A stretch of 64,000 nt of DNA from Bacteroidales bacterium (lineage in GTDB: Bacteria; Bacteroidota; Bacteroidia; Bacteroidales; UBA932). The stretch is taken from contig JAFTCB010000042.1 in assembly GCA_017454905.1 (NCBI GenBank), positions 38,266-102,265 of the forward strand, written 5' to 3'. Below are positions 1 to 64,000 of the stretch, piece after piece (the stretch's first letter is position 1; every line of letters begins with the position of its first letter). A program made the translations under genes and the position numbers. The notes beneath the pieces were generated by a model. That model was not told where the DNA came from and ran no database searches. It was given only the letters and a program-made list of their open reading frames with translations.

Positions 1-1
1 G

Positions 2-622
2 AAGGTGTCCAATTTCTATGCGGACACCGAAGGGAAATCCATGGCTCCGCTGCGCAACCTGCTCATCCTGTTCCTGCTGACTTCCGTCATTTCCGCCTTG
101 ATGAGCATTCTCGGCCGCGATGTGTTCGCGGACGCCTTGCTGATCATCATCCCCTCCATCCTGTTCAGCGTGCTGCTCTCCTGTATCTTCTTCTTCGGGC
201 TGCGGCTGGAGTACACGGCTACTGAAGTCGGATCGCATCCGGAAGCCGCTCCGGAGACGGAGCCCGAGCCCGGGGAGTTCCAGGCTCTGATGAACCGGAT
301 CGTGGACCAGATGGAGAACAGGCAGCTTTTCCGTACGCCCGGACTCAAGATCACGGACCTGGCCACCGAACTGGGCAGCAACCGGACCTATGTGTCCAAC
401 TGCATCAACCGCCTCTCGGGCCAGTCCTTCTCGGATTTCGTCAATTCGTACCGCGTCCGCTATGCGCAGATCCTGATGCAGATGAACGACACCGGACAGA
501 CCCTCTCGCAGATCGGTGCCCAGGCCGGGTTCACGGGGGAGACCTCTTTCTTCCGCAATTTCAAGAAAATAACCGGCCAGACGCCCTCCGAGTGGCTGTC
601 CGGCCGGGAAAAGAAGCAGTAG
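2..622 (+). CDS. AraC-type helix-turn-helix regulator with membrane anchor, 5' truncated
   Basis: The frame is open to the window edge; the first in-window start is a GTG at 5, but the gene probably begins upstream. Two hydrophobic segments (about residues 15-34 and 40-63 counted from the GTG) are followed by an acidic linker and a C-terminal AraC/HTH_18 DNA-binding domain of about 100 residues, with paired helix-turn-helix units around 'DLATELGSNRTYVSN' and 'IGAQAGFTGETSFFRNF'. Family knowledge: Bacteroidota have many multi-span membrane proteins with this cytoplasmic HTH domain, acting as membrane-tethered transcription regulators. The target and signal cannot be inferred. It converges on the PrsW-like gene. 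Confidence 0.8.
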   Translation, partial: KVSNFYADTEGKSMAPLRNLLILFLLTSVISALMSILGRDVFADALLIIIPSILFSVLLSCIFFFGLRLEYTATEVGSHPEAAPETEPEPGEFQALMNRIVDQMENRQLFRTPGLKITDLATELGSNRTYVSNCINRLSGQSFSDFVNSYRVRYAQILMQMNDTGQTLSQIGAQAGFTGETSFFRNFKKITGQTPSEWLSGREKKQ

Positions 623-634
623 CGCGATTCTTCC

Positions 635-1387
635 TCAGGCGGAAAGGCTGTCGTCGCCGGCAGGCGGCTCCTCGCTGCGGTCCTGCGCCAGGAGTTCTTT
701 CATGCTCTGGACGGACCAGCGGAGCGAGAAGAAGATCAGGACGGTGAGGAACACCGGGACGAAGGCCGGCATGAAACTGCCGCCCACGTCATCCTGCAGG
801 CAGAAGACGGCCGTATCGTAGAACCCGTGCAGCAGGACGGGCAGCGCCCAGAAGCCCAGGAACGCCGTCCACGCGGAGATCTCCCCGAAGCGGAAACGGG
901 CGAGGAAATACCCCATGATCACGGCGAAGCAGAAGTGGCCGGGGACGGCGAACAGTCCGCGCATGATGCCTGTCGCGACGACGGAATCCGTCTCCATGAG
1001 CAGGTACAGGACATTCTCGATGGAGGCGAAGCCGAGTCCGACGCAGGTGGCATAGACGATGCCGTCCAGACGCTCGTCAAAATAGGGATTCCCTTTGAGG
1101 AAAAGCCACAGCACCAGGAGTTTGCAGGTCTCTTCGGGAATCGCTGCCGCAAAGAATGCATGGCGCATGTGCAGTGCGACCGAATCGCCCGGTCCCGGTT
1201 CCACATCGAGCCCCGTCCATTCGAACAGGCTGGCCAGGAAGACCGATGCGAAAGCGGACAGGATGCCGAAGAGGAACCCCTTCGCCAGCTGTGCCGGCGG
1301 CTCTTTCCGGTGGCGGTCCACCCACCAGACGTAGGCGAACAGGACGGCTGCAGGCAGCAGGGCGACCAGGATGACTCCGTAGAACAT
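635..1387 (-). CDS. prsW: PrsW-family intramembrane metalloprotease
   Basis: A 250-residue polytopic membrane protein with the family's signature residues: EETCK (E85, E86, K89), the EN pair at 124-125, H151 and the HGFYD motif (H187, D191). These form the presumed metal site inside the membrane. Family members cleave membrane proteins such as anti-sigma factors (PrsW on RsiW in Bacillus), but most Bacteroidota homologues are uncharacterised. It is the last gene of a probable operon with the PorT-like protein (23-nt gap) and the DUF5686 protein, so an envelope-related substrate is a reasonable guess. No anti-sigma factor is encoded in the window. Confidence 0.85.
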   Translation of the reverse strand: MFYGVILVALLPAAVLFAYVWWVDRHRKEPPAQLAKGFLFGILSAFASVFLASLFEWTGLDVEPGPGDSVALHMRHAFFAAAIPEETCKLLVLWLFLKGNPYFDERLDGIVYATCVGLGFASIENVLYLLMETDSVVATGIMRGLFAVPGHFCFAVIMGYFLARFRFGEISAWTAFLGFWALPVLLHGFYDTAVFCLQDDVGGSFMPAFVPVFLTVLIFFSLRWSVQSMKELLAQDRSEEPPAGDDSLSA

Positions 1388-1410
1388 GCAGGGGCTATTC
1401 CGTTAGAGGA

Positions 1411-2112
1411 TCAGAAGCGCCAGCCCACGCCGAGGCTGATCTTGTAGGGGTGGGCATGGGATTCCGCGCTGTCGTAGTTGATGATGTCGATGATGCTGTA
1501 TTTGCCGCACAGGTTGATCTGCAGGCCGGAATCGAACTCATAGCCGAACATCAGCCCGAAGCCGGCATGGCTGTCGCTGAGGGCGTAGCGTTTCTTGCCC
1601 GTGTTGTCATCCACGGAGATGACACGCTTGTAGGGCGTGATGAATCCGTCATCGCCCGGACACCAGGCCGTGAAGGTCAGGTGCGTGAAGGGACCGGCGC
1701 CCAGCCGGAACGCCCCCTGTCCGACCGGGAAACGGCCGATGAAGTAGAGGGGAATGTCCAGGCCGAACAGGCGCATGTCCGCGAGGTAATCGACGCTCTT
1801 CTTGCGGTGCCAGACCAGGAAGCCGGGATCCTTGTTGGCGGCCACGTAGCTGCCGTTCTGCAGGGTGGCGAGTATCTGGACTTCCACCTGCAGGCGCCGG
1901 GTGATGTTGTAGTCCACGAACGCGCCGGCTTCCGCTCCGACACCCGGATAGGCGCTCAGCGCGGATTCGGCGATATACATGTGCTCTCCCGCGTAATTGG
2001 CCTGCAGCAGGACGCCGATCGAGACGGGGTCGATCTTGAGGCTGTCGGCATCCTGGGCATGCACCGTCAGGGCTGCAGCCATGCAGAGGAGGATGAGGGT
2101 CAGTCTTTTCAT
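1411..2112 (-). CDS. PorT-like outer-membrane beta-barrel protein
   Basis: A 233-residue protein starting with a clear signal peptide (MKRLTLILLCMAAALTVHAQ). The mature part has alternating polar and hydrophobic strands with aromatic girdles ('QVEVQILATLQNGSYV', 'FRLGAGPFTHLTFTAW', 'GLMFGYEFDSGLQINL') and ends in F, typical of a BamA-inserted beta-barrel. This matches the broad 'outer membrane beta-barrel, PorT-like' class in Bacteroidota. Function is unknown; PorT itself is part of type IX secretion, but this class is much wider and no other por genes are present. The start lies 12 nt after the DUF5686 stop, implying co-transcription. Confidence 0.7.
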   Translation of the reverse strand: MKRLTLILLCMAAALTVHAQDADSLKIDPVSIGVLLQANYAGEHMYIAESALSAYPGVGAEAGAFVDYNITRRLQVEVQILATLQNGSYVAANKDPGFLVWHRKKSVDYLADMRLFGLDIPLYFIGRFPVGQGAFRLGAGPFTHLTFTAWCPGDDGFITPYKRVISVDDNTGKKRYALSDSHAGFGLMFGYEFDSGLQINLCGKYSIIDIINYDSAESHAHPYKISLGVGWRF

Positions 2113-2124
2113 GGGGTGAGGGGA

Positions 2125-4701
2125 TTAGAGGGAAACGCGGAATGAAATCTTGAAACCGTTTTTCTGGGCCTCGGTCAGGCCTTCGGTGTAGCTGATCCTG
2201 CGGATGTAGTCGACGCGCAGGAACTTGAAGATGTTCTCCAGGCCGATCGAGTACTCCATGTAGGGGATCTTCGTCATCAGTTTGCAGCCGTCAGGCAGCA
2301 TGTAGAGGCCCTCGGTGCCGAAGAAGGGATTGTTTTTCTCGGAGAGGGAGCCCGTGATGGCGCGGAAGGAGACCACCTCGCGGAGCTTGAGCTTGTTGAG
2401 CAGCGGGATGCGGTTGAGGATCCAGCCCTTGAGGTAGTAGGTGGCGAAGAACTCGGCATACTGGTCCATCACGAACTCCATCGGCTGCATGAGGTTGTAG
2501 GCGTTGCCGAGCAGGAGGATGGACGGGTTGGCGTTGGGCGTGAAGAGATTCGGGAGCGGGACGCGGTTCCAGATGAAACCGGTGGAGACCTCGGCGTCGA
2601 TGTGCCCGAAGGAGGAGAGCCAGATGCGCTTCTGGGCGGAGAACTCGGTCTTGTTGTACCAGAAACGGTGGTCGAAGCGGCCGACCGTGTGGCTCAGGCT
2701 CACGATCGGCGCGTCCTTGGCGAGGGTGATCGGGGATTCCTTGCCGAGGCGGTTGGAGAAGAGCGGCTCGCCCGGAGCGAAACGGAGCCGGAACATCGCG
2801 TTCACGTCGTCGAAGAACGGGACGTTCTCGAGGGCGCCGCCGGTGCCGATGCGCTGGTAGGAGAGGGTCCCGGCAGGCCAGATGCGGTCGGCGCGCAGCC
2901 GGGCATTGACCGAGATGCGGGAGAGCCATTCCCGGTCATATTTGACCTGGAAGCGGCGGACGTACTGGAGCGGCTGCGGCCCGAAGTTGGACATCAGGAT
3001 GTTGTCGCGGTCGATCAGCTCGAAGCTCTGTCCGGGGGCTTCGACTTCGTAGCTGGCCGTGAAGGACAGGGTGTGCCGCAGCGGCTCGAACGGATGGAAA
3101 TCCTTGGGTTCGAAGGTGTGGATGTAGGTGAGTTCGCCCTTCGGACGGAGATCCTTGAAGCCGAAGGCGACGTAGCCGTTGAGGAAGTTCTGCTTGTTGA
3201 GTTTGGCGGTGGTCATGCCGCCTAGGCGCACGCGGAAGCCCTCCAGGGTGTTGTAGTGGAAGGTGTGGGTGATCGGGCCGATGTCGAATTTGCTCCGCTT
3301 GCGGTCTTCCGGATTGGCCTGGCGGTCGAGCGGGGTGGTGGGGAAGTATTCCGAGCCCAGCGACTCGATCAGGCTGGCCGTCCGGCGCAGGCTCGGCACG
3401 GAGTAGATGTCCGTCAGGAGGCTGTCCAGGATGCTTTCCTTGGATGTGAGCGCCACCGGCCGGCGGGGGATCCACCAGTCGTCCGGCCGCCACCAGTCGG
3501 GGTTCTTGATGACCTCGTCAGGCTGGCTGAGCAGGCTGTCGGGAATGTGCGTCTGGGTGAAGTCGTAGTTGGAGTGGACGATCTTCTTGTGGGCGTAGAG
3601 CTGGCGCATCCACTGGAAGATGTAGAAGCGGGCGAAGGTGTTCTTTTCCTGGGAGGCCCAGGTGCCGTTGGGCATCTTCTCGAAGTTCTCTTCGATCGCG
3701 AGGTTGCTGACGAAGTTGAGGTTGATGTGGGCCGGGATGCCCAGGGAGTATCTCTTGAGGGCGTAGGTGCTGTCGGCTACGACGTAGAGGTGTCCGGTGA
3801 AGCTGTAGCTCTCGCTGTTGAAGGGCACGAAGGTCAGGTCGATGCACTTGACCCCGTCCACCATCAGGGTGTCGGAGATGTAGTACTTGTAGTAGGAAGT
3901 GGCGAGCGAGGAGGAGAGCGGGCTGACGAAGCGGTTGAGCAGCACGTCCATGTTGTCGTCGAAGATGTCGGAATCGGCGAAGATCGCCTGGATGTTGGTG
4001 GTGAGTCCGCCACCGTCCAGCGGCTCGTCCAGACCGAGGCTCCGGCGCCGTTCGACCCAGGTCCGGGTGCGTTTGGGATCGCGCTGGTACCAGGTGTCGG
4101 AGAGATTCTCGCGCAGCGAGACGGTCAGCACCGGGGTGCTCTTGAACTGGGCCGTGTCCACGTATTTCTCCAGGAAGCTGAATTTGCGCCAGAAGCGGCT
4201 GCTGTCGAAGTTGACGTCGAACTTGTCCAGGGACATGATCAGCTTCTCGTAGTTCTCGACCTTGTAGCCTTCCGTGGACTTGACGTGGTTCTCCGCCTTG
4301 TGGGCGATGACGTTCTTGACGAGTTCGACGGCCGGATTGCCGCGGCGGCGGTACACCCTGTCGCGGCGGCGCTTGGGCTTGACGATGACGCTCTGGATGC
4401 CGTAGGTGTCGGGGTTCATCTTGACCTTGGCGTCGCGGGTCGTACCGCGCTTGACGTTGAGGATGTAGGTCTCGTACCCCATCATGATGAAACTCACGTT
4501 GGAGAAGGTCCGGGAGGACTCGATGTGAAAGTTGCCCTGGTCGTCGGTCATGGTCCCGATCTGGGTGCCGGGGAAGATGACGGACACATAAGGCATCGGT
4601 TCTCCGGTCTGCGCGTCCGTGACGACTCCGCTTACGCTGGTCTGCGCGAGCAGGAGCGCCGGAAGACAAAGCAGGAATATCAGTAAGAAGCTTTTTTTCA
4701 T
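2125..4701 (-). CDS. DUF5686 outer-membrane protein with carboxypeptidase-like regulatory domain
   Basis: 858 residues from the ATG at 4701, chosen because MKKSFLLIFLLCLPALLLAQ is a clean signal peptide; a TTG- or ATG-like start 36 nt upstream would precede it needlessly. Residues about 20-105 form a carboxypeptidase-D regulatory-like beta-sandwich ('SGVVTDAQTGEPMPYVSVI'). The long remainder matches the DUF5686 family, with a C-terminal half rich in amphipathic barrel strands. Such proteins sit in the outer membrane; their biochemical role is unknown. It is the first gene of a three-gene operon with the PorT-like and PrsW-like proteins. Confidence 0.8.
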   Translation of the reverse strand: MKKSFLLIFLLCLPALLLAQTSVSGVVTDAQTGEPMPYVSVIFPGTQIGTMTDDQGNFHIESSRTFSNVSFIMMGYETYILNVKRGTTRDAKVKMNPDTYGIQSVIVKPKRRRDRVYRRRGNPAVELVKNVIAHKAENHVKSTEGYKVENYEKLIMSLDKFDVNFDSSRFWRKFSFLEKYVDTAQFKSTPVLTVSLRENLSDTWYQRDPKRTRTWVERRRSLGLDEPLDGGGLTTNIQAIFADSDIFDDNMDVLLNRFVSPLSSSLATSYYKYYISDTLMVDGVKCIDLTFVPFNSESYSFTGHLYVVADSTYALKRYSLGIPAHINLNFVSNLAIEENFEKMPNGTWASQEKNTFARFYIFQWMRQLYAHKKIVHSNYDFTQTHIPDSLLSQPDEVIKNPDWWRPDDWWIPRRPVALTSKESILDSLLTDIYSVPSLRRTASLIESLGSEYFPTTPLDRQANPEDRKRSKFDIGPITHTFHYNTLEGFRVRLGGMTTAKLNKQNFLNGYVAFGFKDLRPKGELTYIHTFEPKDFHPFEPLRHTLSFTASYEVEAPGQSFELIDRDNILMSNFGPQPLQYVRRFQVKYDREWLSRISVNARLRADRIWPAGTLSYQRIGTGGALENVPFFDDVNAMFRLRFAPGEPLFSNRLGKESPITLAKDAPIVSLSHTVGRFDHRFWYNKTEFSAQKRIWLSSFGHIDAEVSTGFIWNRVPLPNLFTPNANPSILLLGNAYNLMQPMEFVMDQYAEFFATYYLKGWILNRIPLLNKLKLREVVSFRAITGSLSEKNNPFFGTEGLYMLPDGCKLMTKIPYMEYSIGLENIFKFLRVDYIRRISYTEGLTEAQKNGFKISFRVSL

Positions 4702-4745
4702 TCTGTTACGAGGATTCCCTCGGGGTGGGGCTTGCAAAAATCGCG

Positions 4746-4753
4746 CAAAGATA
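4746..4753 (-). promoter_or_regulatory. -7 promoter element for the DUF5686 operon
   Basis: On the minus strand this reads TATCTTTG, a match to the Bacteroidota -7 consensus TAnnTTTG. It lies 44 nt before the ATG at 4701 and just downstream of the terminator of the ATPase gene. Confidence 0.6.
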
Positions 4754-4755
4754 GC

Positions 4756-4777
4756 AAAAAGGCGGGAGAATCCCGCC
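4756..4777 (-). terminator. Intrinsic terminator of the P1B-ATPase gene
   Basis: Perfect 7-bp stem GGCGGGA/TCCCGCC (4761-4767 and 4771-4777) with a 3-nt loop. On the minus strand it is followed by five T residues, 10 nt after the ATPase stop codon. Confidence 0.75.
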
Positions 4778-4786
4778 CTTTTCGCT

Positions 4787-6709
4787 TTATTTCCCGGGTT
4801 GCCGGAGCGCGCGCATCGCGTTCAGCACGGCCAGCACCGTCACGCCGACGTCCGCGAAGACGGCCATCCCGAGCGTTCCGAGCCCGAACGCGGCCAGGAT
4901 GAGCACGAGGAGCTTGACGCCGACGGCGAACCAGAGGTTCTCCCGGGCGATGCGCAGGGTGCGTCGGGCGATGCGGACCGCCGTGGCGATCTTGGAGGGT
5001 CGGTCGTCCATCAGGACCACGTCCGCGGCTTCGATGGCGGCGTCGGAGCCCAGGGCGCCCATGGCGATGCCCAGGTCGGCGCGGGCGAGCACCGGTGCAT
5101 CGTTGATGCCGTCTCCGACGAAAGCCAGCGTCCCTTCGGACAGCAGCTGCTCGACGCAGGCGACTTTGTCTGCGGGCAGCAGGCCGGCGTGCCATTCGTC
5201 CAGTCCGGCTTCCCGGGCGACCGCCGCCGCTATGGGCTCCTGGTCGCCGGTGAGCATGACGGTCTTGCGGATGCCGGCTGCATTGAGGTCCCTGACGGCC
5301 TGTGCCGCGTCGGGCTTGATCCGGTCGGAGATGACGATGTGCCCGGCGTAGGTGCCGTCTACGGCCACGTGGACCAGGGTGCCGGGTTGGGTGCAGGGGC
5401 GCCAGGCGGCGCCGACCTGCTCCATCATCTTCTGGTTGCCGACCGCCACGGTGCGCCCGTTGACGGTGGCGCAGAGGCCTTTGCCTGCGAATTCGCGGAC
5501 GTCGCCGATGTGGCAGTCATCCTGCTCGCCGGGGTAGGCCTGCAGGAGCGCCGCGGCGATCGGGTGCGTGGAGTGGCGTTCGACGTGCGCGGCCAGGTGC
5601 AGCAGTTCCTGCTCGTCGAGTTGTTCGGGGTGCACGGCGGTGACCTGGAAGACGCCTTCGGTCAGGGTGCCCGTCTTGTCGAAGACGACGGTCCGCACGC
5701 GGGAGAGGGTGTCCATCCAGGCGGAGCCTTTGATCAGGATGCCCTGGCGGGAGGCGCCGCCGATGCCGCCGAAGAAGGTGAGCGGCACGGAGATGACCAG
5801 CGCGCAGGGGCAGGAGACCACCAGGAACATCAGCGCCCGGTAGATCCAGTCGGCCCAGGCTCCCGTGAACAGGGGCGGCACGATGGCCAGCAGGACGGCC
5901 AGCGCCACGACGACCGGCGTGTATACGCGGGCAAAGCGGGTGATGAAGTGCTCGCTGCGGGATTTGTTTTGCGCGGCGTGTTCGACCAGTTCGAGGATCT
6001 TGGAGGCGGTGGATTCGCCGAAGGCTTTGGTGGTGCGGATGCGGAGGACGCCGCTGAGGTTGACGCATCCGGAGAGGATTTCGTCTCCCTGTGCGACCTC
6101 GCGCGGGACGCTTTCGCCCGTCAGGGCGACGGTGTCCAGGGTGGAGCGGCCTTCCAGTACGATGCCGTCCATCGGCACCTTTTCGCCGGGGCGGACCAGG
6201 ACGGTCTCGCCGACGCCGACGCTCTCGGGGGCGACGGTTTGCAGGACGCCGTCCCGCTCGACCTGTGCCGTGTCCGGCCGGATGTCCATCAGGTGCTGGA
6301 CGGATTGGCGTGAGCGGCCTTCGGCGATGCCTTCGAACAGTTCTCCCAGCTGGAAGAAGAGCATCACGAAGACGGCTTCCGCGAATTGCGGTTCGGCGTC
6401 CGGGAGGAAGCCGATGGCGAGTGCGCCGAGCGTGGCGATGCTCATCAGGAAGTTTTCGTCCAGGGCTTCGCCGTGGGCGAGGGCTTCAGCGGCTTCCCGG
6501 AGGGTGTCCCAGCCGGCGATGAGGTAGGGGACCAGGAAGAGCAGGAGGTACTGCCAGGTGGCCCAGTCCGTATGTTTCTCGAGGAGGATGGCGGCAATCA
6601 GGAGGACGGCCGATGCGGTGATCTTGATGATCCGGCCGCGGGCGCTTTCCTCTTCGTGGTGATGCCCGTGCTCGTGCTCATGGTCGTGGTGATGGTGTTC
6701 GTGTGCCAT
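4787..6709 (-). CDS. Heavy-metal P1B-type ATPase, Zn2+/Cd2+ exporter class
   Basis: 640 residues. The start at 6709 places a His-rich tail first (residues 3-19, mostly H, E and D), which replaces the usual HMA domain as a metal-binding segment. The order is P-type ATPase standard: actuator TGES (197-200), transmembrane CPC (300-302), phosphorylation site DKTGT (D344), an HP motif ('THPIAAALL') and the hinge GDGINDAP. The last helix pair carries K and DxG ('VGVKLLVL', 'FADVGVTV'), which with CPC indicates the P1B-2 (Zn/Cd/Pb) specificity class. It should export metal from the cytoplasm. It is a single-gene unit with its own promoter and terminator. Confidence 0.9.
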   Translation of the reverse strand: MAHEHHHHDHEHEHGHHHEEESARGRIIKITASAVLLIAAILLEKHTDWATWQYLLLFLVPYLIAGWDTLREAAEALAHGEALDENFLMSIATLGALAIGFLPDAEPQFAEAVFVMLFFQLGELFEGIAEGRSRQSVQHLMDIRPDTAQVERDGVLQTVAPESVGVGETVLVRPGEKVPMDGIVLEGRSTLDTVALTGESVPREVAQGDEILSGCVNLSGVLRIRTTKAFGESTASKILELVEHAAQNKSRSEHFITRFARVYTPVVVALAVLLAIVPPLFTGAWADWIYRALMFLVVSCPCALVISVPLTFFGGIGGASRQGILIKGSAWMDTLSRVRTVVFDKTGTLTEGVFQVTAVHPEQLDEQELLHLAAHVERHSTHPIAAALLQAYPGEQDDCHIGDVREFAGKGLCATVNGRTVAVGNQKMMEQVGAAWRPCTQPGTLVHVAVDGTYAGHIVISDRIKPDAAQAVRDLNAAGIRKTVMLTGDQEPIAAAVAREAGLDEWHAGLLPADKVACVEQLLSEGTLAFVGDGINDAPVLARADLGIAMGALGSDAAIEAADVVLMDDRPSKIATAVRIARRTLRIARENLWFAVGVKLLVLILAAFGLGTLGMAVFADVGVTVLAVLNAMRALRQPGK

Positions 6710-6735
6710 ATTGCGTGTTTTTTGTTTTCCGGGTA

Positions 6736-6766
6736 CAAAATTACCGGGCCGCGGCTGCAACCCGGT
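6736..6766 (-). promoter_or_regulatory. Promoter and possible operator of the P1B-ATPase gene
   Basis: TAATTTTG on the minus strand (6736-6743) fits TAnnTTTG and lies 26 nt before the ATG. The 6-bp inverted repeat ACCGGG/CCCGGT (6743-6748 and 6761-6766) sits immediately upstream, where a metal-responsive regulator could bind. The operator role is a guess. Confidence 0.4.
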
Positions 6767-6800
6767 TGCAAAATGATGGTCCGTTCCTCGCGGAGGCGTA

Positions 6801-6831
6801 TTGTGCGGAAGCGGTTTTTTCGTTATATTTG
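6801..6831 (+). promoter_or_regulatory. Promoter of the GH8 gene
   Basis: TTG at 6801-6803 and TATATTTG at 6824-6831 are 20 bp apart, close to the Bacteroidota -33/-7 arrangement. The predicted 5' leader is about 70 nt, longer than for most genes here. Confidence 0.6.
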
Positions 6832-6908
6832 TGTCACACAATGCCAGAGTCTCCAGGGAGGACGGTCTCCCGCGCCCGGTTGAAATTGATATTTTAACCC
6901 TTTTTTCT

Positions 6909-8204
6909 ATGTTGTTCAAAACTCTCAGATGTGCCTTCGCGGCACTCGTCATGCTGGCACCGATGGCCGCTTCCGGCCAGCAAACCCTCAAGCCCTGGAC
7001 GAAGGGCGGATTCGAGACGCATCAGTACCGCAGTGTTTTCGCCGAGATGGGTTATCCGCAGGCGGAGGTCGATGCCAGGCTGGAGCGCATCTATCAGGAG
7101 GTGTTCTGCGGCCCGGACAAGGTTTATTTCGAGGTGGGCGATGACATGGGCTATATGTCCGATGTCAAGAATTTCGATGCGCGTACCGAGGGCATGTCCT
7201 ATGGGATGATGATTGCCGTGCAGCTGGACAAGAAGGATGTTTTCGACCGTTTGTTCCGCTGGGCGAAGAAGTACATGCAGTATCAGGACGGTCCGATGAA
7301 GGGGTATTTTGCCTGGAGTCTGAGCCCGGACGGTACCATCCGCGGTGCGGGTCCGGCTTCCGATGGCGAATTGTATTTTATCACCTCGCTCATTTTCGCT
7401 TCCAACCGCTGGGGCAACCAGGGGGACATCAATTATCTTGCCGAGGCGCAGAACATCCTGAACTGTTCCTGGGAGAAGGACGGTTCCGAGGGGATCATGC
7501 CTTTCATCAACAAGGAGAATCACCTGATCATCTTTACGCCGGACGGGCGGGGTGTTTCCTATACGGATCCTTCTTACCATCTGCCTGCTTTCTATGAGGT
7601 GTGGGCGCGCTGGGCGAATGACGGTCGTGCGGATTTCTGGCGTGCTTGCGCTACGGCCAGCCGCGAGTATCTGCACAAGAGCATCGATCCGCAGACGGGC
7701 CTCAATCCGGATACCAACAATTTCGACGGTTCGTTCATCGAGACGCCGGCCTTTTTCGGCCGCCGGATGAAGCCGGCATTCCGTTTTGATTCCTGGCGTG
7801 TGCCGATGAATATCGCCCTGGATTATTCCTGGGCTTGTGCGGACCGCGAGTGGCAGACGAATTATGCCAATACGATCCAGGATTTCTTCTATTCGAAGGG
7901 GATCGATACCTTTGCGGACCAGTACAATGTGGACGGGACGGAGGTGGAGTTTGCGATGCCGGCTGGCATGGGTGAGTTCCAGGGCAAGGGGACCCGCCAT
8001 TCCGTGGGGCTTGTTTCGACGCTGGCCGCTGCTACGCTTGCGGCGGATCATCCGGTTGCGCGGGAGTTTGCCCAGCGCCTCTGGGACAGCGAGAACAAGC
8101 CGTATGAGGATGGTTATTTCGATGCCTATTACGACGGCATCCTGCGTTTGTTCGCATTTATGCACCTGAGCGGCCACTACCGCGTGATCGAGCCGGCGAA
8201 ATAG
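6909..8204 (+). CDS. Secreted glycoside hydrolase family 8 (Rex-like xylanase)
   Basis: 431 residues from the ATG at 6909, which starts a signal peptide (residues 1-23, ending ASGQQ). The GH8 catalytic acid motif is RTEGMSYGMM (E94), the sugar-site motif is ASDGE (D152), and the general base lies in FRFDSWRVPMN (D294). This set fits the reducing-end xylose-releasing exo-oligoxylanase (Rex) subgroup of the inverting (alpha/alpha)6-barrel family, though endo-xylanases of the family are similar. The signal peptide places it in the periplasm or outside. It stands alone without a SusCD pair. Confidence 0.88.
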   Translation: MLFKTLRCAFAALVMLAPMAASGQQTLKPWTKGGFETHQYRSVFAEMGYPQAEVDARLERIYQEVFCGPDKVYFEVGDDMGYMSDVKNFDARTEGMSYGMMIAVQLDKKDVFDRLFRWAKKYMQYQDGPMKGYFAWSLSPDGTIRGAGPASDGELYFITSLIFASNRWGNQGDINYLAEAQNILNCSWEKDGSEGIMPFINKENHLIIFTPDGRGVSYTDPSYHLPAFYEVWARWANDGRADFWRACATASREYLHKSIDPQTGLNPDTNNFDGSFIETPAFFGRRMKPAFRFDSWRVPMNIALDYSWACADREWQTNYANTIQDFFYSKGIDTFADQYNVDGTEVEFAMPAGMGEFQGKGTRHSVGLVSTLAAATLAADHPVAREFAQRLWDSENKPYEDGYFDAYYDGILRLFAFMHLSGHYRVIEPAK

Positions 8205-8258
8205 CAGACTTCCGTGTTCCGCCCGGGCACCTGCGGCTGTCCGCGGCTGGCGGCGGTT

Positions 8259-8450
8259 CTATTTTTCGACCCGGAATCGTCCCGGGGTGTCCTGTACGAT
8301 GTAATCTCCTTCGTGTACGGTTTCCAGCCCTTCGTCTGTCATCAGCGAGAGCATCGAGAACCCCATGCAGTCATAGGGAGCAAGGATTTTGTCTCCGCAG
8401 AACTGCTTGACCGCTGTGAAATTGGTGCCTGTATACTGAATCCGCTTCAT
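8259..8450 (-). CDS. Small conserved-looking hypothetical protein, 63 residues
   Basis: The protein runs MKRIQYTGTNFTAVKQFCG to a C-terminus with 'VHEGDYIVQDTPGRFRVEK'. The last part resembles a short beta-hairpin motif ('G D.I V...G.F') seen in small phage-type proteins, but I cannot name a family. Support that it is real: a good minus-strand TATCTTTG element 14 nt before the ATG, divergent from the DUF1294 promoter, and no other gene in this gap. It has no signal peptide or membrane segment. Confidence 0.55.
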   Translation of the reverse strand: MKRIQYTGTNFTAVKQFCGDKILAPYDCMGFSMLSLMTDEGLETVHEGDYIVQDTPGRFRVEK

Positions 8451-8464
8451 GGTGAATTACAACG

Positions 8465-8472
8465 CAAAGATA
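8465..8472 (-). promoter_or_regulatory. -7 element for the 63-residue gene
   Basis: TATCTTTG on the minus strand, 14 nt before the ATG at 8450. It is divergent from the element at 8506-8513. Confidence 0.6.
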
Positions 8473-8505
8473 GTTATTTCCTCTCCAAACCCGGGGTGAA
8501 ATGAC

Positions 8506-8513
8506 TATCTTTG
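8506..8513 (+). promoter_or_regulatory. -7 element for the DUF1294 gene
   Basis: TATCTTTG followed by only five bases before the ATG at 8519. This decides the start: an ATG at 8501 lies upstream of the predicted transcription start and cannot be used from this promoter. Confidence 0.65.
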
Positions 8514-8518
8514 CAAAA

Positions 8519-8875
8519 ATGGTTGATTTCATCCTGTACTACCTGCTTGGTATCAATATCCTGACTTTCCTGGTCTATGGACTGGACAAGTGGAAGGCCA
8601 GGAAGAATCGGTGGCGCATCCCGGAAGCTACCCTGCTGATGCTGGCCCTCATCGGCGGGAGCGTCGGTGCCCTGCTCGGTATGTGTACCTTCCGCCATAA
8701 GACCCGCCAAAACAAGTTCCGGATCGGCCTTCCGCTGATCCTGCTGGCCCAACTGGTCATTCTTTTCCTGCTCATCCGGTCTGTCCCGATGGTTGAGCAG
8801 GCCTGCCATCCCCATTACCGGATAAATGCGAGGGATATCTTCGAGTCCGAACTCAAACCCCTGATCGATCGCTGA
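8519..8875 (+). CDS. DUF1294 membrane protein
   Basis: 118 residues from the ATG at 8519; six extra N-terminal codons are possible but would lie before the promoter's predicted start site. It shows the DUF1294 signature: 'NILTFLVYGLDKWKAR', 'WRIPEATLL', 'GGSVGALLGM' and 'FRHKTRQNKF'. About three transmembrane helices are visible. The family is widespread and uncharacterised; in some proteins it is fused to a cold-shock domain, which is not the case here. Confidence 0.85.
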   Translation: MVDFILYYLLGINILTFLVYGLDKWKARKNRWRIPEATLLMLALIGGSVGALLGMCTFRHKTRQNKFRIGLPLILLAQLVILFLLIRSVPMVEQACHPHYRINARDIFESELKPLIDR

Positions 8876-8912
8876 GGGCTCTTCAGGCTGTCGTCCATGA
8901 TTCAGTTAATTG

Positions 8913-9806
8913 CTATTGCGGCAGGAGCAGCCGGAGGTAGTAGGGGCGCATGGGGTCGTCTACGGCGACGCTGACCGATCGGCTGGGGCAGACGGCGAAC
9001 CAGCCCAGGGCGTTCCCGCCCCGGATGTTGGTCGGTGTGTTGGCCGGCTGGGGCGAGAAGATCGGGATGGAGATCCCGCTCATCCGCAGGGCGGTCAGGA
9101 AGTCGAAATACCCCTTGTCCAGGGTCAGCACTTTCAGCGTGATGACATCGCCGGACTCGAGATACTTGAAACAGTCGCCGTAGCGCTCCTGCAGCGCGGC
9201 GGTCTGGAGCAGCGTCGTGATCGGGAACCCGGTCACGTCCTTGCCGTTGAACAGTTTGTCGTCCATCACCTCGGTCATGATGAAAGGGTACCAGTTGCCG
9301 TTGACGGCAATGGAGACCTGGTAGTAACTCGCCACTTCGTCGTCCTTGCCCCAGAGCGCCAGGGTCCAGAGGCTGTCGATGCCCTTGGCCTTGTTGCCGG
9401 CGAAGGCGTAGTCGATCGCGTCCAGGCGGAAGCCCGGCTCCGGCATCGAGGCCTCGGCTTCATAGACTTGTCCTTCCGGGAGTTCGACCTGCAGGTGATA
9501 GGTCGCGCCGGCCTCGCAGCAGAAGCCCTCCGGTGCCGCGTAGCGGCCATCACCTTCGTCCGAGAAGACGATGTCGTTGACGCGGACGTGCGCGCCGGTG
9601 ACGGCGGGATCCGCCTCTTCCTGGAAGTAGGACACGGTCCGGGAGAGGACGACCTGCTGGGAATCTGCGGGATCGTCCGTCAGGACGGACTCCACGGTCA
9701 GGTAGTCGTGGTAGTCAGAACGGGAATGCACGGACATCTCTTCCGTGCAGGCGGAGGCCAGGAGCAGCAGGAGCGGCAGGGCGGTCAGGATCGGGAATCT
9801 TCGCAT
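8913..9806 (-). CDS. DUF4249 lipoprotein
   Basis: 297 residues from the ATG at 9806. The signal peptide ends in a lipobox (LLASAC), and the mature protein begins C-T-E-E, compatible with the acidic surface-export signal of Bacteroidota lipoproteins. The body has the DUF4249 pattern: an early 'VESVLTDDPADSQQVVLSRT' strand segment, a transthyretin-like fold region, and 'GGNALGWFAV' near the end. Members are typically encoded right after a TonB receptor with a carboxypeptidase-like domain, as here (4-nt gap), and probably cooperate with it at the cell surface. The ligand is unknown. Confidence 0.82.
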   Translation of the reverse strand: MRRFPILTALPLLLLLASACTEEMSVHSRSDYHDYLTVESVLTDDPADSQQVVLSRTVSYFQEEADPAVTGAHVRVNDIVFSDEGDGRYAAPEGFCCEAGATYHLQVELPEGQVYEAEASMPEPGFRLDAIDYAFAGNKAKGIDSLWTLALWGKDDEVASYYQVSIAVNGNWYPFIMTEVMDDKLFNGKDVTGFPITTLLQTAALQERYGDCFKYLESGDVITLKVLTLDKGYFDFLTALRMSGISIPIFSPQPANTPTNIRGGNALGWFAVCPSRSVSVAVDDPMRPYYLRLLLPQ

Positions 9807-9810
9807 GGCC

Positions 9811-12165
9811 TCAGAATTTGATGTTGTAGGAGACGGAGGGGATGATGCTGAACAGGTACACCTTGAAGGGCTGGGTCCGGTTCTCCTCCTGGATATACCG
9901 GAAATCCACGGTCCAGGCGTTGTGGCGCGCATAGACGTTGTAGAAGGAGAGGTTCCATTCGCCGCTCCAGCGCTTGCCCTCCACGCGTTTCCGCGTCCGC
10001 CAGGTGACGGACAGGTCCAGCCGGTGGTAGTCCGGCAGCCGGTCGAGGTTGCGGGTGGCGTAGACCGGTTTCCACTGGTCCATGTAGCGGAAGCGGCCGA
10101 CGGGATAGGTGGTCGGCGCGCCGCTGTAATACACCCACTCCGTGGAAGCCGACCACTGCTTGGAGAAGTCGTAGGTCAGTACGAAATTGACGGCGTGCTC
10201 ATGGTTCAGCGGGGAAGGGTATGGCTCGCCGCCGTTGAGCTCCGGGATGTGGTAGGTGGCACGCGACCAGGTGTAGGCCAGCCAGCCGTTCCAGCGGGCG
10301 AAGTCGTATTTGAGCATCAGCTCGGCGCCGTAGGCCCGGGAGTCGCCGAAGCGGAGCAGACCTTCCCGGTCGGGGTTGTCCAGCACCAGACCGGGATTGT
10401 CAACGAAGTCCATCGCGCCCTGGTTGTGTTTGTAGAAGGCCTCCAGGGAGAGCTGTAGCGCCTGGTCGGCGAACAGGGCGTTGATCCCCGCGGAGAACTG
10501 GTCCGAGACCTGGGGCCGGATGCCCGGCGAGGCGGTGAACCAGGTGTCGACGGGGCTGCCGCTGATGCTGACGCGGGCCTGCTGGAGGTACTGCACGGTC
10601 CGGGACCAGGCGGCCTTGAGGGAGAGGTCTTCGAGCACGGAGAGCGAGGCGGAGATGCGCGGCTCCAGGCCCGTGTGGGTCTGGATGGGGGTGCCGCTTG
10701 CAATGGTCTGCACCTCCGTCAGCGCATGCGAGATGGGGTCGAATAGCCGCTGCTCCGTCGGCCCGAAGGTCGTGAAAGAGGAGAAGCGCAGGCCGTAGCG
10801 CAGGGTGAGGCTGCGGATCTTGTGCTCGTTCTGGATATACGCAGAGGGCTGGAAAGCGTGGATCCCGGGCATCTCGACCCGGTTGACCATGCTGCTCTCT
10901 TCGCGGGGATCGGTGGTCCCCGGGGAGATGGAGAACCAGGCCAGGTTCACGCCGGCGCGGAAGGTCATGTCCGGCCGGGGGTACCAGGTCCATCCCGTCT
11001 TGACGCCCGTCTCGCGGATGCCCTGGAGGTAGTCGAAGGCCGCGTCCGGCATGTCGGTGCCGATCGTGTTGCGGAACAGGGAGTTGTAGGCCGTGACATC
11101 GGAAGTCAGCTTCTGGCCCCAGATGTGGTTCCAGCGGAGGGACTGGGTGTGGTTGGCGTTGCCGAACTGCATGTGCCCGAAGTCGAAGTCCTCCAGGCTG
11201 AAGCCGAAGATGTCGCTGCCGCTGAACGCGCTCAGGTACAGGCGGTCGCGGCTGCCCGCCGTCCAGCTGAGCTTGGCGTTGGCGTCGTAGAAGAACATCC
11301 GGGTCTTGTCCGGAATGCGGTCGCCCAGCAGGGGGAAGAAGAGGTCGAGGTAGGTGCGGCGGGCGGAGAGCATGAAGGAGAGTTTTTCCGGGACGATGGG
11401 CCCTTCGACGAAGATCTTGGAGGTGATCAGGCCGATGGAGGCGTTGCCGCCGAAATGCTGCTTGTTGCCGTCCTTGGTGGAGATGTCCAGCACGGAGGCG
11501 ATGCGCCCGCCGTACTGGGCGGGGAAATCCCCCTTGTAGAGCTCTGCGCTGCGGATCGCGTCGCCGTTGAACATGGACAGGAAGCCCAGGAAATGCCCGC
11601 AGTTGTAGATGGGGGCGCCGTCCATCAGGATGAGGTTCTGGTCCACGCCGCCGCCCCGTACACTGAAGCCGGTGGCCCCTTCGCTCGGCGCCTGGACGCC
11701 GGGCATCATCTGGATCACCCGGATGATGTCGGCTTCGCCCATCAAGGTGGGGAGGCGCTGCACGAGGGCGGCGTCCACCCGCTCCATGCCGAGCTGCGGC
11801 AGGACCAGCTCCTGACGTTTCGAGCGGGAGAGGATGGTCGCTGCATCCAGCTGCTCGCTTTCCGCTTCCATCCGGAAATCCAGCTTCTGCGTGCTGCTGA
11901 CCCCGGCTTCCGCGGTCTTGTAGCCGAAGTAGCTGCAGTACAGCGTGTGGCTGCCGGGCGGCAGGGTGAGGGAGTAGAAGCCGCTGCCGTCGGTGGCGAC
12001 GGCGGTCTTGCGGTCCTCCAGGTAGAGCACCGCCTGGACGAGCGGCTCGCCGCTGGCGGCATCCGTCACGTGGCCGGAGACCACGGCCCTGCGCCCCTGG
12101 GCGCCTGCCGGAAGCGACAAGGCCAGCCAGAGGAGGGGGAGGAGGATGCGGCGGGCAGCGGTCAT
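9811..12165 (-). CDS. TonB-dependent receptor with carboxypeptidase-like regulatory domain
   Basis: 784 residues with a signal peptide (ends LPAGAQG). Residues about 25-105 are a carboxypeptidase regulatory-like domain ('VSGHVTDAASGEPLVQAVLYL'). The plug domain follows ('PTLMGEADIIRVIQMMPGVQAPSEGATGFSVRGGG'), then a 22-strand-type barrel ending in 'SVSYNIKF'. It is not the SusC type. With the DUF4249 partner it forms a widespread Bacteroidota outer-membrane pair of unknown substrate. It begins 5 nt after the UvrA2-like stop and so seems co-transcribed with that gene. Confidence 0.88.
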   Translation of the reverse strand: MTAARRILLPLLWLALSLPAGAQGRRAVVSGHVTDAASGEPLVQAVLYLEDRKTAVATDGSGFYSLTLPPGSHTLYCSYFGYKTAEAGVSSTQKLDFRMEAESEQLDAATILSRSKRQELVLPQLGMERVDAALVQRLPTLMGEADIIRVIQMMPGVQAPSEGATGFSVRGGGVDQNLILMDGAPIYNCGHFLGFLSMFNGDAIRSAELYKGDFPAQYGGRIASVLDISTKDGNKQHFGGNASIGLITSKIFVEGPIVPEKLSFMLSARRTYLDLFFPLLGDRIPDKTRMFFYDANAKLSWTAGSRDRLYLSAFSGSDIFGFSLEDFDFGHMQFGNANHTQSLRWNHIWGQKLTSDVTAYNSLFRNTIGTDMPDAAFDYLQGIRETGVKTGWTWYPRPDMTFRAGVNLAWFSISPGTTDPREESSMVNRVEMPGIHAFQPSAYIQNEHKIRSLTLRYGLRFSSFTTFGPTEQRLFDPISHALTEVQTIASGTPIQTHTGLEPRISASLSVLEDLSLKAAWSRTVQYLQQARVSISGSPVDTWFTASPGIRPQVSDQFSAGINALFADQALQLSLEAFYKHNQGAMDFVDNPGLVLDNPDREGLLRFGDSRAYGAELMLKYDFARWNGWLAYTWSRATYHIPELNGGEPYPSPLNHEHAVNFVLTYDFSKQWSASTEWVYYSGAPTTYPVGRFRYMDQWKPVYATRNLDRLPDYHRLDLSVTWRTRKRVEGKRWSGEWNLSFYNVYARHNAWTVDFRYIQEENRTQPFKVYLFSIIPSVSYNIKF

Positions 12166-12170
12166 GGGGC

Positions 12171-14771
12171 TCAGAGGTATTTGCCGGTGAGGCTGCCGGG
12201 GGTGGCGGCGACTTCCCGGGGTGTCCCGCTGGCGATGATGCGCCCGCCCTGCAGGCCGCCGCCGGGGCCCATGTCAACAATATAGTCGGCGCTCCGGATG
12301 ACGTCGAGGTCGTGCTCGATGACGATCACCGTGGCGCCCTGCGCGATCAGGTGGCGGAAGACGGCCATCAGCGTCCGCACGTCCAGCGGATGCAGGCCGA
12401 TCGTGGGTTCGTCGAAGACGAAAATGCTGCCGCCCTGGGCGCGTCCCATTTCGCTGGCGAGCTTGAGGCGCTGCGCTTCGCCGCCGGAGAGGCTGGGGGT
12501 GGCTTCGCCCAGGGTGAGGTAGCCCAGGCCGAGGTCGTGGAGCACCTGCAGGCGGCTGCTCACCAGCGGCAGGTCGCTGCATTCCTGCATCGCTTCGTCG
12601 ATGCTCATCGACATCAGTTCGGGCAGGGAGCAGGCGGGTCCGCCTTTCTTCTTGCGCGGGATCTTGTGGGCGATGCGGGCGTAGCGCGAGCCGCGGCAGT
12701 CGGGGCAGGGGATGTCCACGTCGGGCAGGAACTGCACGTCCAGGCTGATGCTGCCGGTGCCGTCGCAGGTCGGGCAGCGCAGTGCGCCGGTGTTGTAGGA
12801 GAAGTCCCCGGCCTTGAATCCGCCGGCCTTCGCCTCTTCGGAGCGGGCGTACACCTTGCGCAACTCGTCATGGATGCCGGCGTAGGTGGCCACGGTCGAG
12901 CGGACGTTGATGCCGATCGGGGTGGCGTCGATGAGCTTGACCTGCGAGATGCCGGGGGCTTCCGCCGACAGCACGTGGGCGGGAAGCGGCTTGCCCGCGA
13001 TGGCGGCCTGCAGGCCGGGAATGAGGCTTTCGAGGATCATCGTCGTCTTGCCGGAGCCGGACACGCCCGTTACTACGGAGAGGCGCCCCTTCGGGAAACG
13101 GACTTCCAGCGGCTGCACGGTGTGGATGGCGCCGGTGCGCAGGGTGATCCCGCCTTCGGCGAAAAGCCCGGTTGCGCCGGGCGCTGCCGGTGCGGGATGA
13201 TCCTCCCCGGCCTTTGCCCTTGTGTCATCCCCGGCTGTTTTTCCCCTGTCCTCCCCGGCTGTTTTTCCCCTGTCATCCCCGGCTGTTTTTCCCCTGTCAT
13301 CCCCGGCTTGACCGGGGATCTCCAGGAACGGCCCGATCTTGGAGACGGGATTGCTGCGGATGTCCGCGACGGTGCCCTGCGCGAGGACGGTCCCGCCGCC
13401 GGCGCCCGCATCCGGGCCCAGCTCGATGATCCAGTCCGCATGCGAGAGCACCTGGGTATCGTGGTCCACGAGGACCACGGAATTGCCGTCCGCCACAAGG
13501 TCGTCCATCACGCCGGTGAGACCCTCGAGGTTCGAGGGGTGCAGGCCGATGGACGGCTCGTCCAGCACATAGAGTACGCCCGTGGTGCGGTTGCGCACCG
13601 AGCGGGCCAGTTGCACGCGCTGGCGCTCGCCGGTCGAGAGGGTAGAGGCGGCACGGTCGAGGCTGAGATAGCTCAGCCCCAGGTCCACCAGCCGCTTGGC
13701 GGTGTCCTGGAAGGATTCGCAGATGCGTTCGGCCATCGGCCGCATCGGCTCCGGCAGCGAGGCCGGCACGCCGTCCACCCAGACGATCAGCTCCTCGAGC
13801 GTCATCTTGCAGGCGTCCGCGAGGCTGATGCCGCGCAGGCGCGGTGCCCGGGCGGCGTCCGACAGGCGCGTGCCGCCGCAGTCGGGACAGGGATCCTGGC
13901 GCAGGAACTTCTCGACGCGCTTCATTCCCTTCTCGTCGGTGACCTTCGCGAGGGCGTTCTCCACAGAATAGACGGCGCTGTAGTAGGTGAAATCCATCTC
14001 GGCAAAGCCGTTGGTCTTCTCGTTCTTATAGATGATGTGGCGCTTCTCGGCCGGGCCGTGGTAGACGATCTCTTTTTCTTCGGGGGTGAGGTCCCGGAAG
14101 GGGATGTCGGTCCGCACGCCCATCTCGCGGGCGATGTCCTTCATCAGCGACCACATCAGCGAGCCCCAGGGAGCCACGGCGCCTTCGTCGATGGTCAGCG
14201 ACTCGTCAGGCACGAGCGTGGATTCGTCCACGGTCCAGACGGTGCCGGTGCCGCCGCATTTCTTGCAGGCGCCCTGGCTGTTGAAGGCCAGCTCCTCCGC
14301 CCCGGGGGCGTAGAAATGCGCTCCGCAGATGGGACAGACCAGTTCCTGCTCGGCGGCCACGGCGAGGGTGGGCTCGAGATAATGGCCGTTGGGGCAGCGG
14401 TGGCTGGACAGGCGGGAGAACATCAGGCGCAGGCTGTTGAGCAGTTCGGACATCGTGCCGAAGGTGCTGCGGATGCCGGGTACGCCGGGGCGCTGGTGCA
14501 GGGCCAGGGCGGCCGGCACATAGCGCACCTCGTCCACCTGGGCGCGGCTGGCCTGCGTCATCCGGCGGCGGGTGTAGGTGGAGAGGGACTCCAGATAGCG
14601 CCGGGAGCCTTCGGCGTACAGTACGCCGAGGGCGAGCGAAGACTTCCCGGAGCCGGACACGCCGGCGATGCCGACGATCTTGCCGAGCGGGATGTCGACG
14701 TCTATATTCTTGAGATTGTGCGCACGGGCCCCGCGCACCTCGATCTTGTCGGGAGATTTCTGGGATTGCAT
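12171..14771 (-). CDS. UvrA2-like excinuclease ATPase subunit paralogue
   Basis: 866 residues from the ATG at 14771, chosen because a TATCTTTG element lies 4 nt before it. Two ABC ATPase halves are visible: Walker A GVSGSGKSS and GVSGSGKTT, zinc-finger Cys pairs ('CPICGAHF', 'CKKCGGTG', 'CPTCDGTG', 'CPDCRGSR'), and Walker B 'LDEPSIGLHP' and 'FDEPTIGLHP'. The first ABC signature is STGERQ rather than SGGE; the second is LSGGEAQ. It is shorter than housekeeping UvrA (about 940 residues), as in UvrA2-type paralogues linked to DNA damage or drug tolerance. A repetitive linker at residues about 484-517 is encoded by a tandem DNA repeat. Confidence 0.85.
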   Translation of the reverse strand: MQSQKSPDKIEVRGARAHNLKNIDVDIPLGKIVGIAGVSGSGKSSLALGVLYAEGSRRYLESLSTYTRRRMTQASRAQVDEVRYVPAALALHQRPGVPGIRSTFGTMSELLNSLRLMFSRLSSHRCPNGHYLEPTLAVAAEQELVCPICGAHFYAPGAEELAFNSQGACKKCGGTGTVWTVDESTLVPDESLTIDEGAVAPWGSLMWSLMKDIAREMGVRTDIPFRDLTPEEKEIVYHGPAEKRHIIYKNEKTNGFAEMDFTYYSAVYSVENALAKVTDEKGMKRVEKFLRQDPCPDCGGTRLSDAARAPRLRGISLADACKMTLEELIVWVDGVPASLPEPMRPMAERICESFQDTAKRLVDLGLSYLSLDRAASTLSTGERQRVQLARSVRNRTTGVLYVLDEPSIGLHPSNLEGLTGVMDDLVADGNSVVLVDHDTQVLSHADWIIELGPDAGAGGGTVLAQGTVADIRSNPVSKIGPFLEIPGQAGDDRGKTAGDDRGKTAGEDRGKTAGDDTRAKAGEDHPAPAAPGATGLFAEGGITLRTGAIHTVQPLEVRFPKGRLSVVTGVSGSGKTTMILESLIPGLQAAIAGKPLPAHVLSAEAPGISQVKLIDATPIGINVRSTVATYAGIHDELRKVYARSEEAKAGGFKAGDFSYNTGALRCPTCDGTGSISLDVQFLPDVDIPCPDCRGSRYARIAHKIPRKKKGGPACSLPELMSMSIDEAMQECSDLPLVSSRLQVLHDLGLGYLTLGEATPSLSGGEAQRLKLASEMGRAQGGSIFVFDEPTIGLHPLDVRTLMAVFRHLIAQGATVIVIEHDLDVIRSADYIVDMGPGGGLQGGRIIASGTPREVAATPGSLTGKYL
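13223..13321. repeat. 24-bp tandem repeat with palindromic end inside the UvrA2-like gene
   Basis: Three head-to-tail 24-bp units (13223-13246, 13247-13270, 13271-13294; unit two differs by one base) run into a fourth that diverges to the palindrome ATCCCCGG-cttga-CCGGGGAT (13299-13319). On the coding strand each unit gives the octapeptide GDDRGKTA or a one-residue variant. The repeat is in frame and falls in the linker between the two ATPase halves, so the gene stays open. The palindromic part looks like a small dispersed intergenic palindrome that has entered a gene. Confidence 0.85.
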
Positions 14772-14775
14772 CCTG

Positions 14776-14783
14776 CAAAGATA
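14776..14783 (-). promoter_or_regulatory. -7 element for the UvrA2-like operon
   Basis: TATCTTTG on the minus strand, 4 nt before the ATG at 14771; predicts a leaderless or near-leaderless mRNA. Confidence 0.65.
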
Positions 14784-14867
14784 CGGATAATTTCGTTCCC
14801 GTCTGCAAACTCTTCCCGTCCTGTTGTTACCCGTGCAACCCGGGAAAGGGAATTCTGAAAAAGTGTT

Positions 14868-14875
14868 TATCTTTG
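14868..14875 (+). promoter_or_regulatory. -7 element for the GNAT gene
   Basis: TATCTTTG followed by five bases and the ATG at 14881; divergent from the UvrA2-like promoter. Confidence 0.65.
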
Positions 14876-14880
14876 CCGGT

Positions 14881-15393
14881 ATGAACGACCGATCCAATCA
14901 GCGGCGGGTCCGGCCCGCCACCGAAGCCGATATCCCCGTCATCCTGGAAGTGATGGAGGCGGCGCGGGGCATCATGCGCGCCTCGGGCAATGTCCACCAG
15001 TGGGCGGCGGGCTATCCCGGCGCGGAGCATATCGCCGCCGACATCGCCCGCGGAGGCGCCTTCGTCATCCAGGACGGAGAGGCTGTGTCCGCGTATTTCG
15101 CCTTCCTGCCCTCGCCGGAGCCGACCTACGGGCGCATCTATGACGGAGCCTGGCTCGACGATTCGCGTCCCTACCACGTCATCCACCGGATCGCCGGCAA
15201 GCCCGATGCCCACGGGATCTTCCGGACCATCATGGAGTTTGCCTTCCGTCACGACTGCAACATCCGTATCGACACCCATCGGGACAATACCATCATGCAG
15301 CACAACATCCTCAAGCACGGTTTCTCGTACTGCGGGATCATTCTGCTGGCGGACGGCGCCGAGCGGCTGGCCTACCAGCGGGTCGATGCGTGA
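14881..15393 (+). CDS. GNAT-family N-acetyltransferase
   Basis: 170 residues. The promoter 5 nt upstream fixes the start at 14881 rather than an ATG-less extension from 14824. The fold pattern of GCN5-related acetyltransferases is visible: N-terminal 'VRPATEADIPVILEVMEAAR', a central strand region 'GAFVIQDGEAVSAYFAF', and the C-terminal 'IRIDTHRDNTIMQHNILKHGFSYCGII', where the N-x-x-M-x-x-x-x-x-x-x-G-F segment closes the acetyl-CoA site. The canonical Q/RxxGxG/A loop is weak. The substrate is unknown. Confidence 0.78.
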   Translation: MNDRSNQRRVRPATEADIPVILEVMEAARGIMRASGNVHQWAAGYPGAEHIAADIARGGAFVIQDGEAVSAYFAFLPSPEPTYGRIYDGAWLDDSRPYHVIHRIAGKPDAHGIFRTIMEFAFRHDCNIRIDTHRDNTIMQHNILKHGFSYCGIILLADGAERLAYQRVDA

Positions 15394-15438
15394 GGGGAAT
15401 ACGGATTCGAAAAAAGTCGGAAAAAATCGAAAAAGCAG

Positions 15439-15446
15439 TAACTTTA
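15439..15446 (+). promoter_or_regulatory. -7 element for the alpha/beta hydrolase gene
   Basis: TAACTTTA, one mismatch to TAnnTTTG, then five bases to the ATG at 15452. The spacing is identical to that of three other plus-strand genes here. Confidence 0.5.
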
Positions 15447-15451
15447 CCAGC

Positions 15452-16264
15452 ATGATGAACCGAATCCACCGCTTCTTGCCGCTCGCTCTGGCGGCGCTCC
15501 TGCTGACCGCCCTGCGCCCGGCGGCGGCCCAGACCACCTTTGCGGTTAATGTTTCCGACGACGGGCAGGCCACGCTGACCGCTTTCCTGCCCGAGCACCC
15601 CGACGGGCGGGCCATTCTGGCCTTCCCCGGCGGAGGCTACCGGCAGACCAGCATCGGCAACAACGCCCAGTGGGCCCCGCTCTACAACAGCCTGGGCATC
15701 AGCTATTTTATCCTGAAATACCGGATGCCGGAAGGCCATCCGGAGCAGACCACGCTCGCCGATGCCGAAGCCGCGATGCGCCTGATCCGGGACAATGCCC
15801 GCGCGTGGGGCGTGGATCCTGCGAAAATCGGCGTGATGGGCACCTCGGCCGGCGGGCACCTGGCCACCACGATGGCTACCTCCGCACCGGAGCCGCTGCG
15901 CCCCGCGTTCCAGATCCTTTTCTACCCGGTCATCACCTTCGGCGAAGGCTGCCACAAGGGCTCCCGGGACAACTTCCTGGGAGAGCGGGCATCCGATCCC
16001 GCGCAGGTCGGGCGCTATTCCTCGGAGAAGCAGGTCACGGCCGCCACGCCGCCGGCCATCATCTTCGCCAACAGCGACGACCGCGGCGTCCCGCCCGAGT
16101 GGAATGCGGCGGCCTATTATATCGCCATGACGAAGCAGGGCTGCAGCGCCAGCCTGCACATCTACCCGGAGGGCGGCCACGGCTGGACCTTCGCCTCCGC
16201 CTACCGCTACCACGACCAGGCGGTGGAGGAACTGACGGCCTGGCTGGCGACGCTCCAGCTGTAG
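15452..16264 (+). CDS. Secreted alpha/beta hydrolase (esterase/lipase type)
   Basis: 270 residues starting with a signal peptide (ends RPAAAQT). The oxyanion region is 'AFPGGGYRQTS', the nucleophile elbow GTSAGGH, the acid 'NSDDRGVP' and the catalytic His 'EGGHGW'. This is the BD-FAE/acetyl-xylan-esterase-like subgroup common in Bacteroidota polysaccharide use; a carbohydrate esterase role fits but is not proven. It has its own promoter and terminator. Confidence 0.85.
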   Translation: MMNRIHRFLPLALAALLLTALRPAAAQTTFAVNVSDDGQATLTAFLPEHPDGRAILAFPGGGYRQTSIGNNAQWAPLYNSLGISYFILKYRMPEGHPEQTTLADAEAAMRLIRDNARAWGVDPAKIGVMGTSAGGHLATTMATSAPEPLRPAFQILFYPVITFGEGCHKGSRDNFLGERASDPAQVGRYSSEKQVTAATPPAIIFANSDDRGVPPEWNAAAYYIAMTKQGCSASLHIYPEGGHGWTFASAYRYHDQAVEELTAWLATLQL

Positions 16265-16287
16265 TTTTTCTCAAAGAGAGCCTCTTT

Positions 16288-16315
16288 CCCGGCCCTGGTC
16301 GCCGGGGCACGTTTT
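16288..16315 (+). terminator. Probable terminator after the alpha/beta hydrolase
   Basis: 6-bp stem CCCGGC/GCCGGG (16288-16293 and 16301-16306) followed by GCACG and five T residues, 24 nt after the stop codon. Confidence 0.5.
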
Positions 16316-16319
16316 TGGG

Positions 16320-18143
16320 TTAACTGTGGCTGTCCAGGACTTCCGCGATATCGCGCACGGGGCGGTCGGCGGCGCGCACGAAAGTGGCGAGGCACAGCGG
16401 GCAGCCGGTGACGATTTCCGAAGGATTCTCCACCGTGAGGTTGTCCAGGGCGTTCTGGACCATCGGCCGGCGCTGTTCGAAACTGAGCGTGAGGCTGCCC
16501 AGCGACCCGCCGCAGCAGATGCTCTCGGCGTGGTGCTTGCCGGCTTCGATGACTTCGCCGGCGGCGGCGAGGGCTGCACGCGGCTCATCGTAAATGCCGC
16601 AGCCGCGTCCCAGTTCGCAGGGGTCATGCCAGACGAGCTTCAACCCGTCTTCGCGCTGCACCTGCAGCTTGCCCGCGGCGATCAGTTCCTGGAAAAAGAC
16701 GCTGTGATGCACCACCCGGATGCCTTCCAGGGCATATTCCTCCTTGAAGATCCGGTAGCAGATCGGGCAGGAGAGCAGCAGGGTATCGCAGCCGCTGGCG
16801 CGGATGATTTCGAGGTTTTTGGCGATCAGCTCGCGGGCCTGCTCCGAGCGTCCGGCCATCATCAGCGGCCGGCCGCAGCACAGCCCGCCGTCCGGATCCA
16901 TCATCTGCCAGCGCACCCCGGCCTTGTCCAGCAGGGAAGTGGTCGCGCGGCGGATCGAAGGCGTGAGCTGGGTCATGCACCCGGCGAAATACAGCACGCC
17001 GCCGGACTCGCCGCCGGCCCCGTTCACGACGGCGGAAGCCATCGGACGGACATTGATCCCGGCAAAAGAGGGGGAGAGGGCATACTTGCGCCGCTCACGC
17101 TGCGCCACGCGCAGCTCCGGCCCCTGGGCGCCCACCTGGCAGACGGCGGTACACTTGCCGCAGAGCAGGCATTTGTCGGAGATCTCCTCGATGCGGCGCT
17201 CGTTGCCGCGGCGCAGCTGCCGGTTCAGGTAGACCGTACAGTCCTTGCAGTTCGCCTTGCGCACGCTCATCGGGCAGGCGTCGATGCACACGCCGCAGCC
17301 CGGGCAGGAATAGACTTCCAACAGGGCGAAACCCTTGCGCGGATGGCGGATGCGGATGCCGGCGTTGCGCATCGGGATCAGCAGCATCTCCGCGGGGATG
17401 TGCATGTAGCGGGTGAACGGCAGCACGCACATGAAGACGCACAGGGCGATCGAATACGCCCACCAGGTCGGCAGGGCGTTGAGGTCGTTGCCGAGGAACT
17501 GGCGGAAAACCCAGTTCGTCGGAATCGTGAGGAAGCTGCCGCCGCTGATGTGGGCAGTGAAGCTCTCCGCCAGCAGGCGCAGCGGGAAGATGGCCCACAG
17601 GGAATACAGACCCACCTGGTCCAGCAGGCTCAGGCGTGTGGTGCGCCGCATCCCGACGATGCGCGAAGCGAAGCGCTTGATGATCGCGATCGCGATGCCG
17701 CTGAGGATCATCAGCAGGAAAAAGTCCATCAGGAACATCAGCAGCGAGCCCTGGATGGTCGACTCCGTCTCCGCGACGAAATAGTTGAAGAAGATCGGGT
17801 AGTAGAAAAGGTGGATGCGCTCCGGCACGAAGAGCATCACTTCCAGGTGGCCCAGCAGGATGATCATGAACCAGCCGAAGGCGATGCTGGAGTGCATGAA
17901 ACCCAGGACCCGGTTGCGCTTCCACAACTTGACATGGATCAGGCAGTTGAGGAAGATGTCCCGGATGTTTATCCAGATGTATTTCGGGGTGATCAGCGAC
18001 ACCAGGAAGCGCTTGCGGTCCGCCTTGGGCAGCTGCGCGATCACGCGGATCATGGCGATGAGGCAGTAGCCCAGCACGAAGGCCATCCCGATGAGGAAGG
18101 GGATGACGAAGGGGTCGAAATGACTGGCAATACGTTCTCTCAT
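16320..18143 (-). CDS. Membrane HdrDE/DsrMK-type fusion protein
   Basis: 607 residues from the ATG at 18143, which overlaps the previous stop as ATGA. Residues about 10-255 hold six membrane helices resembling the NarI/HdrE/DsrM cytochrome b subunit, with candidate haem ligands H84, H99, H198 and H248. Two ferredoxin-type 4Fe-4S motifs follow (C280-C283-C286-C290 and C325-C328-C331-C335). Two CCG domains come last ('FAGC...GGLCCGRP' and 'HDPCELG...SICCGG'), as in HdrD/DsrK. It should link the cytoplasmic Hdr-like proteins to the quinone pool. It ends the Hdr-like operon. Confidence 0.82.
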   Translation of the reverse strand: MRERIASHFDPFVIPFLIGMAFVLGYCLIAMIRVIAQLPKADRKRFLVSLITPKYIWINIRDIFLNCLIHVKLWKRNRVLGFMHSSIAFGWFMIILLGHLEVMLFVPERIHLFYYPIFFNYFVAETESTIQGSLLMFLMDFFLLMILSGIAIAIIKRFASRIVGMRRTTRLSLLDQVGLYSLWAIFPLRLLAESFTAHISGGSFLTIPTNWVFRQFLGNDLNALPTWWAYSIALCVFMCVLPFTRYMHIPAEMLLIPMRNAGIRIRHPRKGFALLEVYSCPGCGVCIDACPMSVRKANCKDCTVYLNRQLRRGNERRIEEISDKCLLCGKCTAVCQVGAQGPELRVAQRERRKYALSPSFAGINVRPMASAVVNGAGGESGGVLYFAGCMTQLTPSIRRATTSLLDKAGVRWQMMDPDGGLCCGRPLMMAGRSEQARELIAKNLEIIRASGCDTLLLSCPICYRIFKEEYALEGIRVVHHSVFFQELIAAGKLQVQREDGLKLVWHDPCELGRGCGIYDEPRAALAAAGEVIEAGKHHAESICCGGSLGSLTLSFEQRRPMVQNALDNLTVENPSEIVTGCPLCLATFVRAADRPVRDIAEVLDSHS

Positions 18144-18478
18144 CGTACGACCTCCCCCTTGCGGTTCAGGCGGCAAAGCGTCAGGATGAGATGCCGCGTG
18201 TTGATGCCCCGCGGACAGACCATGGTGCACTTGCCGCAAAGCATGCAGCGCGACAGCATGGCGTCCACTTCATCGTCCCGGCCGCGTTGCAGGCCGAGAA
18301 TGACTTTGCGTACGCTCATCCCCGACCAGGGCGCCGCCGTGCAGGTGGCACTGCAGCTGCCGCAGCCGATGCAGGTGAGGGCATCGGGCTCCAGGCGCAC
18401 GAGCCGGTCATAACGGGCGTGGTCCACGGTGTCCAGGTTGACGGCCGAACTGGGGCTGAGCTTGAATCCGAAATCCAT
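18140..18478 (-). CDS. Small HdrC-like 4Fe-4S protein
   Basis: 112 residues with two ferredoxin motifs, CIGCGSCSATC and CMLCGKCTMVCP. The first has T where proline usually follows the fourth Cys. It is a soluble electron-transfer subunit like HdrC or the N-terminus of QmoC. It is located 3 nt after hdrA-like and overlaps the membrane subunit by 4 nt, so it probably carries electrons between them. Confidence 0.8.
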   Translation of the reverse strand: MDFGFKLSPSSAVNLDTVDHARYDRLVRLEPDALTCIGCGSCSATCTAAPWSGMSVRKVILGLQRGRDDEVDAMLSRCMLCGKCTMVCPRGINTRHLILTLCRLNRKGEVVR

Positions 18479-18481
18479 CCT

Positions 18482-19504
18482 TTATCCGCGTTTGCTTAAA
18501 TACTGGTGAATGGCGAGGGCGGCACTGCGTGCTTCTGCGAGCGTTTCCGGGACGGTCTTGGCGCCGGTGCACGCACCGGCGAAAAAGACGCCGGGCCGCG
18601 AGGACTCCGTGATGGAAGCCACGTTGTCGCGGCTCTTCAGGAAGCCGTCGTCGTCCACGGCCACACCGATCTCGCGGGCGTAGTGCTGCGCGTCGGGATT
18701 GCAGACGATGCCGGCCATCAGCACGAGCAGGTCCAGGGTAACCTTGACCGGCTTGCCGTTGAGGGTGTCCTCCGCCTTGACGACCACGCGGCCGTCGATG
18801 GCTTCGCCTACCTCCGAGACACGGCCGCGGATGAAGTGGATCCCGTGGTCGCGCTGGGCCTTGATGTAGAAGTCCTCGTATTTCTTGCCGAACAGGCGCA
18901 GGTCCATGTAGAAGCAATAGACCTCCGCGTCCGGGAATTCTTCCTTGATCTCGATGGCCTGCTTGATGGCGGTGATGCAGCAGACCTTGGAGCACTGGGT
19001 GTTGCCGGCTTTGATGTCGCGCGAACCCACGCAGTGCACGAAGCCCATGGCTTTCGGGTTGTGGATCCGGGCGTCATGGCGGGTGTTGAACCACTGCTCC
19101 AGGTCCCGGTTGGTGATCACCCGTTCATAGATGCCGTAGCCGTATTCTTCTTTTTTCGAAGCGTCGAAGAGGTGGAAGCCCGTGGCGAAGAGCACGGCCT
19201 GGCAGATCAGGATGTTGCCGTCGGAGAGCACGAGGCTGTAGCCGTCCTTGAGGCGGTTGATGCTGAGGATCTCGGTGCTCGTCATCGTGCGGACCTTGGC
19301 GGTCTGCGCTTCGAGGGACTGCACAAGATCTGCGGCCGGACTCATGTCCGGGAAGAGGCGGTTCCATTCGGCCACATGGCCGCCGGTCACGGGGGCTTTC
19401 TCGATCAGGATGGGCTTGTAGCCCAGGGCGCTCAGCTGGCGGGCGGCTTCCAGTCCGGCGATGCCGGCGCCAATGATGGCGATGACGGGGGTGCGGTTGA
19501 CCAT
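18482..19504 (-). CDS. HdrA-like FAD-dependent oxidoreductase
   Basis: 340 residues. An N-terminal Rossmann motif IIGAGIAGLEAARQL binds FAD, and a second nucleotide region lies around 'VLFATGFHLFD'. The Cys cluster 'HCVGSRD...CSKVCC' is the HdrA 4Fe-4S signature. 'PGVFFAGACTGAKTVPETLAEA' is the conserved FAD-closing segment. It is much shorter than methanogen HdrA (about 650) and lacks its extra ferredoxin domains, so it resembles QmoA and bacterial HdrA-like proteins. Family knowledge: HdrA can bifurcate electrons; whether this short form does is unknown. Confidence 0.85.
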   Translation of the reverse strand: MVNRTPVIAIIGAGIAGLEAARQLSALGYKPILIEKAPVTGGHVAEWNRLFPDMSPAADLVQSLEAQTAKVRTMTSTEILSINRLKDGYSLVLSDGNILICQAVLFATGFHLFDASKKEEYGYGIYERVITNRDLEQWFNTRHDARIHNPKAMGFVHCVGSRDIKAGNTQCSKVCCITAIKQAIEIKEEFPDAEVYCFYMDLRLFGKKYEDFYIKAQRDHGIHFIRGRVSEVGEAIDGRVVVKAEDTLNGKPVKVTLDLLVLMAGIVCNPDAQHYAREIGVAVDDDGFLKSRDNVASITESSRPGVFFAGACTGAKTVPETLAEARSAALAIHQYLSKRG

Positions 19505-19507
19505 AGG

Positions 19508-20578
19508 CTAACAGCATTTGAGGGACGTGGGAAGTCCCGGGGTCATGATTTTCTTTTCGTCCATCCCGAGGTATTTGCGGGCAGGATCATAGGGAATGCC
19601 GATCTTGTCGAGGAGCGGCTCCACGGCCACCTGGTGCACCTGCAGGCCGAGGTCCCAGGGGTCCACGCCGAGCACCAGGCCGGCGAGTTCCTCGTAGGTC
19701 AGGGCCGGGATACCGTAGCCGTTCTGTCCGTAGGTCTTGCCGTTCATCTCGGAGATGACGTACTGCCAGCGGTCCAGGAAATACGGGCAGCCGGGGCAGT
19801 TGGTAATGATCATGTCCGGGTGGTAGGGCTCCATCGATTCGAACTTCTTGTGCGTGTTGGAGAGGGAATAGCCGCGGTTTGCCTTGACGAAATACTGCCG
19901 GAACCCGAATCCGCAGCAGTGGCGGCGCTCCGGGTAGTCGATCACCTGGCCGCCCCAGGCCTCGGCCATGCCGCTGAGTACGCAGGGGTATTCGGCGCCG
20001 CCCACACCCTTGTGGGGGAACATCTTGGAGTAGTGGCAGCCGATGTGCTCGACGATGCGCAGGGGTTCTCCGGTGGCGCGGTGGACCAGCTGGAACTGGG
20101 CCCGCTCGGCAATCTCTCCGCGCAGCTTGTACATCAGGTCGCTGGCGTGCGCCACGTATTTGGGCTTGTTGAACTCGCGGCGGCAGGCCTTCCAGAGGTC
20201 CTCGCGGATCCTTGCTTCGAGCTCGGGGAACTCGCGCCAAGTCTCCAGGATCTCGGTGTAGTTGCCGAAGGAGGTGATGCAGGAGGTCACGAGGTTGTCG
20301 TAGCCGGCCTCGGTCATCAGGGCGAACTGGCGCGCCACGACGGTCATCGCCGTCTCCTGCGGGATGGTGTCGCAGTGGTAGGCGATCCCGGCGCAGGTGG
20401 TATGGTGCTCGGATTCGTAGATGTCCCTGCCCAGCATGTCGCGGCAGATCTTCAGGAAATATTTTTCGGAGGCCGGGAAGAAATTCTGCCGGATGCAGCT
20501 CCGTACATAGAACCAGTGGTTGTCCGGAATCTCTTTCTGGTAGTCGGCCCAGATCTTCTGTTTGCCTTGGTAGATCAT
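19508..20578 (-). CDS. HdrB-like CCG-domain protein
   Basis: 356 residues. One full CCG-type motif is visible, 'EHIGCHYSKMF...RRHCCGFGFRQ...ITNCPGCPYF', which in HdrB ligates a noncubane iron-sulfur cluster at the disulfide-reducing site. The N-terminal half has a divergent copy ('TTCAGIAYHCD', 'TSCITSFGNY'). No membrane segment. It lies directly between HdrC-like (adjacent) and HdrA-like (3-nt gap). The physiological substrate disulfide or thiol is not known; Bacteroidales do not make CoM/CoB. Confidence 0.83.
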   Translation of the reverse strand: MIYQGKQKIWADYQKEIPDNHWFYVRSCIRQNFFPASEKYFLKICRDMLGRDIYESEHHTTCAGIAYHCDTIPQETAMTVVARQFALMTEAGYDNLVTSCITSFGNYTEILETWREFPELEARIREDLWKACRREFNKPKYVAHASDLMYKLRGEIAERAQFQLVHRATGEPLRIVEHIGCHYSKMFPHKGVGGAEYPCVLSGMAEAWGGQVIDYPERRHCCGFGFRQYFVKANRGYSLSNTHKKFESMEPYHPDMIITNCPGCPYFLDRWQYVISEMNGKTYGQNGYGIPALTYEELAGLVLGVDPWDLGLQVHQVAVEPLLDKIGIPYDPARKYLGMDEKKIMTPGLPTSLKCC

Positions 20579-21277
20579 CTATTCGTTGTTGAAGTGCCCC
20601 ACGGAGCAGTGCTCGTAGGTATATTTCGTGTATTCGTCGAAGTCCATGCCCAGTTCCTCGGCCTTTTCGCGCGAGGCGCGTTCCACGGCCTCGATGCGCT
20701 CGGTGCCGCCCGTGACGTCGAAGATGGCCTGGAGCTCGTCCAGGTCCTCCTGCGGGATGCGGCGCAGCACGCCGGGCCCCTTGCCTTCATAGTTGGCGCC
20801 GAGGCGGCCGTAGACCTCCTCCTTGTTGTCCATGACCCATTTTGTGATGGGGCCGGCCTCCGGGTACTCCTCGCAGTCGAAGGTGCTCGGATGGATGCAG
20901 TAGCCGGTGTGGAGGATGTTTCCGGTGAGGCTTTTGGTCAGGGGCCAGAGCTGGCGGCCCTTCTCGGAGGCGGTGAACCAGCCGAGCTTCGCGGAGAGGT
21001 TGCGCAGGGCCATGATCACGAGCCCGGCGGCATTGCCGCGCGGACAGCGCGTCACGCAGGACATGCACTCGCCGCAGTACCAGATGGTCTCGCTCTTCAG
21101 GAGTGCCTCGATCTCCTCTTCGTTCTTGCGCTGGACCGTGTCCACGATCTTGCGCGGGTCATATTTGTAGAACTCCGCAGCCGGGCAGATGGCCGTGCAG
21201 GTCCCGCAGTTGATGCAGGTCTTGAGACCTTCCTGGAAACGGTAGTCCTTGCAGAGTTCGTCGTAGAGCTTTCCCAT
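20579..21277 (-). CDS. HdrC-like 4Fe-4S protein
   Basis: 232 residues with two 4Fe-4S motifs, CINCGTCTAICP and CGECMSCVTRCP, embedded in the helical HdrC fold ('ALLKSETIWYCGECMSCVTRCPRGNAAGLVIMALR'). The C-terminal 100 residues are an extension without Cys, longer than in methanogen HdrC. Its stop abuts the HdrB-like start, and its start is 4 nt after the nitroreductase stop, so all are one transcription unit. Confidence 0.83.
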   Translation of the reverse strand: MGKLYDELCKDYRFQEGLKTCINCGTCTAICPAAEFYKYDPRKIVDTVQRKNEEEIEALLKSETIWYCGECMSCVTRCPRGNAAGLVIMALRNLSAKLGWFTASEKGRQLWPLTKSLTGNILHTGYCIHPSTFDCEEYPEAGPITKWVMDNKEEVYGRLGANYEGKGPGVLRRIPQEDLDELQAIFDVTGGTERIEAVERASREKAEELGMDFDEYTKYTYEHCSVGHFNNE

Positions 21278-21281
21278 GCTG

Positions 21282-21908
21282 CTAGAAGAATTTGACGACC
21301 TCGTCCAGTGACTTGTGGTTGGGCTGGCCGGGCTCGCCGGCGCGGTAGCCCAGGGCGATCACGGCCATGACCTCCTCGTTGTCCGGGATCCCGAACAGCG
21401 CACGGAGCCCGTCGCTCTGGCGGAAGCCCATGATCAGCGTGTCGAAGCCCATCTCGCGGGCCTTGAGGATGAGGTAGGCGTTGCTCAGGCCGTTGTCGTA
21501 AGCACCCCAGCCGTCGCCGATCTCATTGACGGCCGTGCCGCGTCCGAAACCGGACTGGCCCTTGACGAAGGTGGAGACCAGGACGACGGGTGCACCGGCG
21601 ATATTGGCAGCATTGCGCTCGCCGACCAGCTGCTTGGCGGCAGCCACCTTCTCGGGCGAGATTGCCACGTAGTACCGGGTGGTCTGGGTGTTGGCCCAGG
21701 TCGGGGACTGCTGCGTGGCGGCCATCAAGGTACGGACTTCCTCCTCGGAAATGGTCTTGGCGGCGTCGTAGCTGCGGACGCTGCGGCGGGAGGCGTAGAG
21801 TTCGTCGAGGGTCGGTGCTCCGGAAGCGGGGGAGACGGTGCCGTTGCAAGCGGCGAACAGCAGGAGCGCCGATGCGGCGAGGCCTGCAAATAAGATCGTT
21901 TTCTTCAT
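21282..21908 (-). CDS. Nitroreductase-family lipoprotein
   Basis: 208 residues from the ATG at 21908. The first 21 residues are a lipoprotein signal (lipobox LLFAAC, lipidated Cys 21) without an acidic export signal after it, so it probably stays in the periplasm. The rest is an FMN-binding nitroreductase: 'ASRRSVRSYDAAKTISEEEV', 'AATQQSPTWANTQTTRYYV', 'NGLSNAYLILKAREMGFDTLIMG' and 'EVMAVIALGYR'. It is the first gene of the Hdr-like operon. An exported flavin reductase would need periplasmic or quinol-derived electrons, which is unusual for this family. The acceptor is unknown. Confidence 0.85.
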   Translation of the reverse strand: MKKTILFAGLAASALLLFAACNGTVSPASGAPTLDELYASRRSVRSYDAAKTISEEEVRTLMAATQQSPTWANTQTTRYYVAISPEKVAAAKQLVGERNAANIAGAPVVLVSTFVKGQSGFGRGTAVNEIGDGWGAYDNGLSNAYLILKAREMGFDTLIMGFRQSDGLRALFGIPDNEEVMAVIALGYRAGEPGQPNHKSLDEVVKFF

Positions 21909-21916
21909 ATTAAAGA

Positions 21917-21924
21917 CAAATATA
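21917..21924 (-). promoter_or_regulatory. -7 element for the nitroreductase-Hdr operon
   Basis: TATATTTG on the minus strand, 8 nt before the ATG at 21908. Confidence 0.62.
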
Positions 21925-21958
21925 CGGTAAAATCGGGGAATTGCAATCCAAAGTTTCT

Positions 21959-21966
21959 TATCTTTG
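21959..21966 (+). promoter_or_regulatory. -7 element for the EamA gene
   Basis: TATCTTTG, 9 nt before the ATG at 21976; supports that ATG over one 12 nt upstream, which lies in the spacer. Confidence 0.62.
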
Positions 21967-21975
21967 GCCCCCGGA

Positions 21976-22857
21976 ATGAACGAAAAGAACCGCACCCTGC
22001 TGCTCCTGCACCTTGCCGTTTTCCTGGCGGGGTGGACCGGCATTTTCGGCCGGGTGATTTCGCTGGACGGGCTGCCGCTGGTGTGGTACCGGGTCCTGGT
22101 CGCCCTGCCGTCGCTGCTCGCCGTGCTTGCCCTGTCGGGGCGGCTGCACCGCAGCGGAGCGGGGGCTATCGGGCGTTTCGCTGCGCTCGGCATCCTGCTG
22201 GCGATGCATTGGGTGGCTTTCTATGAGAGCATCCAGGCTTCGAATGTGTCGGTGGGCGTGGCCTGCATTGCGACGTCCTGCTTCTTCTCGGCGCTTTTCG
22301 AGCCCCTGCTTACCCGCAGCCGGATCCAGTGGGCGGAACTGCTGATCAGTTTTATCGCGATAGCGGGTATCCTGCTGATTTTCAGCCTGGACATCCGTTA
22401 CCGGACAGGGATCCTCTGGGGGCTGGCGTCGGCGGCGATCTATTCGGTGTTTGCTATCCTGAACATCGGGGCCGGGAAGCGGACGGGCGAGGACAGCGCC
22501 ACGATGCTGCTCTGGGAACTGGCGGGGAGCGTGGTTTTCCTCTCGCTCTGCGTGCCGGTCTACGCCCTGGCCGGTGGCGAAGCCGTGCCGGTGCCGCAGG
22601 GGAAAGATGTCTGGGGACTGCTGGTGCTGGGCTCCGTGCTCACGGTCGTGCCGTTCCTGCTGCAGATCCATGCCCTGCGCCGTCTGTCGGCGTTCACGGT
22701 CAATGTGGCCTACAACCTCGAACCGGTCTACAGCATCCTGTTCGCGGCCCTGCTTTTCGGGGAGACCCGGGAGGTCGGGTGGTCTTTCTGGGCGGGAATC
22801 GCCCTTATCGTCCTGTCGGTGTGGCTGCAGACGCGTCGCGTCCGCAGGCGTGCCTGA
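21976..22857 (+). CDS. EamA/DMT-superfamily transporter
   Basis: 293 residues with ten hydrophobic helices in two five-helix halves, each an EamA domain ('MHWVAFYESIQASNVSVGVACIATSCFF' and 'VAYNLEPVYSILFAALLFGE'). Members export metabolites or amino acids across the inner membrane; this one's cargo cannot be predicted. Its last 53 nt overlap the 3' end of the GH3 gene on the other strand. Confidence 0.85.
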   Translation: MNEKNRTLLLLHLAVFLAGWTGIFGRVISLDGLPLVWYRVLVALPSLLAVLALSGRLHRSGAGAIGRFAALGILLAMHWVAFYESIQASNVSVGVACIATSCFFSALFEPLLTRSRIQWAELLISFIAIAGILLIFSLDIRYRTGILWGLASAAIYSVFAILNIGAGKRTGEDSATMLLWELAGSVVFLSLCVPVYALAGGEAVPVPQGKDVWGLLVLGSVLTVVPFLLQIHALRRLSAFTVNVAYNLEPVYSILFAALLFGETREVGWSFWAGIALIVLSVWLQTRRVRRRA

Positions 22858-23893
22858 GCCGGGCGATGCGCTCCAGGCTGGCTTCAAGCCGTTCCTCCGG
22901 GATGCGGCCGCTTCCGACAGCTTCCACGACGGCGTCGAAGGCCGCGCAATAGTCCAGCGGGCAGAGCAGCAGGTCCGAGCCGGCCTCGAAGGCCCGCACG
23001 GCCGCTTCTCCGCTGCCGAAGGCACGGGTGATGGCGCCCATTTCCAGGGCGTCGGTGATGACGACTCCGTCGAAACCGAGTTCTCCGCGCAGCTTTTCCG
23101 TCAGGATGACGGGGGAGAGCGAGGCGGGGATGTCGTTGCCCGTCACCGCGGGGGCGGCGATGTGGGCGGCCATCACCATCGCGGCGCCGGCGGCGATCCC
23201 GGCGCGGAAGGTGACCATCTCGCAACTGCGCATCTCCTGCCAGTTCTTGCGCGTGAAGGCATAGCCCAGGTGCGTATCGGAGAGGGTGTCCCCGTGTCCG
23301 GGGAAATGCTTCAGGCTGCCGGCGATCCCGGCATCGGAGAGGCCGCGCACATAGGCGGCGACCAGCGGCGCGGCCACGGCGGGGTCGTCGCTGAAGGCGC
23401 GCGCGCCGATGATGATGTTCTGCGGGTTGGTGTTGACGTCGGCCACGGGGGCGAAATCGATGTCCAGGCCGTATTTCCGGAGGTAGCTGCCGATGGCGAA
23501 TGCGGCATCGTATGCTGCCTGCGGGGTGCCTTCGGCGGCAAGGGCCGCCATGCTTTCGAAGTGCGGGACCTCGAAGGAGGGATTGTTCGCGATGCGGCTG
23601 ACGCGTCCGCCCTCCTCGTCAATGCAGAGCAGGGGAGCGCCGGGCAGGGAGCGCAGCTGAGCGCTGAAACGCAGCAACTGCTCCGGATTCGCGATGTTGT
23701 GGCTATAGAGCAGCACGCCTCCGGCCGGGTATTGCGCGGCGCGCGCACGCATCCCCTCGCTCACCGCCTGCAGGCGCCGGGAAGGGAGCTCCGCGTCGGA
23801 CGCATAGCTGATGGCGGGCTCCAGCGATTCGGGCCGCACGATGAACAGTTGTCCTACCTTTTCACGCAGGGACGGGTCCTGAAAACTTGCCAT
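22805..23893 (-). CDS. Glycoside hydrolase family 3, NagZ-like beta-N-acetylhexosaminidase
   Basis: 362 residues from MASFQDPSLREKVGQL. The single (beta/alpha)8 domain carries the NagZ signature 'KHFPGHGDTLSDTHLGY' (the His-Asp dyad acting as acid/base) and the nucleophile in 'VVITDALEMGAI'. 'LLCIDEEGGRVSRI' is the substrate-binding strand. There is no signal peptide, so it is probably cytoplasmic, removing GlcNAc from recycled peptidoglycan fragments. It is the second gene after a 49-residue ORF (17-nt gap). Its C-terminal 17 codons overlap the EamA gene tail to tail. Confidence 0.87.
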   Translation of the reverse strand: MASFQDPSLREKVGQLFIVRPESLEPAISYASDAELPSRRLQAVSEGMRARAAQYPAGGVLLYSHNIANPEQLLRFSAQLRSLPGAPLLCIDEEGGRVSRIANNPSFEVPHFESMAALAAEGTPQAAYDAAFAIGSYLRKYGLDIDFAPVADVNTNPQNIIIGARAFSDDPAVAAPLVAAYVRGLSDAGIAGSLKHFPGHGDTLSDTHLGYAFTRKNWQEMRSCEMVTFRAGIAAGAAMVMAAHIAAPAVTGNDIPASLSPVILTEKLRGELGFDGVVITDALEMGAITRAFGSGEAAVRAFEAGSDLLLCPLDYCAAFDAVVEAVGSGRIPEERLEASLERIARLRHACGRDASAATPTGR

Positions 23894-23910
23894 AACGCAG
23901 AAATTGCGCG

Positions 23911-24060
23911 CTATCTGACTTCCGTCAGGGCGCCGGTCGCGGATTCGATGATGAAGCCCCGGACGCTGACGTCCGCGGGGATCAGCGGATAGTTCACGAT
24001 GGCGGCCACATATTCGCGGTTGAACGCGAGGACGGAATCGATGTTGCTCTGAAATTTCAT
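23911..24060 (-). CDS. 49-residue protein resembling the C-terminal part of a beta-carbonic anhydrase
   Basis: A short ORF starting MKFQSNIDSVLAFNREYV and ending SVRGFIIESATGALTEVR. The last part matches the pattern closing beta-carbonic anhydrases (V.G.I.D..TG.L..V). None of the zinc ligands (CxDSR, HxxC) is present, so it cannot be an enzyme by itself: either a gene remnant or a small independent protein. Support that it is expressed: TATCTTTA 4 nt before the ATG, and a 17-nt gap to the GH3 gene, which has no other promoter. Confidence 0.5.
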   Translation of the reverse strand: MKFQSNIDSVLAFNREYVAAIVNYPLIPADVSVRGFIIESATGALTEVR

Positions 24061-24064
24061 GGAG

Positions 24065-24072
24065 TAAAGATA
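24065..24072 (-). promoter_or_regulatory. -7 element for the 49-residue gene and GH3
   Basis: TATCTTTA on the minus strand (one mismatch), 4 nt before the ATG at 24060. Confidence 0.5.
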
Positions 24073-24096
24073 GTGATAATTCCGGAATGACGGAAG

Positions 24097-24678
24097 CTAC
24101 GCGATCATCCGCAGCCACTTGCGGTAGCCGAACACGGCGAAGACCGTGTAGATGCCGTAGATCGCGGCCTTGAAGGGGATGCCCTTGCGGACGTAAAGGA
24201 TGCAGCAGACCACGTCTACGACCAGCCACAGGAGCCACTGTTCGGCATATTTCTGGGCGAGGGCCCACAGGGCGACGATGCTCAGGGCCGTGGTGAAGGC
24301 ATCCGCCACCGGGACGGTCGAATTGGTCCAGTGCGTCAGGATCCACCAGATGCCAAACCAGAGCAGAAGCAGCGCTGCGAGCGAAGGAAGGATGTGCGCG
24401 CGTTTATAGCGGGTCACCGGCCGTTCGGAACGCTGCTCCGGCTGCTGGCCGGACCGTTTGAAGAATTTCCAGGACACATAGCCATAAACTCCCGCCAGGC
24501 AGTAGTAGATGGCCATGCCGAAATCAGCGTACAGGCCGGCCTTGAAATACAACACCATGTCAATGGCCGGCATGACGATACTCGCCAGCCAGAGCCAGAT
24601 GCTCGCCTTGTACTCGAGCACCAGATAGACCAGTCCGACGGTGAATCCGAGAATGTCCAGGAATCTCAGCGTATCCAT
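24097..24678 (-). CDS. pnuT: PnuC-family permease, probable thiamine transporter (PnuT)
   Basis: 193 residues, seven hydrophobic helices. The PnuC pattern is visible in 'VYLVLEYKASIWLWLASI', 'YADFGMAIYYCLAGVYGYVSW' and 'WLLWLVVDVVCCILYVRKGIPFKAAIYGIYTVFAVFGYRKW'. PnuC proteins move vitamins (nicotinamide riboside, riboflavin or thiamine) through the inner membrane by facilitated diffusion with metabolic trapping. The TPP riboswitch on this operon and the TonB receptor 9 nt upstream point to thiamine. In Bacteroides the matching operon also has a thiamine pyrophosphokinase gene; none is next to it here. Confidence 0.85.
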   Translation of the reverse strand: MDTLRFLDILGFTVGLVYLVLEYKASIWLWLASIVMPAIDMVLYFKAGLYADFGMAIYYCLAGVYGYVSWKFFKRSGQQPEQRSERPVTRYKRAHILPSLAALLLLWFGIWWILTHWTNSTVPVADAFTTALSIVALWALAQKYAEQWLLWLVVDVVCCILYVRKGIPFKAAIYGIYTVFAVFGYRKWLRMIA

Positions 24679-24687
24679 TTGTCAGTA

Positions 24688-27081
24688 TCAGAATCTCAAT
24701 GCAACATGCCCGATGACGGTGAGCGGAGCCACGGGGATAAAGCCGATCTGGTAGTAACGGTTCCCTTCGGGATGGCCGTAGCTGTCGCAGATGGCGCTGT
24801 AGACCCAGCCGCTCTGCGCCACGCGGGCGGAGAAGACGTTGTTGAAGTCCACGCCCAGGTCGATGGCCTTGAGGACCTTGCGCGGCTTGAAAGTATAGCC
24901 CAGGCTCAGGTTCGACAGACTGTAGCCCGGCAGCGAGCGGTCGAGGTTCTCGCTGTTGTCCAGATACATCCGGCTGACATAGCCGGTCTGCCAAACGGCC
25001 CGGAAGTTGCCGAAATGCACGTTCGCGAAGCCGTTCAGGATCGCAGAAGGCGAGTAGGCCAGGGCCTTGTCGTCGTAGTGGAGCACGCGCACCCCGTTGT
25101 CCCAGTCTTCGACATATTCGTCGAAATCCAGCAGCCGGTTGCGGCTCAGGGCGGCATTGCCCTCAAGGGTCAGCCAGCGGGTGATGTCCCAGCCGGCGGT
25201 GAGCTCGGCGCCCAGGCGGTAGGAGTCCGGGATGTTGGTGGTCAGGGCCTCGCCGATGTCGCTCAACTCGCCCGTCTGCACCAACTGGTCCTTGTAGCGC
25301 ATGTAGTAGAGCGTGGCGCTGGCGCGCCAGTTGCGGCCGTCATACTGATAGCCCGCCTCCCAGTCCAGCAGGCGCTCGGCGCGCGGGGCAGGATACTTGC
25401 CGTTGTCGGTGAAGTTGTTGCGCTCGGGCTCGCGGTGGCTCATCGCGAAAGAGGCGAAAGCACGGTGGCCGTCGCGGCTGAAATTGACGCCCGCCTTGGG
25501 GTTGAAGAAGTTATACCGGACGTCCACGTCCAGGAAATGCTTCTGCGGCACGCCGTTGTCATCCACGTAGTACTTGTCGTTGTAGCCGCCGGTCTTGTAG
25601 CCGACATGGCGGAACTGCACATCGCCGAATACGCTCCACGCATCGGACAGTTCGTATGCAGCCTTCACGAAGGCGCTGGCGTCCAGCTTGGAGGCGTCGG
25701 AGTCGTAGTAGCGGTAGTGCAGATTGCCATTCTCGTCGAAGATGGGCGTGTTCAAGTTCATCAGCCCCTCCAGGGCATCCTTCGCATAGGTCAGATAGCC
25801 GAAATGGTTGCCCTTGAACTGCTGCACGGACAGACCTCCGATTACGTCCCAGGGCCCCCTGCGGTAGCTGACGTTCGCGACGGTGCCATAGGTGTCCTGG
25901 CTCAGACCCTTCTGGCGCACGAAGTCGCTGCGCTTGATGGTCTTGCCCTGGCTGTTCACGAAAGGAGCGATCCCGAATTTGGTCAGTTTGTTCTGGTAGC
26001 GGAACTCATCGTAGTAGCCGTAGCCGCGGGTATAGTGTGCGGAGACGGAAAGTTTCCACCAGTCGCCCAGGTCGGCGGCGAAATTCAGGATGTGGTGGGT
26101 CTGCCAGAAGTTGTCGGTGGTGCGGGGCCAGGGCTTGAAGCCGTTCTTGTCCCACAGCTGGTAGCGCAGGGTCGAATAGCCATAGTCGCCGTCGACAAAT
26201 TGCTCGTAAAGGGAATTGTACAGCCCCAGGCCGGCATTGTAAAGGTCGGCGTAGGTCTTGATCCCGGTCTTCTTGCCGTAGGTGCCGTCCATCAGGGACA
26301 GGTCGTCATTTCCGGCGGTCACGCCGTTCCAGGCCTGGCCGGTGTTCTCGAAGTTGCCCAGGAGCTTGTAGGAGAGCTTCCAGCTGCGTCCCAGCCAGGT
26401 GGCTCCGCCGTAGTAGCTGCCCGAGCGGCCGTCGGTGCCGTGCAGGTAGCCGTCGGTCGTGGTCTGGTGGTACGCGCCCTCCAGGATGAGGTGGTTCCAC
26501 AGCAGGCCGGTGGACACGCTGCCGCCCCAGTTGGCGGTGTTGAAGGAACCGTACGATGCGGACACCTCCGCCGTCGGCACGAGCGAAGGGGCCTTGGTGC
26601 CGAGGGCGATCGTGCCGCCGAAGGCGCCGTCGCCGTTGGTGGAGGCGCCCACGCCGCGCTGGATCTGCACGCTGCCCATCAGGGCGCCGTAGGAGTTCAT
26701 GTTGGCCCAGAAGACCGTCTGGTCTTCCGGTGAATTGAGGGGTACGCCGTCCAGGGTGACGTTGATGCGGGAGCCGCCGGCGCCGCGGATGCGCATGTAG
26801 GAGGTGCCGGTGCCCACGCCGTTCTCGCTCCAGGCGAGGATGCCCGGCGTGCGGGCAAAGAGCATCGGGAGTTCGATGCCGGTCACGGAGAAGTCCTGCA
26901 GGTCTTTGCGGGAGATGTTGGCGACGGCATACGGGGCGTTCTTGCTGGCGCGCACGGCGCTCACGACCACGTCTTGCAGCTGCTCGACCGCGAGCGAATC
27001 GAGGTCCTGCGCAGTTGCGCAAAAGGCGCCGCCGGCCAGCAGGAGTGCGGCCAGGACGGCATTGAGGAGGGTTTTGGACAT
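24688..27081 (-). CDS. TonB-dependent receptor, probable thiamine uptake (OMthi type)
   Basis: 797 residues. Signal peptide (ends FCATAQ), TonB box/plug region 'QLQDVVVSAVRASKNAPYAVANISRKDLQ', plug closing 'GVGASTNGDGAFGGTIALGTKAP', then a barrel of the vitamin/siderophore type ending '...TVIGHVALRF'. There is no carboxypeptidase-like extension. Location under a TPP riboswitch and before a PnuC permease makes thiamine or a phosphorylated form the likely ligand, by analogy with the OMthi-PnuT system of Bacteroides. Confidence 0.88.
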   Translation of the reverse strand: MSKTLLNAVLAALLLAGGAFCATAQDLDSLAVEQLQDVVVSAVRASKNAPYAVANISRKDLQDFSVTGIELPMLFARTPGILAWSENGVGTGTSYMRIRGAGGSRINVTLDGVPLNSPEDQTVFWANMNSYGALMGSVQIQRGVGASTNGDGAFGGTIALGTKAPSLVPTAEVSASYGSFNTANWGGSVSTGLLWNHLILEGAYHQTTTDGYLHGTDGRSGSYYGGATWLGRSWKLSYKLLGNFENTGQAWNGVTAGNDDLSLMDGTYGKKTGIKTYADLYNAGLGLYNSLYEQFVDGDYGYSTLRYQLWDKNGFKPWPRTTDNFWQTHHILNFAADLGDWWKLSVSAHYTRGYGYYDEFRYQNKLTKFGIAPFVNSQGKTIKRSDFVRQKGLSQDTYGTVANVSYRRGPWDVIGGLSVQQFKGNHFGYLTYAKDALEGLMNLNTPIFDENGNLHYRYYDSDASKLDASAFVKAAYELSDAWSVFGDVQFRHVGYKTGGYNDKYYVDDNGVPQKHFLDVDVRYNFFNPKAGVNFSRDGHRAFASFAMSHREPERNNFTDNGKYPAPRAERLLDWEAGYQYDGRNWRASATLYYMRYKDQLVQTGELSDIGEALTTNIPDSYRLGAELTAGWDITRWLTLEGNAALSRNRLLDFDEYVEDWDNGVRVLHYDDKALAYSPSAILNGFANVHFGNFRAVWQTGYVSRMYLDNSENLDRSLPGYSLSNLSLGYTFKPRKVLKAIDLGVDFNNVFSARVAQSGWVYSAICDSYGHPEGNRYYQIGFIPVAPLTVIGHVALRF

Positions 27082-27109
27082 AAAAAAAACCTTAATGTAT
27101 GTTATACAA

Positions 27110-27212
27110 TAAGGGGGAGGGAAGATAACGGATTCCTACGCGGGCATTATCCCGATCAGGTCTGAGGGTATCATCTCAGCATCGGCCCCGAAGGGCCTCA
27201 GCACCCCTTAGT
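27110..27212 (-). ncRNA. TPP riboswitch (THI element)
   Basis: The aptamer (about 27132-27212) has the conserved blocks on the minus strand: AAGGGGTGCTGAGG, GCTGAGATGATACCC, ACCTGATCGGGATAATG and CCCGCGTAGGAA. The 5' block TAAGGGG (27204-27210) is complementary to CCCCTTA at 27110-27116 in the stretch before the ATG, which would disrupt P1 and could be the switch. No T-run terminator is evident between aptamer and gene apart from a T8 right before the ATG. A small hairpin TCCGC/GCGGA (27212-27226) precedes the aptamer. Confidence 0.9.
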
Positions 27213-27233
27213 CCGCTGTTTGCGGATTAAATG

Positions 27234-27265
27234 CAAAGTTAGCACAAAAGTGCAAACTTTGCAAA
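27234..27265 (-). promoter_or_regulatory. Promoter of the thiamine uptake operon
   Basis: TAACTTTG (27234-27241) as -7 and TTTG (27262-27265) as -33 on the minus strand, about 20 bp apart. Transcription would begin near 27228, just before the riboswitch. Confidence 0.65.
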
Positions 27266-27285
27266 TGTGTGCAAACTTTGCAAAT
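27250..27285. repeat. Two tandem palindromes TGCAAAcTTTGCA, candidate operators
   Basis: A 17-bp sequence containing the perfect palindrome TGCAAA-c-TTTGCA occurs at 27250-27266 and again at 27269-27285, 19 bp apart. Copy one covers the -33 region. A further inverted repeat GCAC-aaaa-GTGC is at 27242-27253. The arrangement suggests a dimeric repressor or activator acting in addition to the riboswitch; no regulator gene is adjacent. Confidence 0.6.
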
Positions 27286-27305
27286 GCCTCCATGACCGGG
27301 GGGCA

Positions 27306-28103
27306 TCAGTTTATGCCGCGCTGTTTCTTGATGGTCTCGTAGGCCTGCTGGATCTGGCGGAACTTCTCTTCGGCGGCTTTCTGGACATCCGGCCCCAGGG
27401 TGGCCACCTTGTCGGGGTGGTTCTTCATGGCCATACGGCGGTAGGCGCTTTTGACTTCGTCGTCGGTGGCGGAAGGGGGGATGCCGAGCACGGCGTAGGC
27501 GGATTCGCTGTCCTTGTAGAACATCGCGATCACCGAAGAGATGTCGGATGCGTTCAGGCGGATGGCCGCGCCGACGGCCTCCAGGACTTCTTTTTCGGAT
27601 TTGGCGAAATCCTCGTCAGCGATGGCGATCTGGGTGAGGTAGTGGAAGAGCTGCAGGCGCTGGGAGTAGTTCATGTAGGTGGCGATCTGCGCGCCGACCT
27701 CATAGATGTTGACCTGCTGGCGGTTGAGCCCGTCGAGGATGCGCAAGGCCTCGTCCACGGCGCTCTCGCCGAAATTGCGCCGCACGAATTCCCGTACGAC
27801 ATCCAGTTCGTGCTGGTGTACGTGCCCGTCCGCCTTGATGACGGCGGAGGAGAGCACCAGCAGGCTCATCAGGAAGCTGTTGCGCTGCTCGGTGGCGGTG
27901 TAGCCGCGGGGGCGGGCCGTCGTCTGCTGCCAGTCGGGACCGGAATAAGCCTGTCCGCCTGCCTGCGCCTGCCCGCTGTTGAGTTGACGGATCACGTCCA
28001 GGCTGCTGTCCACGACCGTACCCAGCAGAAAACCGAGAAGTGCGCCGATCGGTCCTCCGGATACCCATCCGAGGAAGCCGACGATCCATTTGAGAGATCC
28101 CAT
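27306..28103 (-). CDS. DjlA-like protein: TerB-like domain plus C-terminal J domain
   Basis: 265 residues. A hydrophobic, Gly-rich N-terminus ('IVGFLGWVSGGPIGALLGFLLGTVV') could insert in a membrane as in DjlA. Residues about 70-185 form a TerB/DjlA-type helical domain ('SLLVLSSAVIKADGHVHQHELDVVREFV'), and the C-terminus is a J domain with HPD ('YRRMAMKNHPDKV'). It should stimulate DnaK ATPase activity. It follows the histidine operon and a weak terminator; no clear separate promoter was found. Confidence 0.86.
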   Translation of the reverse strand: MGSLKWIVGFLGWVSGGPIGALLGFLLGTVVDSSLDVIRQLNSGQAQAGGQAYSGPDWQQTTARPRGYTATEQRNSFLMSLLVLSSAVIKADGHVHQHELDVVREFVRRNFGESAVDEALRILDGLNRQQVNIYEVGAQIATYMNYSQRLQLFHYLTQIAIADEDFAKSEKEVLEAVGAAIRLNASDISSVIAMFYKDSESAYAVLGIPPSATDDEVKSAYRRMAMKNHPDKVATLGPDVQKAAEEKFRQIQQAYETIKKQRGIN

Positions 28104-28130
28104 TTGCTTGTCTTTTGCCAGCCTTTCCGC

Positions 28131-28153
28131 AAAATCCGCTCCACAGGCGGATT
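28131..28153 (-). terminator. Probable terminator of the histidine operon
   Basis: 7-bp stem AATCCGC/GCGGATT (28133-28139 and 28147-28153) followed on the minus strand by TTTTGC, 16 nt after the hisIE stop. The T-run is short, so read-through into the DjlA-like gene is possible. Confidence 0.45.
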
Positions 28154-28168
28154 ACTGACAATCTGTCG

Positions 28169-28771
28169 CTAGCGGTGGCGCAGGGCAAGTTCGTGCTCGA
28201 GGTCGGCGAGCGTGACGCTTTGTTGTTCGAGCAGGACCAGCAGGTGGTAGATCAGGTCCGAGGCTTCGTAGACGAAGCGGTCGCGGTTGCCGTCGACGGC
28301 TTCGATGACCGTCTCGCCGGCTTCTTCGACGACTTTCTTGCCGATGACTTTCGGGCCTTTGATGAAGAGCTTGGTGGTGTAGGATCCTTCCGGCATCTTG
28401 GCGTGGCGGTCGGCGACGACCCCCTGCAGGGTGCGGATGAAGCCTTCGTCTTCGGGGGTGTCGAAGCAGGCGGTGGTGCCGCGGTGGCAGGTGGGGCCGT
28501 CGGGCCGGGCCTGGATGAGGAGGGTGTCGGCGTCGCAGTCGGCCCACATTTCCACGACGTGGAGGTAGTTGCCGCTGGTCTCGCCTTTGGTCCAGAGGGC
28601 CTGGCGGCTGCGGGACCAGAAGGTCACCAAACCCGTCGCCACCGTCTTGTCATAGGCTTCTTCGTTCATATAGCCCAGCATGAGGACTTTGAGCGTCCGG
28701 GCATCCTGGATGATCACCGGGAGCAGTCCGTCGCCGGTCTTGTCCAACTTGAAATCCGAAAATGGAATCAT
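28169..28771 (-). CDS. hisI: Bifunctional phosphoribosyl-AMP cyclohydrolase / phosphoribosyl-ATP pyrophosphatase
   Basis: 200 residues (HisIE). The N-terminal HisI part has 'VLMLGYMNEEAYDKTVATG', 'FWSRSRQALWTKGETSGN' and the metal-binding 'DCDADTLLIQARPDGPTCHRG'. The C-terminal HisE part is helical with 'EEAGETVIEAVDGNRDRFVYEASDLIYHLLVLL'. It does steps two and three of histidine synthesis. Last gene of the his operon, 33 nt after hisF in an AT-rich gap. Confidence 0.95.
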   Translation of the reverse strand: MIPFSDFKLDKTGDGLLPVIIQDARTLKVLMLGYMNEEAYDKTVATGLVTFWSRSRQALWTKGETSGNYLHVVEMWADCDADTLLIQARPDGPTCHRGTTACFDTPEDEGFIRTLQGVVADRHAKMPEGSYTTKLFIKGPKVIGKKVVEEAGETVIEAVDGNRDRFVYEASDLIYHLLVLLEQQSVTLADLEHELALRHR

Positions 28772-28804
28772 TGGCTATTTTTAATATTATTGATAATCAA
28801 ACTG

Positions 28805-29560
28805 TTATAATCTGACGTTGACTCCGGCCTCTTTCAAAGCCTGTTTCAGTGCGGGGATGGGAATCTGCCCGTAGTGGAAGATGCTGGCGGCAAGGGCGGC
28901 GTCGGCGCGTCCCTCGGTCAGCACCCGGCGGATGTCCTCCACGGAGCCGGCGCCGCCCGAAGCGATGACCGGGATCGAAAGTTCCTCCGACAGGCGGGCA
29001 TACACCGCATCGGCGTATCCGGCCCGCGTGCCGTCGTGGTCCATCGAAGTGAAGAGGATCTCGCCCGCGCCGCGCTCCTGCGCCTCATGCGCCCAGGCGA
29101 ACAGCTCCAGGTCCGTAAGCCGCGACCCGCCATGCGTCGTGCAGGTCCAGCGGCCGCCGATGCACTTGGCGTCGATCGCCACCACGACGAACTGGCTGCC
29201 GTAGCGGCTCGCGATGCGGCTGATCAGGGAAGGATCCGCGATGGCAGCGCTGTTGACCGAGATCTTGTCAGCCCCGGCATCCAGCAGCCGGGCGGCATCC
29301 TCCGGAGAGCCGATGCCGCCGCCCACCGTGAAGGGAATGTCGATTCCGAGGGCGATGCGCCCGACCAGCGAGACGAAGGTCCGGCGCTCCTCTCGGGAGG
29401 CGCTGATGTCGAGATAGACCAGCTCGTCGGCCCCGTCACGGGCATATTGCACGCCCATGCCGACGGCGTCCCCGACTTCGCGGAGACCTTCGAAATTGAT
29501 GCCCTTGACGACCTGCCCGTCCTTTACATCGAGGCAGGGGATGATGCGTTTTGCGACCAT
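28805..29560 (-). CDS. hisF: Imidazole glycerol phosphate synthase cyclase subunit
   Basis: 251 residues, starting MVAKRIIPCLDVKDGQVVKG, the standard HisF N-terminus with the catalytic Asp in 'CLDVKDG'; the second Asp is in 'FTSMDHDGTRAGYA'. (Beta/alpha)8 barrel that uses ammonia from HisH to make IGP and AICAR. It overlaps hisA by 37 nt, which suggests translational coupling. Confidence 0.97.
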   Translation of the reverse strand: MVAKRIIPCLDVKDGQVVKGINFEGLREVGDAVGMGVQYARDGADELVYLDISASREERRTFVSLVGRIALGIDIPFTVGGGIGSPEDAARLLDAGADKISVNSAAIADPSLISRIASRYGSQFVVVAIDAKCIGGRWTCTTHGGSRLTDLELFAWAHEAQERGAGEILFTSMDHDGTRAGYADAVYARLSEELSIPVIASGGAGSVEDIRRVLTEGRADAALAASIFHYGQIPIPALKQALKEAGVNVRL

Positions 29561-30267
29561 AAGGCGATATCTTTCAGGGTGATACGATTCTCATAAATGG
29601 CTTTCCCGACGATGACCTTCCGCAGGCCCAGCGAATCGAGTGCGCGGATGTCCTCCATCCCGGAGATGCCCCCGCTTACGGTGAAACCCACCTGCGGGAA
29701 GGCGGCCTGCAGCCGGACATACAGCTCCGACGCCGGGCCCTGGAGCATCCCGTCCCGGGAAATCTCGGTGACGATGCTCTCCCGCAGGCCCAGGGGCAGG
29801 AAGCGTGCGACCAGCTCGTCGATGCCCAGCGCGACCGACTCCTGCCAGCCGCTCACGGCGATCCGGCCGTCGCGCACATCGGCCCCGAGGATCATCCGGG
29901 AGCCGTAGCGGGACAGCCAGCTTTCGAACAGTTCGGGGCGGCGGGCCGCCACGCTGCCCACGATGGCATGCGTGGCGCCGGCGTCGAAGACGCCTTGCAG
30001 CGCCGCGTCGCCGGCGATGCCGCCGCCCCATTCCAGTTCGCAGGACACGGCGGAGGCTATGGCTTCCAGCGTCCGCAGGTTCTGCGGGCTGCCGGCCTTG
30101 GCGCCGTCCAGGTCCACCAGGTGGATGCGCTCCACCCCGCAGTCGGCGTAGCTGCGCGCCACCTCGGCGGGGGAGCCGTCATAGACTTTCTTTTGGGCGT
30201 AGTCGCCGCGCGTCAGCCGCACGCAGCGCCCGTCGATGAGATCGATGGCCGGAATGATGCGGATCAT
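29524..30267 (-). CDS. hisA: ProFAR isomerase
   Basis: 247 residues: N-terminal 'MIRIIPAIDLIDGRCVRLTRGDY' with the catalytic Asp, central 'LEWGGGIAG' phosphate loop, and 'TEISRDGMLQGPASELY'. Phosphoribosylformimino-AICAR-phosphate isomerase, sibling barrel to HisF. It overlaps hisH by 4 nt and hisF by 37 nt. Confidence 0.96.
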   Translation of the reverse strand: MIRIIPAIDLIDGRCVRLTRGDYAQKKVYDGSPAEVARSYADCGVERIHLVDLDGAKAGSPQNLRTLEAIASAVSCELEWGGGIAGDAALQGVFDAGATHAIVGSVAARRPELFESWLSRYGSRMILGADVRDGRIAVSGWQESVALGIDELVARFLPLGLRESIVTEISRDGMLQGPASELYVRLQAAFPQVGFTVSGGISGMEDIRALDSLGLRKVIVGKAIYENRITLKDIALWSQNASSPASM

Positions 30268-30851
30268 AACGCGAGGAAATTCTGGAGGATGGCGGCCCCC
30301 ACGGAGCCGCTCTTCTCGGGGTGGAACTGCGTGCCGTAGAAATTCTCATATTTGAGCGCCGCGCTGAAAAGCTGCTCCCCGTGGCGGCAGGTCGCGATCG
30401 TGTCGGGACCCGTGCCTGCATAGTAGGAGTGCACGAAATACACATAGGAGCCGCCCGGGATGCCCTTGAGCAGTTTGCTGTCCAGGTTGCCGAGCGCGTT
30501 CCAGCCCATGTGCGGCACCTTGGCGCCGGGTGCGTCGGTGAAGCGCACCACATGCGCATCGAACAGGCCCAGCCCCTGCACCGGCCCCTCCTCGGAGTCG
30601 CGGCACATCAGCTGCATGCCCACGCAGATGCCCAGCACCGGGCGGCGCAGGCTCTTGACGAGTCCGCACAGGCCGCGTTCCCGCAGGTGGGCCATCGCCT
30701 CGGCGGCGTTGCCCACGCCGGGCAGGATGACTTTGTCCGCCGCGAGGATGCGGGCGGGATCTGCGGTGAGTTCGTATTCCGCGCCGAGGCGCGATAGGGC
30801 GTTGCCGACCGAACGGATGTTGCCGGCGTCGTAGTCGATGATCGCGATCAT
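30264..30851 (-). CDS. hisH: Imidazole glycerol phosphate synthase glutamine amidotransferase subunit
   Basis: 195 residues, class-I glutaminase: 'DYDAGNIRSVGNAL', nucleophile in 'GICVGMQLM', oxyanion region 'ILPGVGNAAE', and the catalytic His-x-Glu in 'YGTQFHPEKSG'. It partners HisF. Four-nt overlaps with both neighbours. Confidence 0.96.
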   Translation of the reverse strand: MIAIIDYDAGNIRSVGNALSRLGAEYELTADPARILAADKVILPGVGNAAEAMAHLRERGLCGLVKSLRRPVLGICVGMQLMCRDSEEGPVQGLGLFDAHVVRFTDAPGAKVPHMGWNALGNLDSKLLKGIPGGSYVYFVHSYYAGTGPDTIATCRHGEQLFSAALKYENFYGTQFHPEKSGSVGAAILQNFLAL

Positions 30852-31906
30852 AGCAGTCCTTTGCTGGAAGGTAAATCGTAAGAGAAGACATTGCGCGCCA
30901 CCGCCTGCTTCAGGGAGCGGGCGAAAGCCTTGAAGACGGCTTCCGCGAGGTGGTGGTTGTTCTCGCCGCGGGCCTGGATGTAGAGGTTGGCGTGCATCGC
31001 GTCGGAGAGGGATTTGAAGAAATGCTTCAACATCTCCGTGGGCACGTCGCCCACATATTCACGGGTGAAGGGCACGTCCCAGACCAGCTCGCTGCGCCCG
31101 CCGAAGTCCAGCAGCACGATGGCGCGGCTCTCGTCCATCGGCAGGGCGAAGCCGTAGCGGCCGATGCCCCGCTTGTCGCCCAGGGCCTCTCGCAGGGCCT
31201 CCCCGAGGGCGATGCCCACATCCTCGATCGTGTGGTGCTCGTCCACCTCCAGATCGCCCTTGCAGGCGATTTCCAGGGCGATGCCGCCGTGATGGATGAG
31301 CTGCGAAAGCATGTGGTCGAAGAACTTCAGCCCGGTGTCCACGCCGGACGGCCCCTTGCCGTCCAGGTCCACGCGGATCCGGATGTCGGTCTCGGCGGTC
31401 TTGCGCGAAATTACGGCGCTGCGCTCGGTGGCGCGGATGGTCTCGGCGATCTCCGCCCAGCTCATCTCGCCTACGAGCAGCGCCCTGGCGCCCAGGTTTT
31501 CCGCCAGCCGGCGGTCGGTCTCCCGGTCTCCGATGACCCAGCAGGAAGCGAGGTCATAGCTGCCGTCGAGGTATTTGCCGAACATCCCCGTGCCGGGTTT
31601 GCGGTTGGGGGAATGGTCTTCCGGAAAGGAAGGATCGATCAGGATGTCGTCGAAGCGGATGCCTTCGCCCTCCAGCGTGCGCAGGAGGAAGTTCTGGGCG
31701 GGCCAGAAGTCCTTCTCGGGGAAGGAGGGCGTGCCGAGGCCGTCCTGGTTGGAGGCCATCACGAACTCATAGCCCAGGCCGGTGAGGGCGCGCAGGCCGC
31801 TGATGGCCCCGGGCACGAATTCGACCTTGTCGAGGGCGTCGATCTGTTCGTCCGCCGGTTCGCGCAGCAGGGTGCCGTCCCTATCGATGAATATCGCCTT
31901 TTTCAT
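30848..31906 (-). CDS. hisB: Bifunctional histidinol-phosphatase / imidazoleglycerol-phosphate dehydratase
   Basis: 352 residues from MKKAIFIDRDGTLL at 31906; this start overlaps hisC by 26 nt. The HAD phosphatase domain is N-terminal ('FIDRDGTLL', zinc-loop region 'FDDILIDPSFPEDHSPNRKPGTGMF'). Here the usual Cys-rich zinc loop of enterobacterial HisB is not preserved, as only D and H residues are seen. The dehydratase domain follows with two manganese motifs, 'FFDHMLSQLIHHGG' and 'DEHHTIEDVGIALG'. Two steps in one chain. Confidence 0.94.
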   Translation of the reverse strand: MKKAIFIDRDGTLLREPADEQIDALDKVEFVPGAISGLRALTGLGYEFVMASNQDGLGTPSFPEKDFWPAQNFLLRTLEGEGIRFDDILIDPSFPEDHSPNRKPGTGMFGKYLDGSYDLASCWVIGDRETDRRLAENLGARALLVGEMSWAEIAETIRATERSAVISRKTAETDIRIRVDLDGKGPSGVDTGLKFFDHMLSQLIHHGGIALEIACKGDLEVDEHHTIEDVGIALGEALREALGDKRGIGRYGFALPMDESRAIVLLDFGGRSELVWDVPFTREYVGDVPTEMLKHFFKSLSDAMHANLYIQARGENNHHLAEAVFKAFARSLKQAVARNVFSYDLPSSKGLL

Positions 31907-32933
31907 AACTGTCAAGAGATTGGAGGAGTCGGTCATTTTCGGACGGGAGTCCGATGGTGATGCGCAGGCAGCCGGCGCAGAGCAGTACGCGGTTGCGGTT
32001 GCGTACGATGATGCCGTCGGCGAGCAGATGCGCGTAGAGCGCATCCGCATCGTCCACCTGCACCAGCAGGAAATTGGCGTCGCTGGGATACACCCGCCGC
32101 ACGAAGGGATAGGCGGGCAGCGCCGCGGCGATGCGCCCGCGCTGGGCGATGGTCTCCGCGATTTTATCCCCGACCGGTGTGCGGAGGGCTTTGCTGACCA
32201 GCTCCTGCGTGGCCTGGTTGATGTTGTAGGGGTACTTGACCATGGACATCAGCCGGATGATATATTCGTCGGCGAAGGCCATGCCGAGCCGCAGGCCCGC
32301 CAGGCCCCAGGCCTTGGAGAGGGTCTGGAGGATCACCAGGTTGGGGTATTCGAGAACCTTGGCGCGCAGGCTGCCTTTCGCGCTGAAGTCGGCATAGGCC
32401 TCGTCCAGCACCACGATGCCGGGGAACGAGCGCACGAGCGCTTCCAGCGCCGCGGGGTCGAAAGCATTTCCCGTCGGATTGTTGGGGCTGCAGAGGAAGA
32501 GCAGCTTGGTGCGGCTGTCGCAGGCCTCCAGCAGCGCCTCGGCCGGCAGGGCGAAATCCGCCCCGAGCGGCACGTTGCGCATCCGGATGTCGTTGATGTC
32601 CGCGGCGACAGCATACATCCCGTAGCTCGGGGAGATGGCGACGGCATTGTCCCGTCCCGGCTCGCAGAACACGCGGAACAGCAGGTCGATGGCTTCGTCG
32701 CTGCCGTTGCCCAGGAAGATATTCTCCGCCGGGAGTCCTTTGATCGCGGAGATCTGCTCCTTGAGGGCCTTCTGGTGCGGGTCGGGGTAGCGGTTGTAAC
32801 CGGTGGGCCAGGGACTTTCGTTGGCGTCGAGGAAGACGCCGAGCGAGCCCTGGTATTCGTCGCGCGCGGTGCTGTAGGGGCAGAGCGAACGGATGTTTTC
32901 GCGCACAAGCGCCTCAAGTTCATTCTTTTTCAT
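31881..32933 (-). CDS. hisC: Histidinol-phosphate aminotransferase
   Basis: 350 residues, fold-type I PLP enzyme: 'DANESPWPTGYNRYPDPHQ', 'LGNGSDEAIDLLFR', 'LCSPNNPTGN', 'VVLDEAYADFS', and the PLP lysine in 'LQTLSKAWGLAGLRLG'. It overlaps hisD by 14 nt and hisB by 26 nt. Confidence 0.96.
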   Translation of the reverse strand: MKKNELEALVRENIRSLCPYSTARDEYQGSLGVFLDANESPWPTGYNRYPDPHQKALKEQISAIKGLPAENIFLGNGSDEAIDLLFRVFCEPGRDNAVAISPSYGMYAVAADINDIRMRNVPLGADFALPAEALLEACDSRTKLLFLCSPNNPTGNAFDPAALEALVRSFPGIVVLDEAYADFSAKGSLRAKVLEYPNLVILQTLSKAWGLAGLRLGMAFADEYIIRLMSMVKYPYNINQATQELVSKALRTPVGDKIAETIAQRGRIAAALPAYPFVRRVYPSDANFLLVQVDDADALYAHLLADGIIVRNRNRVLLCAGCLRITIGLPSENDRLLQSLDSYEKGDIHR

Positions 32934-34206
32934 AGGCGGTACGGATCCGGACGGCCTGGGCGTGGGCGCGCAGGCCCTCGGCTTCAGCCATGGTGACGAT
33001 GGTGCCGGCGAGGCCGGCGAGGCCCTGCGGGGTGATCTCCTGGAGGGTCATCTTGCGGTAATAGCTGTCGAGGTTGACCCCGCTGAAGGAGCGGGCCCAG
33101 CCGCAGGTGGGCAGGGTGTGGTTGGTCCCGGAAGCATAGTCGCCCGCGCTTTCCGGGGTCCAGGCGCCCACGAAGACGCTGCCTGCCGCCGTGATCCGGT
33201 CGGCGATGGGCCAGGGATCCCGGGTGGCGATGATCAGGTGTTCGGGGGCATACGCATTCGCGAAATCAATCAGGTCCCCTCCGTCGGAGAAGATGACGCA
33301 GCGGCTCTTGCCAAGTGCTTTCAGCACGAATTCCGCCCGCGGAAGGGCTTCCGTCTGGCGTTGTACCTCCTGCACCACCGCATCGGCGGTGGCGGGCCGG
33401 TCGCAGACGAGCATCACCTGGCTGTCGGCGCCGTGTTCGGCCTGCGAGAGCAGGTCGGCGGCTGCGAAGGAGGGGGGCGTCGTGCTGTCGGCGATGACCA
33501 TCACTTCGGAGGGCCCTGCCGGCATGTCGATGGCCACCGTGCCGGCGGAGAGCAGCTGCTTTGCCGTGGTGACGTACTGGTTGCCGGGGCCGAAGATCTT
33601 GTCCACCTTGGGGACGGTGCGGGTACCGTAGGCCATTGCGGCGATGGCTTGGGCGCCGCCGAGCTTGAAGATGCGCTGCACGCCGCAGTAGCGGGCCGTC
33701 CAGAGTACTTCCGCATTGACTTTCCCGTCGCGGCCTGCCGGGGTGCAGAGCACCACTTCCGGGCAGCCGGCGATGCTGGCCGGGACGGCGAGCATCAGGA
33801 CGGTGGAGAAGAGGGGAGCGGTCCCGCCGGGGATATAGAGGCCGACCTTGCCGATGGGGACGGGCCGCTGGAGGCAGCGTACGCCCGGGGCGGTCAGCAC
33901 ACAGACCTCGCGGGGCTGCTGTGCCTCATGGAAGGCGCGGATATTGCGTTCGGCTGCGGCGACGGCCTGCTTGACGGCTTCGCTGACGCGCGCGCAGGCT
34001 TCTTCGATCTCTTGCGCGGAGACCTCGATGGCGTCCAGGGGGCGCCGGTCGATTTCGAGGGAGAGTTCGCGCAGCGCCTCGTCCCCCTGCTCGCGTACGC
34101 GCCGCAGGATGGCTTCCACGCGCTCCCGCACCTGGGGATTTTCACTGGCGGGCCGCAGGCACAGCTCCGCCCAGCGTTCCCGCGGGGGATTGTCGTATCT
34201 TTCCAT
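32920..34206 (-). CDS. hisD: Histidinol dehydrogenase
   Basis: 428 residues. Signature segments 'GLYIPGGTAPLFSTVLMLAVPA', 'IFKLGGAQAIAAMAYGT' and 'VDKIFGPGNQYVTTAK', the zinc ligands in 'LLSQAEHGADSQ' and the catalytic pair in 'NAYAPEHL'. It makes the last two oxidations to histidine. Three-nt gap after hisG. Confidence 0.97.
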   Translation of the reverse strand: MERYDNPPRERWAELCLRPASENPQVRERVEAILRRVREQGDEALRELSLEIDRRPLDAIEVSAQEIEEACARVSEAVKQAVAAAERNIRAFHEAQQPREVCVLTAPGVRCLQRPVPIGKVGLYIPGGTAPLFSTVLMLAVPASIAGCPEVVLCTPAGRDGKVNAEVLWTARYCGVQRIFKLGGAQAIAAMAYGTRTVPKVDKIFGPGNQYVTTAKQLLSAGTVAIDMPAGPSEVMVIADSTTPPSFAAADLLSQAEHGADSQVMLVCDRPATADAVVQEVQRQTEALPRAEFVLKALGKSRCVIFSDGGDLIDFANAYAPEHLIIATRDPWPIADRITAAGSVFVGAWTPESAGDYASGTNHTLPTCGWARSFSGVNLDSYYRKMTLQEITPQGLAGLAGTIVTMAEAEGLRAHAQAVRIRTAYEKE

Positions 34207-34209
34207 GGC

Positions 34210-35061
34210 TTACGGGATGATCTTGTCGATGTTCAGGACCAGGATGCCCTCGGCGCCGATCGCCTTGAGCAGCTGGATCTTCTCCCAGATGTCGCCGTCT
34301 TCCACGACGGAGTGCATGGAGCACCAGCCCTTGGCGGCCAGCGGCATCATGGTCGGGCTGCGCATGGCGGGCAGGATGCGGGTGGCCTCCTCGACGGAAG
34401 CCTCGGGGATATTCATCAGGATGTACTTCTTGTGACGGCTCACCATGGCGGATTCGATGCGGAAGAGCATCTCGTCCAGGGTCTGCCGGTCCTCGTCGCT
34501 GAGCCTGCCGCTCGAGATGAGGACGGCTTCGGACCAGAAGACCTTCTCGACCTCGCGCAGGCCATTGCTGACCAGCGTGCCGCCGGAGGAGACGATGTCG
34601 AAGATCGCATCCGCGATGTCCGCCGCCGGGGCGATCTCCACGGAACCGGTGATGACTTCGATCCGGGCATCGATCCCGTTCTCGTCCAGCCACTTGCGGA
34701 GGATCTTGGGGTAGGAGGTGGCAATGCGTTTGCCAGCAAACCACTGCGGCCCGTCGTAGTCCGCGCTCTTGGGCACGGCCAGGGAAATGCGGCAGGCGCC
34801 GAAGCCGAGCTTCTTGACGACCTGCACGTCGAGGCCGCGCTCCGCGACCTCGTTGAGGCCGACGATGCCGAGGGCGGCCGTGCCGCTGGCGACCACTTGC
34901 GGGATGTCGTCGTCGCGCATATAGAGGAGTTCAAGCGGGAAATTCGGTGCCTGGGACAGGAACTTCCGGCGCGAATCGTCGATGTCGATGCCGATTTCGC
35001 GCAGCAGGGCGGTGCTTTCTTCGTTGAGGCGCCCCTTGGATTGGATGGCTAATCTTAACAT
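34210..35061 (-). CDS. hisG: ATP phosphoribosyltransferase (long form)
   Basis: 283 residues, so the long HisG with its own C-terminal regulatory ACT-like domain ('ILMNIPEASVEEATRILPAM', 'WCSMHSVVEDGDIWEKIQLLKAIGAEGILVLNI') and no need for HisZ. Catalytic part: 'LRLAIQSKGRLNEES' and 'ADIADAIFDIVSSGGTLVSNGL'. First committed step, normally inhibited by histidine. First structural gene after the attenuator. Confidence 0.96.
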   Translation of the reverse strand: MLRLAIQSKGRLNEESTALLREIGIDIDDSRRKFLSQAPNFPLELLYMRDDDIPQVVASGTAALGIVGLNEVAERGLDVQVVKKLGFGACRISLAVPKSADYDGPQWFAGKRIATSYPKILRKWLDENGIDARIEVITGSVEIAPAADIADAIFDIVSSGGTLVSNGLREVEKVFWSEAVLISSGRLSDEDRQTLDEMLFRIESAMVSRHKKYILMNIPEASVEEATRILPAMRSPTMMPLAAKGWCSMHSVVEDGDIWEKIQLLKAIGAEGILVLNIDKIIP

Positions 35062-35118
35062 ATCTTTTTCTACTAACTATTATCAGTCGCATGCGGTCCC
35101 TTGTCAAGCCCGGGACAG

Positions 35119-35155
35119 CAAAAAAACGAGGCTCCCGGCACTCCGGCAAGCCTCG
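35119..35155 (-). terminator. Histidine operon attenuator terminator
   Basis: On the minus strand a 7-bp stem CGAGGCT/AGCCTCG (35149-35155 and 35127-35133) with an inner CCGG/CCGG stem is followed by seven T residues (35120-35126). It lies 40 nt after the leader-peptide stop and 58 nt before hisG, the position of a classical attenuator. Confidence 0.88.
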
Positions 35156-35195
35156 CTCTATCGCTTACGCACACACGCGCCGACCTACCGGATCC

Positions 35196-35237
35196 TCAGA
35201 CTCGGTGGTGATGGTGGTATGCGTTGTATTTTCTCAT
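35196..35237 (-). CDS. hisL: His operon leader peptide, four tandem histidines
   Basis: The 13-residue ORF reads MRKYNAYHHHHRV, with ATG at 35237 and TGA at 35196-35198. The run of four His codons (CAC CAT CAC CAC) would stall ribosomes when charged His-tRNA is low, preventing the downstream terminator at 35119-35155 from forming and letting RNA polymerase into hisG. Start, stop, His run, promoter and terminator are all seen; the attenuation mechanism is inferred from enterobacterial his and similar leaders. The ATG is only 7 nt from the -7 element. Confidence 0.9.
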   Translation of the reverse strand: MRKYNAYHHHHRV

Positions 35238-35244
35238 ACGGTTA

Positions 35245-35275
35245 CAAAGGTATCAATAATTTCTTGAAATCCAAA
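35245..35275 (-). promoter_or_regulatory. Promoter of the histidine operon
   Basis: TTTG at 35272-35275 and TACCTTTG at 35245-35252 on the minus strand, with 19 bp between TTG and TA: the ideal Bacteroidota -33/-7 promoter and the best match in the window. Confidence 0.8.
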
Positions 35276-35293
35276 TTTAATCGGGCGCGCCAC

Positions 35294-35935
35294 TCATTGC
35301 ACGATTTCAAGCAATTGCGGGAAGCGGTCGATGATCCAGTCGGGGCGGACGGCGGCGAGTTCGGCGCGGGTCTGGTTGCCGAAGGTGACACCGCAGACGC
35401 GGCATCCCGCGGCCTGTCCCATCTGCAGGTCGAAGATGGTGTCTCCGATGACGATCGTCTCTTCGGGCCGGGCGCCGAGGCGCTCCATCAGCAGGAGGGT
35501 GAGGTCCGGTGCGGGCTTGGGATGCTCGACGGCTTCCGTCGCGGCCAGTTCGCAGAAATGCTCCCCGATGCCGAGCACGCGCAGGAGCATCTCCAGCGAG
35601 GCGCCGCTGCGCGAAGTGGCGATGGCGAGCCGCAGGCAGCGGTCCCGCAGGATCTGCAGTGTCTGCGGGACGCCCTCGAAGAGGGTGACGCACGGTACGG
35701 CGATGTCGTCGAAGAGTCTCCGGTAGGTCACCACAGCTTCGTCCAGCCGCTCTTCCGGGGTGTCCGTGCCCAACTCGAAACAACGCCGCAGGGGCAGTCC
35801 GATGGTGGCCTGGATGCGTTCGTCCGCGGCGACGGGAAGTCCCATTTCGCGCAGGGTGGCCTGGGTGCAGAGAATGATGCCCCGGGTGGTGTCGGCCAGT
35901 GTGCCGTCAAAGTCGAAAATCAGGTTCCGGATCAT
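35294..35935 (-). CDS. HAD-superfamily phosphatase (phosphoglycolate-phosphatase-like)
   Basis: 213 residues with all four HAD motifs: nucleophile 'FDFDGTLADT', 'IATSRSG', lysine region 'EHPKPAPD' and acidic 'VIGDTIFDLQMG'. The alpha-helical cap is of the Gph/PGMB type. The substrate is unspecified; the operon position after the GH2 gene (3-nt gap) suggests a sugar phosphate, but this is weak. The his promoter starts only about 20 nt downstream. Confidence 0.85.
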   Translation of the reverse strand: MIRNLIFDFDGTLADTTRGIILCTQATLREMGLPVAADERIQATIGLPLRRCFELGTDTPEERLDEAVVTYRRLFDDIAVPCVTLFEGVPQTLQILRDRCLRLAIATSRSGASLEMLLRVLGIGEHFCELAATEAVEHPKPAPDLTLLLMERLGARPEETIVIGDTIFDLQMGQAAGCRVCGVTFGNQTRAELAAVRPDWIIDRFPQLLEIVQ

Positions 35936-35938
35936 GGA

Positions 35939-37750
35939 TCAGAAGGATTGGTACCAGTGCTGCAGGGTATAGAAGGCGTCTTTCTTTTCGCCTTTCTCGG
36001 AGATCAGGCCCTTGCGGTTGAAGTCGTCCTGGATGCCTTCCAGGGCGCGGCGCGGGGAGCGGAAGTCCTTGAGGATCCAGGGGGTGCAGCCGGCCAGGCC
36101 GGGGATGCGCTTCATCATGGCGATGTTCTTTTCGTAGAGGCGGACGAGGTACTCCTCGGTGAATCGCTCGTCGACGCTGCCGTGGCGGCCGTACTTGGCG
36201 CCGCCGCCCAGTTCGGAGATGATGACGGGCTTGTCCACCGGGAAGGTCCACTCCACGCGGTCGCATTTGTCGGCATTGCCGTCGTACCAGCCCACGTACT
36301 GATTGAAGCTCAGCAGGTCGGTCAGGTGCATCAGGTCGTCCACGAGGGTCATCTTGCCGGGCGCGGTCTCGTCCTTCTCCATGGCGGCGGACACGAGACG
36401 CGTCGGGTCGAGTTCGCGGGTCTTGGCGATGAGCTTGCCCAGGAAGGCCAGGCGCTCCGGCGAGCGCGGCGTCTCGTTGGCCACGGACCAGATGATGACG
36501 CAGGCGCGGTTGTGGTCGCGGGCGATCATCTCGCAGAGCTGGTTCTCGGCGTTGGCGTAGGTGTCGGGGTCGTTCCAGGCGATGGTCCAGTAGACGGGGA
36601 TTTCGGACCAGACCAGCAGGCCCATCTCGTCGGCCATCCGGACCATTTCTTCGTTGTGGGGATAGTGCGCCAGGCGCACGAAATTGCAGCCCATCTCCCG
36701 GGCCCAGCCGAGCGTGGTACGGGCGTGTCCGGCGCTGAACGCACGGCCTGCAGCTTCACCCGGACGCTCGTCGTGGATGGAGATGCCCTTGCAGAAGATT
36801 TCCTTTCCGTTGAGCAGGATCTTGCTGCCCTGCGTGGTGACGGTCTTGAAGCCGATCCTGTCGCTGATGCGGTCTGCCACGGAGGACACGATGACTTCGT
36901 AGAGCTTCGGGTCCTCGGGACACCACAGCCGGATGCCGGACTTGCGGGGCAGGGGGATGCTGAACGAGGCCAGGCCGTCGCTGTCGCTCTTCGCCGCGGC
37001 GCGCAGACCCAGTTCGGGGATCTCTACGCTGACCGCCTGCGCGGGATCGCTCCCGTCCAGCCGGATCCAGCCTTCGATGGACTTGCGGTCGGCGGAGAGG
37101 CGCACGCAGTAATCCCGGATGAAGGTCTCGGGGACTTCGAGCAACTTCACGCTGCGGGTGATGCCGCCGTAGTTCCACCAGTCGGTGTTGATGGTGGGGA
37201 CACCGTTCTCGTGGCGCTTGTTGTCCACCTTGACGATCAGGGAGTTCTGTCCGGCACGGAGCTGCTGCGTGACTTCGAAGTCGAAGGCGGTGAACCCGCC
37301 GGTATGCTTCCCGATGAGCGTCCCGTTGAGGGCGGCGATTGTCTCGTAATTGGCTCCGTCGAAATGGACGAAGTAGCGGTATCCCGGCTTGGGCTGCGCA
37401 TCGAACAGGCGGCGGTACCAGACGGTACCTTCATAATAATAGAGTTTTTCGCGCTGGGTGTTCCAGTCTCCGGGGACCTCCAGGGTCCCGGCGGCATCGA
37501 AGTCGTACTCGATCAGTCGCGTGGGGTCGGCATAGAAATGCCGGTCCGCGAAGAAGGTGTCCTGGGTGCGCATCGGCTGCATCCGGTAGTTGTAGTAGCC
37601 GTTCTCATAGGGATCGACGATGGCGCGCCAGGTCCCGTCCAGGGACTGCCCGGCGCGTCCTCCGGCATGCTGGATGGCCGGGGAGGCCGCGGCGCAGAAA
37701 GGCAGCAGCACCGCCAGGGCGATGCTGCTGAGAAGGGATTTATTTGACAT
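35939..37750 (-). CDS. Secreted glycoside hydrolase family 2 (beta-glucuronidase/galactosidase type)
   Basis: 603 residues from MSNKSLLSS (an ATG 9 nt earlier is also possible). Signal peptide ends CAAASP. Jelly-roll sugar-binding domain, Ig-like domain, then a TIM barrel with the acid/base in 'WSVANETPRS' (E426) and the nucleophile in 'VIISELGGG' (E513). The length and 'YWTIAWNDPDTYANAENQL' fit the beta-glucuronidase-like subgroup. It overlaps the GH105-CE12 gene by 11 nt, so they are translated from one mRNA and likely act on the same pectic or glucuronic-acid-bearing glycan. Confidence 0.86.
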   Translation of the reverse strand: MSNKSLLSSIALAVLLPFCAAASPAIQHAGGRAGQSLDGTWRAIVDPYENGYYNYRMQPMRTQDTFFADRHFYADPTRLIEYDFDAAGTLEVPGDWNTQREKLYYYEGTVWYRRLFDAQPKPGYRYFVHFDGANYETIAALNGTLIGKHTGGFTAFDFEVTQQLRAGQNSLIVKVDNKRHENGVPTINTDWWNYGGITRSVKLLEVPETFIRDYCVRLSADRKSIEGWIRLDGSDPAQAVSVEIPELGLRAAAKSDSDGLASFSIPLPRKSGIRLWCPEDPKLYEVIVSSVADRISDRIGFKTVTTQGSKILLNGKEIFCKGISIHDERPGEAAGRAFSAGHARTTLGWAREMGCNFVRLAHYPHNEEMVRMADEMGLLVWSEIPVYWTIAWNDPDTYANAENQLCEMIARDHNRACVIIWSVANETPRSPERLAFLGKLIAKTRELDPTRLVSAAMEKDETAPGKMTLVDDLMHLTDLLSFNQYVGWYDGNADKCDRVEWTFPVDKPVIISELGGGAKYGRHGSVDERFTEEYLVRLYEKNIAMMKRIPGLAGCTPWILKDFRSPRRALEGIQDDFNRKGLISEKGEKKDAFYTLQHWYQSF

Positions 37751-39782
37751 ATTTCGCAAGAGGTGTATTCTGGTCTTTGAGGGCCTTGGCCAGAAGTTCG
37801 CAGTAGAAACGGGCGCCGGGTTCGTAGGTGTGTACCGCGTCGGCGAAGTAGTCTTTCTGGGCTTTCTCGCGGCCGATCTGCTCGTACTGCGCTGCGGCGA
37901 TGTCGTTGAAGTCCACGAAGGCGACGCCTTCCTCAGCGGCCACCTGGCGGCTCCAGGCGTTGTAGGTGTCGGTGAAACGGTCGATCTTCGCGCCTTCCCA
38001 ACGGTTCTGCGGGGTCGGGGAGACGATGACGGGCGTGGCGCCGCGCTGCTTGGCCTGGCGGACCATCATCCGGAGGTAGTGGCCGTAGGTGTAGACGGTG
38101 ACGGGCGATCCGTCTTTCTCCATTACGAAGGTCTGGGGAGCGTCATCCGTGCCGGCCATCGTGCCGCGGGCGCGGCCGCTGTTGATGGGGGAGGTGTCGT
38201 TGTGGCCGAACTGGATCAGGACGAAGTCGCCGGGGCGGATGTTGTCGCGGATGCTGGCCCAGCGGCCGGTGAAGTAGGTCCGGCTGCTCAGACCGCTGAC
38301 GGCCAGGTTCTTGACTTCGACGGCGGAGGTGAGGTATTCGCCGAAGAAGCTGCCCCAGCCCCAGATGGTGTGCGGGTCGTTGCCGTGGCCGTCGGCGCAG
38401 GTAGAGTCGCCGGCGAGCCAGACGACGGGCTTGTCGCCGTCGCGGGCGATGGGGGCGGCGGCGCCGGCCGGACGCCAGGAGGGCGTCGGGGCGGGGGCCG
38501 TCTGGTACATCTTGATCATTTCGGCAGCGGCGAGCAGCACCGGACCGTAGCCGTGGGCGGCGAAGACGCTCACGGGACGACCCTCATAGAAGGTGTTGGT
38601 CCAGCCCAGGCCGGTGCCCACGCAGGTATTCTCCACCTGGCCCTGGGCGTTGACCTGCTTCGCCACGCCGGCCCAGCCGGCACGGGCGATATCCTGGTAG
38701 GCGGTGCGGTCGATCCATCCCTTGTTGATGGCGTGCGCGTATCCGTAGACGTACATGGCGCTGGCGCTGGTCTCGAGGTAGGATTCGGTCTTGTCGATGA
38801 GCTGGTGCCAGGTGCCCTCCGGGGACTGGTAGGCCGCCAGGCCGCGCAGCAGGGAGACCAGCAGGTCGCGGACCTCCGTCCAGCCCTGGGTGCGCTCGGG
38901 CACGGCGTCAAGTACGTCGCACATCGTCAGCACGGCCCAGCCGTTGGCGCGGGCCCAGTGGTAGTCCGGGTGCTCGGCCATCCCTTCGATCCAGCCGTGG
39001 CGGTAGATGTTCTTTTCAGGTACCCAGAGATATTTCTTGAAGAGGAGGACCTGGTTGATGGCCTCGTTGTAGTATTTCTGCGTGAGGTCGCCGCGCTCGA
39101 CCTGGCTGAGCCGTCCGCGGAAGGCGATCGGGGTGATGCCCATGTACATGTCGTCCAGCCAGACGGAATTGGGCGCCGGACGGAGGCGGGCGAGGATGCC
39201 GTCCCCCAGACGGTACTCCTTGTACATCACGAAGTTGAACCAGTTGTCCAGCAGGGGGCGGAAGACCTTGGCCTGCCTGGGATCCGCGAGGGTGGCCTTG
39301 ATCATCGCCGCGGTCATGGCGCCGCAGTCATCCAGCCACTTGGGGTTCTCCATGGCGCCGAGGCGCATCTGGTAGCCGTTCTCGTCCCAGTACTGCTTGA
39401 CGTAGGGATAAATCTCGCCGAGGAGTTTGAGGCGGTCGAAGGCGTATTTGCTGTACTTGGGGTCGCCGGTCACCTCGCTGGCGAGGAGCATGCCGGAGTA
39501 GGTGACACCCCATTCGTAGGTGGTGATACCGAAGTCGCCCTTTTTCAGGGTGCTGTTTTCGTCGATCTTCTTGAAGTCCTTGACGGCCTTGCCGTCGGCA
39601 TCCACCACGGCTGCGGGGGTGCAGCCGTCCAGGTAGGTATAGATGCGGTTGATGACTTCTTTGAGCTCGGTGACGGGGTCCGGACGCTGGGGGCGCTGCT
39701 GCGCCTGCTGGCCCCGTGCCGGGCCGCAGAGGCAGGCCGCCAGGGCGATGAGGGTGATAGCTTTGCGGAATAACGGTTTCAT
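37740..39782 (-). CDS. Fusion of GH105 unsaturated rhamnogalacturonyl hydrolase and CE12-type acetylesterase
   Basis: 680 residues, signal peptide ends GPARGQQ. Residues about 35-430 are an (alpha/alpha)6 barrel of the GH88/GH105 type, with the catalytic Asp in 'NSVWLDDMYMGITP' (D210/D211) and 'HPDYHWARANGWAV'. Residues about 450-675 are an SGNH hydrolase like RhgT: GDST (S460), 'FGHNDTSP' and 'DAVHTYEPGA' near the end. One protein would thus remove the unsaturated uronic acid left by a lyase and deacetylate rhamnogalacturonan. First gene of a three-gene operon with GH2 and HAD; no SusCD pair nearby. Confidence 0.88.
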   Translation of the reverse strand: MKPLFRKAITLIALAACLCGPARGQQAQQRPQRPDPVTELKEVINRIYTYLDGCTPAAVVDADGKAVKDFKKIDENSTLKKGDFGITTYEWGVTYSGMLLASEVTGDPKYSKYAFDRLKLLGEIYPYVKQYWDENGYQMRLGAMENPKWLDDCGAMTAAMIKATLADPRQAKVFRPLLDNWFNFVMYKEYRLGDGILARLRPAPNSVWLDDMYMGITPIAFRGRLSQVERGDLTQKYYNEAINQVLLFKKYLWVPEKNIYRHGWIEGMAEHPDYHWARANGWAVLTMCDVLDAVPERTQGWTEVRDLLVSLLRGLAAYQSPEGTWHQLIDKTESYLETSASAMYVYGYAHAINKGWIDRTAYQDIARAGWAGVAKQVNAQGQVENTCVGTGLGWTNTFYEGRPVSVFAAHGYGPVLLAAAEMIKMYQTAPAPTPSWRPAGAAAPIARDGDKPVVWLAGDSTCADGHGNDPHTIWGWGSFFGEYLTSAVEVKNLAVSGLSSRTYFTGRWASIRDNIRPGDFVLIQFGHNDTSPINSGRARGTMAGTDDAPQTFVMEKDGSPVTVYTYGHYLRMMVRQAKQRGATPVIVSPTPQNRWEGAKIDRFTDTYNAWSRQVAAEEGVAFVDFNDIAAAQYEQIGREKAQKDYFADAVHTYEPGARFYCELLAKALKDQNTPLAKYVK

Positions 39783-39810
39783 TTGTGTGTGGTTTTGTGG
39801 ATTCTTGTTA

Positions 39811-39818
39811 CAAATTTA
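39811..39818 (-). promoter_or_regulatory. -7 element for the GH105-CE12 operon
   Basis: TAAATTTG on the minus strand, 28 nt before the ATG at 39782; divergent from the ThrE-like promoter 12 bp away. Confidence 0.55.
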
Positions 39819-39830
39819 CGAGAAATAATC

Positions 39831-39838
39831 TAAATTTG
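39831..39838 (+). promoter_or_regulatory. -7 element for the ThrE-like gene
   Basis: TAAATTTG then five bases to the ATG at 39844. Confidence 0.6.
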
Positions 39839-39843
39839 CATGT

Positions 39844-41145
39844 ATGCAAGACCAACAATCACAGACCGACCTGGCCGAAGTGCTGGAAGTTGCTTCCGAA
39901 GCAGGACATATCTTGCTTGAGAACGGGGCGGAAATCTCCCGCGTGGAGGACATCATGTCCCGCATCGCCACCCATTTCGGCGTGGATTCGAGCAATTTCT
40001 TCGTACTCAGCAACGGGATTTTCACCACCGGCTCGGTGGACAAGGTCCGCCAGGGTGGCGGTCAGGCGCAGACCTACGCCAATGTGGAGTTCATCCCCAT
40101 CCGGGGCATCCAGTTGTCCAAGGTGGTGGCGGTGAACCGCCTGAGCTATGATATCTGCTATGGGATGTGTACGCTGGACCAGGCCCGGGAGCGCCTGCGC
40201 CTGATCCGCGCGGAAGCACCCAAACCGGCCTGGGAGCAGATCCTCGGGTCGGCCTTCGGCGCCGCCGGTTTCGCCGCCGTGTTCGGCGGCGGCTGGATGG
40301 ATTGTGCGGCCGCCTTCGTCGTCGGCGCCCTCTTGTATGTCTATATCCTCTTCTTCAGCAGCCGCTATCTGTCCAAGATCGTGGGCGGGATCAGCAATGC
40401 CCTGCTGGCCACCCTCCTGTGCGTGGCGTTCTACCGGATCGGTTTCGGCGACAGCCTGAGCAACATGATCATCGGCTCCGTGATGCCCCTGATCCCCGGG
40501 GTCCCGTTCGTCAACGGTGTGCGGGACCTGGCCAATTCGGACTATATCGCCGGCCTGACCCGGCTGACGGACGCGATGCTTGGCTTCTTCTGCATCGCCC
40601 TTGGTGTGGCGTTCAGTTTCCTGCTGGACGGCTGGATTTTCGGCGGGATGATTCCCCTGTCCGGGATGACCGTCAATCCGGAGACGTCCGGACTGCTCGT
40701 ACAGACGGTGGCGGCCTTTATAGGTACGCTTGCATTTGCCGACCTGTTCGGCGTGCCGCGGGCACAGTATTTCACCGCGGGCTTCATCGGCGCCATCGGC
40801 TGGTGCATCTACCTGGTGCTGATCCGCTTCGCTTCCGCCAGCCCGACGATTGCCATCATCCTTTCGTCCGTGCTGATCTGCGTCATGTCGCGCATCTCTG
40901 CCATCCAGCAGAAATGCCCGGCGCAGGTCTTCCTGCTCTGCGGCATCTTTCCGCTTGTGCCGGGTGCCGGGATCTTCTGGTGCTCCTATTATCTGGTCTC
41001 CGCGCAGTTGCCGATGGCCCTGGACAGCGGTTTCGGCGCCGTCAAAGCGGCCGTCGCCATCGTCCTCGGCATTATCCTCGCCATGGAGCTCCCGCAGCGT
41101 ATTTTCTCCGGCCGGAGACCCCGTCCGGAGCGTTCCGTTCATTGA
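39844..41145 (+). CDS. ThrE-family threonine/serine exporter (DUF1212-DUF3815 fusion)
   Basis: 433 residues. The N-terminal soluble part (about 1-130) has the ThrE pattern 'EAGHILLENGAEISRVEDIMSRIATHFGV'. Around ten membrane helices follow in two modules: the large ThrE domain ('GGGWMDCAAAFVVGALLYVYILFF', 'PLIPGVPFVNGVRDL') and the small one ('TVAAFIGTLAFADLFGVPRAQYFTAGFIGAIGW'). In many bacteria the two modules are separate proteins (YjjP/YjjB); here they are fused, as in corynebacterial ThrE. Probable amino-acid export. Confidence 0.87.
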   Translation: MQDQQSQTDLAEVLEVASEAGHILLENGAEISRVEDIMSRIATHFGVDSSNFFVLSNGIFTTGSVDKVRQGGGQAQTYANVEFIPIRGIQLSKVVAVNRLSYDICYGMCTLDQARERLRLIRAEAPKPAWEQILGSAFGAAGFAAVFGGGWMDCAAAFVVGALLYVYILFFSSRYLSKIVGGISNALLATLLCVAFYRIGFGDSLSNMIIGSVMPLIPGVPFVNGVRDLANSDYIAGLTRLTDAMLGFFCIALGVAFSFLLDGWIFGGMIPLSGMTVNPETSGLLVQTVAAFIGTLAFADLFGVPRAQYFTAGFIGAIGWCIYLVLIRFASASPTIAIILSSVLICVMSRISAIQQKCPAQVFLLCGIFPLVPGAGIFWCSYYLVSAQLPMALDSGFGAVKAAVAIVLGIILAMELPQRIFSGRRPRPERSVH

Positions 41146-41159
41146 TAGTACCTTTTGCC

Positions 41160-42620
41160 ATGAAAAGATTTCTCCTTTCCCTGATCGTCCTGCTGGCACT
41201 TCCGTGCCTGCTGTTCGCGAACGGCGACCCGGTCATTTCCTATTCCGCCGGCATCCGCTCCTGCAACCCCGTGCCGCTCAAGGTATCCGAGGTACAGGTG
41301 GTCCGTGAGGACCTGAATGTCAAGGTGAAACTCCCTTACACGGAAGTCAAGGTGGTCTATCGCCTGAAAAACAGTTCCGCCAACCCCATCCATGTGGACT
41401 ATGGCTTCCCGATTGATTTTCCCGGGACGATGGACGAACCGGACGGCTTCGAAACAGGCGGTGAATACGATTCCTTGTTTGAGAAAGGTTACGGCCGCCG
41501 GGCCGTGCGGGATATCCATTTCCGTCTGGACGGTGCGGAACTGCCCTGGGCCAAGTCCGACTCCATCGTGAAGACAGACAGTTATGAGGACGAGGACGGA
41601 GAAACGGTCGATATCGAGGTGTGCCGGCTGTGGACCTATACGGTGCTGGACATCCCGGCCGGGGCCACGGTGGCCCTGGAAGTGGATTATTCCGTATTGA
41701 GCAGCTGGTCAACGGACATGGGCATGCTGCTCGGCTCACCCCTTTCCCGTTATTTCCCCTCGGATGTCACTTTTAATTATGATTTCACGCCCGCGAAGCA
41801 CTGGGGCAACGGCAAGGCCGGCGAGATTGCGGTGACGGTGGATTGCTCCGCGATGCCGGACAGTTTCTTCCATCCGGAAGGCCCCTCGAGTCCGGATGTT
41901 TATGGCGACGGCTTCGTCCGCAACGGTAAAGTCTGGAAATCCCAGGCGAAGAATTATGATTTTGCCGAGGCGAATGGCATCGTTGCGAATTTCTACAGGA
42001 ATTATTCCGATACTGAAGGACTCTTCCCGTCCTGGGGGGATCCGATGAAGTTCTGCGCAATACCGGCATCCGATTACCGGCTCTCCGTATCCGGCGCGCA
42101 GGATAACTATCCGGCTGCCAATATGCAGGACGGTGATCCGGCGACCGCCTGGGTAGCACCGGGCAACGGCGTCGGCAGTTCGGTCGAGATCGTCTTTCCG
42201 GAACCTCGCCGCGTCTCCGACATCGCCCTGTGGAACGGCTACCACAAGTCCGCCCCGCTCTGGAGCGCCAACAGCCGCATCAAACGGATGCGGATGGAAG
42301 TCACCCGGGCGGACGGCTACAAAGAGGAACCGGTGGAGATTGACTTCACGGACTGGGACGGTGTCCATTATGCACTGTCCGAAGAGACCTCGCCGCGTTT
42401 CGGCAGGGCAGCCTTGATCCTGGTGACCACGCTTGAACGGGCGATGAACGGACGGGAAAAGGGCTCTGACCCGGATGGTATCATTCTGTATGACAAGGTG
42501 TCCGCTGACGCAGACAAGGTCTCCAGCATCCGCTTGACGGTCCTCGAGGTCGTCCCCGGCACGAAATACAAGGACCTCTGCCTGTCGGATCTGATCGTCC
42601 TGGACGGCTTCCGGCAGTAA
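41160..42620 (+). CDS. Secreted protein with NADase-type glycan-binding domain
   Basis: 486 residues from MKRFLLSLIVLLALPCLLFANG, a signal peptide. The N-terminal half is beta-rich without known motif ('VKVKLPYTEVKVVYRLKNSS'). The C-terminal part (about 280-485) matches the discoidin-like NADase-type glycan-binding domain: 'YPAANMQDGDPATAWVAP', 'VSDIALWNGYHKS', 'RIKRMRMEVTRADG' and 'YKDLCLSDLIVL'. The name refers to a domain sometimes found next to NADases; no NADase is seen. It probably acts in the periplasm or on the surface by binding sugar. 14 nt after the ThrE-like gene. Confidence 0.72.
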   Translation: MKRFLLSLIVLLALPCLLFANGDPVISYSAGIRSCNPVPLKVSEVQVVREDLNVKVKLPYTEVKVVYRLKNSSANPIHVDYGFPIDFPGTMDEPDGFETGGEYDSLFEKGYGRRAVRDIHFRLDGAELPWAKSDSIVKTDSYEDEDGETVDIEVCRLWTYTVLDIPAGATVALEVDYSVLSSWSTDMGMLLGSPLSRYFPSDVTFNYDFTPAKHWGNGKAGEIAVTVDCSAMPDSFFHPEGPSSPDVYGDGFVRNGKVWKSQAKNYDFAEANGIVANFYRNYSDTEGLFPSWGDPMKFCAIPASDYRLSVSGAQDNYPAANMQDGDPATAWVAPGNGVGSSVEIVFPEPRRVSDIALWNGYHKSAPLWSANSRIKRMRMEVTRADGYKEEPVEIDFTDWDGVHYALSEETSPRFGRAALILVTTLERAMNGREKGSDPDGIILYDKVSADADKVSSIRLTVLEVVPGTKYKDLCLSDLIVLDGFRQ

Positions 42621-42635
42621 TTCCCCGGGGCGGGG

Positions 42636-43844
42636 TTATTCCTTTTTGCGGATGGGCAGGAATTGTCCGTAGGTCAGAATCCGCCATACCCACTCTACGG
42701 GGCCATAGCGGAAATACTTGATCCAAAGGAAACTGAGTCCCATTCCGAGCAGATATACGCCGAAGGCGATGGGAAGCACCAGGGACAGGCTCAATGAGGC
42801 GCCCAGGCCCAGCCCGATGCCGTAAAAGAGCAGCATCCCGCAGACCGTCTGGAAGAGGTAATTGCTCAGGGCCATCCGCCCCGGAGCGGCCAGGGCCTTC
42901 CAGACGCCGGTTTCCTGTCTGCGCAGGTACAGCAGGCAGAGCCCTGCCATGTAGGCGAATCCCATCGGGAAAACGCTGAAGGTGTAGAGCACCGTGTGGG
43001 CGGTGAGCCCCCAGGGGTGGCCGTTTACGCCGCTCCAGGCATAGGCCAGGGAGACCGGGATGCCCAGTGCGAAGCCCCGGGCGGCGATGCGCCGCAGCAC
43101 TGCCTGCATCTCCTGCAGACGGGCGAAGAATTGCTGCCGTCCTGCATAATATCCGATCAAGAAGAGCCCCATCACCTTGAAATAGCGGTTGCCGTCGATG
43201 AATTCCGTCATCCGCTCGAAGCCTCCCTGCATCAGGAACTGGAAGACACCCTTGTAGCTGTCGGCATCCCGCAGCCATACGGCGAAATTATCCTCGGTGA
43301 TCCCGAATCTGGCGCACAGAGCCCATTGCTTGTCATGGAACCAGCCGGCCGGGCGCAGGCATGCCAGTTCCACTACGGCATCTACCGCAATCGGCAGCAA
43401 AAGGAAAAAAGCCGCCCAGCGCAGCAGCGTCCGGTCGGAGCAGCGCCACCACAACGGCAGCAGCATTCCCAACAGGGCATAAAGTGTCAGGATATCCCCG
43501 CTCCAGAGCAGCCAGAGATGCATCAGGCCGATAACCAACAGGCAAAGCATCCGGCGGTAGAAAAACCTCATTCCCGTGCCGCCCGCTGCCCTGGCATTCC
43601 TCAGGATGATGGAAAAACCGATTCCGAAAAGCACGGAAAAGATCGTATAGAACTTCCCGTCCACGAAGAAATACAGGAGATATCGCAGCACCCGGTCGAA
43701 TCCGGGCGTCTGCAGTTGGGCCGCCTCTCCGGCGGAGAGAAAGGAATACAGCGAGAATTCCGGGAAATTCGCCAGGCAGATCCCCAGCAGTGCAAATCCG
43801 CGCAGGGCATCCAGAATAACGTATCTCTGTTTGACGGGTTGCAT
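42636..43844 (-). CDS. DUF418-family membrane protein
   Basis: 402 residues, about ten helices. It has the YeiB/DUF418 pattern: N-terminal 'RYVILDALRGFALLGICLANF', the 'SVLFGIGFSIIL' helix, and the C-terminal DUF418 block '...RMALSNYLFQTVCGMLLFYGIGLGLG', 'WIKYFRYGPVEWVWRILTYGQ'. The family may be related to acyltransferase-3 membrane proteins, and the substrate is unknown. Last gene of a run MBL, mtnN, DUF418. Confidence 0.85.
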   Translation of the reverse strand: MQPVKQRYVILDALRGFALLGICLANFPEFSLYSFLSAGEAAQLQTPGFDRVLRYLLYFFVDGKFYTIFSVLFGIGFSIILRNARAAGGTGMRFFYRRMLCLLVIGLMHLWLLWSGDILTLYALLGMLLPLWWRCSDRTLLRWAAFFLLLPIAVDAVVELACLRPAGWFHDKQWALCARFGITEDNFAVWLRDADSYKGVFQFLMQGGFERMTEFIDGNRYFKVMGLFLIGYYAGRQQFFARLQEMQAVLRRIAARGFALGIPVSLAYAWSGVNGHPWGLTAHTVLYTFSVFPMGFAYMAGLCLLYLRRQETGVWKALAAPGRMALSNYLFQTVCGMLLFYGIGLGLGASLSLSLVLPIAFGVYLLGMGLSFLWIKYFRYGPVEWVWRILTYGQFLPIRKKE

Positions 43845-43856
43845 CGCAAAAATGCT

Positions 43857-44480
43857 TTACAGCCTGTCCAGCAATTGCTTGAGGAAAGAGAAAGAATCGT
43901 CCGCGATCCGTTTCCAGAAATCCTGATAGCCGGCTTCCGCATCTTCCCGGGAGTTGTGCACGTCGCTGATGAGCCGGAAACTCAGGAAAGGAACTCCATA
44001 ATGTCGGCAAACCTGGGCGATAGCGGCGGATTCCATGTCGCAGGCCAGCGCGTCCGGGTAGATGCCCAGCACGCGGGCATCGTCTTCGGGGGTGGTGAGG
44101 AACTGGTCTCCCGAGCAGATGAGCCCCCTATGCAACGGGCGGGAAGTCTGCAGGGAGCAGGCAGTCCGCACCAGGTCCGGATCCGCGTCGAAGCGCTGCG
44201 GCAATCCCTGGACCTGCCCGGGCAGGCTGCCGTCGCCGCACCAGACGTCATGGTAGGCGGCCTGGGCGCCGACGACGATGTCGAAGATCATCATGCCCGG
44301 GGCGATTCCCCCGGCGCAGCCGGAATTGATGATGCAGTCGGGACGGTCCCGGAGGATGAACTCCGTGGCGGCGCGGGCGGCATCCGCCTTGCCGATGCCG
44401 GATTTGATGACGCCGGTCACGCCGGCGCGGCGCAGGGCCTCGTATTCAGAGGTCATGGCGACGATCAGGCCCGCCTTCAT
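43857..44480 (-). CDS. mtnN: 5'-methylthioadenosine/S-adenosylhomocysteine nucleosidase
   Basis: 207 residues from MKAGLIVAMTSEYEAL at 44480; the start overlaps the MBL stop as ATGA. Nucleoside phosphorylase-like fold with 'IINSGCAGGIAPGM', the substrate motif 'CDMESAAIAQVCRHYGVPFLSFRLISD' (E contacts the ribose, D is the catalytic acid). It releases adenine from MTA/SAH in the methyl cycle. It could instead be a futalosine hydrolase-like paralogue, since the fold is shared. Confidence 0.82.
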   Translation of the reverse strand: MKAGLIVAMTSEYEALRRAGVTGVIKSGIGKADAARAATEFILRDRPDCIINSGCAGGIAPGMMIFDIVVGAQAAYHDVWCGDGSLPGQVQGLPQRFDADPDLVRTACSLQTSRPLHRGLICSGDQFLTTPEDDARVLGIYPDALACDMESAAIAQVCRHYGVPFLSFRLISDVHNSREDAEAGYQDFWKRIADDSFSFLKQLLDRL

Positions 44481-45220
44481 CGCAGCTCCTCGAACAGCCG
44501 GACGTCGATGCCGGAGTCGTTCGTGTCCAGGACGGTCTTGATCTCCTGCATGTCGGTGTCGGAGAGGTGGTAAGGGATGAGTACCTTGGGGTGGAGCGTC
44601 ATCGCTGCCTCGATACACTGGGTCGTGGTCATCGTATAAGGCTGGTTGGTGGACAGGAAGGCGACATCCAGCGGACCGAAGAGGGCCATCTCGTCGATGT
44701 CTTCCGTATCCCCGGAAATGTAGATCCTCAACCCGTCGAAATCCAGGATATAGCCGTTGTCCCGGCCTTTCGGATGGAACTGGAGGTGGTCCTCGGAGAT
44801 GTTGTAGGCAGGGACGGCGATGATGCCGACGGGTCCTACGCGGAGCGTATCACCGTTGGCAACCGCTTCGCCGCGTCCGATCTTGGCCTGGCTGGAGGGG
44901 TTGAGGAGCAGGCGGGTGCCTTCCTTGGTGAGCAGGTCGATGGCGGCCGGGTCCAGGTGGTCGCCGTGCTCGTGGGTGACGAGGATGAGGTCTGCCTGGG
45001 GGAAGCAGCTGTAGTCAATCTCCGTGTTTCCCATCTTGGCCACGGGGTCGACCTGGATATGATAGCCCTTATAGCTCAGGGAAAGGGATCCATGGTGGAT
45101 CATCGCGACGGAGACGGTCTCTCCGGCCGGGGTCTCGAACTGCTCGACGGGGTAGGGAATATCCTTGGAGCAGGTGCCGGCGATGGCCGCTGCGAACAGG
45201 AAAGGGATCAACTTGGTCAT
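44477..45220 (-). CDS. MBL-fold metal-dependent hydrolase, exported
   Basis: 247 residues. A short hydrophobic signal with possible lipobox (AAIAGTC) precedes a UlaG-like metallo-beta-lactamase domain: 'HHGSLSLSYKGYHIQVDP', metal motif 'THEHGDHLD', 'PAYNISEDHLQFHPKGRDNGYIL' and 'IYISGDTED'. Similar proteins are annotated as predicted Zn-dependent hydrolases of unknown substrate. Operon leader for mtnN and DUF418. Confidence 0.82.
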   Translation of the reverse strand: MTKLIPFLFAAAIAGTCSKDIPYPVEQFETPAGETVSVAMIHHGSLSLSYKGYHIQVDPVAKMGNTEIDYSCFPQADLILVTHEHGDHLDPAAIDLLTKEGTRLLLNPSSQAKIGRGEAVANGDTLRVGPVGIIAVPAYNISEDHLQFHPKGRDNGYILDFDGLRIYISGDTEDIDEMALFGPLDVAFLSTNQPYTMTTTQCIEAAMTLHPKVLIPYHLSDTDMQEIKTVLDTNDSGIDVRLFEELR

Positions 45221-45260
45221 TTCATCAGAATTAGTGAAAAGCGAATATACAGATTATTTT

Positions 45261-45268
45261 TAAATTTG
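45261..45268 (+). promoter_or_regulatory. -7 element for the nhaC gene
   Basis: TAAATTTG, 21 nt before the GTG start at 45290. Confidence 0.55.
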
Positions 45269-45289
45269 CAGACAGAAAGAAGCAAAAAG

Positions 45290-46561
45290 GTGAAAGGTAG
45301 TGTATCCCAAGGCCTGTTGGCCATCAGCCCGCTCGTGGTGTTCCTCCTCGTCTATCTCGTGTCCTCGCTGGTTGCGGGCGACTTCTACAAGGTCCCCGTG
45401 TCGGCGGCGTTCCTGATCGCCGGAGTGTATGCCATCGCCGTGGCCGGGGGACCGCTGCCGGAGCGGCTGGCTATGTTTTCCCGCGGAGCGGGGCATCCCA
45501 ACGTCCTGCTGATGATCTGGATCTTCCTGCTGGCGGGCGCCTTTGCCGAGACGGCCCGGCGGATCGGCGCCGTGGACGCCACGGTGTCGTTGATGCTCGC
45601 CGCCGTCCCGCCGCGCTGGCTGCTGGCCGGCCTGTTCGTGACCGCCTGCTTCCTGTCGATGGCGATGGGCACGAGCGTCGGGACCATCGTGGCCCTGGTC
45701 CCCATCGGTGCGGGCATCGCCGCCCAGTGCGGGATCGCCGAACCCTACATGGCCGCCGTCATCGTGGGCGGATCCTTCTTCGGCGACAACCTTTCCTTCA
45801 TCTCCGACACCACCATCGCTTCGACGCGCGCCGTGGGCTGCGAGATGCGTGACAAGTTCCGGGCGAACCTGCGCATCGTGCTGCCGGCATTCATCGCCGT
45901 GGCCGTGATCTATGTCATCCGCGGCGGAGCGGTCTCGCAGTCTCCCGACCATGATCTCTCGCAGTGGTACCTCGTCCTGCCGTATGTGCTCATCATCATC
46001 CTGGCCCTGTGCGGGCTTGACGTGACGCTGGTCCTGTCGGCCGGGATCATCGCCGTGGCGCTGTGCGGCTGGCTGACCGGCAGCCTGGACTGGACCGGAT
46101 GGCTGGGGGCCGTGGGTACGGGCGTGTCCGGAATGTCGGACCTGATCATCGTGACCCTGCTGGCCGGAGGCCTGCTCGAACTGATCCGCTCGGGCGGCGG
46201 CCTGGACCTCATCATCCGGGGGCTTTCCCGGGGCATCAAGGGGCGGAAGGGCGCCGAGGCGGCCATTGCCGGCATCGTGAGCCTGGCGAACCTCTGTACC
46301 GCCAACAATACTGTCGCGATCATCACGACCGGCGGCATTGCGCAGGACATCGCCCGGCGGTACGGAGTTTCACCGCAGAAGACGGCCAGCCTGCTGGACA
46401 CCTTTTCCTGCCTGGTGCAGGGCCTGATCCCTTACGGCGCCCAACTGCTGATGGCTTCCGGACTGGCCGGCATCTCCCCGGCCGCCATTATCCCGTTCCT
46501 GTATTATCCCTTCCTGATGGGGCTGTGCGCCATCCTTTCCATCCTTTTCGAACGCAAATAA
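45290..46561 (+). CDS. nhaC: NhaC-family Na+/H+ antiporter
   Basis: 423 residues with about eleven helices. The start is a GTG at 45290, since upstream in-frame codons fall into the promoter. NhaC/ArsB-type pattern: 'MAMGTSVGTIVALVPIGAGI', 'VIVGGSFFGDNLSFISDTTIASTRAVG' and 'IVSLANLCTANNTVAIITTGGIAQDI'. Inner-membrane sodium export and pH control are the family role. The ZIP gene starts 3 nt after its stop, so they form an operon. Confidence 0.88.
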   Translation: MKGSVSQGLLAISPLVVFLLVYLVSSLVAGDFYKVPVSAAFLIAGVYAIAVAGGPLPERLAMFSRGAGHPNVLLMIWIFLLAGAFAETARRIGAVDATVSLMLAAVPPRWLLAGLFVTACFLSMAMGTSVGTIVALVPIGAGIAAQCGIAEPYMAAVIVGGSFFGDNLSFISDTTIASTRAVGCEMRDKFRANLRIVLPAFIAVAVIYVIRGGAVSQSPDHDLSQWYLVLPYVLIIILALCGLDVTLVLSAGIIAVALCGWLTGSLDWTGWLGAVGTGVSGMSDLIIVTLLAGGLLELIRSGGGLDLIIRGLSRGIKGRKGAEAAIAGIVSLANLCTANNTVAIITTGGIAQDIARRYGVSPQKTASLLDTFSCLVQGLIPYGAQLLMASGLAGISPAAIIPFLYYPFLMGLCAILSILFERK

Positions 46562-46564
46562 CTT

Positions 46565-47338
46565 ATGGATAACGCTGTTCTTCTCGCCCTGCTGATTCCC
46601 TTCGCCGGTACGGCGCTGGGTTCTGCTTTCGTTTTCCTGATGCGCGGGCAGATGCCTGACCGCCTGCAGAAAGTCCTGCTGGGCTTCGCCTCCGGCGTGA
46701 TGGTGGCCGCTTCCGTGTGGTCGCTGCTCATCCCCGCAATGGAGATGGGGGAGGGCGCCGGTGCGGTCGTGCCTGCTACCGTGGGCCTGCTGGCGGGCTT
46801 CGCTTTCCTGCTGCTGATCGACCACGTCACCCCGCACCTGCATCCCGTGGGCGGGCCCGAGGGGCCCAAAAGCCACCTCTCCAAGACGGCGATGCTGGCG
46901 CTCGCGGTGACGATCCACAATTTCCCGGAGGGCATGGCGGTGGGCGTGGCCATCGCCGGGGCGATGAATGCGGACGTGGGCATGAGCGCGGCCGGTGCCC
47001 TGGCCCTGTCGCTGGGCATCGCCATCCAGAACGTCCCCGAAGGGGCCATCATCTCGATGCCGCTGCGGGCCGCGGGCAACAGCCGGCTCCGGGCTTTCGG
47101 CATCGGTGCCCTGAGCGGGGCCGTGGAGCCCGTGGGGGCCGTCCTGGTGCTGCTGCTCGCCGCGGCCGTGACCCCGGCTATGCCGTATCTGCTCTCTTTC
47201 GCCGCAGGCGCCATGCTTTATGTGGTCATCGAGGAACTCGTGCCGGAAGCCTCCCAGGGGGAGCATTCCAACATCGGAACGATCGGTTTCGCGCTGGGCT
47301 TCGCCCTGATGATGATTCTCGACGTCGTGCTCGGATGA
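46565..47338 (+). CDS. ZIP-family metal transporter (ZupT-like)
   Basis: 257 residues, eight helices. The binuclear metal site is visible in 'VTIHNFPEGMAVG' and 'IAIQNVPEGAIISMPL', plus 'VIEELVPEA'. A His-containing loop 'HVTPHLHPVGGPEG' lies before helix IV. It imports Zn2+ or related divalent metals into the cytoplasm. It is paired with nhaC and ends in a strong bidirectional terminator. Confidence 0.9.
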   Translation: MDNAVLLALLIPFAGTALGSAFVFLMRGQMPDRLQKVLLGFASGVMVAASVWSLLIPAMEMGEGAGAVVPATVGLLAGFAFLLLIDHVTPHLHPVGGPEGPKSHLSKTAMLALAVTIHNFPEGMAVGVAIAGAMNADVGMSAAGALALSLGIAIQNVPEGAIISMPLRAAGNSRLRAFGIGALSGAVEPVGAVLVLLLAAAVTPAMPYLLSFAAGAMLYVVIEELVPEASQGEHSNIGTIGFALGFALMMILDVVLG

Positions 47339-47350
47339 ACGGCTGTGGGG

Positions 47351-47393
47351 AAAATGGAAAAGGAGGCGCGTCGTGCGTCTCCTTTTCCATTTT
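47351..47393. terminator. Bidirectional terminator between ZIP and Hsp20 genes
   Basis: 19-bp inverted repeat with one mismatch (47351-47369 and 47375-47393), A-rich at one end and T-rich at the other, so it works for both converging genes. Confidence 0.85.
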
Positions 47394-47413
47394 ACACCCA
47401 TGTCTTCAGGGCA

Positions 47414-47845
47414 TTACTCGATGGCAATGTGGCGGGAAGCCGGGATCTGTTTCTCCGGGGTCTTCTTCGGCAGGACGATGCCGAGCACGCCATTGTTCAT
47501 ATTGGCCTTGATGGCTTCGATGTCAACGTTCTCGGGCAAGGTGAATGCCTGGTGGTAGGATGTGTAGGAGAATTCGCGGCGGAGGTAATTCTCGTCTTTG
47601 TTCTCCTCTTTGTGGTTGTGCTTCTTCTCGAGGGCGATCACCAGCTCCTCGTCGTTGTCCACGCGGATCGAGAAGTCTTCCTTGGTCATGCCAGGGGCTG
47701 CAATCTCAATCTCGAAGGCCTTGTCGGTCTCCTTGATGTTGACGGCCGGGGAAGCGAACTGCTTTGCAGGCATTACTGCGAAATCGTCGAACAGGTCACC
47801 GAAAATGCTCGGAATCCAAGCTTGGTTTCTTCTTGCGGGATACAT
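47414..47845 (-). CDS. Hsp20/alpha-crystallin small heat-shock protein
   Basis: 143 residues from the ATG at 47845, preceded by an AGGAG ribosome-binding site (minus strand, 47854-47858) 8 nt away; a TTG 6 nt upstream is not needed. Alpha-crystallin domain: 'PAVNIKETDKAFEIEIAAPGMTKEDFSIRV', 'YTSYHQAFTLPENVD', and 'ANMNNGVLGIVLPK'. The C-terminal I-x-I is relaxed (RHIAIE). ATP-independent holdase. The leader contains a hairpin CATTG..GTCCC/GGGAC..CAATG (47882-47913), and no TAnnTTTG promoter was found, so another control mode is likely. Confidence 0.93.
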   Translation of the reverse strand: MYPARRNQAWIPSIFGDLFDDFAVMPAKQFASPAVNIKETDKAFEIEIAAPGMTKEDFSIRVDNDEELVIALEKKHNHKEENKDENYLRREFSYTSYHQAFTLPENVDIEAIKANMNNGVLGIVLPKKTPEKQIPASRHIAIE

Positions 47846-47972
47846 AATCAAATCTCCTATAATTTAAAAATGTTTAACATTCATTGCCGTCCCAACTGCG
47901 GGACGCTTCAATGAAATACAATCCCCGGACCATCCGCGTTTTTGGGACAAATTGGCGCAAAATGCTGTCTAA

Positions 47973-48015
47973 TTGTCTGAAAATCAAGACATTTTGTCAA
48001 AGTCACTGACAAAAT
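47973..48015. promoter_or_regulatory. Cluster of TGTC/GACA inverted repeats between hsp20 and gdhA
   Basis: Two inverted repeats: TGTCT-N8-AGACA (47974-47978 and 47987-47991) and ATTTTGTCA-N7-TGACAAAAT (47991-47999 and 48007-48015). The second is 9 bp, perfect, 37 bp before the gdhA -7 element. Likely binding sites for a regulator of one or both divergent genes. Confidence 0.5.
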
Positions 48016-48051
48016 TTCAATCAGGGTAGTAGATTTACGGGATTTTTTGCT

Positions 48052-48059
48052 TAAATTTG
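48052..48059 (+). promoter_or_regulatory. -7 element for the gdhA operon
   Basis: TAAATTTG, 26 nt before the ATG at 48086; no good -33 match, which fits an activator-dependent promoter. Confidence 0.5.
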
Positions 48060-48085
48060 AATCCGGTTAGTTAATTTCCCTCATT

Positions 48086-49441
48086 ATGGACAAATTCACA
48101 CAGAACTACGTCGATCGCTTCATGGATGAACTGATCGCGCACAACCCTGGCGAGAAAGAATTCCACCAGGCTGTCCGGGAGGTGGTGGAAAGTGTAGCAC
48201 CTTATGTCACCTCTTACCCTTATCTGATGGATCTCAAGATCCTTGAGCGGATGGTCGAACCGGAGCGGGTCATCATGTTCCGCGTCCCCTGGACCGACGA
48301 CAAGGGCGAAATCCATATCAACCGCGGATACCGTGTACAGATGAACAGTGCCCTCGGCCCCTACAAAGGCGGCATCCGCTTCCACGCCAGCGTCAACCTC
48401 AGCATCCTGAAGTTCCTCGCCTTCGAGCAGACCTTCAAGAACTCCCTGACCACCCTCCCGATGGGCGGCGGCAAGGGCGGCTCCGACTTCAGCCCGCGCG
48501 GCAAATCCGACGCCGAGGTGATGCGCTTCTGCCAGAGCTTCATGACCGAACTGCAGCGCCACATCGGCGCCGACACGGACGTGCCTGCCGGTGATATCGG
48601 CGTGGGCGGCCGCGAGATCGGCTACATGTTCGGACAGTACAAGCGCCTGCGTGATGAGTTCACGGGCACGCTGACCGGCAAGGGCCTTGCCTGGGGCGGC
48701 AGCCTGCTCCGCACGGAGGCCACCGGCTACGGCGTGTGCTATTTCGCACAGGAAATGCTTGCCACCCGCGGCGAGAGCTTCGAAGGCAAGACGGTGGTCG
48801 TGTCCGGCGCCGGCAACGTGGCCCAGTACGCCGCCAAGAAGGCGATGGCCCTGGGTGCCAAGGTCGTCACCCTGTCCGATTCCGACGGTTTCATCTACGA
48901 TCCCGACGGCCTCGACGAGGAGAAGCACAAATTCGTGCTCGAACTCAAGAACATCCGCCGCGGTCGCATCAAAGAATATGTTACCAAATATCCCAATGCC
49001 CAGTACTTCCCGGGTGAGCGCCCCTGGCGCATCCCCTGCGACATCGCGCTCCCTTGCGCCACGCAGAACGAGATCGAGAAGGCCGATGCCGAGAACCTGG
49101 TGAAGGGCGGCTGCTGGTGCGTCGTCGAGGGTGCCAACATGCCCTCTACCCCGGAAGCCATCGCCATCTTCCAGGCGAAGAAGATGCTCTACTCGCCGGG
49201 CAAGGCGTCCAACGCCGGCGGCGTGGCGACATCCGGCCTGGAGATGACCCAGAACTCCATCCGCCAGAAGTGGACCGCCGAAGAGGTCGACGAGCACCTG
49301 CACCGTATCATGTCCGACATCCACGCGGCCTGCATCAAGTACGGCACCGAGGAGGACGGATACATCAACTATGTCAAGGGTGCCAACATCGCCGGCTTCA
49401 TCAAAGTGGCCAACGCGATGGTGGACCAGGGACTGGTCTAA
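48086..49441 (+). CDS. gdhA: NADP-type glutamate dehydrogenase
   Basis: 451 residues, typical of the hexameric small-type GDH (about 450). Substrate site 'GPYKGGIRFH', catalytic lysine in 'PMGGGKGGSDF' (K130), 'PAGDIGVGGREIGYM', dinucleotide motif 'VSGAGNVAQYAAKKA', and 'GANMPSTPEA'. NADP specificity is suggested by the overall similarity to GdhA; the residue pattern after the Rossmann strand ('LSDSDG') is consistent. It assimilates ammonium into glutamate. Followed after 7 nt by the receiver/ATP-grasp gene. Confidence 0.95.
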   Translation: MDKFTQNYVDRFMDELIAHNPGEKEFHQAVREVVESVAPYVTSYPYLMDLKILERMVEPERVIMFRVPWTDDKGEIHINRGYRVQMNSALGPYKGGIRFHASVNLSILKFLAFEQTFKNSLTTLPMGGGKGGSDFSPRGKSDAEVMRFCQSFMTELQRHIGADTDVPAGDIGVGGREIGYMFGQYKRLRDEFTGTLTGKGLAWGGSLLRTEATGYGVCYFAQEMLATRGESFEGKTVVVSGAGNVAQYAAKKAMALGAKVVTLSDSDGFIYDPDGLDEEKHKFVLELKNIRRGRIKEYVTKYPNAQYFPGERPWRIPCDIALPCATQNEIEKADAENLVKGGCWCVVEGANMPSTPEAIAIFQAKKMLYSPGKASNAGGVATSGLEMTQNSIRQKWTAEEVDEHLHRIMSDIHAACIKYGTEEDGYINYVKGANIAGFIKVANAMVDQGLV

Positions 49442-49448
49442 ACCTGAT

Positions 49449-52388
49449 ATGAACAACACGGATTATACACAACTGATGGCCAGGAGGATTCGAAGGATCC
49501 TCCTGGTTTGTAACAACTATGACAGCTTCTCTCTCGAAGAGGACGGACACATTGAAGCCCAGATCAGCCAGGACTACGCGGAACTCAACCTGAGCAACCC
49601 GCCGGCCATCGTCCGGGCGGAGTCCACGCTCGAAGCGCTGGAGGTGCTCCGCACCGACACGCATTTCGACCTCATCATCACGATGTACAACGTCGGCAAG
49701 CTGGACGTATTCGATTTCTCCGTCCAGGCCAAGGAGATCGTGCCCGACACGCCGATCGTCCTGCTGTCCTCGTTCTCGAAGGAGATTTACCGTCACATCG
49801 CGGACCGCGACCATGCCGGCCTGGACTACGTCTTCTGCTGGAACAACAGCACGGACGTGCTCATCGCCATCATCAAGCTCCTGGAGGACAAGCTCAACGC
49901 CGAGCATGACTGCCTGGAGATGGGGGCCCGCGTCATCCTGTTGGTGGAAGATTCCGTGCGCTACTATTCGACCTATCTGCCGCTGCTTTACAAGCTGGTC
50001 CTCCAGCAGAACAGCGAAGCGGTGCGCGACGCGCTCAACGAGGAGCAGCAGTTCCTGCGCAAGCGCGCCCGCCCCAAGATCCTGATGGCCACGTGCTACG
50101 ACGAGGCCTATGATTACTACCAGAAATACAAGAACAACATCATCGGCATCATCTCTGACATCGGCTTCGTCATCCACAAAGGCGACAAGCGCGAGACAGA
50201 GAAGATCGACGCGGGCATCGACCTGTGCCGCCTGGTCCGCCGGGAGAACCCGACGCTGCCCTTCCTGATGCAGTCTTCGCAGGAGAGCATGCGCGCCGTG
50301 GCCGAGCAGCTGGGCGTGGGCTTCGCCCTCAAGTCCTCCAAGACCCTCACCCACGATGTGTCCGAGTACATCGGCCGGGAGTTCGGCTTCGGCGATTTCA
50401 TCGTCACCGACCCGGATACGGGGATGGAGGTGGCCCGCGCAAAGAATCTCTATGAGTTCGAGCAGGTGATCAAGGGGATGTCCGACCGCGCCCTGCGCGA
50501 GCTTGCCGACAAGAACTACATCTCCCGCTGGCTCTACGGGCGGGGCATTTTCGCGATCGGCGACCTCTTCCGCCCGATCCGCATCAACTCCGACGAGGAT
50601 GTCGCGCATGTGCGAGAAATGAATCTCCGGATGATCCGGGATTACCGCATCAACCAGGGGCTCGGCGTGGTGGCCAGCTTCGATCCCGCCACCTACAACG
50701 ACGCGATCTGGTTCGCCCGCGTGGGCAAAGGCTCGCTGGGCGGCAAGGCACGCGGCCTCGCGTTCCTCAACCACATTCTCCAGAAGTACGACCTCTACGA
50801 CAAATGGGACGATGTGCGCGTGCTGGTGCCGCGTACCCTCGTGATCACGACCGAATTCTTCGACCGCTTCATCCGCGAGAACGGCCTGCAGTACGTGATC
50901 AATTCTGATATCTCGGATGCCGAGATCCTCTCGGAGTTCGTGGCGTCGTCGCTTCCGCAGAAACTCACGGACGCCCTGCGCGTCTTCATCAGGCATGTCC
51001 GCAAGCCGCTGGCCGTGCGCTCCTCCTCCAAGCTGGAGGACTCCTACTATCAGCCCTTCGCGGGGGTCTATTCGACCTACATGATCCCGCACACGGAGAA
51101 TGAGGACCAGCAGCTCCGCCTGCTCTCCAAGGCCATCAAGAGCGTCTACGCCTCCGTGTATTTCGCCTCGTCCAGAGGCTACATCACCGCCACGGCCAAC
51201 GTGATCTCCGAGGAGAAAATGGCCATCGTGCTGCAGGAAGTCTGCGGCAGCGAGGACCGGGGATACTATTTTCCGACCTTCTCGGGCGTGGCCCGCTCGG
51301 TCAACTTCTACCCGCTCGGCTACGAGACCCCGGAGGACGGCGTCGCGAAGGTTGCCTTCGGCCTGGGCAAGGCCGTCGTGGACGGCGACCAGGTGCTGCG
51401 CTTCTCGCCGAAGTACCCGCGCAACGTCCTGCAGACTTCCACGCCCGAGCTGACGATGACGGAAACCCAGCAAGCGATGTTCGCGCTGAACCTCCAGCCG
51501 GACAAATTCAAGACCTCCGTGGACGATGCAGTCAACCTCGACCGCATCCCCATCACCGATTGCGGCGGCTTCCGCAATTTCGCCAAGGTCGTCTCCACCT
51601 ACGATTACGAAAACATGCGCATCGTGGATTCTCCGGCCCCTGCCGGGCCGAAATTCGTCACTTTCGCGCACATCCTGAAATACAACACCTTCCCGCTCTC
51701 GGACATCCTCAATGAACTGCTGGACATCATGCAGAAGGAGGTCAAATGCGGGGTGGAAATCGAATTTGCGGCCAACATGGACGTCGGTCCCGACCGGCCG
51801 GCCATCTTCAACGTGCTGCAGGTGCGTCCGATCTCGGCTGACGGCCTGGATGCCGAAGTGGACTGGTCCGGCCTGGATGCGGAAGGGGCGATCATCTCCT
51901 CCGGCAGCGCCATCGGCCCGGGCTGGATCAATGGTGTCCGGGACGTCATCTACCTGCGCGAATCGGCCTTCGACGTGCTCAAGACGCGGGAAATGGCTGC
52001 CGAACTCAAGGAACTCAACGCCCGGATGCGGACGGAGGGAAGGCCCTATGTGCTCGTCGGCTACGGCCGCTGGGGTTCCAGCATCCCTTCGCTGGGCGTT
52101 CCGGTGCAGTGGAGTGACATCTCCGAGGCGCGCGCCATCGTGGAGTGCTGCCTGGAGCATTTCCGGGTGGACCCGAGCCAGGGAACGCATTTCTTCCAGA
52201 ACATGACTTCCTTCAACGCGGGCTACGTCAATGTCAATCCGTACGCCCGGGACGGAGAGTGCTTTGATGCGGCGCGGCTGGATGCGATGCCCGCCGAGTT
52301 TGAAACGAACTACCTGCGCCTGGTGCATTTCCCGGAGGACCTGCAGATCTGCATCGACGGCCGCACGGGGAAGGCGTTGATCAAATAG
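49449..52388 (+). CDS. Receiver-receiver-ATP-grasp protein (PEP synthase/PPDK N-domain-like)
   Basis: 979 residues. Residues about 15-150: receiver-like fold lacking the phosphoacceptor Asp (T78/M79 region). Residues about 160-315: second receiver with the acidic pair E167/D168, acceptor D237 ('ISDIGF') and K295. Residues about 425-795: the ATP-grasp domain of PEP synthase/PPDK ('GSLGGKARGLAFLN', 'LAVRSSSKLEDSYYQPFAGVYSTY', 'FGLGKAVVDG', end 'NVLQVRPI'). Residues 796-979: a C-terminal domain with 'LVGYGRWGSSIPSLGVPVQW' and 'DPSQGTHFFQN'. The swivel domain with catalytic His and the PEP-binding barrel are missing. Likely a signal-controlled ATP-dependent phosphotransferase; acceptor unknown. 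Confidence 0.85.
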   Translation: MNNTDYTQLMARRIRRILLVCNNYDSFSLEEDGHIEAQISQDYAELNLSNPPAIVRAESTLEALEVLRTDTHFDLIITMYNVGKLDVFDFSVQAKEIVPDTPIVLLSSFSKEIYRHIADRDHAGLDYVFCWNNSTDVLIAIIKLLEDKLNAEHDCLEMGARVILLVEDSVRYYSTYLPLLYKLVLQQNSEAVRDALNEEQQFLRKRARPKILMATCYDEAYDYYQKYKNNIIGIISDIGFVIHKGDKRETEKIDAGIDLCRLVRRENPTLPFLMQSSQESMRAVAEQLGVGFALKSSKTLTHDVSEYIGREFGFGDFIVTDPDTGMEVARAKNLYEFEQVIKGMSDRALRELADKNYISRWLYGRGIFAIGDLFRPIRINSDEDVAHVREMNLRMIRDYRINQGLGVVASFDPATYNDAIWFARVGKGSLGGKARGLAFLNHILQKYDLYDKWDDVRVLVPRTLVITTEFFDRFIRENGLQYVINSDISDAEILSEFVASSLPQKLTDALRVFIRHVRKPLAVRSSSKLEDSYYQPFAGVYSTYMIPHTENEDQQLRLLSKAIKSVYASVYFASSRGYITATANVISEEKMAIVLQEVCGSEDRGYYFPTFSGVARSVNFYPLGYETPEDGVAKVAFGLGKAVVDGDQVLRFSPKYPRNVLQTSTPELTMTETQQAMFALNLQPDKFKTSVDDAVNLDRIPITDCGGFRNFAKVVSTYDYENMRIVDSPAPAGPKFVTFAHILKYNTFPLSDILNELLDIMQKEVKCGVEIEFAANMDVGPDRPAIFNVLQVRPISADGLDAEVDWSGLDAEGAIISSGSAIGPGWINGVRDVIYLRESAFDVLKTREMAAELKELNARMRTEGRPYVLVGYGRWGSSIPSLGVPVQWSDISEARAIVECCLEHFRVDPSQGTHFFQNMTSFNAGYVNVNPYARDGECFDAARLDAMPAEFETNYLRLVHFPEDLQICIDGRTGKALIK

Positions 52389-52394
52389 AATACT

Positions 52395-53279
52395 ATGAAA
52401 CGATTGCTGATAAATATTTTACTCCTCGCAACCTGCTTCTTCGCTTCAGCGCAGCAGCCCTACGAATCCACGGCGGAGGACATCGCCCTCGGCGAAATGC
52501 TCCTTCGGGATCTCGGCACGGCGGCCGCCCGGCAGAGCGGTCCCGAACTGATGATCCGCGCCGCCAAGGCGATGCTCGGGATGGAATATGTCCCGAACAC
52601 GCAGGAGGGCAGGGAGGAGAAACTCCGCATCTACCTGACCAAGACCGACTGCATCCTTTTCGTGGACAACACCCTGGGGCTCGTGCGGACCGCCGGGAAG
52701 CTGCGGGAAAACGCCACCTTCGAGGACTTCGCGCAGACCCTGGAGCCCGCCCGCCACAACGGGCAGCGCGTTGCTGAGGGCTACGAGGGCTATGCTACGC
52801 GCGTCCACTATGTCACGGAGTGGATTGATCGGGGCGTCGAGGCCGGAGTTTTCCGCAACCTGACCGGGGAACTGGGCGGCGTGCCCGATACGCGCAGGAT
52901 TGATTTCATGTCCAGGCATCCGGACAGTTATGCCCCCCTGACCGGGGAATCCCCGAGTGCCGGACGCAACCGGCGGGACATCGCCCGGATGGAAGAAGCC
53001 GTGAACCGGATTCCGCGCTACTACATTCCCAAGGACCGGGTCGCTTCCGTCGAAAACCGGATCCAGTCCGGCGACATCCTCTGCTTCGCCACTTCCATCG
53101 ACGGACTGGACTATTCCCACGTCGTGATCGCCTACCGGGAGAAGAAGGGGGACAGGCTGACGTTCATCCATGCTTCCTCGGCGGCCAAGAAGGTCATCGT
53201 CGAACCCCGCACGCTGGAGGCCTACCTCCAGGCACACGGCAAGATCACGGGAATCTCCGTACTCCGACTGAATCAGTAG
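52395..53279 (+). CDS. DUF1460 secreted cysteine hydrolase (amidase-like)
   Basis: 294 residues, signal peptide ends FASAQQP. The DUF1460 family adopts an NlpC/P60-like papain fold; the putative nucleophile is the Cys in 'TKTDCILFVDNTLGLV', and the catalytic His is in 'DGLDYSHVVIAY'. 'ARHNGQRVAEGYEGYATRVHYVTEWID' is a conserved substrate segment. Family structures suggest cell-wall amidase activity. Located 6 nt after the ATP-grasp gene, third in the gdhA operon. Confidence 0.82.
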   Translation: MKRLLINILLLATCFFASAQQPYESTAEDIALGEMLLRDLGTAAARQSGPELMIRAAKAMLGMEYVPNTQEGREEKLRIYLTKTDCILFVDNTLGLVRTAGKLRENATFEDFAQTLEPARHNGQRVAEGYEGYATRVHYVTEWIDRGVEAGVFRNLTGELGGVPDTRRIDFMSRHPDSYAPLTGESPSAGRNRRDIARMEEAVNRIPRYYIPKDRVASVENRIQSGDILCFATSIDGLDYSHVVIAYREKKGDRLTFIHASSAAKKVIVEPRTLEAYLQAHGKITGISVLRLNQ

Positions 53280-53280
53280 T

Positions 53281-55098
53281 TCAGGCGAAAAGCTCTAACA
53301 GCGTATCTTTCTTGAGGTCCCGGAAGTCGATTTCGGGATCTTTTGTTTCCGTGAAGCCGGCTTCGAGCAGCAGTTCGCGCAGGGACAGGAAGCAACGCGC
53401 CTTGCGCGCGATGACGGCTTCCTTGCGTCCTGCGTCCGCACCGCCGGAGACGCGGCCGCGCCCGGTGGCGAGGTCCATCAGGAAGATCCAGCCGCCGCTG
53501 ACGACGGCCAGCATCTTCTCCCGCCGGTCGGAGACCAGCTCTTCGTCGATGACTTTCGCATTCGGGTCCACCATGTAGTTCGCGGAGAGCTCGGCGATCT
53601 CCTGCCGCCCGAGGAAGAAACGGAAACGGCTGCCTTCCCCGCCTTCGAAGCGGTTGCAGTACACCGTGCCGTCCGGACAGCCTTCCCGGCAGAAGAGGAT
53701 CTCGGCGGCTTCGGGATCAGCCTCCGTCATGTCGCCGGAATAGATCACCTCTCCGGTGTTGTATGCGGCATTCCAGCCGGTCTTGGCGCCGCTCCAGTCC
53801 ACGAAACTGATGTCGAAATCGTGGGTGCCCCATTCCTCCCGCCAGTAGATGCCGAAGAAATTGTGGTCCGACATCGCATAGCAGGAGCCGAAGGGGAGGT
53901 TGCCCACGAAATTCTTTTCCGATGTCGGGCAGGTGAGCGTGAGCCCCTCGGGGAAGCGGACGCTGCACGCCTTGGCGGAGAGGTTCTGCACCAGGCGCTC
54001 ATGCAGCACGCGCTCGAGCATCTGCAGGTATTCGCGGCAGTTCTCCCGTTGCGGGGCGTCTTTCATCCACAGGGAGCCGTTCCGGATCAGATACATCACC
54101 GGGTCGCCGGGTTGCGTGAGCAGGCGTTCGCGGATGGTCTGCAGCAGGGTGACCAGCTTGAAACTGGACACTTCGTCCAGCCGGGTGCGCAGCGCCTCTT
54201 CGCTGACGTCTGCGGCGAGCAGGCTTTCCCAGAAGCCCTTCTGCATCGGGACGTGATGCCGGGGAGCAGCGCGGCGCAGGCGGTTGATGACCGCCCGGTT
54301 CGGCGCCGGCCGCAGCACGATGGCTTTCCGCTTGGCGTCGTAGTTCTCCTGCGTGCGGAAAGCGAGGAAGAGGTCCTTGAAGCGGTAGAAGATGCCGGCG
54401 AGCCCGTCCAATTCCGCTTGCGAGAGCTGGCGGAAATCGAAGGGGGCCGTGCTCCGGCGGATTTCCTGCAGGACCGCGTCCGACTGGATCAGCAGGGTCC
54501 CGCCGGTCGTCTCGTAAAGGATGTAGCGCAGCAGGTCCACGGGTCGGGAGGGACGGCGCCCGAGGGCTTTGCACAGGATGCTGAGCCCCTCGCGGTTGCG
54601 GATGGCGTCGATGTCGAAGGGAGTGTCAGGATGCTTCTCCAGCCAGTCCGTGACGGCGCTGCACAGCGCGGCTGCGGTCGCACTCTTGAGGGCGGCTCCG
54701 CCCTGCAGGAGGGCCAGGCAGCGCCGGTAGAGCTCTTCGCCGGTCATGGGCAGGATGAGCGTGTAATTGCTCAGTTCCGGCGCCTCTGCTCCGTCATTGG
54801 GCACCCAGCCGTTGCCTTCCTGCGTGAAGCCGGTCCCGTATGTGGAGGCGTAGTGTGTGATCTGGTCCAGGAAGAGCGCGAAACGGTCTTTCTGCCGGAT
54901 GTCCTCCCACCGTTTGTAGAAGGTCGAATTGGGGTCGGCCGTCTGCCGGGCGATGAATTCTTCCAGCTCCGTGTTGAGCAGGTCGGGGTGGATGATGAAG
55001 CCGCATTTGAGGGCTTCGGAGCTCAGGCGGACGGGGTCGGACGCTGCCGGCGCACCGGGTACGGCGGCCTTGAAAAACTGTATGAGGGTCGGATCCAT
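53281..55098 (-). CDS. Uncharacterised 605-residue protein
   Basis: 605 residues from the ATG at 55098 (a TTG 6 nt earlier is possible). No signal peptide or membrane helix, so cytoplasmic. The first 350 residues are mostly helical ('LLRYILYETTGGTLLIQSDAVLQEIRRS', 'AVINRLRRAAPRHHVPMQKGFW'). The C-terminal third is beta-rich and has 'GTHDFDISFVDWSGAKTGW' (Asp at 427 and 429), which recalls the LDLS-type acidic motif of TerD/tellurium-type proteins and their large helical partners (MXAN_6230/SCO0854 type). That relation is a weak impression, not a match. It has its own promoter and a hairpin-T8 leader. Confidence 0.55.
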   Translation of the reverse strand: MDPTLIQFFKAAVPGAPAASDPVRLSSEALKCGFIIHPDLLNTELEEFIARQTADPNSTFYKRWEDIRQKDRFALFLDQITHYASTYGTGFTQEGNGWVPNDGAEAPELSNYTLILPMTGEELYRRCLALLQGGAALKSATAAALCSAVTDWLEKHPDTPFDIDAIRNREGLSILCKALGRRPSRPVDLLRYILYETTGGTLLIQSDAVLQEIRRSTAPFDFRQLSQAELDGLAGIFYRFKDLFLAFRTQENYDAKRKAIVLRPAPNRAVINRLRRAAPRHHVPMQKGFWESLLAADVSEEALRTRLDEVSSFKLVTLLQTIRERLLTQPGDPVMYLIRNGSLWMKDAPQRENCREYLQMLERVLHERLVQNLSAKACSVRFPEGLTLTCPTSEKNFVGNLPFGSCYAMSDHNFFGIYWREEWGTHDFDISFVDWSGAKTGWNAAYNTGEVIYSGDMTEADPEAAEILFCREGCPDGTVYCNRFEGGEGSRFRFFLGRQEIAELSANYMVDPNAKVIDEELVSDRREKMLAVVSGGWIFLMDLATGRGRVSGGADAGRKEAVIARKARCFLSLRELLLEAGFTETKDPEIDFRDLKKDTLLELFA

Positions 55099-55102
55099 GG
55101 TC

Positions 55103-55167
55103 AAAAAAAAGAGATCGCGGAAAGTAAAATGCCAAAAAGCGGAAATAGGAACTTTCTATGCGATCTC
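55103..55167 (-). terminator. Terminator-like hairpin in the leader of the 605-residue gene
   Basis: On the minus strand, 8-bp stem GAGATCGC/GCGATCTC (arms 55160-55167 and 55111-55118) with an inner 6-bp stem GAAAGT/ACTTTC, followed by eight T (55103-55110) and then the ATG at 55098. It lies between the promoter at 55173-55180 and the gene, so it can stop transcription before the coding region. Confidence 0.65.
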
Positions 55168-55172
55168 GCCTG

Positions 55173-55180
55173 CAAAGATA
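55173..55180 (-). promoter_or_regulatory. -7 element for the 605-residue gene
   Basis: TATCTTTG on the minus strand, 74 nt before the ATG. The transcript would start within the first arm of the hairpin or just before it. Confidence 0.6.
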
Positions 55181-55317
55181 GCTTAATACTTTCATTTAAG
55201 CAAATAAAAACAACTTTGTTACATTTCAGGCCCCGTGCCTTTCAGGCCCCTTTCCGGGGCTTTGAAAAAAACAAAAATGTTAATCCCTCCGAGGTGTTCC
55301 GAGGGCGGTTTTTTTAT

Positions 55318-55325
55318 TATATTTG
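55318..55325 (+). promoter_or_regulatory. -7 element for pgeF
   Basis: TATATTTG, 8 nt before the ATG at 55334, which it supports over an in-frame start 99 nt upstream. Confidence 0.62.
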
Positions 55326-55333
55326 CTTTCGAC

Positions 55334-56017
55334 ATGACCACAGAAAGCACTTTACTACACTACGATTTGGGCCCGGGCGCCGAGGCTTTTTCGACCCGCC
55401 GGGACTCCATTTTACCCTTTCCCGTCATCCAGGGACACCAGGTTCATGGCTTCCGCGTGGGGCTGGTCGACCGGCCCGATATGACCAAGGAGGAATTGAG
55501 CGGCTACGATGCGCTCGTGACGGCCTTGCCGGGTGTCGCCGTCGGCGTGCACACGGCGGATTGCGTCCCCATCCTGCTTTACAACCCGCAGCGGCGCGTG
55601 GTGGCGGCCATCCATTCCGGGTGGAAGGGGACCGTGCAGCGCATTTCCCAGAAAGTGCTCTTCGTGCTGAAGTCGGAGTTCGGTGGCCGGCCGGAGGAAG
55701 TCCGTGCGGTCATCGGCCCGGCGATCGGCCCCGACAGCTTCCAGGTAGGCGAGGAAGTGGTCCAGTTCTTCAAGGAGCAGAATTTCCCCCTGGACGACAT
55801 CTGGTCTTTCCGTCCGGGGCGCAGCGGCATCCCGATGGCGGACGGCCACCATATCGATCTCTTCAAGGCCAACCGCTGGCTGCTGGAGGAGGCCGGAGTG
55901 CCCGGCGTCAACATCCAGGTGGCCGGCATTGATTCCTATACCGATCCCGCCTTCTTCTCCGCGCGCCGGGAAGGTCTGTCCTGCGGCCGGACCATCAGCG
56001 CCATCCGGCTTTTGTAG
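55334..56017 (+). CDS. pgeF: Peptidoglycan editing factor / polyphenol oxidase family (YfiH)
   Basis: 227 residues from MTTESTLLHYDLG. Metal-site motifs of the family: 'QGHQVHG', 'HTADCVPILL' and 'AIHSGWKGTVQRIS', then 'IGPAIGPDSFQVGEEV'. PgeF removes misincorporated L-Ser-type residues from UDP-MurNAc intermediates in E. coli, and related proteins have purine nucleoside phosphorylase or laccase activity in vitro. Single domain, cytoplasmic. The MATE gene follows with its own promoter. Confidence 0.9.
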   Translation: MTTESTLLHYDLGPGAEAFSTRRDSILPFPVIQGHQVHGFRVGLVDRPDMTKEELSGYDALVTALPGVAVGVHTADCVPILLYNPQRRVVAAIHSGWKGTVQRISQKVLFVLKSEFGGRPEEVRAVIGPAIGPDSFQVGEEVVQFFKEQNFPLDDIWSFRPGRSGIPMADGHHIDLFKANRWLLEEAGVPGVNIQVAGIDSYTDPAFFSARREGLSCGRTISAIRLL

Positions 56018-56039
56018 CGGATATTTGCCGGGCATGTTG

Positions 56040-56047
56040 TATCTTTG
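56040..56047 (+). promoter_or_regulatory. -7 element for the MATE gene
   Basis: TATCTTTG, 8 nt before the ATG at 56056. Confidence 0.62.
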
Positions 56048-56055
56048 TGCCCGCA

Positions 56056-57387
56056 ATGGAGATCAGACTCGAAGGACACTACGGCTATGGCCGGCTGATG
56101 CGTTCAGCCGTACCGTTGATTGCCATGATGGTGCTGATCAGCCTCTACAGCATCGTGGACGGGCTGTTCGTTTCCAACCTCGTGGGTACGACGGCCTTTG
56201 CCGCGCTCAATCTCATCTGGCCGGCGCTCGGCCTGGTGGCCGCCCTGGGCCTGATGGTCGGCAGCGGCGGCGCGGCCCTGGTGTCCAAGACCCTGGGCGA
56301 GGGGGACCGTCCGCGGGCGAACCGCTATTTCAGCATGTTCGTCGAGTTCATCCTGCTGCTCGCCGTCGTGGCGGCCGTGCCGCTTTTCATCTGGATGGAG
56401 CCGCTGGCCGTGTCGCTGGGGGCGGAAGGGGAGATGGTCCGCCAGTGCGTGATCTACGGGCGGATCTGCGCAGCCGGGATGCCCGCTTTCATGATGCAGA
56501 TGGGCATCCAGCCCTTCTTCATGGTGGCGGAGCGGCCGCAGATGGGGACCTATGTCTCGCTGGCCAGCGGACTGGTCAACATCGGTCTGGATGCGCTGTT
56601 CATCATCGTTTTCAAGATGGGACTGGCCGGAGCTGCCGCCGGTTCGATGCTGGCCTGCTGCGTGGGTGGATTCGCGCCGTTGGTGTGGTTCCTTCGTCAG
56701 CCTGCGGAGACCGGGCTGCATCTGGGGGCGGTGCGCCTCGAGGCTGCGCCCATCGTACAGGCGGCGACCAACGGCTTGTCGGAGTTCGTGGGCAACATCT
56801 CCTTCAACATCGTGTCGATGTGCTACAACCTCCAGCTGATGCATTTCTACGGGGAGAACGGTGTCGCGGCGTATTCCGTGATCCTCTATCTGGGATTCAT
56901 CTTCATTGCGGTTTTCATGGGCTACAACCTCACCGTCACGCCGCTGGTCGGCTTCAACTACGGCGCGGACAACCGTGCGGAACTGGCCAACCTGCTGCGG
57001 CGCAGCCTGAAACTGCTGCTCGCGCTGGGCGTGGTCCTGACGGCCACGGCCGAACTGGCGGCGGGGCCCGTTGCGCGCCTGTTCGTGGGTTATGATCCGG
57101 AGCTGACTGCACTCACGGTCCGCGCTACGCGGCTCTATTCGCCCGGCTTCCTGCTGGCCGGAATCCCGCTTTTCATCTCGGCCTGGTTCACGGGACTGGG
57201 CAACGGGCCTGTCTCCGCGGCGGTCTCGTTCTGCAGGACCTTTGTTTTCGAACTGGCCTGCGTTTTCCTGCTGCCGGCCTTGTTCGGCGCGGGAAGCATC
57301 TGGTTTTCTGCCTGCGCCGCAGAGTGCTTTGCCACGCTGTTCGGCGCCATCCTGCTCCTCCGTTTCCGCGGGCGCTACGGATATTGA
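56056..57387 (+). CDS. MATE-family multidrug/organic cation exporter
   Basis: 443 residues with twelve helices in two six-helix bundles. MATE features: 'MVLISLYSIVDGLFVSNLVGTTAFAALNLIWP' and 'GSGGAALVSKTLGEGD' in the first half, 'GYNLTVTPLVGFNYGADNRAELANLLRR' in the second. It exports drugs or metabolites using a Na+ or H+ gradient. The start at 56056 is set by the promoter; MPA upstream is not needed. Confidence 0.9.
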   Translation: MEIRLEGHYGYGRLMRSAVPLIAMMVLISLYSIVDGLFVSNLVGTTAFAALNLIWPALGLVAALGLMVGSGGAALVSKTLGEGDRPRANRYFSMFVEFILLLAVVAAVPLFIWMEPLAVSLGAEGEMVRQCVIYGRICAAGMPAFMMQMGIQPFFMVAERPQMGTYVSLASGLVNIGLDALFIIVFKMGLAGAAAGSMLACCVGGFAPLVWFLRQPAETGLHLGAVRLEAAPIVQAATNGLSEFVGNISFNIVSMCYNLQLMHFYGENGVAAYSVILYLGFIFIAVFMGYNLTVTPLVGFNYGADNRAELANLLRRSLKLLLALGVVLTATAELAAGPVARLFVGYDPELTALTVRATRLYSPGFLLAGIPLFISAWFTGLGNGPVSAAVSFCRTFVFELACVFLLPALFGAGSIWFSACAAECFATLFGAILLLRFRGRYGY

Positions 57388-57463
57388 GGATGCCCTCAGG
57401 CGGGCCATGAACGCGGCCAGGCGGCTGAGAGGCTGAGTTGCATGAAAAACCGGAAAGAAATGT

Positions 57464-57471
57464 TATATTTG
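57464..57471 (+). promoter_or_regulatory. -7 element for the YccF gene
   Basis: TATATTTG, 22 nt before the ATG at 57494. Confidence 0.55.
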
Positions 57472-57493
57472 GAATCAGTAATGGAGTTATGTC

Positions 57494-57862
57494 ATGAAAT
57501 TCCTCGGTAATATCCTCTGGCTCATCATGGGCGGCATTGTCATCGCCATGATTTACTATTTGGTAGGCCTTGTGATGTGTATCACCATCATAGGTATTCC
57601 TTTCGGGGTTCAGCTTTTCAAGCTGGGGACCTATGCGCTCTGGCCTTTCGGCCATGAACTGGTGAACGGGCCGGATGAGCCGGGCTGCGTTTCGGTGGTG
57701 ATGAATCTTGTCTGGATCCTGCTGGGATGGTGGGAAATCGCCATCCTCCACCTGGTTTTCGGCCTGCTTTTCTGTGTCACCATCGTGGGCATCCCCTGGG
57801 GATTCCAGCATTTCCGGATGGCCATCGGCTCCATCTTCCCTTTCGGTAAAACGATTCAATAA
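57494..57862 (+). CDS. YccF-domain inner-membrane protein
   Basis: 122 residues with two copies of the YccF motif: 'GNILWLIMGG...CITIIGIPFGVQLFKLGTYALWPFG' and 'VMNLVWILLGWWEIAILHLVFGLLFCVTIVGIPWGFQHFRMA..FPFG'. About four helices. The family is widespread and has no assigned activity. Confidence 0.9.
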   Translation: MKFLGNILWLIMGGIVIAMIYYLVGLVMCITIIGIPFGVQLFKLGTYALWPFGHELVNGPDEPGCVSVVMNLVWILLGWWEIAILHLVFGLLFCVTIVGIPWGFQHFRMAIGSIFPFGKTIQ

Positions 57863-57952
57863 AACGCTCTCCCTACAGCTCCGCATGACCGCCGCGGCGT
57901 CCGTTTTTTAAAAAATAAAAGGCAAAACCCCCAATTAACAAGCAATAACACC

Positions 57953-58147
57953 ATGGCACAACAGTCTTACCCTTGCGAGAACTGCAAGTTCCGCGCGCAT
58001 TACGACAAGGATCCCAAATCGTTCCTGGGCCGCTTCTGGCGCTGGCATATCAATTTCTGCCCCGGCTGGAAGGCTTATTTCACCCATCAGGATGAACAGA
58101 CGAAAGCCGCGCTGCGGGAGAAATACGACTTCAAGAAATACCAGTAG
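57953..58147 (+). CDS. Small Cys/Trp-rich conserved hypothetical protein
   Basis: 64 residues, MAQQSYPCENCKFRAHYDKD then 'SFLGRFWRWHINFCPGWKAYF'. The CxxC pair and a later Cys suggest metal binding or a redox role. I recall similar short proteins in many Bacteroidota, with this same CENCKFRA and WRWHIN/CPGW pattern, none with a function. No promoter of the usual type is clear; the upstream spacer has a T6 run after a GC-rich stretch. Confidence 0.75.
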   Translation: MAQQSYPCENCKFRAHYDKDPKSFLGRFWRWHINFCPGWKAYFTHQDEQTKAALREKYDFKKYQ

Positions 58148-58207
58148 CCTGACCGGCAGCGAGACCGGAAAAGTGACCACCCTGAAGTGGACAGGCAACG
58201 GTTTTTC

Positions 58208-58246
58208 GATTCAATAGAATCTTTTCCCTGGCCGGCTTTCCCGGCC
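58208..58246 (+). terminator. Hairpins between the small Cys-rich gene and purU
   Basis: GATTC-aata-GAATC (58208-58221) followed by TTTT, then GGCCGG-ctttc-CCGGCC (58230-58246). The first with its T-run is a plausible weak terminator; the second could be part of the purU leader. Confidence 0.35.
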
Positions 58247-58271
58247 GCACAAACAGTTAGTTGGTAGTATT

Positions 58272-59141
58272 ATGAAGACAGAAGGCAGAGCAACCCTCCT
58301 GCTGCACTGCCCGGACCGGCAGGGCATCATCACGGAAGTGACGGGATTCATCACGCGGTACCGCGGCAACATCGTCTATCTGGACCAGTATGTGGACACG
58401 ATCGACGGCAGGCTTTTCATGCGCATCGAGTGGGAACTGGCGGGATTCGCCATCCCGCGCGAACGGATCAAAGCGACACTGGACGAGCTTTTCGCGGAGC
58501 GCTATGAGATGTACACCAGCCTGTCATTCAGCGACGAGCGGCCCAGGATGGCCATTTTCGTGAGCCGGATGAGCCACTGCCTATACGACCTGCTGGCGCG
58601 CTACCGGGCAGGGGAGTGGGACGTGGACATCCCCTGCATCGTGAGCAACCATGAGGATCTTCGCTTCATCGGAGAGCAGTTCGGCATCCCGTTCCATGTC
58701 TGGGAGATCGCTCCGGACAAGTCCAACCTGGCGCAGGTGGAGCGGGAGCAGATGGCCCTGCTTGCGCGCGAGCGGATCTCGATGATCGTGCTGGCGCGCT
58801 ACATGCAGGTGATCGGCGATGACATGATCGCGAAATACCCCCACCACATCATCAACATCCACCATTCCTTCCTGCCGGCCTTCGTAGGGGCGCGTCCGTA
58901 CCACCAGGCCTATGAGCGGGGCGTCAAGATCATCGGTGCCACGAGCCACTATGTGACGCGCGAACTGGATGCCGGCCCGATCATCGAGCAGGACGTCGTC
59001 CGGATCAGCCACAAGGACACGCCGGACAGCCTCGTGCTGAAGGGGCGCGATCTGGAGAAAATCGTGCTCAGCCGGGCGGTGACCAAGCACATCGAAAGGA
59101 AAATCCTCACGTACAAGAACCGGACGGTCGTCTTCGGCTAG
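58272..59141 (+). CDS. purU: Formyltetrahydrofolate deformylase
   Basis: 289 residues. N-terminal ACT domain (about 1-85: 'ATLLLHCPDRQGIITEVTGFITRYRGNI') and C-terminal formyltransferase-like domain with 'NIHHSFLPAFVGARPYHQAYERGVKIIGATSHYV' and 'DAGPIIEQDVVRI'; the catalytic Asn-His-Asp set is in NIHHS, H and D of that block. It releases formate from 10-formyl-THF for purine synthesis and folate balance. Its 3' end overlaps the convergent K+ channel gene by 4 nt. Confidence 0.94.
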   Translation: MKTEGRATLLLHCPDRQGIITEVTGFITRYRGNIVYLDQYVDTIDGRLFMRIEWELAGFAIPRERIKATLDELFAERYEMYTSLSFSDERPRMAIFVSRMSHCLYDLLARYRAGEWDVDIPCIVSNHEDLRFIGEQFGIPFHVWEIAPDKSNLAQVEREQMALLARERISMIVLARYMQVIGDDMIAKYPHHIINIHHSFLPAFVGARPYHQAYERGVKIIGATSHYVTRELDAGPIIEQDVVRISHKDTPDSLVLKGRDLEKIVLSRAVTKHIERKILTYKNRTVVFG

Positions 59142-59911
59142 GAGCGTTCGTCTTTCTTGGTTTTGCTCTCTTCCTTGTGCCTGCGGCGGCTGCGCAGTTC
59201 GTCCAGGTAGCTCGCGGTGATCACACCGGAGGGGAGGGCGATGATGGCTACGCCGAACAGCGAGGAGAGCATGCTGACGAGCCGGCCGATATCCGTGACC
59301 GGCGTGAGGTCGCCGTAGCCGACCGTGGTCAGGGTCACCGTGGCCCAGTAGAGGGCGTCGAAGAAATCCTTGAAGGTCGGTTCGCCGGTGACGGGACTGA
59401 TGTGCGGTTCGGCATTGAACATGATCAGCCCCGTGACGAAGATGTAGAAGATGCAAAAGCCGAGCACGGTCAGCAGGATGCCTTTTTCGCGCTTGATGAC
59501 GTTCCACAGGAGTTCGAACTTGTCCGAGTAGCGCAGGAACTTGAAAATCCGGAGCACCTTGAACAGCCGGCTGATCCTGAGGACCTTGAAGCCCTGGGAG
59601 AGCAGGCTCAGGACCGGGAGGATGGACAGGATGTCGATGATGGCGGCCGGCGTGAAGGGGTAGATCAGGAAGGACCAGGCGCCTTTACCGAGCTTGTAGT
59701 CGGCGGTGCTCCAGCGGAGCAGGTAGTCGATGATGAACACCGTCACGGTCACGAGCTCGATGGTGCGGAAGACGGAGTGGTCCTGGGCGAAGCAGAGCGG
59801 GACGATGCTGGCGGTGATCATGACCAGCATGATGATGTCATAAATCAAACTGCCGCGATCGTGGTCTTTTTGCGGTTCGACGATCTCGAAAAGGCGCTTT
59901 CGGATTCCCAT
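59138..59911 (-). CDS. Voltage-gated-type potassium channel
   Basis: 257 residues, six-helix Kv-like layout: S4-like segment with spaced Arg/Lys ('VLRISRLFKVLRIFKFLRY'), pore helix and selectivity filter 'TLTTVGYGDLTPV', S6 'LSSLFGVAIIALPSGVI'. The N- and C-termini are short and charged, without an RCK domain. Inner-membrane K+ conductance. Confidence 0.9.
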   Translation of the reverse strand: MGIRKRLFEIVEPQKDHDRGSLIYDIIMLVMITASIVPLCFAQDHSVFRTIELVTVTVFIIDYLLRWSTADYKLGKGAWSFLIYPFTPAAIIDILSILPVLSLLSQGFKVLRISRLFKVLRIFKFLRYSDKFELLWNVIKREKGILLTVLGFCIFYIFVTGLIMFNAEPHISPVTGEPTFKDFFDALYWATVTLTTVGYGDLTPVTDIGRLVSMLSSLFGVAIIALPSGVITASYLDELRSRRRHKEESKTKKDERS

Positions 59912-59939
59912 AGAAATCGGATTTCAAATCGGTTCTCAA

Positions 59940-59947
59940 CAAAGATA
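59940..59947 (-). promoter_or_regulatory. -7 element for the K+ channel gene
   Basis: TATCTTTG on the minus strand, 28 nt before the ATG at 59911. Confidence 0.6.
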
Positions 59948-59971
59948 GTTCATTTTGTGATAAAAAAGCAT

Positions 59972-59979
59972 TACTTTTG
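59972..59979 (+). promoter_or_regulatory. -7 element for the DUF5692 gene
   Basis: TACTTTTG, 41 nt before the ATG at 60021. It rules out the in-frame TTG at 59985 as a likely start because the transcript would begin about there. Confidence 0.55.
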
Positions 59980-60020
59980 TCTCATTGAATAACATAATAA
60001 ACACTAAAATCTCTAACCTT

Positions 60021-61115
60021 ATGTTCTTCCAAGTCTATGGCGAGCATGCTCTCGCCCAGTGGGGGATGCTTCTGGTGGTTCTTTTGGGCCTCATCCTCCT
60101 CAATGAATTCGCCCGTCGTACCAAGCTCGGCGGTATCATCACTTTCCTTGCCGTCCCGGTTGCCCTTACCGTGTACTTCCTGGCCATCGCCATCGGCGTG
60201 CGCTCCGGAGCACAGTGGGCTCTCCAGAACCAGACCCACATCTACATGCAGGGTTGGTTCCACTACGCCAAGCTGTATGCCGCTACGGCCGGGTGCATCG
60301 GCTTCATGATGATCAAGTACGAGTGGGGCATCGGTGCCAAGCACTGGTTCAAGCCTTTCCCGTTCATCATCGTCGGTATCAACATCCTGATCGCCTGCGT
60401 GTCCGACTTCGAGTCCGCCGTCTGCGGATGGAACAAGTGGTGGCTCACCTCCGAGGGTGTCTGGCAGTATGGTGGCTGGCACAATGTGATGAACGGTGTC
60501 GCCGGTCTGATCAACATCATGTGTATGACTGCCTGGTGGAACGTTTATCCTTCCAAGGACCGCAAGGATATGATCTGGGCTGACATGACCTGGGTCTACA
60601 TCGTGATCTACGATATCTGGAACTTCGCCTACACCTACAACTGCCTGCCTACGCACAGCTGGTACTGCGGTATCGCCCTGCTTCTCGCCCCGACCATCGC
60701 GGCTCTCCTGTGGAACCGTGGCGGCTGGATCCAGAACCGCGCCAACACCCTGGCTATCTGGTGCATGTTCGCCCAGGTGTTCCCGCTCTTCCAGGAGACC
60801 TTCAAGGACGGCCGTCAGTGGTTCTCCTGGGCCACGCTGCCTGTCCTCTATCCGGAGGGTGTCGATACCATCAGCAAGCTCTATGAGGCTGCCGGCGGCG
60901 AAGCCGCAGTCGTGGGTACTACCGTCGATCCGAGCGTCGTGGCCGCCAACCCGACCATGATGACCGTGATCAGCGCCCTGGCCCTCATCACCAACTGCAT
61001 CGCCATCTGCTACATCATCGCCCAGAGCAAGAAGCGCCACATCAACCCGTACAAGGAGGATGTGTTCGTGAACCAGAAGTACTACAAGGATGCCATGGCC
61101 CGCGCCGACGTCTAA
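60021..61115 (+). CDS. DUF5692 multi-span membrane protein
   Basis: 364 residues from MFFQVYGEHALAQWG at 60021. About ten hydrophobic helices, very rich in Trp and Tyr ('TWVYIVIYDIWNFAYTYNCLPTHSWYCGIALLLAPTIAALLW', 'GWNKWWLTSEGVWQYGGWHNVMNG'). It matches the DUF5692 family as I recall it; no function is known. Codon choice is biased to a few codons (for example GGT, CGT and TAC), which hints at high expression. Ends in a very strong terminator. Confidence 0.75.
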   Translation: MFFQVYGEHALAQWGMLLVVLLGLILLNEFARRTKLGGIITFLAVPVALTVYFLAIAIGVRSGAQWALQNQTHIYMQGWFHYAKLYAATAGCIGFMMIKYEWGIGAKHWFKPFPFIIVGINILIACVSDFESAVCGWNKWWLTSEGVWQYGGWHNVMNGVAGLINIMCMTAWWNVYPSKDRKDMIWADMTWVYIVIYDIWNFAYTYNCLPTHSWYCGIALLLAPTIAALLWNRGGWIQNRANTLAIWCMFAQVFPLFQETFKDGRQWFSWATLPVLYPEGVDTISKLYEAAGGEAAVVGTTVDPSVVAANPTMMTVISALALITNCIAICYIIAQSKKRHINPYKEDVFVNQKYYKDAMARADV

Positions 61116-61140
61116 TTCGTACATCTGATTATCAATATGT

Positions 61141-61182
61141 TACAAAATAACTCCCGGAGAAAACTCCGGGAGTTATTTTGTA
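61141..61182. terminator. Bidirectional terminator after DUF5692
   Basis: Perfect 19-bp inverted repeat TACAAAATAACTCCCGGAG (61141-61159 and 61164-61182) with a 4-nt AAAA loop; T-rich on both strands. Confidence 0.9.
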
Positions 61183-61220
61183 ATTGACTGATACTCAACG
61201 CCCCAATGAAAGCGAAGCGG

Positions 61221-61250
61221 GTATCTTATCGCCCAGAGGCGATAAGATAC
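61221..61250 (-). repeat. Perfect 13-bp inverted repeat at the 3' end of asd
   Basis: GTATCTTATCGCC (61221-61233) and its complement (61238-61250) with a 4-nt loop. It contains the last codons and the TAA of asd. No T-run follows on the minus strand, so it is more likely an mRNA-stabilising end or a terminator aid than a full intrinsic terminator. Confidence 0.75.
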
Positions 61251-62230
61251 TCTGCTATCTGAACCGCATTAAGCGCCGCACCCTTCTTGATCTGGTCTCC
61301 GGAGAGCCAGAGGGTGATGCCATTCTCATTCGCGAGATCCTTGCGGACGCGCCCTACGAAGACATCATCCTTGCCGCCGGTAAAGAGCGGCATCGGATAG
61401 GTCTGTGTGGACGGATCGTCCTGCAGGGTCACACCCGGAGCGGCCGCCAGCGCAGCCTGCACCTGCTCCACGGAGAGCGGCTTCTCCGTCTCGATCCAGA
61501 CGGCCTCGGAATGCGAGCGGAGCGAAGAGATGCGCACGCACATCGCCGAGCAGCGCACATCGGAGTGGAGGATCTTGCGCGTCTCGTTGAACATCTTCAT
61601 CTCCTCCTTCGTGTAACCGTTGTCCTGGAACACGTCCACCTGCGGGATGACGTTGTAGGCCAGCTGATAGGCGAATTTCTTGACCGTCACGGGCTTGCCC
61701 TCGACGATGTCCTTGTACTGCTGCTGCAGCTCGGCCATGGCCTGGGCCCCGGCGCCGGAGGCGGACTGGTAGCTGGCCACGTGGATGCGGGTGATGTGCG
61801 AGAGGGCCTCGATGGGCTTCAGCACGACCACCATCATGATGGTGGTGCAGTTGGGGTTGGCAATGATGCCCCGCGGGCGCACGAGGGCGTCGGCGGCGTT
61901 GCACTCAGGCACCACGAGGGGAACGTCCGGATCCATCCGGAAAGCGCTCGAATTGTCGATCATCACCGCGCCGTGCTTGGTGATCGTCTCCGCGAACTCC
62001 TTGGACGTCCCGGCACCTGCGGACACGAAAGCGTAGTCCACGCCCTTGAAGTCGTCATTGTGCTGCAGAAGCTGCACTTCGTATTCCTTCCCGCGGAAGG
62101 TGTATTTGGTCCCGGCGCTGCGGCTGGAGCCGAAAAGCACCAGCTCGTCCAGGGGGAAATTGCGTTCGTCGAGGACCCGCAGGAACTCCTGTCCCACGGC
62201 TCCGCTGGCTCCTACGATGGCTACTTTCAT
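61226..62230 (-). CDS. asd: Aspartate-semialdehyde dehydrogenase
   Basis: 334 residues: N-terminal NADP motif '[18 protein letters not shown]', catalytic Cys in '[13 protein letters not shown]', substrate residues '[13 protein letters not shown]', and the active His in '[14 protein letters not shown]'. It makes aspartate semialdehyde for threonine, methionine and lysine/DAP. Third gene after thrB and thrC (7-nt gap). Confidence 0.96.
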
Positions 62231-62237
62231 GATTTTA

Positions 62238-63542
62238 TCATTTTAGATGTGACAGATACTTTTTGAACTCGGAATAGTCGCGGCCCATCGGCACGCTCTT
62301 TTTCTGTCCGCGCATGAAGGCGGAGAGACGTTCCGGGATGGCGACGGGCACGCCGGCGGCATCCTCTACGGTCTCCTTGAACTTGGCGGGATGCGCGGTC
62401 TCGCAGATCACGGCGGACTCGCCGGGCGCGAGGTTATGGTACACGGCCCGGAAGGCGCAGGCGCCGTGCGGGTCGAGCAGATAGCCGTACTGGCGGTGGC
62501 AGTCCGCGATGGCGCTGCGGATCTGCAGGTCGGTGGAGCGGCAGCCGGAGATGTCGGCTGTGAGCGTCTCCCAGTCATGCCCGTAGAGCTCCAGGATCCG
62601 GGCGAAGTTGCTCGGATCCCCGACATCCATCGCGTTGGCGAGGGTCGGAATGCTCGGACGCGGGGCGTAGGCGCCGGTGCGGAGATACTGGAAGAAGACG
62701 TCGTTGGCGTTGTTGGCGGCCACGTAACGCTTGACCGGCAGGCCCATCCGTCCCGCAATCAGCGCGGCGCAGAGGTTGCCGAAGTTGCCGCTGGGCACGC
62801 AGACGACCAGCTGCTCCGCCAGGCCGAGCCGCTTCATCTGGGCATAGGCATGGAAGTAATAGAACGACTGCGGCAGGAGCCGCGCGACGTTGATGCTGTT
62901 GGCGGAGGTGAGGCGCAGCTGCCCCAGGTCCGGATCCATGAAGGCGTTCTTGACCAGGGCCTGGCAGTCGTCGAAGGTGCCTTTCACCGCCAGGGCGGTG
63001 ATGTTCTGCCCGAGGGTGGTGAACTGGCTCTCCTGGATGGGGCTGACCTTGCCGTCGGGGTAGAGGACATGCACGTGCACGCCCGGCACGCCGAGGAAGC
63101 CGTTGGCAACGGCGCTGCCCGTGTCGCCCGAGGTGGCCACGAGCACATGGATGGTCCGGTGGTCCCGGGAGGCGCGGGTGAAATGGCTCAGCAGCCGCGC
63201 CATGAAGCGGGCCCCCACGTCCTTGAACGCCAGGGTGGGGCCGTGGAAGAGCTCCAGCGCCCCGATGCTGCGCGTGACGGGGACCACGGGGCAGTCGAAG
63301 GAAAGCGTTTCCTTCACGATGCGGTGCAGCTCCGTCTCCGGAATGTCCTCCCCGAAGAGGGCGTCTGCCACGGTGCAGGCGATCTCCTGGAAGGTGAGGG
63401 TCTGGATGTGGGCGTAGAAGTCGTCCGGAAGGACGGGGATGCGCTCGGGCATGTAGAGCCCCCGGTCTTCCGCGAGGCCCCGGACCACGGCCTTCTCGAG
63501 GCTGGCGAGGGGGGCTTTTCCGTTGGTACTGTAGTACTTCAT
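62238..63542 (-). CDS. thrC: Threonine synthase
   Basis: 434 residues, starting '[36 protein letters not shown]', the standard ThrC N-terminus. PLP lysine in '[15 protein letters not shown]', phosphate loop '[17 protein letters not shown]', and '[22 protein letters not shown]'. Four-nt gap after thrB. Confidence 0.96.
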
Positions 63543-63546
63543 GGCA

Positions 63547-64000
63547 TTATGCGATCAGGCGGGCGCCCTTGTTGGACACCTTGACTACGTAAGATTCGAA
63601 TTCGATGCCGTGCTGCGTGAAATGCCGCTCCATGATCGTCGCGGCTTTCTGGGCCAGGTCGGCGCGGTTCGCCAGGGCGAAGACCGACGGACCGGAACCG
63701 CTGATGTTCATGGCGAGGGCGCCGGCGATGTGGAGTTTCTCCCGCAGGTCGTCGAAACCCGGGATGAACTGCTTGCGGTAAGGCTCCGCCACGGCGTCGC
63801 GCATCGCGCGCCCCACCAGCTCGATGTTGCCGGTGCAGAGGCCTGCCACGAGGCCTCCCACGTTGCCCCACTGGGTGATGGCGGTGTGCATCGGGATCTC
63901 CTTGGGGAGGATGCTGCGCGCCTCCTTGGTGGAGACCATCAGGTGCGGGTGGATGACGGGGCAGTAGAGGTTGCCCGGGACGGGCAGCTTGATGATGTCC
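63547..64000 (-). CDS. thrB: Homoserine kinase, C-terminal part (5' end beyond window)
   Basis: The frame runs open to base 64000; the in-window ATG at 63939 is internal, because the 20 codons before it still match the family ('IKLPVPGNLYCPVIHPHL' before 'MVSTKEARSILPKEIPM'). GHMP kinase C-terminal features: 'GNVGGLVAGLCTGNIELVGRAMRDAVAEPYRKQFIPGF' and the glycine-rich 'AMNISGSGPSVFALA'. Phosphorylates homoserine for ThrC. A bifunctional aspartokinase/homoserine dehydrogenase gene usually lies upstream. Confidence 0.93.
   Translation of the reverse strand, partial: DIIKLPVPGNLYCPVIHPHLMVSTKEARSILPKEIPMHTAITQWGNVGGLVAGLCTGNIELVGRAMRDAVAEPYRKQFIPGFDDLREKLHIAGALAMNISGSGPSVFALANRADLAQKAATIMERHFTQHGIEFESYVVKVSNKGARLIA

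Follow-up and report, generated by a model that had tools for sequence, protein, structure and literature searches.

What does a protein do that joins two receiver domains, a dikinase-type ATP-grasp domain and a distinct C-terminal tail, and that is encoded directly behind glutamate dehydrogenase (GDH)? The question is raised by an open reading frame (P0001) in the window, by which we mean the whole 64,000-nucleotide stretch of Bacteroidales DNA that was analysed. The frame begins 7 nt past the gdhA stop codon, and an AmiA-like amidase gene begins 6 nt past its own stop. Its start at 49449 matches the N-termini of relatives, and the alternative start at 49371 would overlap gdhA. A first-pass annotation had read the product as two receivers, a PPDK/PEP-synthase-type ATP-grasp domain and a 180-residue tail within a gdhA operon, and the open reading frame, Pfam and alignments of relatives all confirmed this architecture (Table 1). 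In Pfam the whole 979-aa chain matched PPDK_N over residues 429-799 (E=1.2e-36) and, below threshold, Response_reg over residues 53-116 (E=1.2e-4); a TAF match was at chance level (E=0.23), and no PEP-utilizers or PEP-barrel domain was detected. The account we favour, to which we give a probability a little short of even, is that the protein uses ATP under the control of a signal to regulate chiefly the neighbouring GDH, and so the 2-oxoglutarate/glutamate node. We favour it because receivers and, in one of the paralogues, a nucleotidyltransferase domain are arranged around a constant ATP-using core, and because this core is repeatedly paired with two GDH families.

Table 1. Positions in the window of the 979-aa protein, its parts and its two neighbours
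Feature	Coordinates	Strand	Basis
gdhA, NADP-specific glutamate dehydrogenase	48086..49441	+	NF006929, E=4.7e-226
Receiver-receiver-ATP-grasp-tail protein, 979 aa	49449..52388	+	ORF, Pfam, relatives
Rec1, degenerate receiver-like domain, aa 10-158	49476..49922	+	Response_reg matches, residue counts
Rec2, intact receiver, aa 158-320 (E167, D168, D237, S276, K295)	49920..50408	+	Response_reg matches, invariance
D237, predicted phosphoacceptor of Rec2	50157..50159	+	97/97; 53/53 in the 54-row alignment, one gap
Conserved linker, aa 321-420	50409..50708	+	Alignment of relatives
PPDK_N-type ATP-grasp domain, aa 429-799	50733..51845	+	Pfam, conserved ATP-site residues
C-terminal tail domain, aa 797-979, GxGRWG and SxGTHFF motifs	51837..52385	+	Alignments, profile searches
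H914 (SQGTHFF), invariant tail His	52188..52190	+	52/52 tail-bearing rows, loci found by similarity alone
AmiA-like N-acetylmuramoyl-L-alanine amidase	52395..53279	+	PF07313, E=1e-26

The two receivers differ in kind. When each was scanned separately against Pfam in 33 family members (threshold E<=1), the segment-by-segment search that had been called for in the first-pass annotation, Response_reg was matched by Rec1 in 27/33 (best E=4.5e-10, window protein 0.0087) and by Rec2 in 30/33 (best E=1e-4, window protein 0.034, below the cut-off). Rec1 also matched TrkA_N in 7 of the 33 at the same threshold. Consistent with the earlier reading of a first receiver-like domain lacking its phosphoacceptor, no Asp occurs at the expected position 79 of Rec1, where 97 aligned full-length relatives carry Met (89), Val (5) or Ala (3), and none is found there in a second alignment of 54 rows either. 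Trp at position 131 is invariant (97/97) and, by our reading of the alignment, occupies the position expected for the receiver Lys. Rec2 has the residues of a receiver (PF00072) in order, from the acidic pair through the phosphoacceptor Asp and the Ser/Thr to the Lys, with E167, D237, S276 and K295 in 97/97 rows and D168 in 91/97, the others having Asn; in the 54-row alignment E167, D168 and D237 are conserved in 53/53 and K295 in 54/54. The conservation of these five residues makes the second receiver look real, as had been proposed from its acidic pair, D237 and K295, and the loss of D237 or K295 in homologues was not seen. Rec2 also appears, by our reading, to have a long region between beta-1 and beta-2. 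In a paralogue described below (type B), the equivalent of the linker that follows weakly resembled DUF5752 over the C-terminal portion of that family (E=8.6e-4, under its cut-off).

The assignment of the ATP-grasp core to the PPDK/PEP synthase kind held up well. The PPDK_N (PF01326) match scores 127 bits against a cut-off of 27, and the ATP-site residues K433, R524, E772 and Q791 are invariant in the 97-row alignment (97/97) and without exception in the 54-row alignment. The best sequence relatives of the profile in the PDB, over residues 453-602, are 5hv6, 5fbs, 5hv2 and 5hv1, which are named phosphoenolpyruvate synthase and which we take to be enzymes of the rifampin phosphotransferase (RPH) type. 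At the level of families the 979-aa protein gave weak matches, none of them near its cut-off, to PigC (4.4e-15) and RPH (0.0053). In RPH, Lys22 and Arg117 are required for drug phosphorylation, and Glu297 coordinates Mg and is dispensable (PMC4844700). Aligned through the GGK, RSSS and EFA/LQ motifs, these three residues would each have a counterpart in the window protein.

In PPDK a phosphohistidine domain stands where the window protein has its tail, and the tail contains an invariant histidine, H914. How firmly this invariance can be stated depends on how the sequences were gathered. A set of 162 tails, the 97-row alignment and one further alignment were collected partly through the HFF or GRWG motifs, so the invariance of these motifs cannot rest on them, and the 97/97 for H914, R874 and W875 in the 97-row alignment is partly a product of that gathering. 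For the 54-row alignment, the loci came solely from tblastn-type similarity searches, with a choice of ORF that preferred and did not require the tail motif; here H914, R874 and W875 are present in 52/52 rows, the remaining two being too short to include the tail. Both motifs were likewise found in 31/31 ORFs of more than 500 aa that were picked at 20 further loci by the ATP-grasp motif. Many other polar and aromatic residues of the tail are invariant as well.

By comparison with known domains the tail stands apart. No Pfam family was matched in more than one of 48 members (best single match E=0.025), a search against the PDB gave no believable match (best E=0.06, a lectin-pathway protease), and the PEP-utilizers phosphohistidine domain was matched neither in the 979-aa chain nor in the 48 tails. 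We considered whether the tail might be a divergent swivelling phosphohistidine domain, with which the order of its motifs (SxGTHFF, then IDGxxGKA) is compatible by eye. This idea found no support in hhalign: set against PPDK, PPS, PtsI and the pooled swivel domains, the 162 tails reached probabilities of 0.06-0.21%, versus 96.3% and 98.9% for swivel-against-swivel positive controls. We keep it as no more than a possibility, since a structurally divergent version of the fold may still be there. Likewise, no match to a C-terminal PEP/pyruvate-binding barrel was obtained, and the chain ends after the 180-aa tail. The earlier statement that neither a catalytic His domain nor a PEP barrel follows the ATP-grasp core thus stands as far as Pfam and hhalign detect and as the end of the chain shows. 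A phosphohistidine domain elsewhere in the chain, which the first-pass annotation had named as a finding against its reading, was likewise not detected by these comparisons, although the invariant H914 of the tail may be a phosphate carrier. A search of the window's own genome (82% complete) found a single PEP-utilizers domain; it belongs to an open frame of 961 aa on a different contig, so that the search showed no partner histidine domain standing by itself. When a profile of the tail alone was run against 148 genomes it hit 43 places in 25 of them, every one in an open frame of at least 576 aa. Since the tail was never found standing alone in these genomes, ATP-grasp and tail together form the common core of the family.

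The 979-aa protein is no local oddity. The family is present in 24/31 close relatives and 103/119 sampled Bacteroidales genomes, both counts including the window's own genome, and in 47/247 genomes across the phylum, 5 of the 47 by a weak match to the receiver region only. It includes several paralogues that share the ATP-grasp and tail core. Besides the window type (A), a paralogue B carries an N-terminal extension in front of receivers and core; the extension looks GAF-like by our reading, but Pfam gave no GAF match at E<=0.1. A form of 580 aa consists of ATP-grasp and tail only, without receivers, and a form of about 1060 aa joins an N-terminal extension and the core to a nucleotidyltransferase domain (PF01909, E=1.5e-7). 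The genes for these last two lie within about 40 bp of each other or overlap in all 11 loci that hold both. More generally, two core genes occur in one locus in 17/80 loci and are adjacent in 16. A further form of 776-778 aa was found at two loci (L138 and L139) with no GDH nearby.

These forms bear on a different reading, namely that the protein works in metabolism as a dikinase of some small molecule of the same node, such as glutamate, 2-oxoglutarate or a derivative, with the tail binding the substrate and possibly carrying phosphate on H914, as RPH carries it on a histidine of its own for its drug, and with the receivers only switching the enzyme on. An ATP-grasp domain of the PEP synthase, PigC and rifampin phosphotransferase kind is what such an enzyme would have, the many invariant polar and aromatic residues of the tail would suit a binding site, and the 580-aa form does without receivers altogether. 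However, what the core has gained in the other forms are domains of regulation or signalling (receivers, nucleotidyltransferase), no likeness between the tail and a known substrate-binding domain was detected, and we know of no pathway step that is missing beside GDH. We consider a dikinase of this sort unlikely, though still a serious contender.

The case for GDH as the partner comes from gene order. GDH lies within 1.5 kb in 5/25 loci of close relatives (the window's included; of the 20 without it, 12 lie close to an edge), in 22/29 loci of a phylum survey and in 35/80 loci of a further set (12 of the 45 without it are near a contig edge); these are counts of loci that include close relatives and are not independent lineages, and those for the 25 and 29 loci are limited by flanks of 1.5 kb. 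Among 62 adjacent cases, GDH is upstream in 44, downstream in 18 and on the same strand in 57. For a set of 40 genomes, taken from the 103 family-positive genomes of the order before GDH was searched for, GDH lies within 2 kb in 15, and 18 adjacent pairs of gene and GDH were counted among 94 where 0.22 would be expected for genomes of 3.5 Mb. The paralogue of about 1060 aa provides a second line of evidence. It lies beside a different GDH family (GdhA_Arch-like), either directly or across the 580-aa gene, in 13 of 15 loci that were fetched regardless of neighbours; the other two are L327, which is cut off by the end of its contig, and L333, which has no such GDH. At two loci (L141 and L142) core genes and GDH genes alternate. 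In Parabacteroides distasonis the gene and an annotated gdhA point away from each other, and another GDH follows some 3.5 kb past the opposite end of the gene. In a Prevotella record no GDH was seen within 7 kb of the gene. Chance would produce far less linkage than this, which involves two GDH families, more than one gene order and distantly related families. The first-pass annotation had proposed a conserved link to gdhA and had named its absence, or the loss of D237 and K295 in most homologues, as findings that would speak against its reading; given the 97/97 conservation of both residues and the linkage described here, neither was found.

Linkage could still reflect co-transcription for dosage or timing only, with the true target elsewhere in the cell. 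This would fit the 25 of 40 genomes that have no GDH within 2 kb, and it would fit the clade-wise recurrence of other neighbours (FabD-like, FolE-like and transporter-like genes, korAB, glutamate racemase and the amidase). It does not readily explain why two distinct GDH families are involved, with varying gene order and across distantly related families, at a frequency far above chance, and we rate it as improbable.

The other neighbours were compared with GDH on the same footing. In a clustering of neighbours GDH was found at 32 loci and the next most frequent families at 10 each. One of these is korB (2-oxoacid oxidoreductase), which is present in the flank of 10/80 loci, on the strand of the nearest core gene in 10/10 and less than 400 bp from the open frame of that gene in 6/10, with frames taken from stop to stop so that start codons are further off. 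KorA and KorB match subunits of 2-oxoacid:acceptor oxidoreductases, KorB below the family cut-off, and 2-oxoglutarate is their presumed substrate. FabD-like and FolE-like genes (labels that are our own reading of the sequences) also occur at 10 loci each, largely the same loci as korB, and on the opposite strand in 10/10. Because these are as frequent as korB and GDH is at 32 loci, GDH stands out and korAB is only suggestive; the korAB link may be plain clade synteny. A transporter-like gene was found at 8 loci, directly after the core gene and on its strand in 7, and at 7 loci a glutamate racemase gene lies 3.4-6.4 kb away. Apart from the window's own copy, the amidase is linked in three loci only (L002, L055 and L056; 3/133 other loci, many of them cut short). 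As this linkage is confined to the closest relatives, the amidase is probably not part of the system, and the suggested connection to the cell envelope is not borne out. The same is true of the expected partner histidine kinase: none was recognised by eye among neighbour families present at at least 5 of 80 loci, and a histidine kinase nearby was seen in two single cases (L142 and Parabacteroides). A phage family search gave no match. The paralogues point to GDH itself, a more specific connection than the 'nitrogen status and envelope' of the first-pass annotation.

The dependence of GDH on the protein was assessed in genomes of the order that lack the family. Of 16 such genomes, 14 have a GDH match, which in 13 is near full length and of the same type, and since these 13 keep the enzyme, the protein is dispensable for GDH. 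A search for covarying residues in GDH offered one candidate for a modification site, Y369, which in a first screen was Tyr in 50/55 at gene-bearing loci versus 2/29 in gene-less genomes; a sign test over independent pairs gave a median p of 0.125 (range 0.0625-0.625). A prediction fixed beforehand then failed on fresh genomes, with 36/57 versus 3/6 (a GDH of the matching type was present at only 6 of the 30 gene-less loci), and Y369 was dropped. As it was the sole covarying candidate, the sequences provide no evidence for a modification site in GDH.

Regulation might also do without modification. A non-catalytic scaffold that senses ATP/ADP and holds GDH active or inactive according to energy charge and Rec2 phosphorylation would account for the lack of a detectable phosphohistidine domain, and a stoichiometric complex is compatible with tight linkage to GDH. 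Set against this, the residues that we align with RPH Lys22 and Arg117, which drug phosphorylation by RPH requires (PMC4844700), are invariant, and pure binding would not obviously need them. A scaffold seems to us rather improbable.

The chemical steps of the favoured account, a signal-gated regulator that spends ATP, the direction of regulation and the neighbouring enzyme as its target are what we infer, and they might run as follows. D237 of Rec2 would receive phosphate from a small phosphodonor or from a histidine kinase encoded at another site in the genome, with Rec1 serving as a docking or relay domain independent of phosphorylation. Phosphorylation of D237 would alter the contact of the PPDK-type ATP-grasp domain with the tail, and the ATP-grasp domain would then spend ATP, most simply by phosphorylating the tail, for which H914 is the candidate residue. 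The charged or ATP-bound form could modify or bind GDH and so set glutamate synthesis to the state of the cell; in the case of paralogues beside korAB, the 2-oxoacid oxidoreductase would perhaps be modified or bound too. A bolder version makes the tail a new phosphate-carrying domain, in which the ATP-grasp domain loads H914 and the phosphate passes to GDH, or in cis to D237, and not to pyruvate. We think this version doubtful on present evidence. If true, a dikinase module would replace a histidine kinase, or would act as the output of a two-component system and so put an enzyme of central nitrogen metabolism under its direct control.

Comparison with known systems places the parts and sets the whole apart. 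PEP synthase and PPDK share with the window protein the ATP-grasp family, the conserved nucleotide residues and a further domain directly after; they differ in having PEP-utilizers and PEP-utilizers_C, whereas neither a phosphohistidine nor a PEP-barrel domain is detectable here, the tail is unrelated to theirs by profile comparison, receivers stand in front and GDH is often linked. PigC/RedH are ligases in which a PPDK_N ATP-grasp domain is joined to non-PEP chemistry, and the likeness to them and to RPH lies in this joining. RPH has a His swivel domain and a substrate-binding domain of its own (PMC4844700), neither of which is detectable in the window protein. Response regulators with enzymatic output likewise carry a receiver N-terminal to an enzyme domain; in the window protein the output is an ATP-grasp domain of the PPDK type, preceded by two receivers of which one is degenerate, a combination for which we found no described case in the literature searched, among the matches listed. 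GlnE acts on glutamine synthetase, and GarA/OdhI on 2-oxoglutarate dehydrogenase and GDH. These resemble the proposed system as signal-controlled partners of an enzyme at the glutamate/2-oxoglutarate node, and one paralogue here has a nucleotidyltransferase domain; their domains differ from those of the window protein, and the likeness drawn here is one of function. A literature search of open-licence papers returned no description of the ATP-grasp and tail family among the matches listed. Except for the tail, then, the parts are of known kinds, and their combination and the association with GDH appear to be undescribed in the literature searched.

Bacteroidales are dominant gut bacteria, and to our knowledge little is understood of how they control GDH beyond transcription. 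The family described here, conserved and tied to GDH, is a concrete candidate for a switch at the branch point of carbon and nitrogen metabolism, and it contains a conserved domain with no Pfam match. In Parabacteroides distasonis a relative carries the annotation 'PEP/pyruvate-binding domain-containing protein', a name that hides both the tie to GDH and the extra domain.

The ATP-grasp protein has a ~1060-aa paralogue, found at relatives' loci L135 and L326-L340, that comprises an N-terminal extension, a PPDK_N ATP-grasp domain, the same tail as the window protein and a pol-beta-type nucleotidyltransferase. A second glutamate dehydrogenase (GDH) family clusters with this paralogue. In one data set, whether residue Y369 of the window GDH was Tyr or Phe went along with whether the ATP-grasp gene was present; no such tracking was seen in a fresh set, and the residue was rejected as a candidate.

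Elsewhere among the relatives, two GDH/ATP-grasp gene pairs flank two-component genes, one for a histidine kinase with a PAS domain and one for a response regulator of the LuxR type (L142). At L096, a single strand carries murI and, further on, korA-korB-paralogue B-paralogue A, where korB lies 18 bp from the paralogue B open frame (counted stop to stop).

Coordinates of the features
Feature	Location	Strand	Position
GDH gene	window		48086-49441
Antisense open frame, 975 aa	window	-	49401-52328
607-aa protein gene	window	-	53281-55104
~1060-aa paralogue	L135		4808-7987
murI to paralogue A	L096	single throughout	2193-12928
Histidine kinase and response regulator	L142		9788-11858

Nearly the entire ATP-grasp gene is covered by the antisense frame. 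Codon usage in this G+C-rich DNA probably gives rise to it incidentally, since comparably long antisense frames also overlie adjacent genes in the window. Adjoining the amidase gene, the 607-aa protein had no match in Pfam (E<=1) and NCBIfam searches; a copy 71% identical to it occurs at a close relative's locus, L056.
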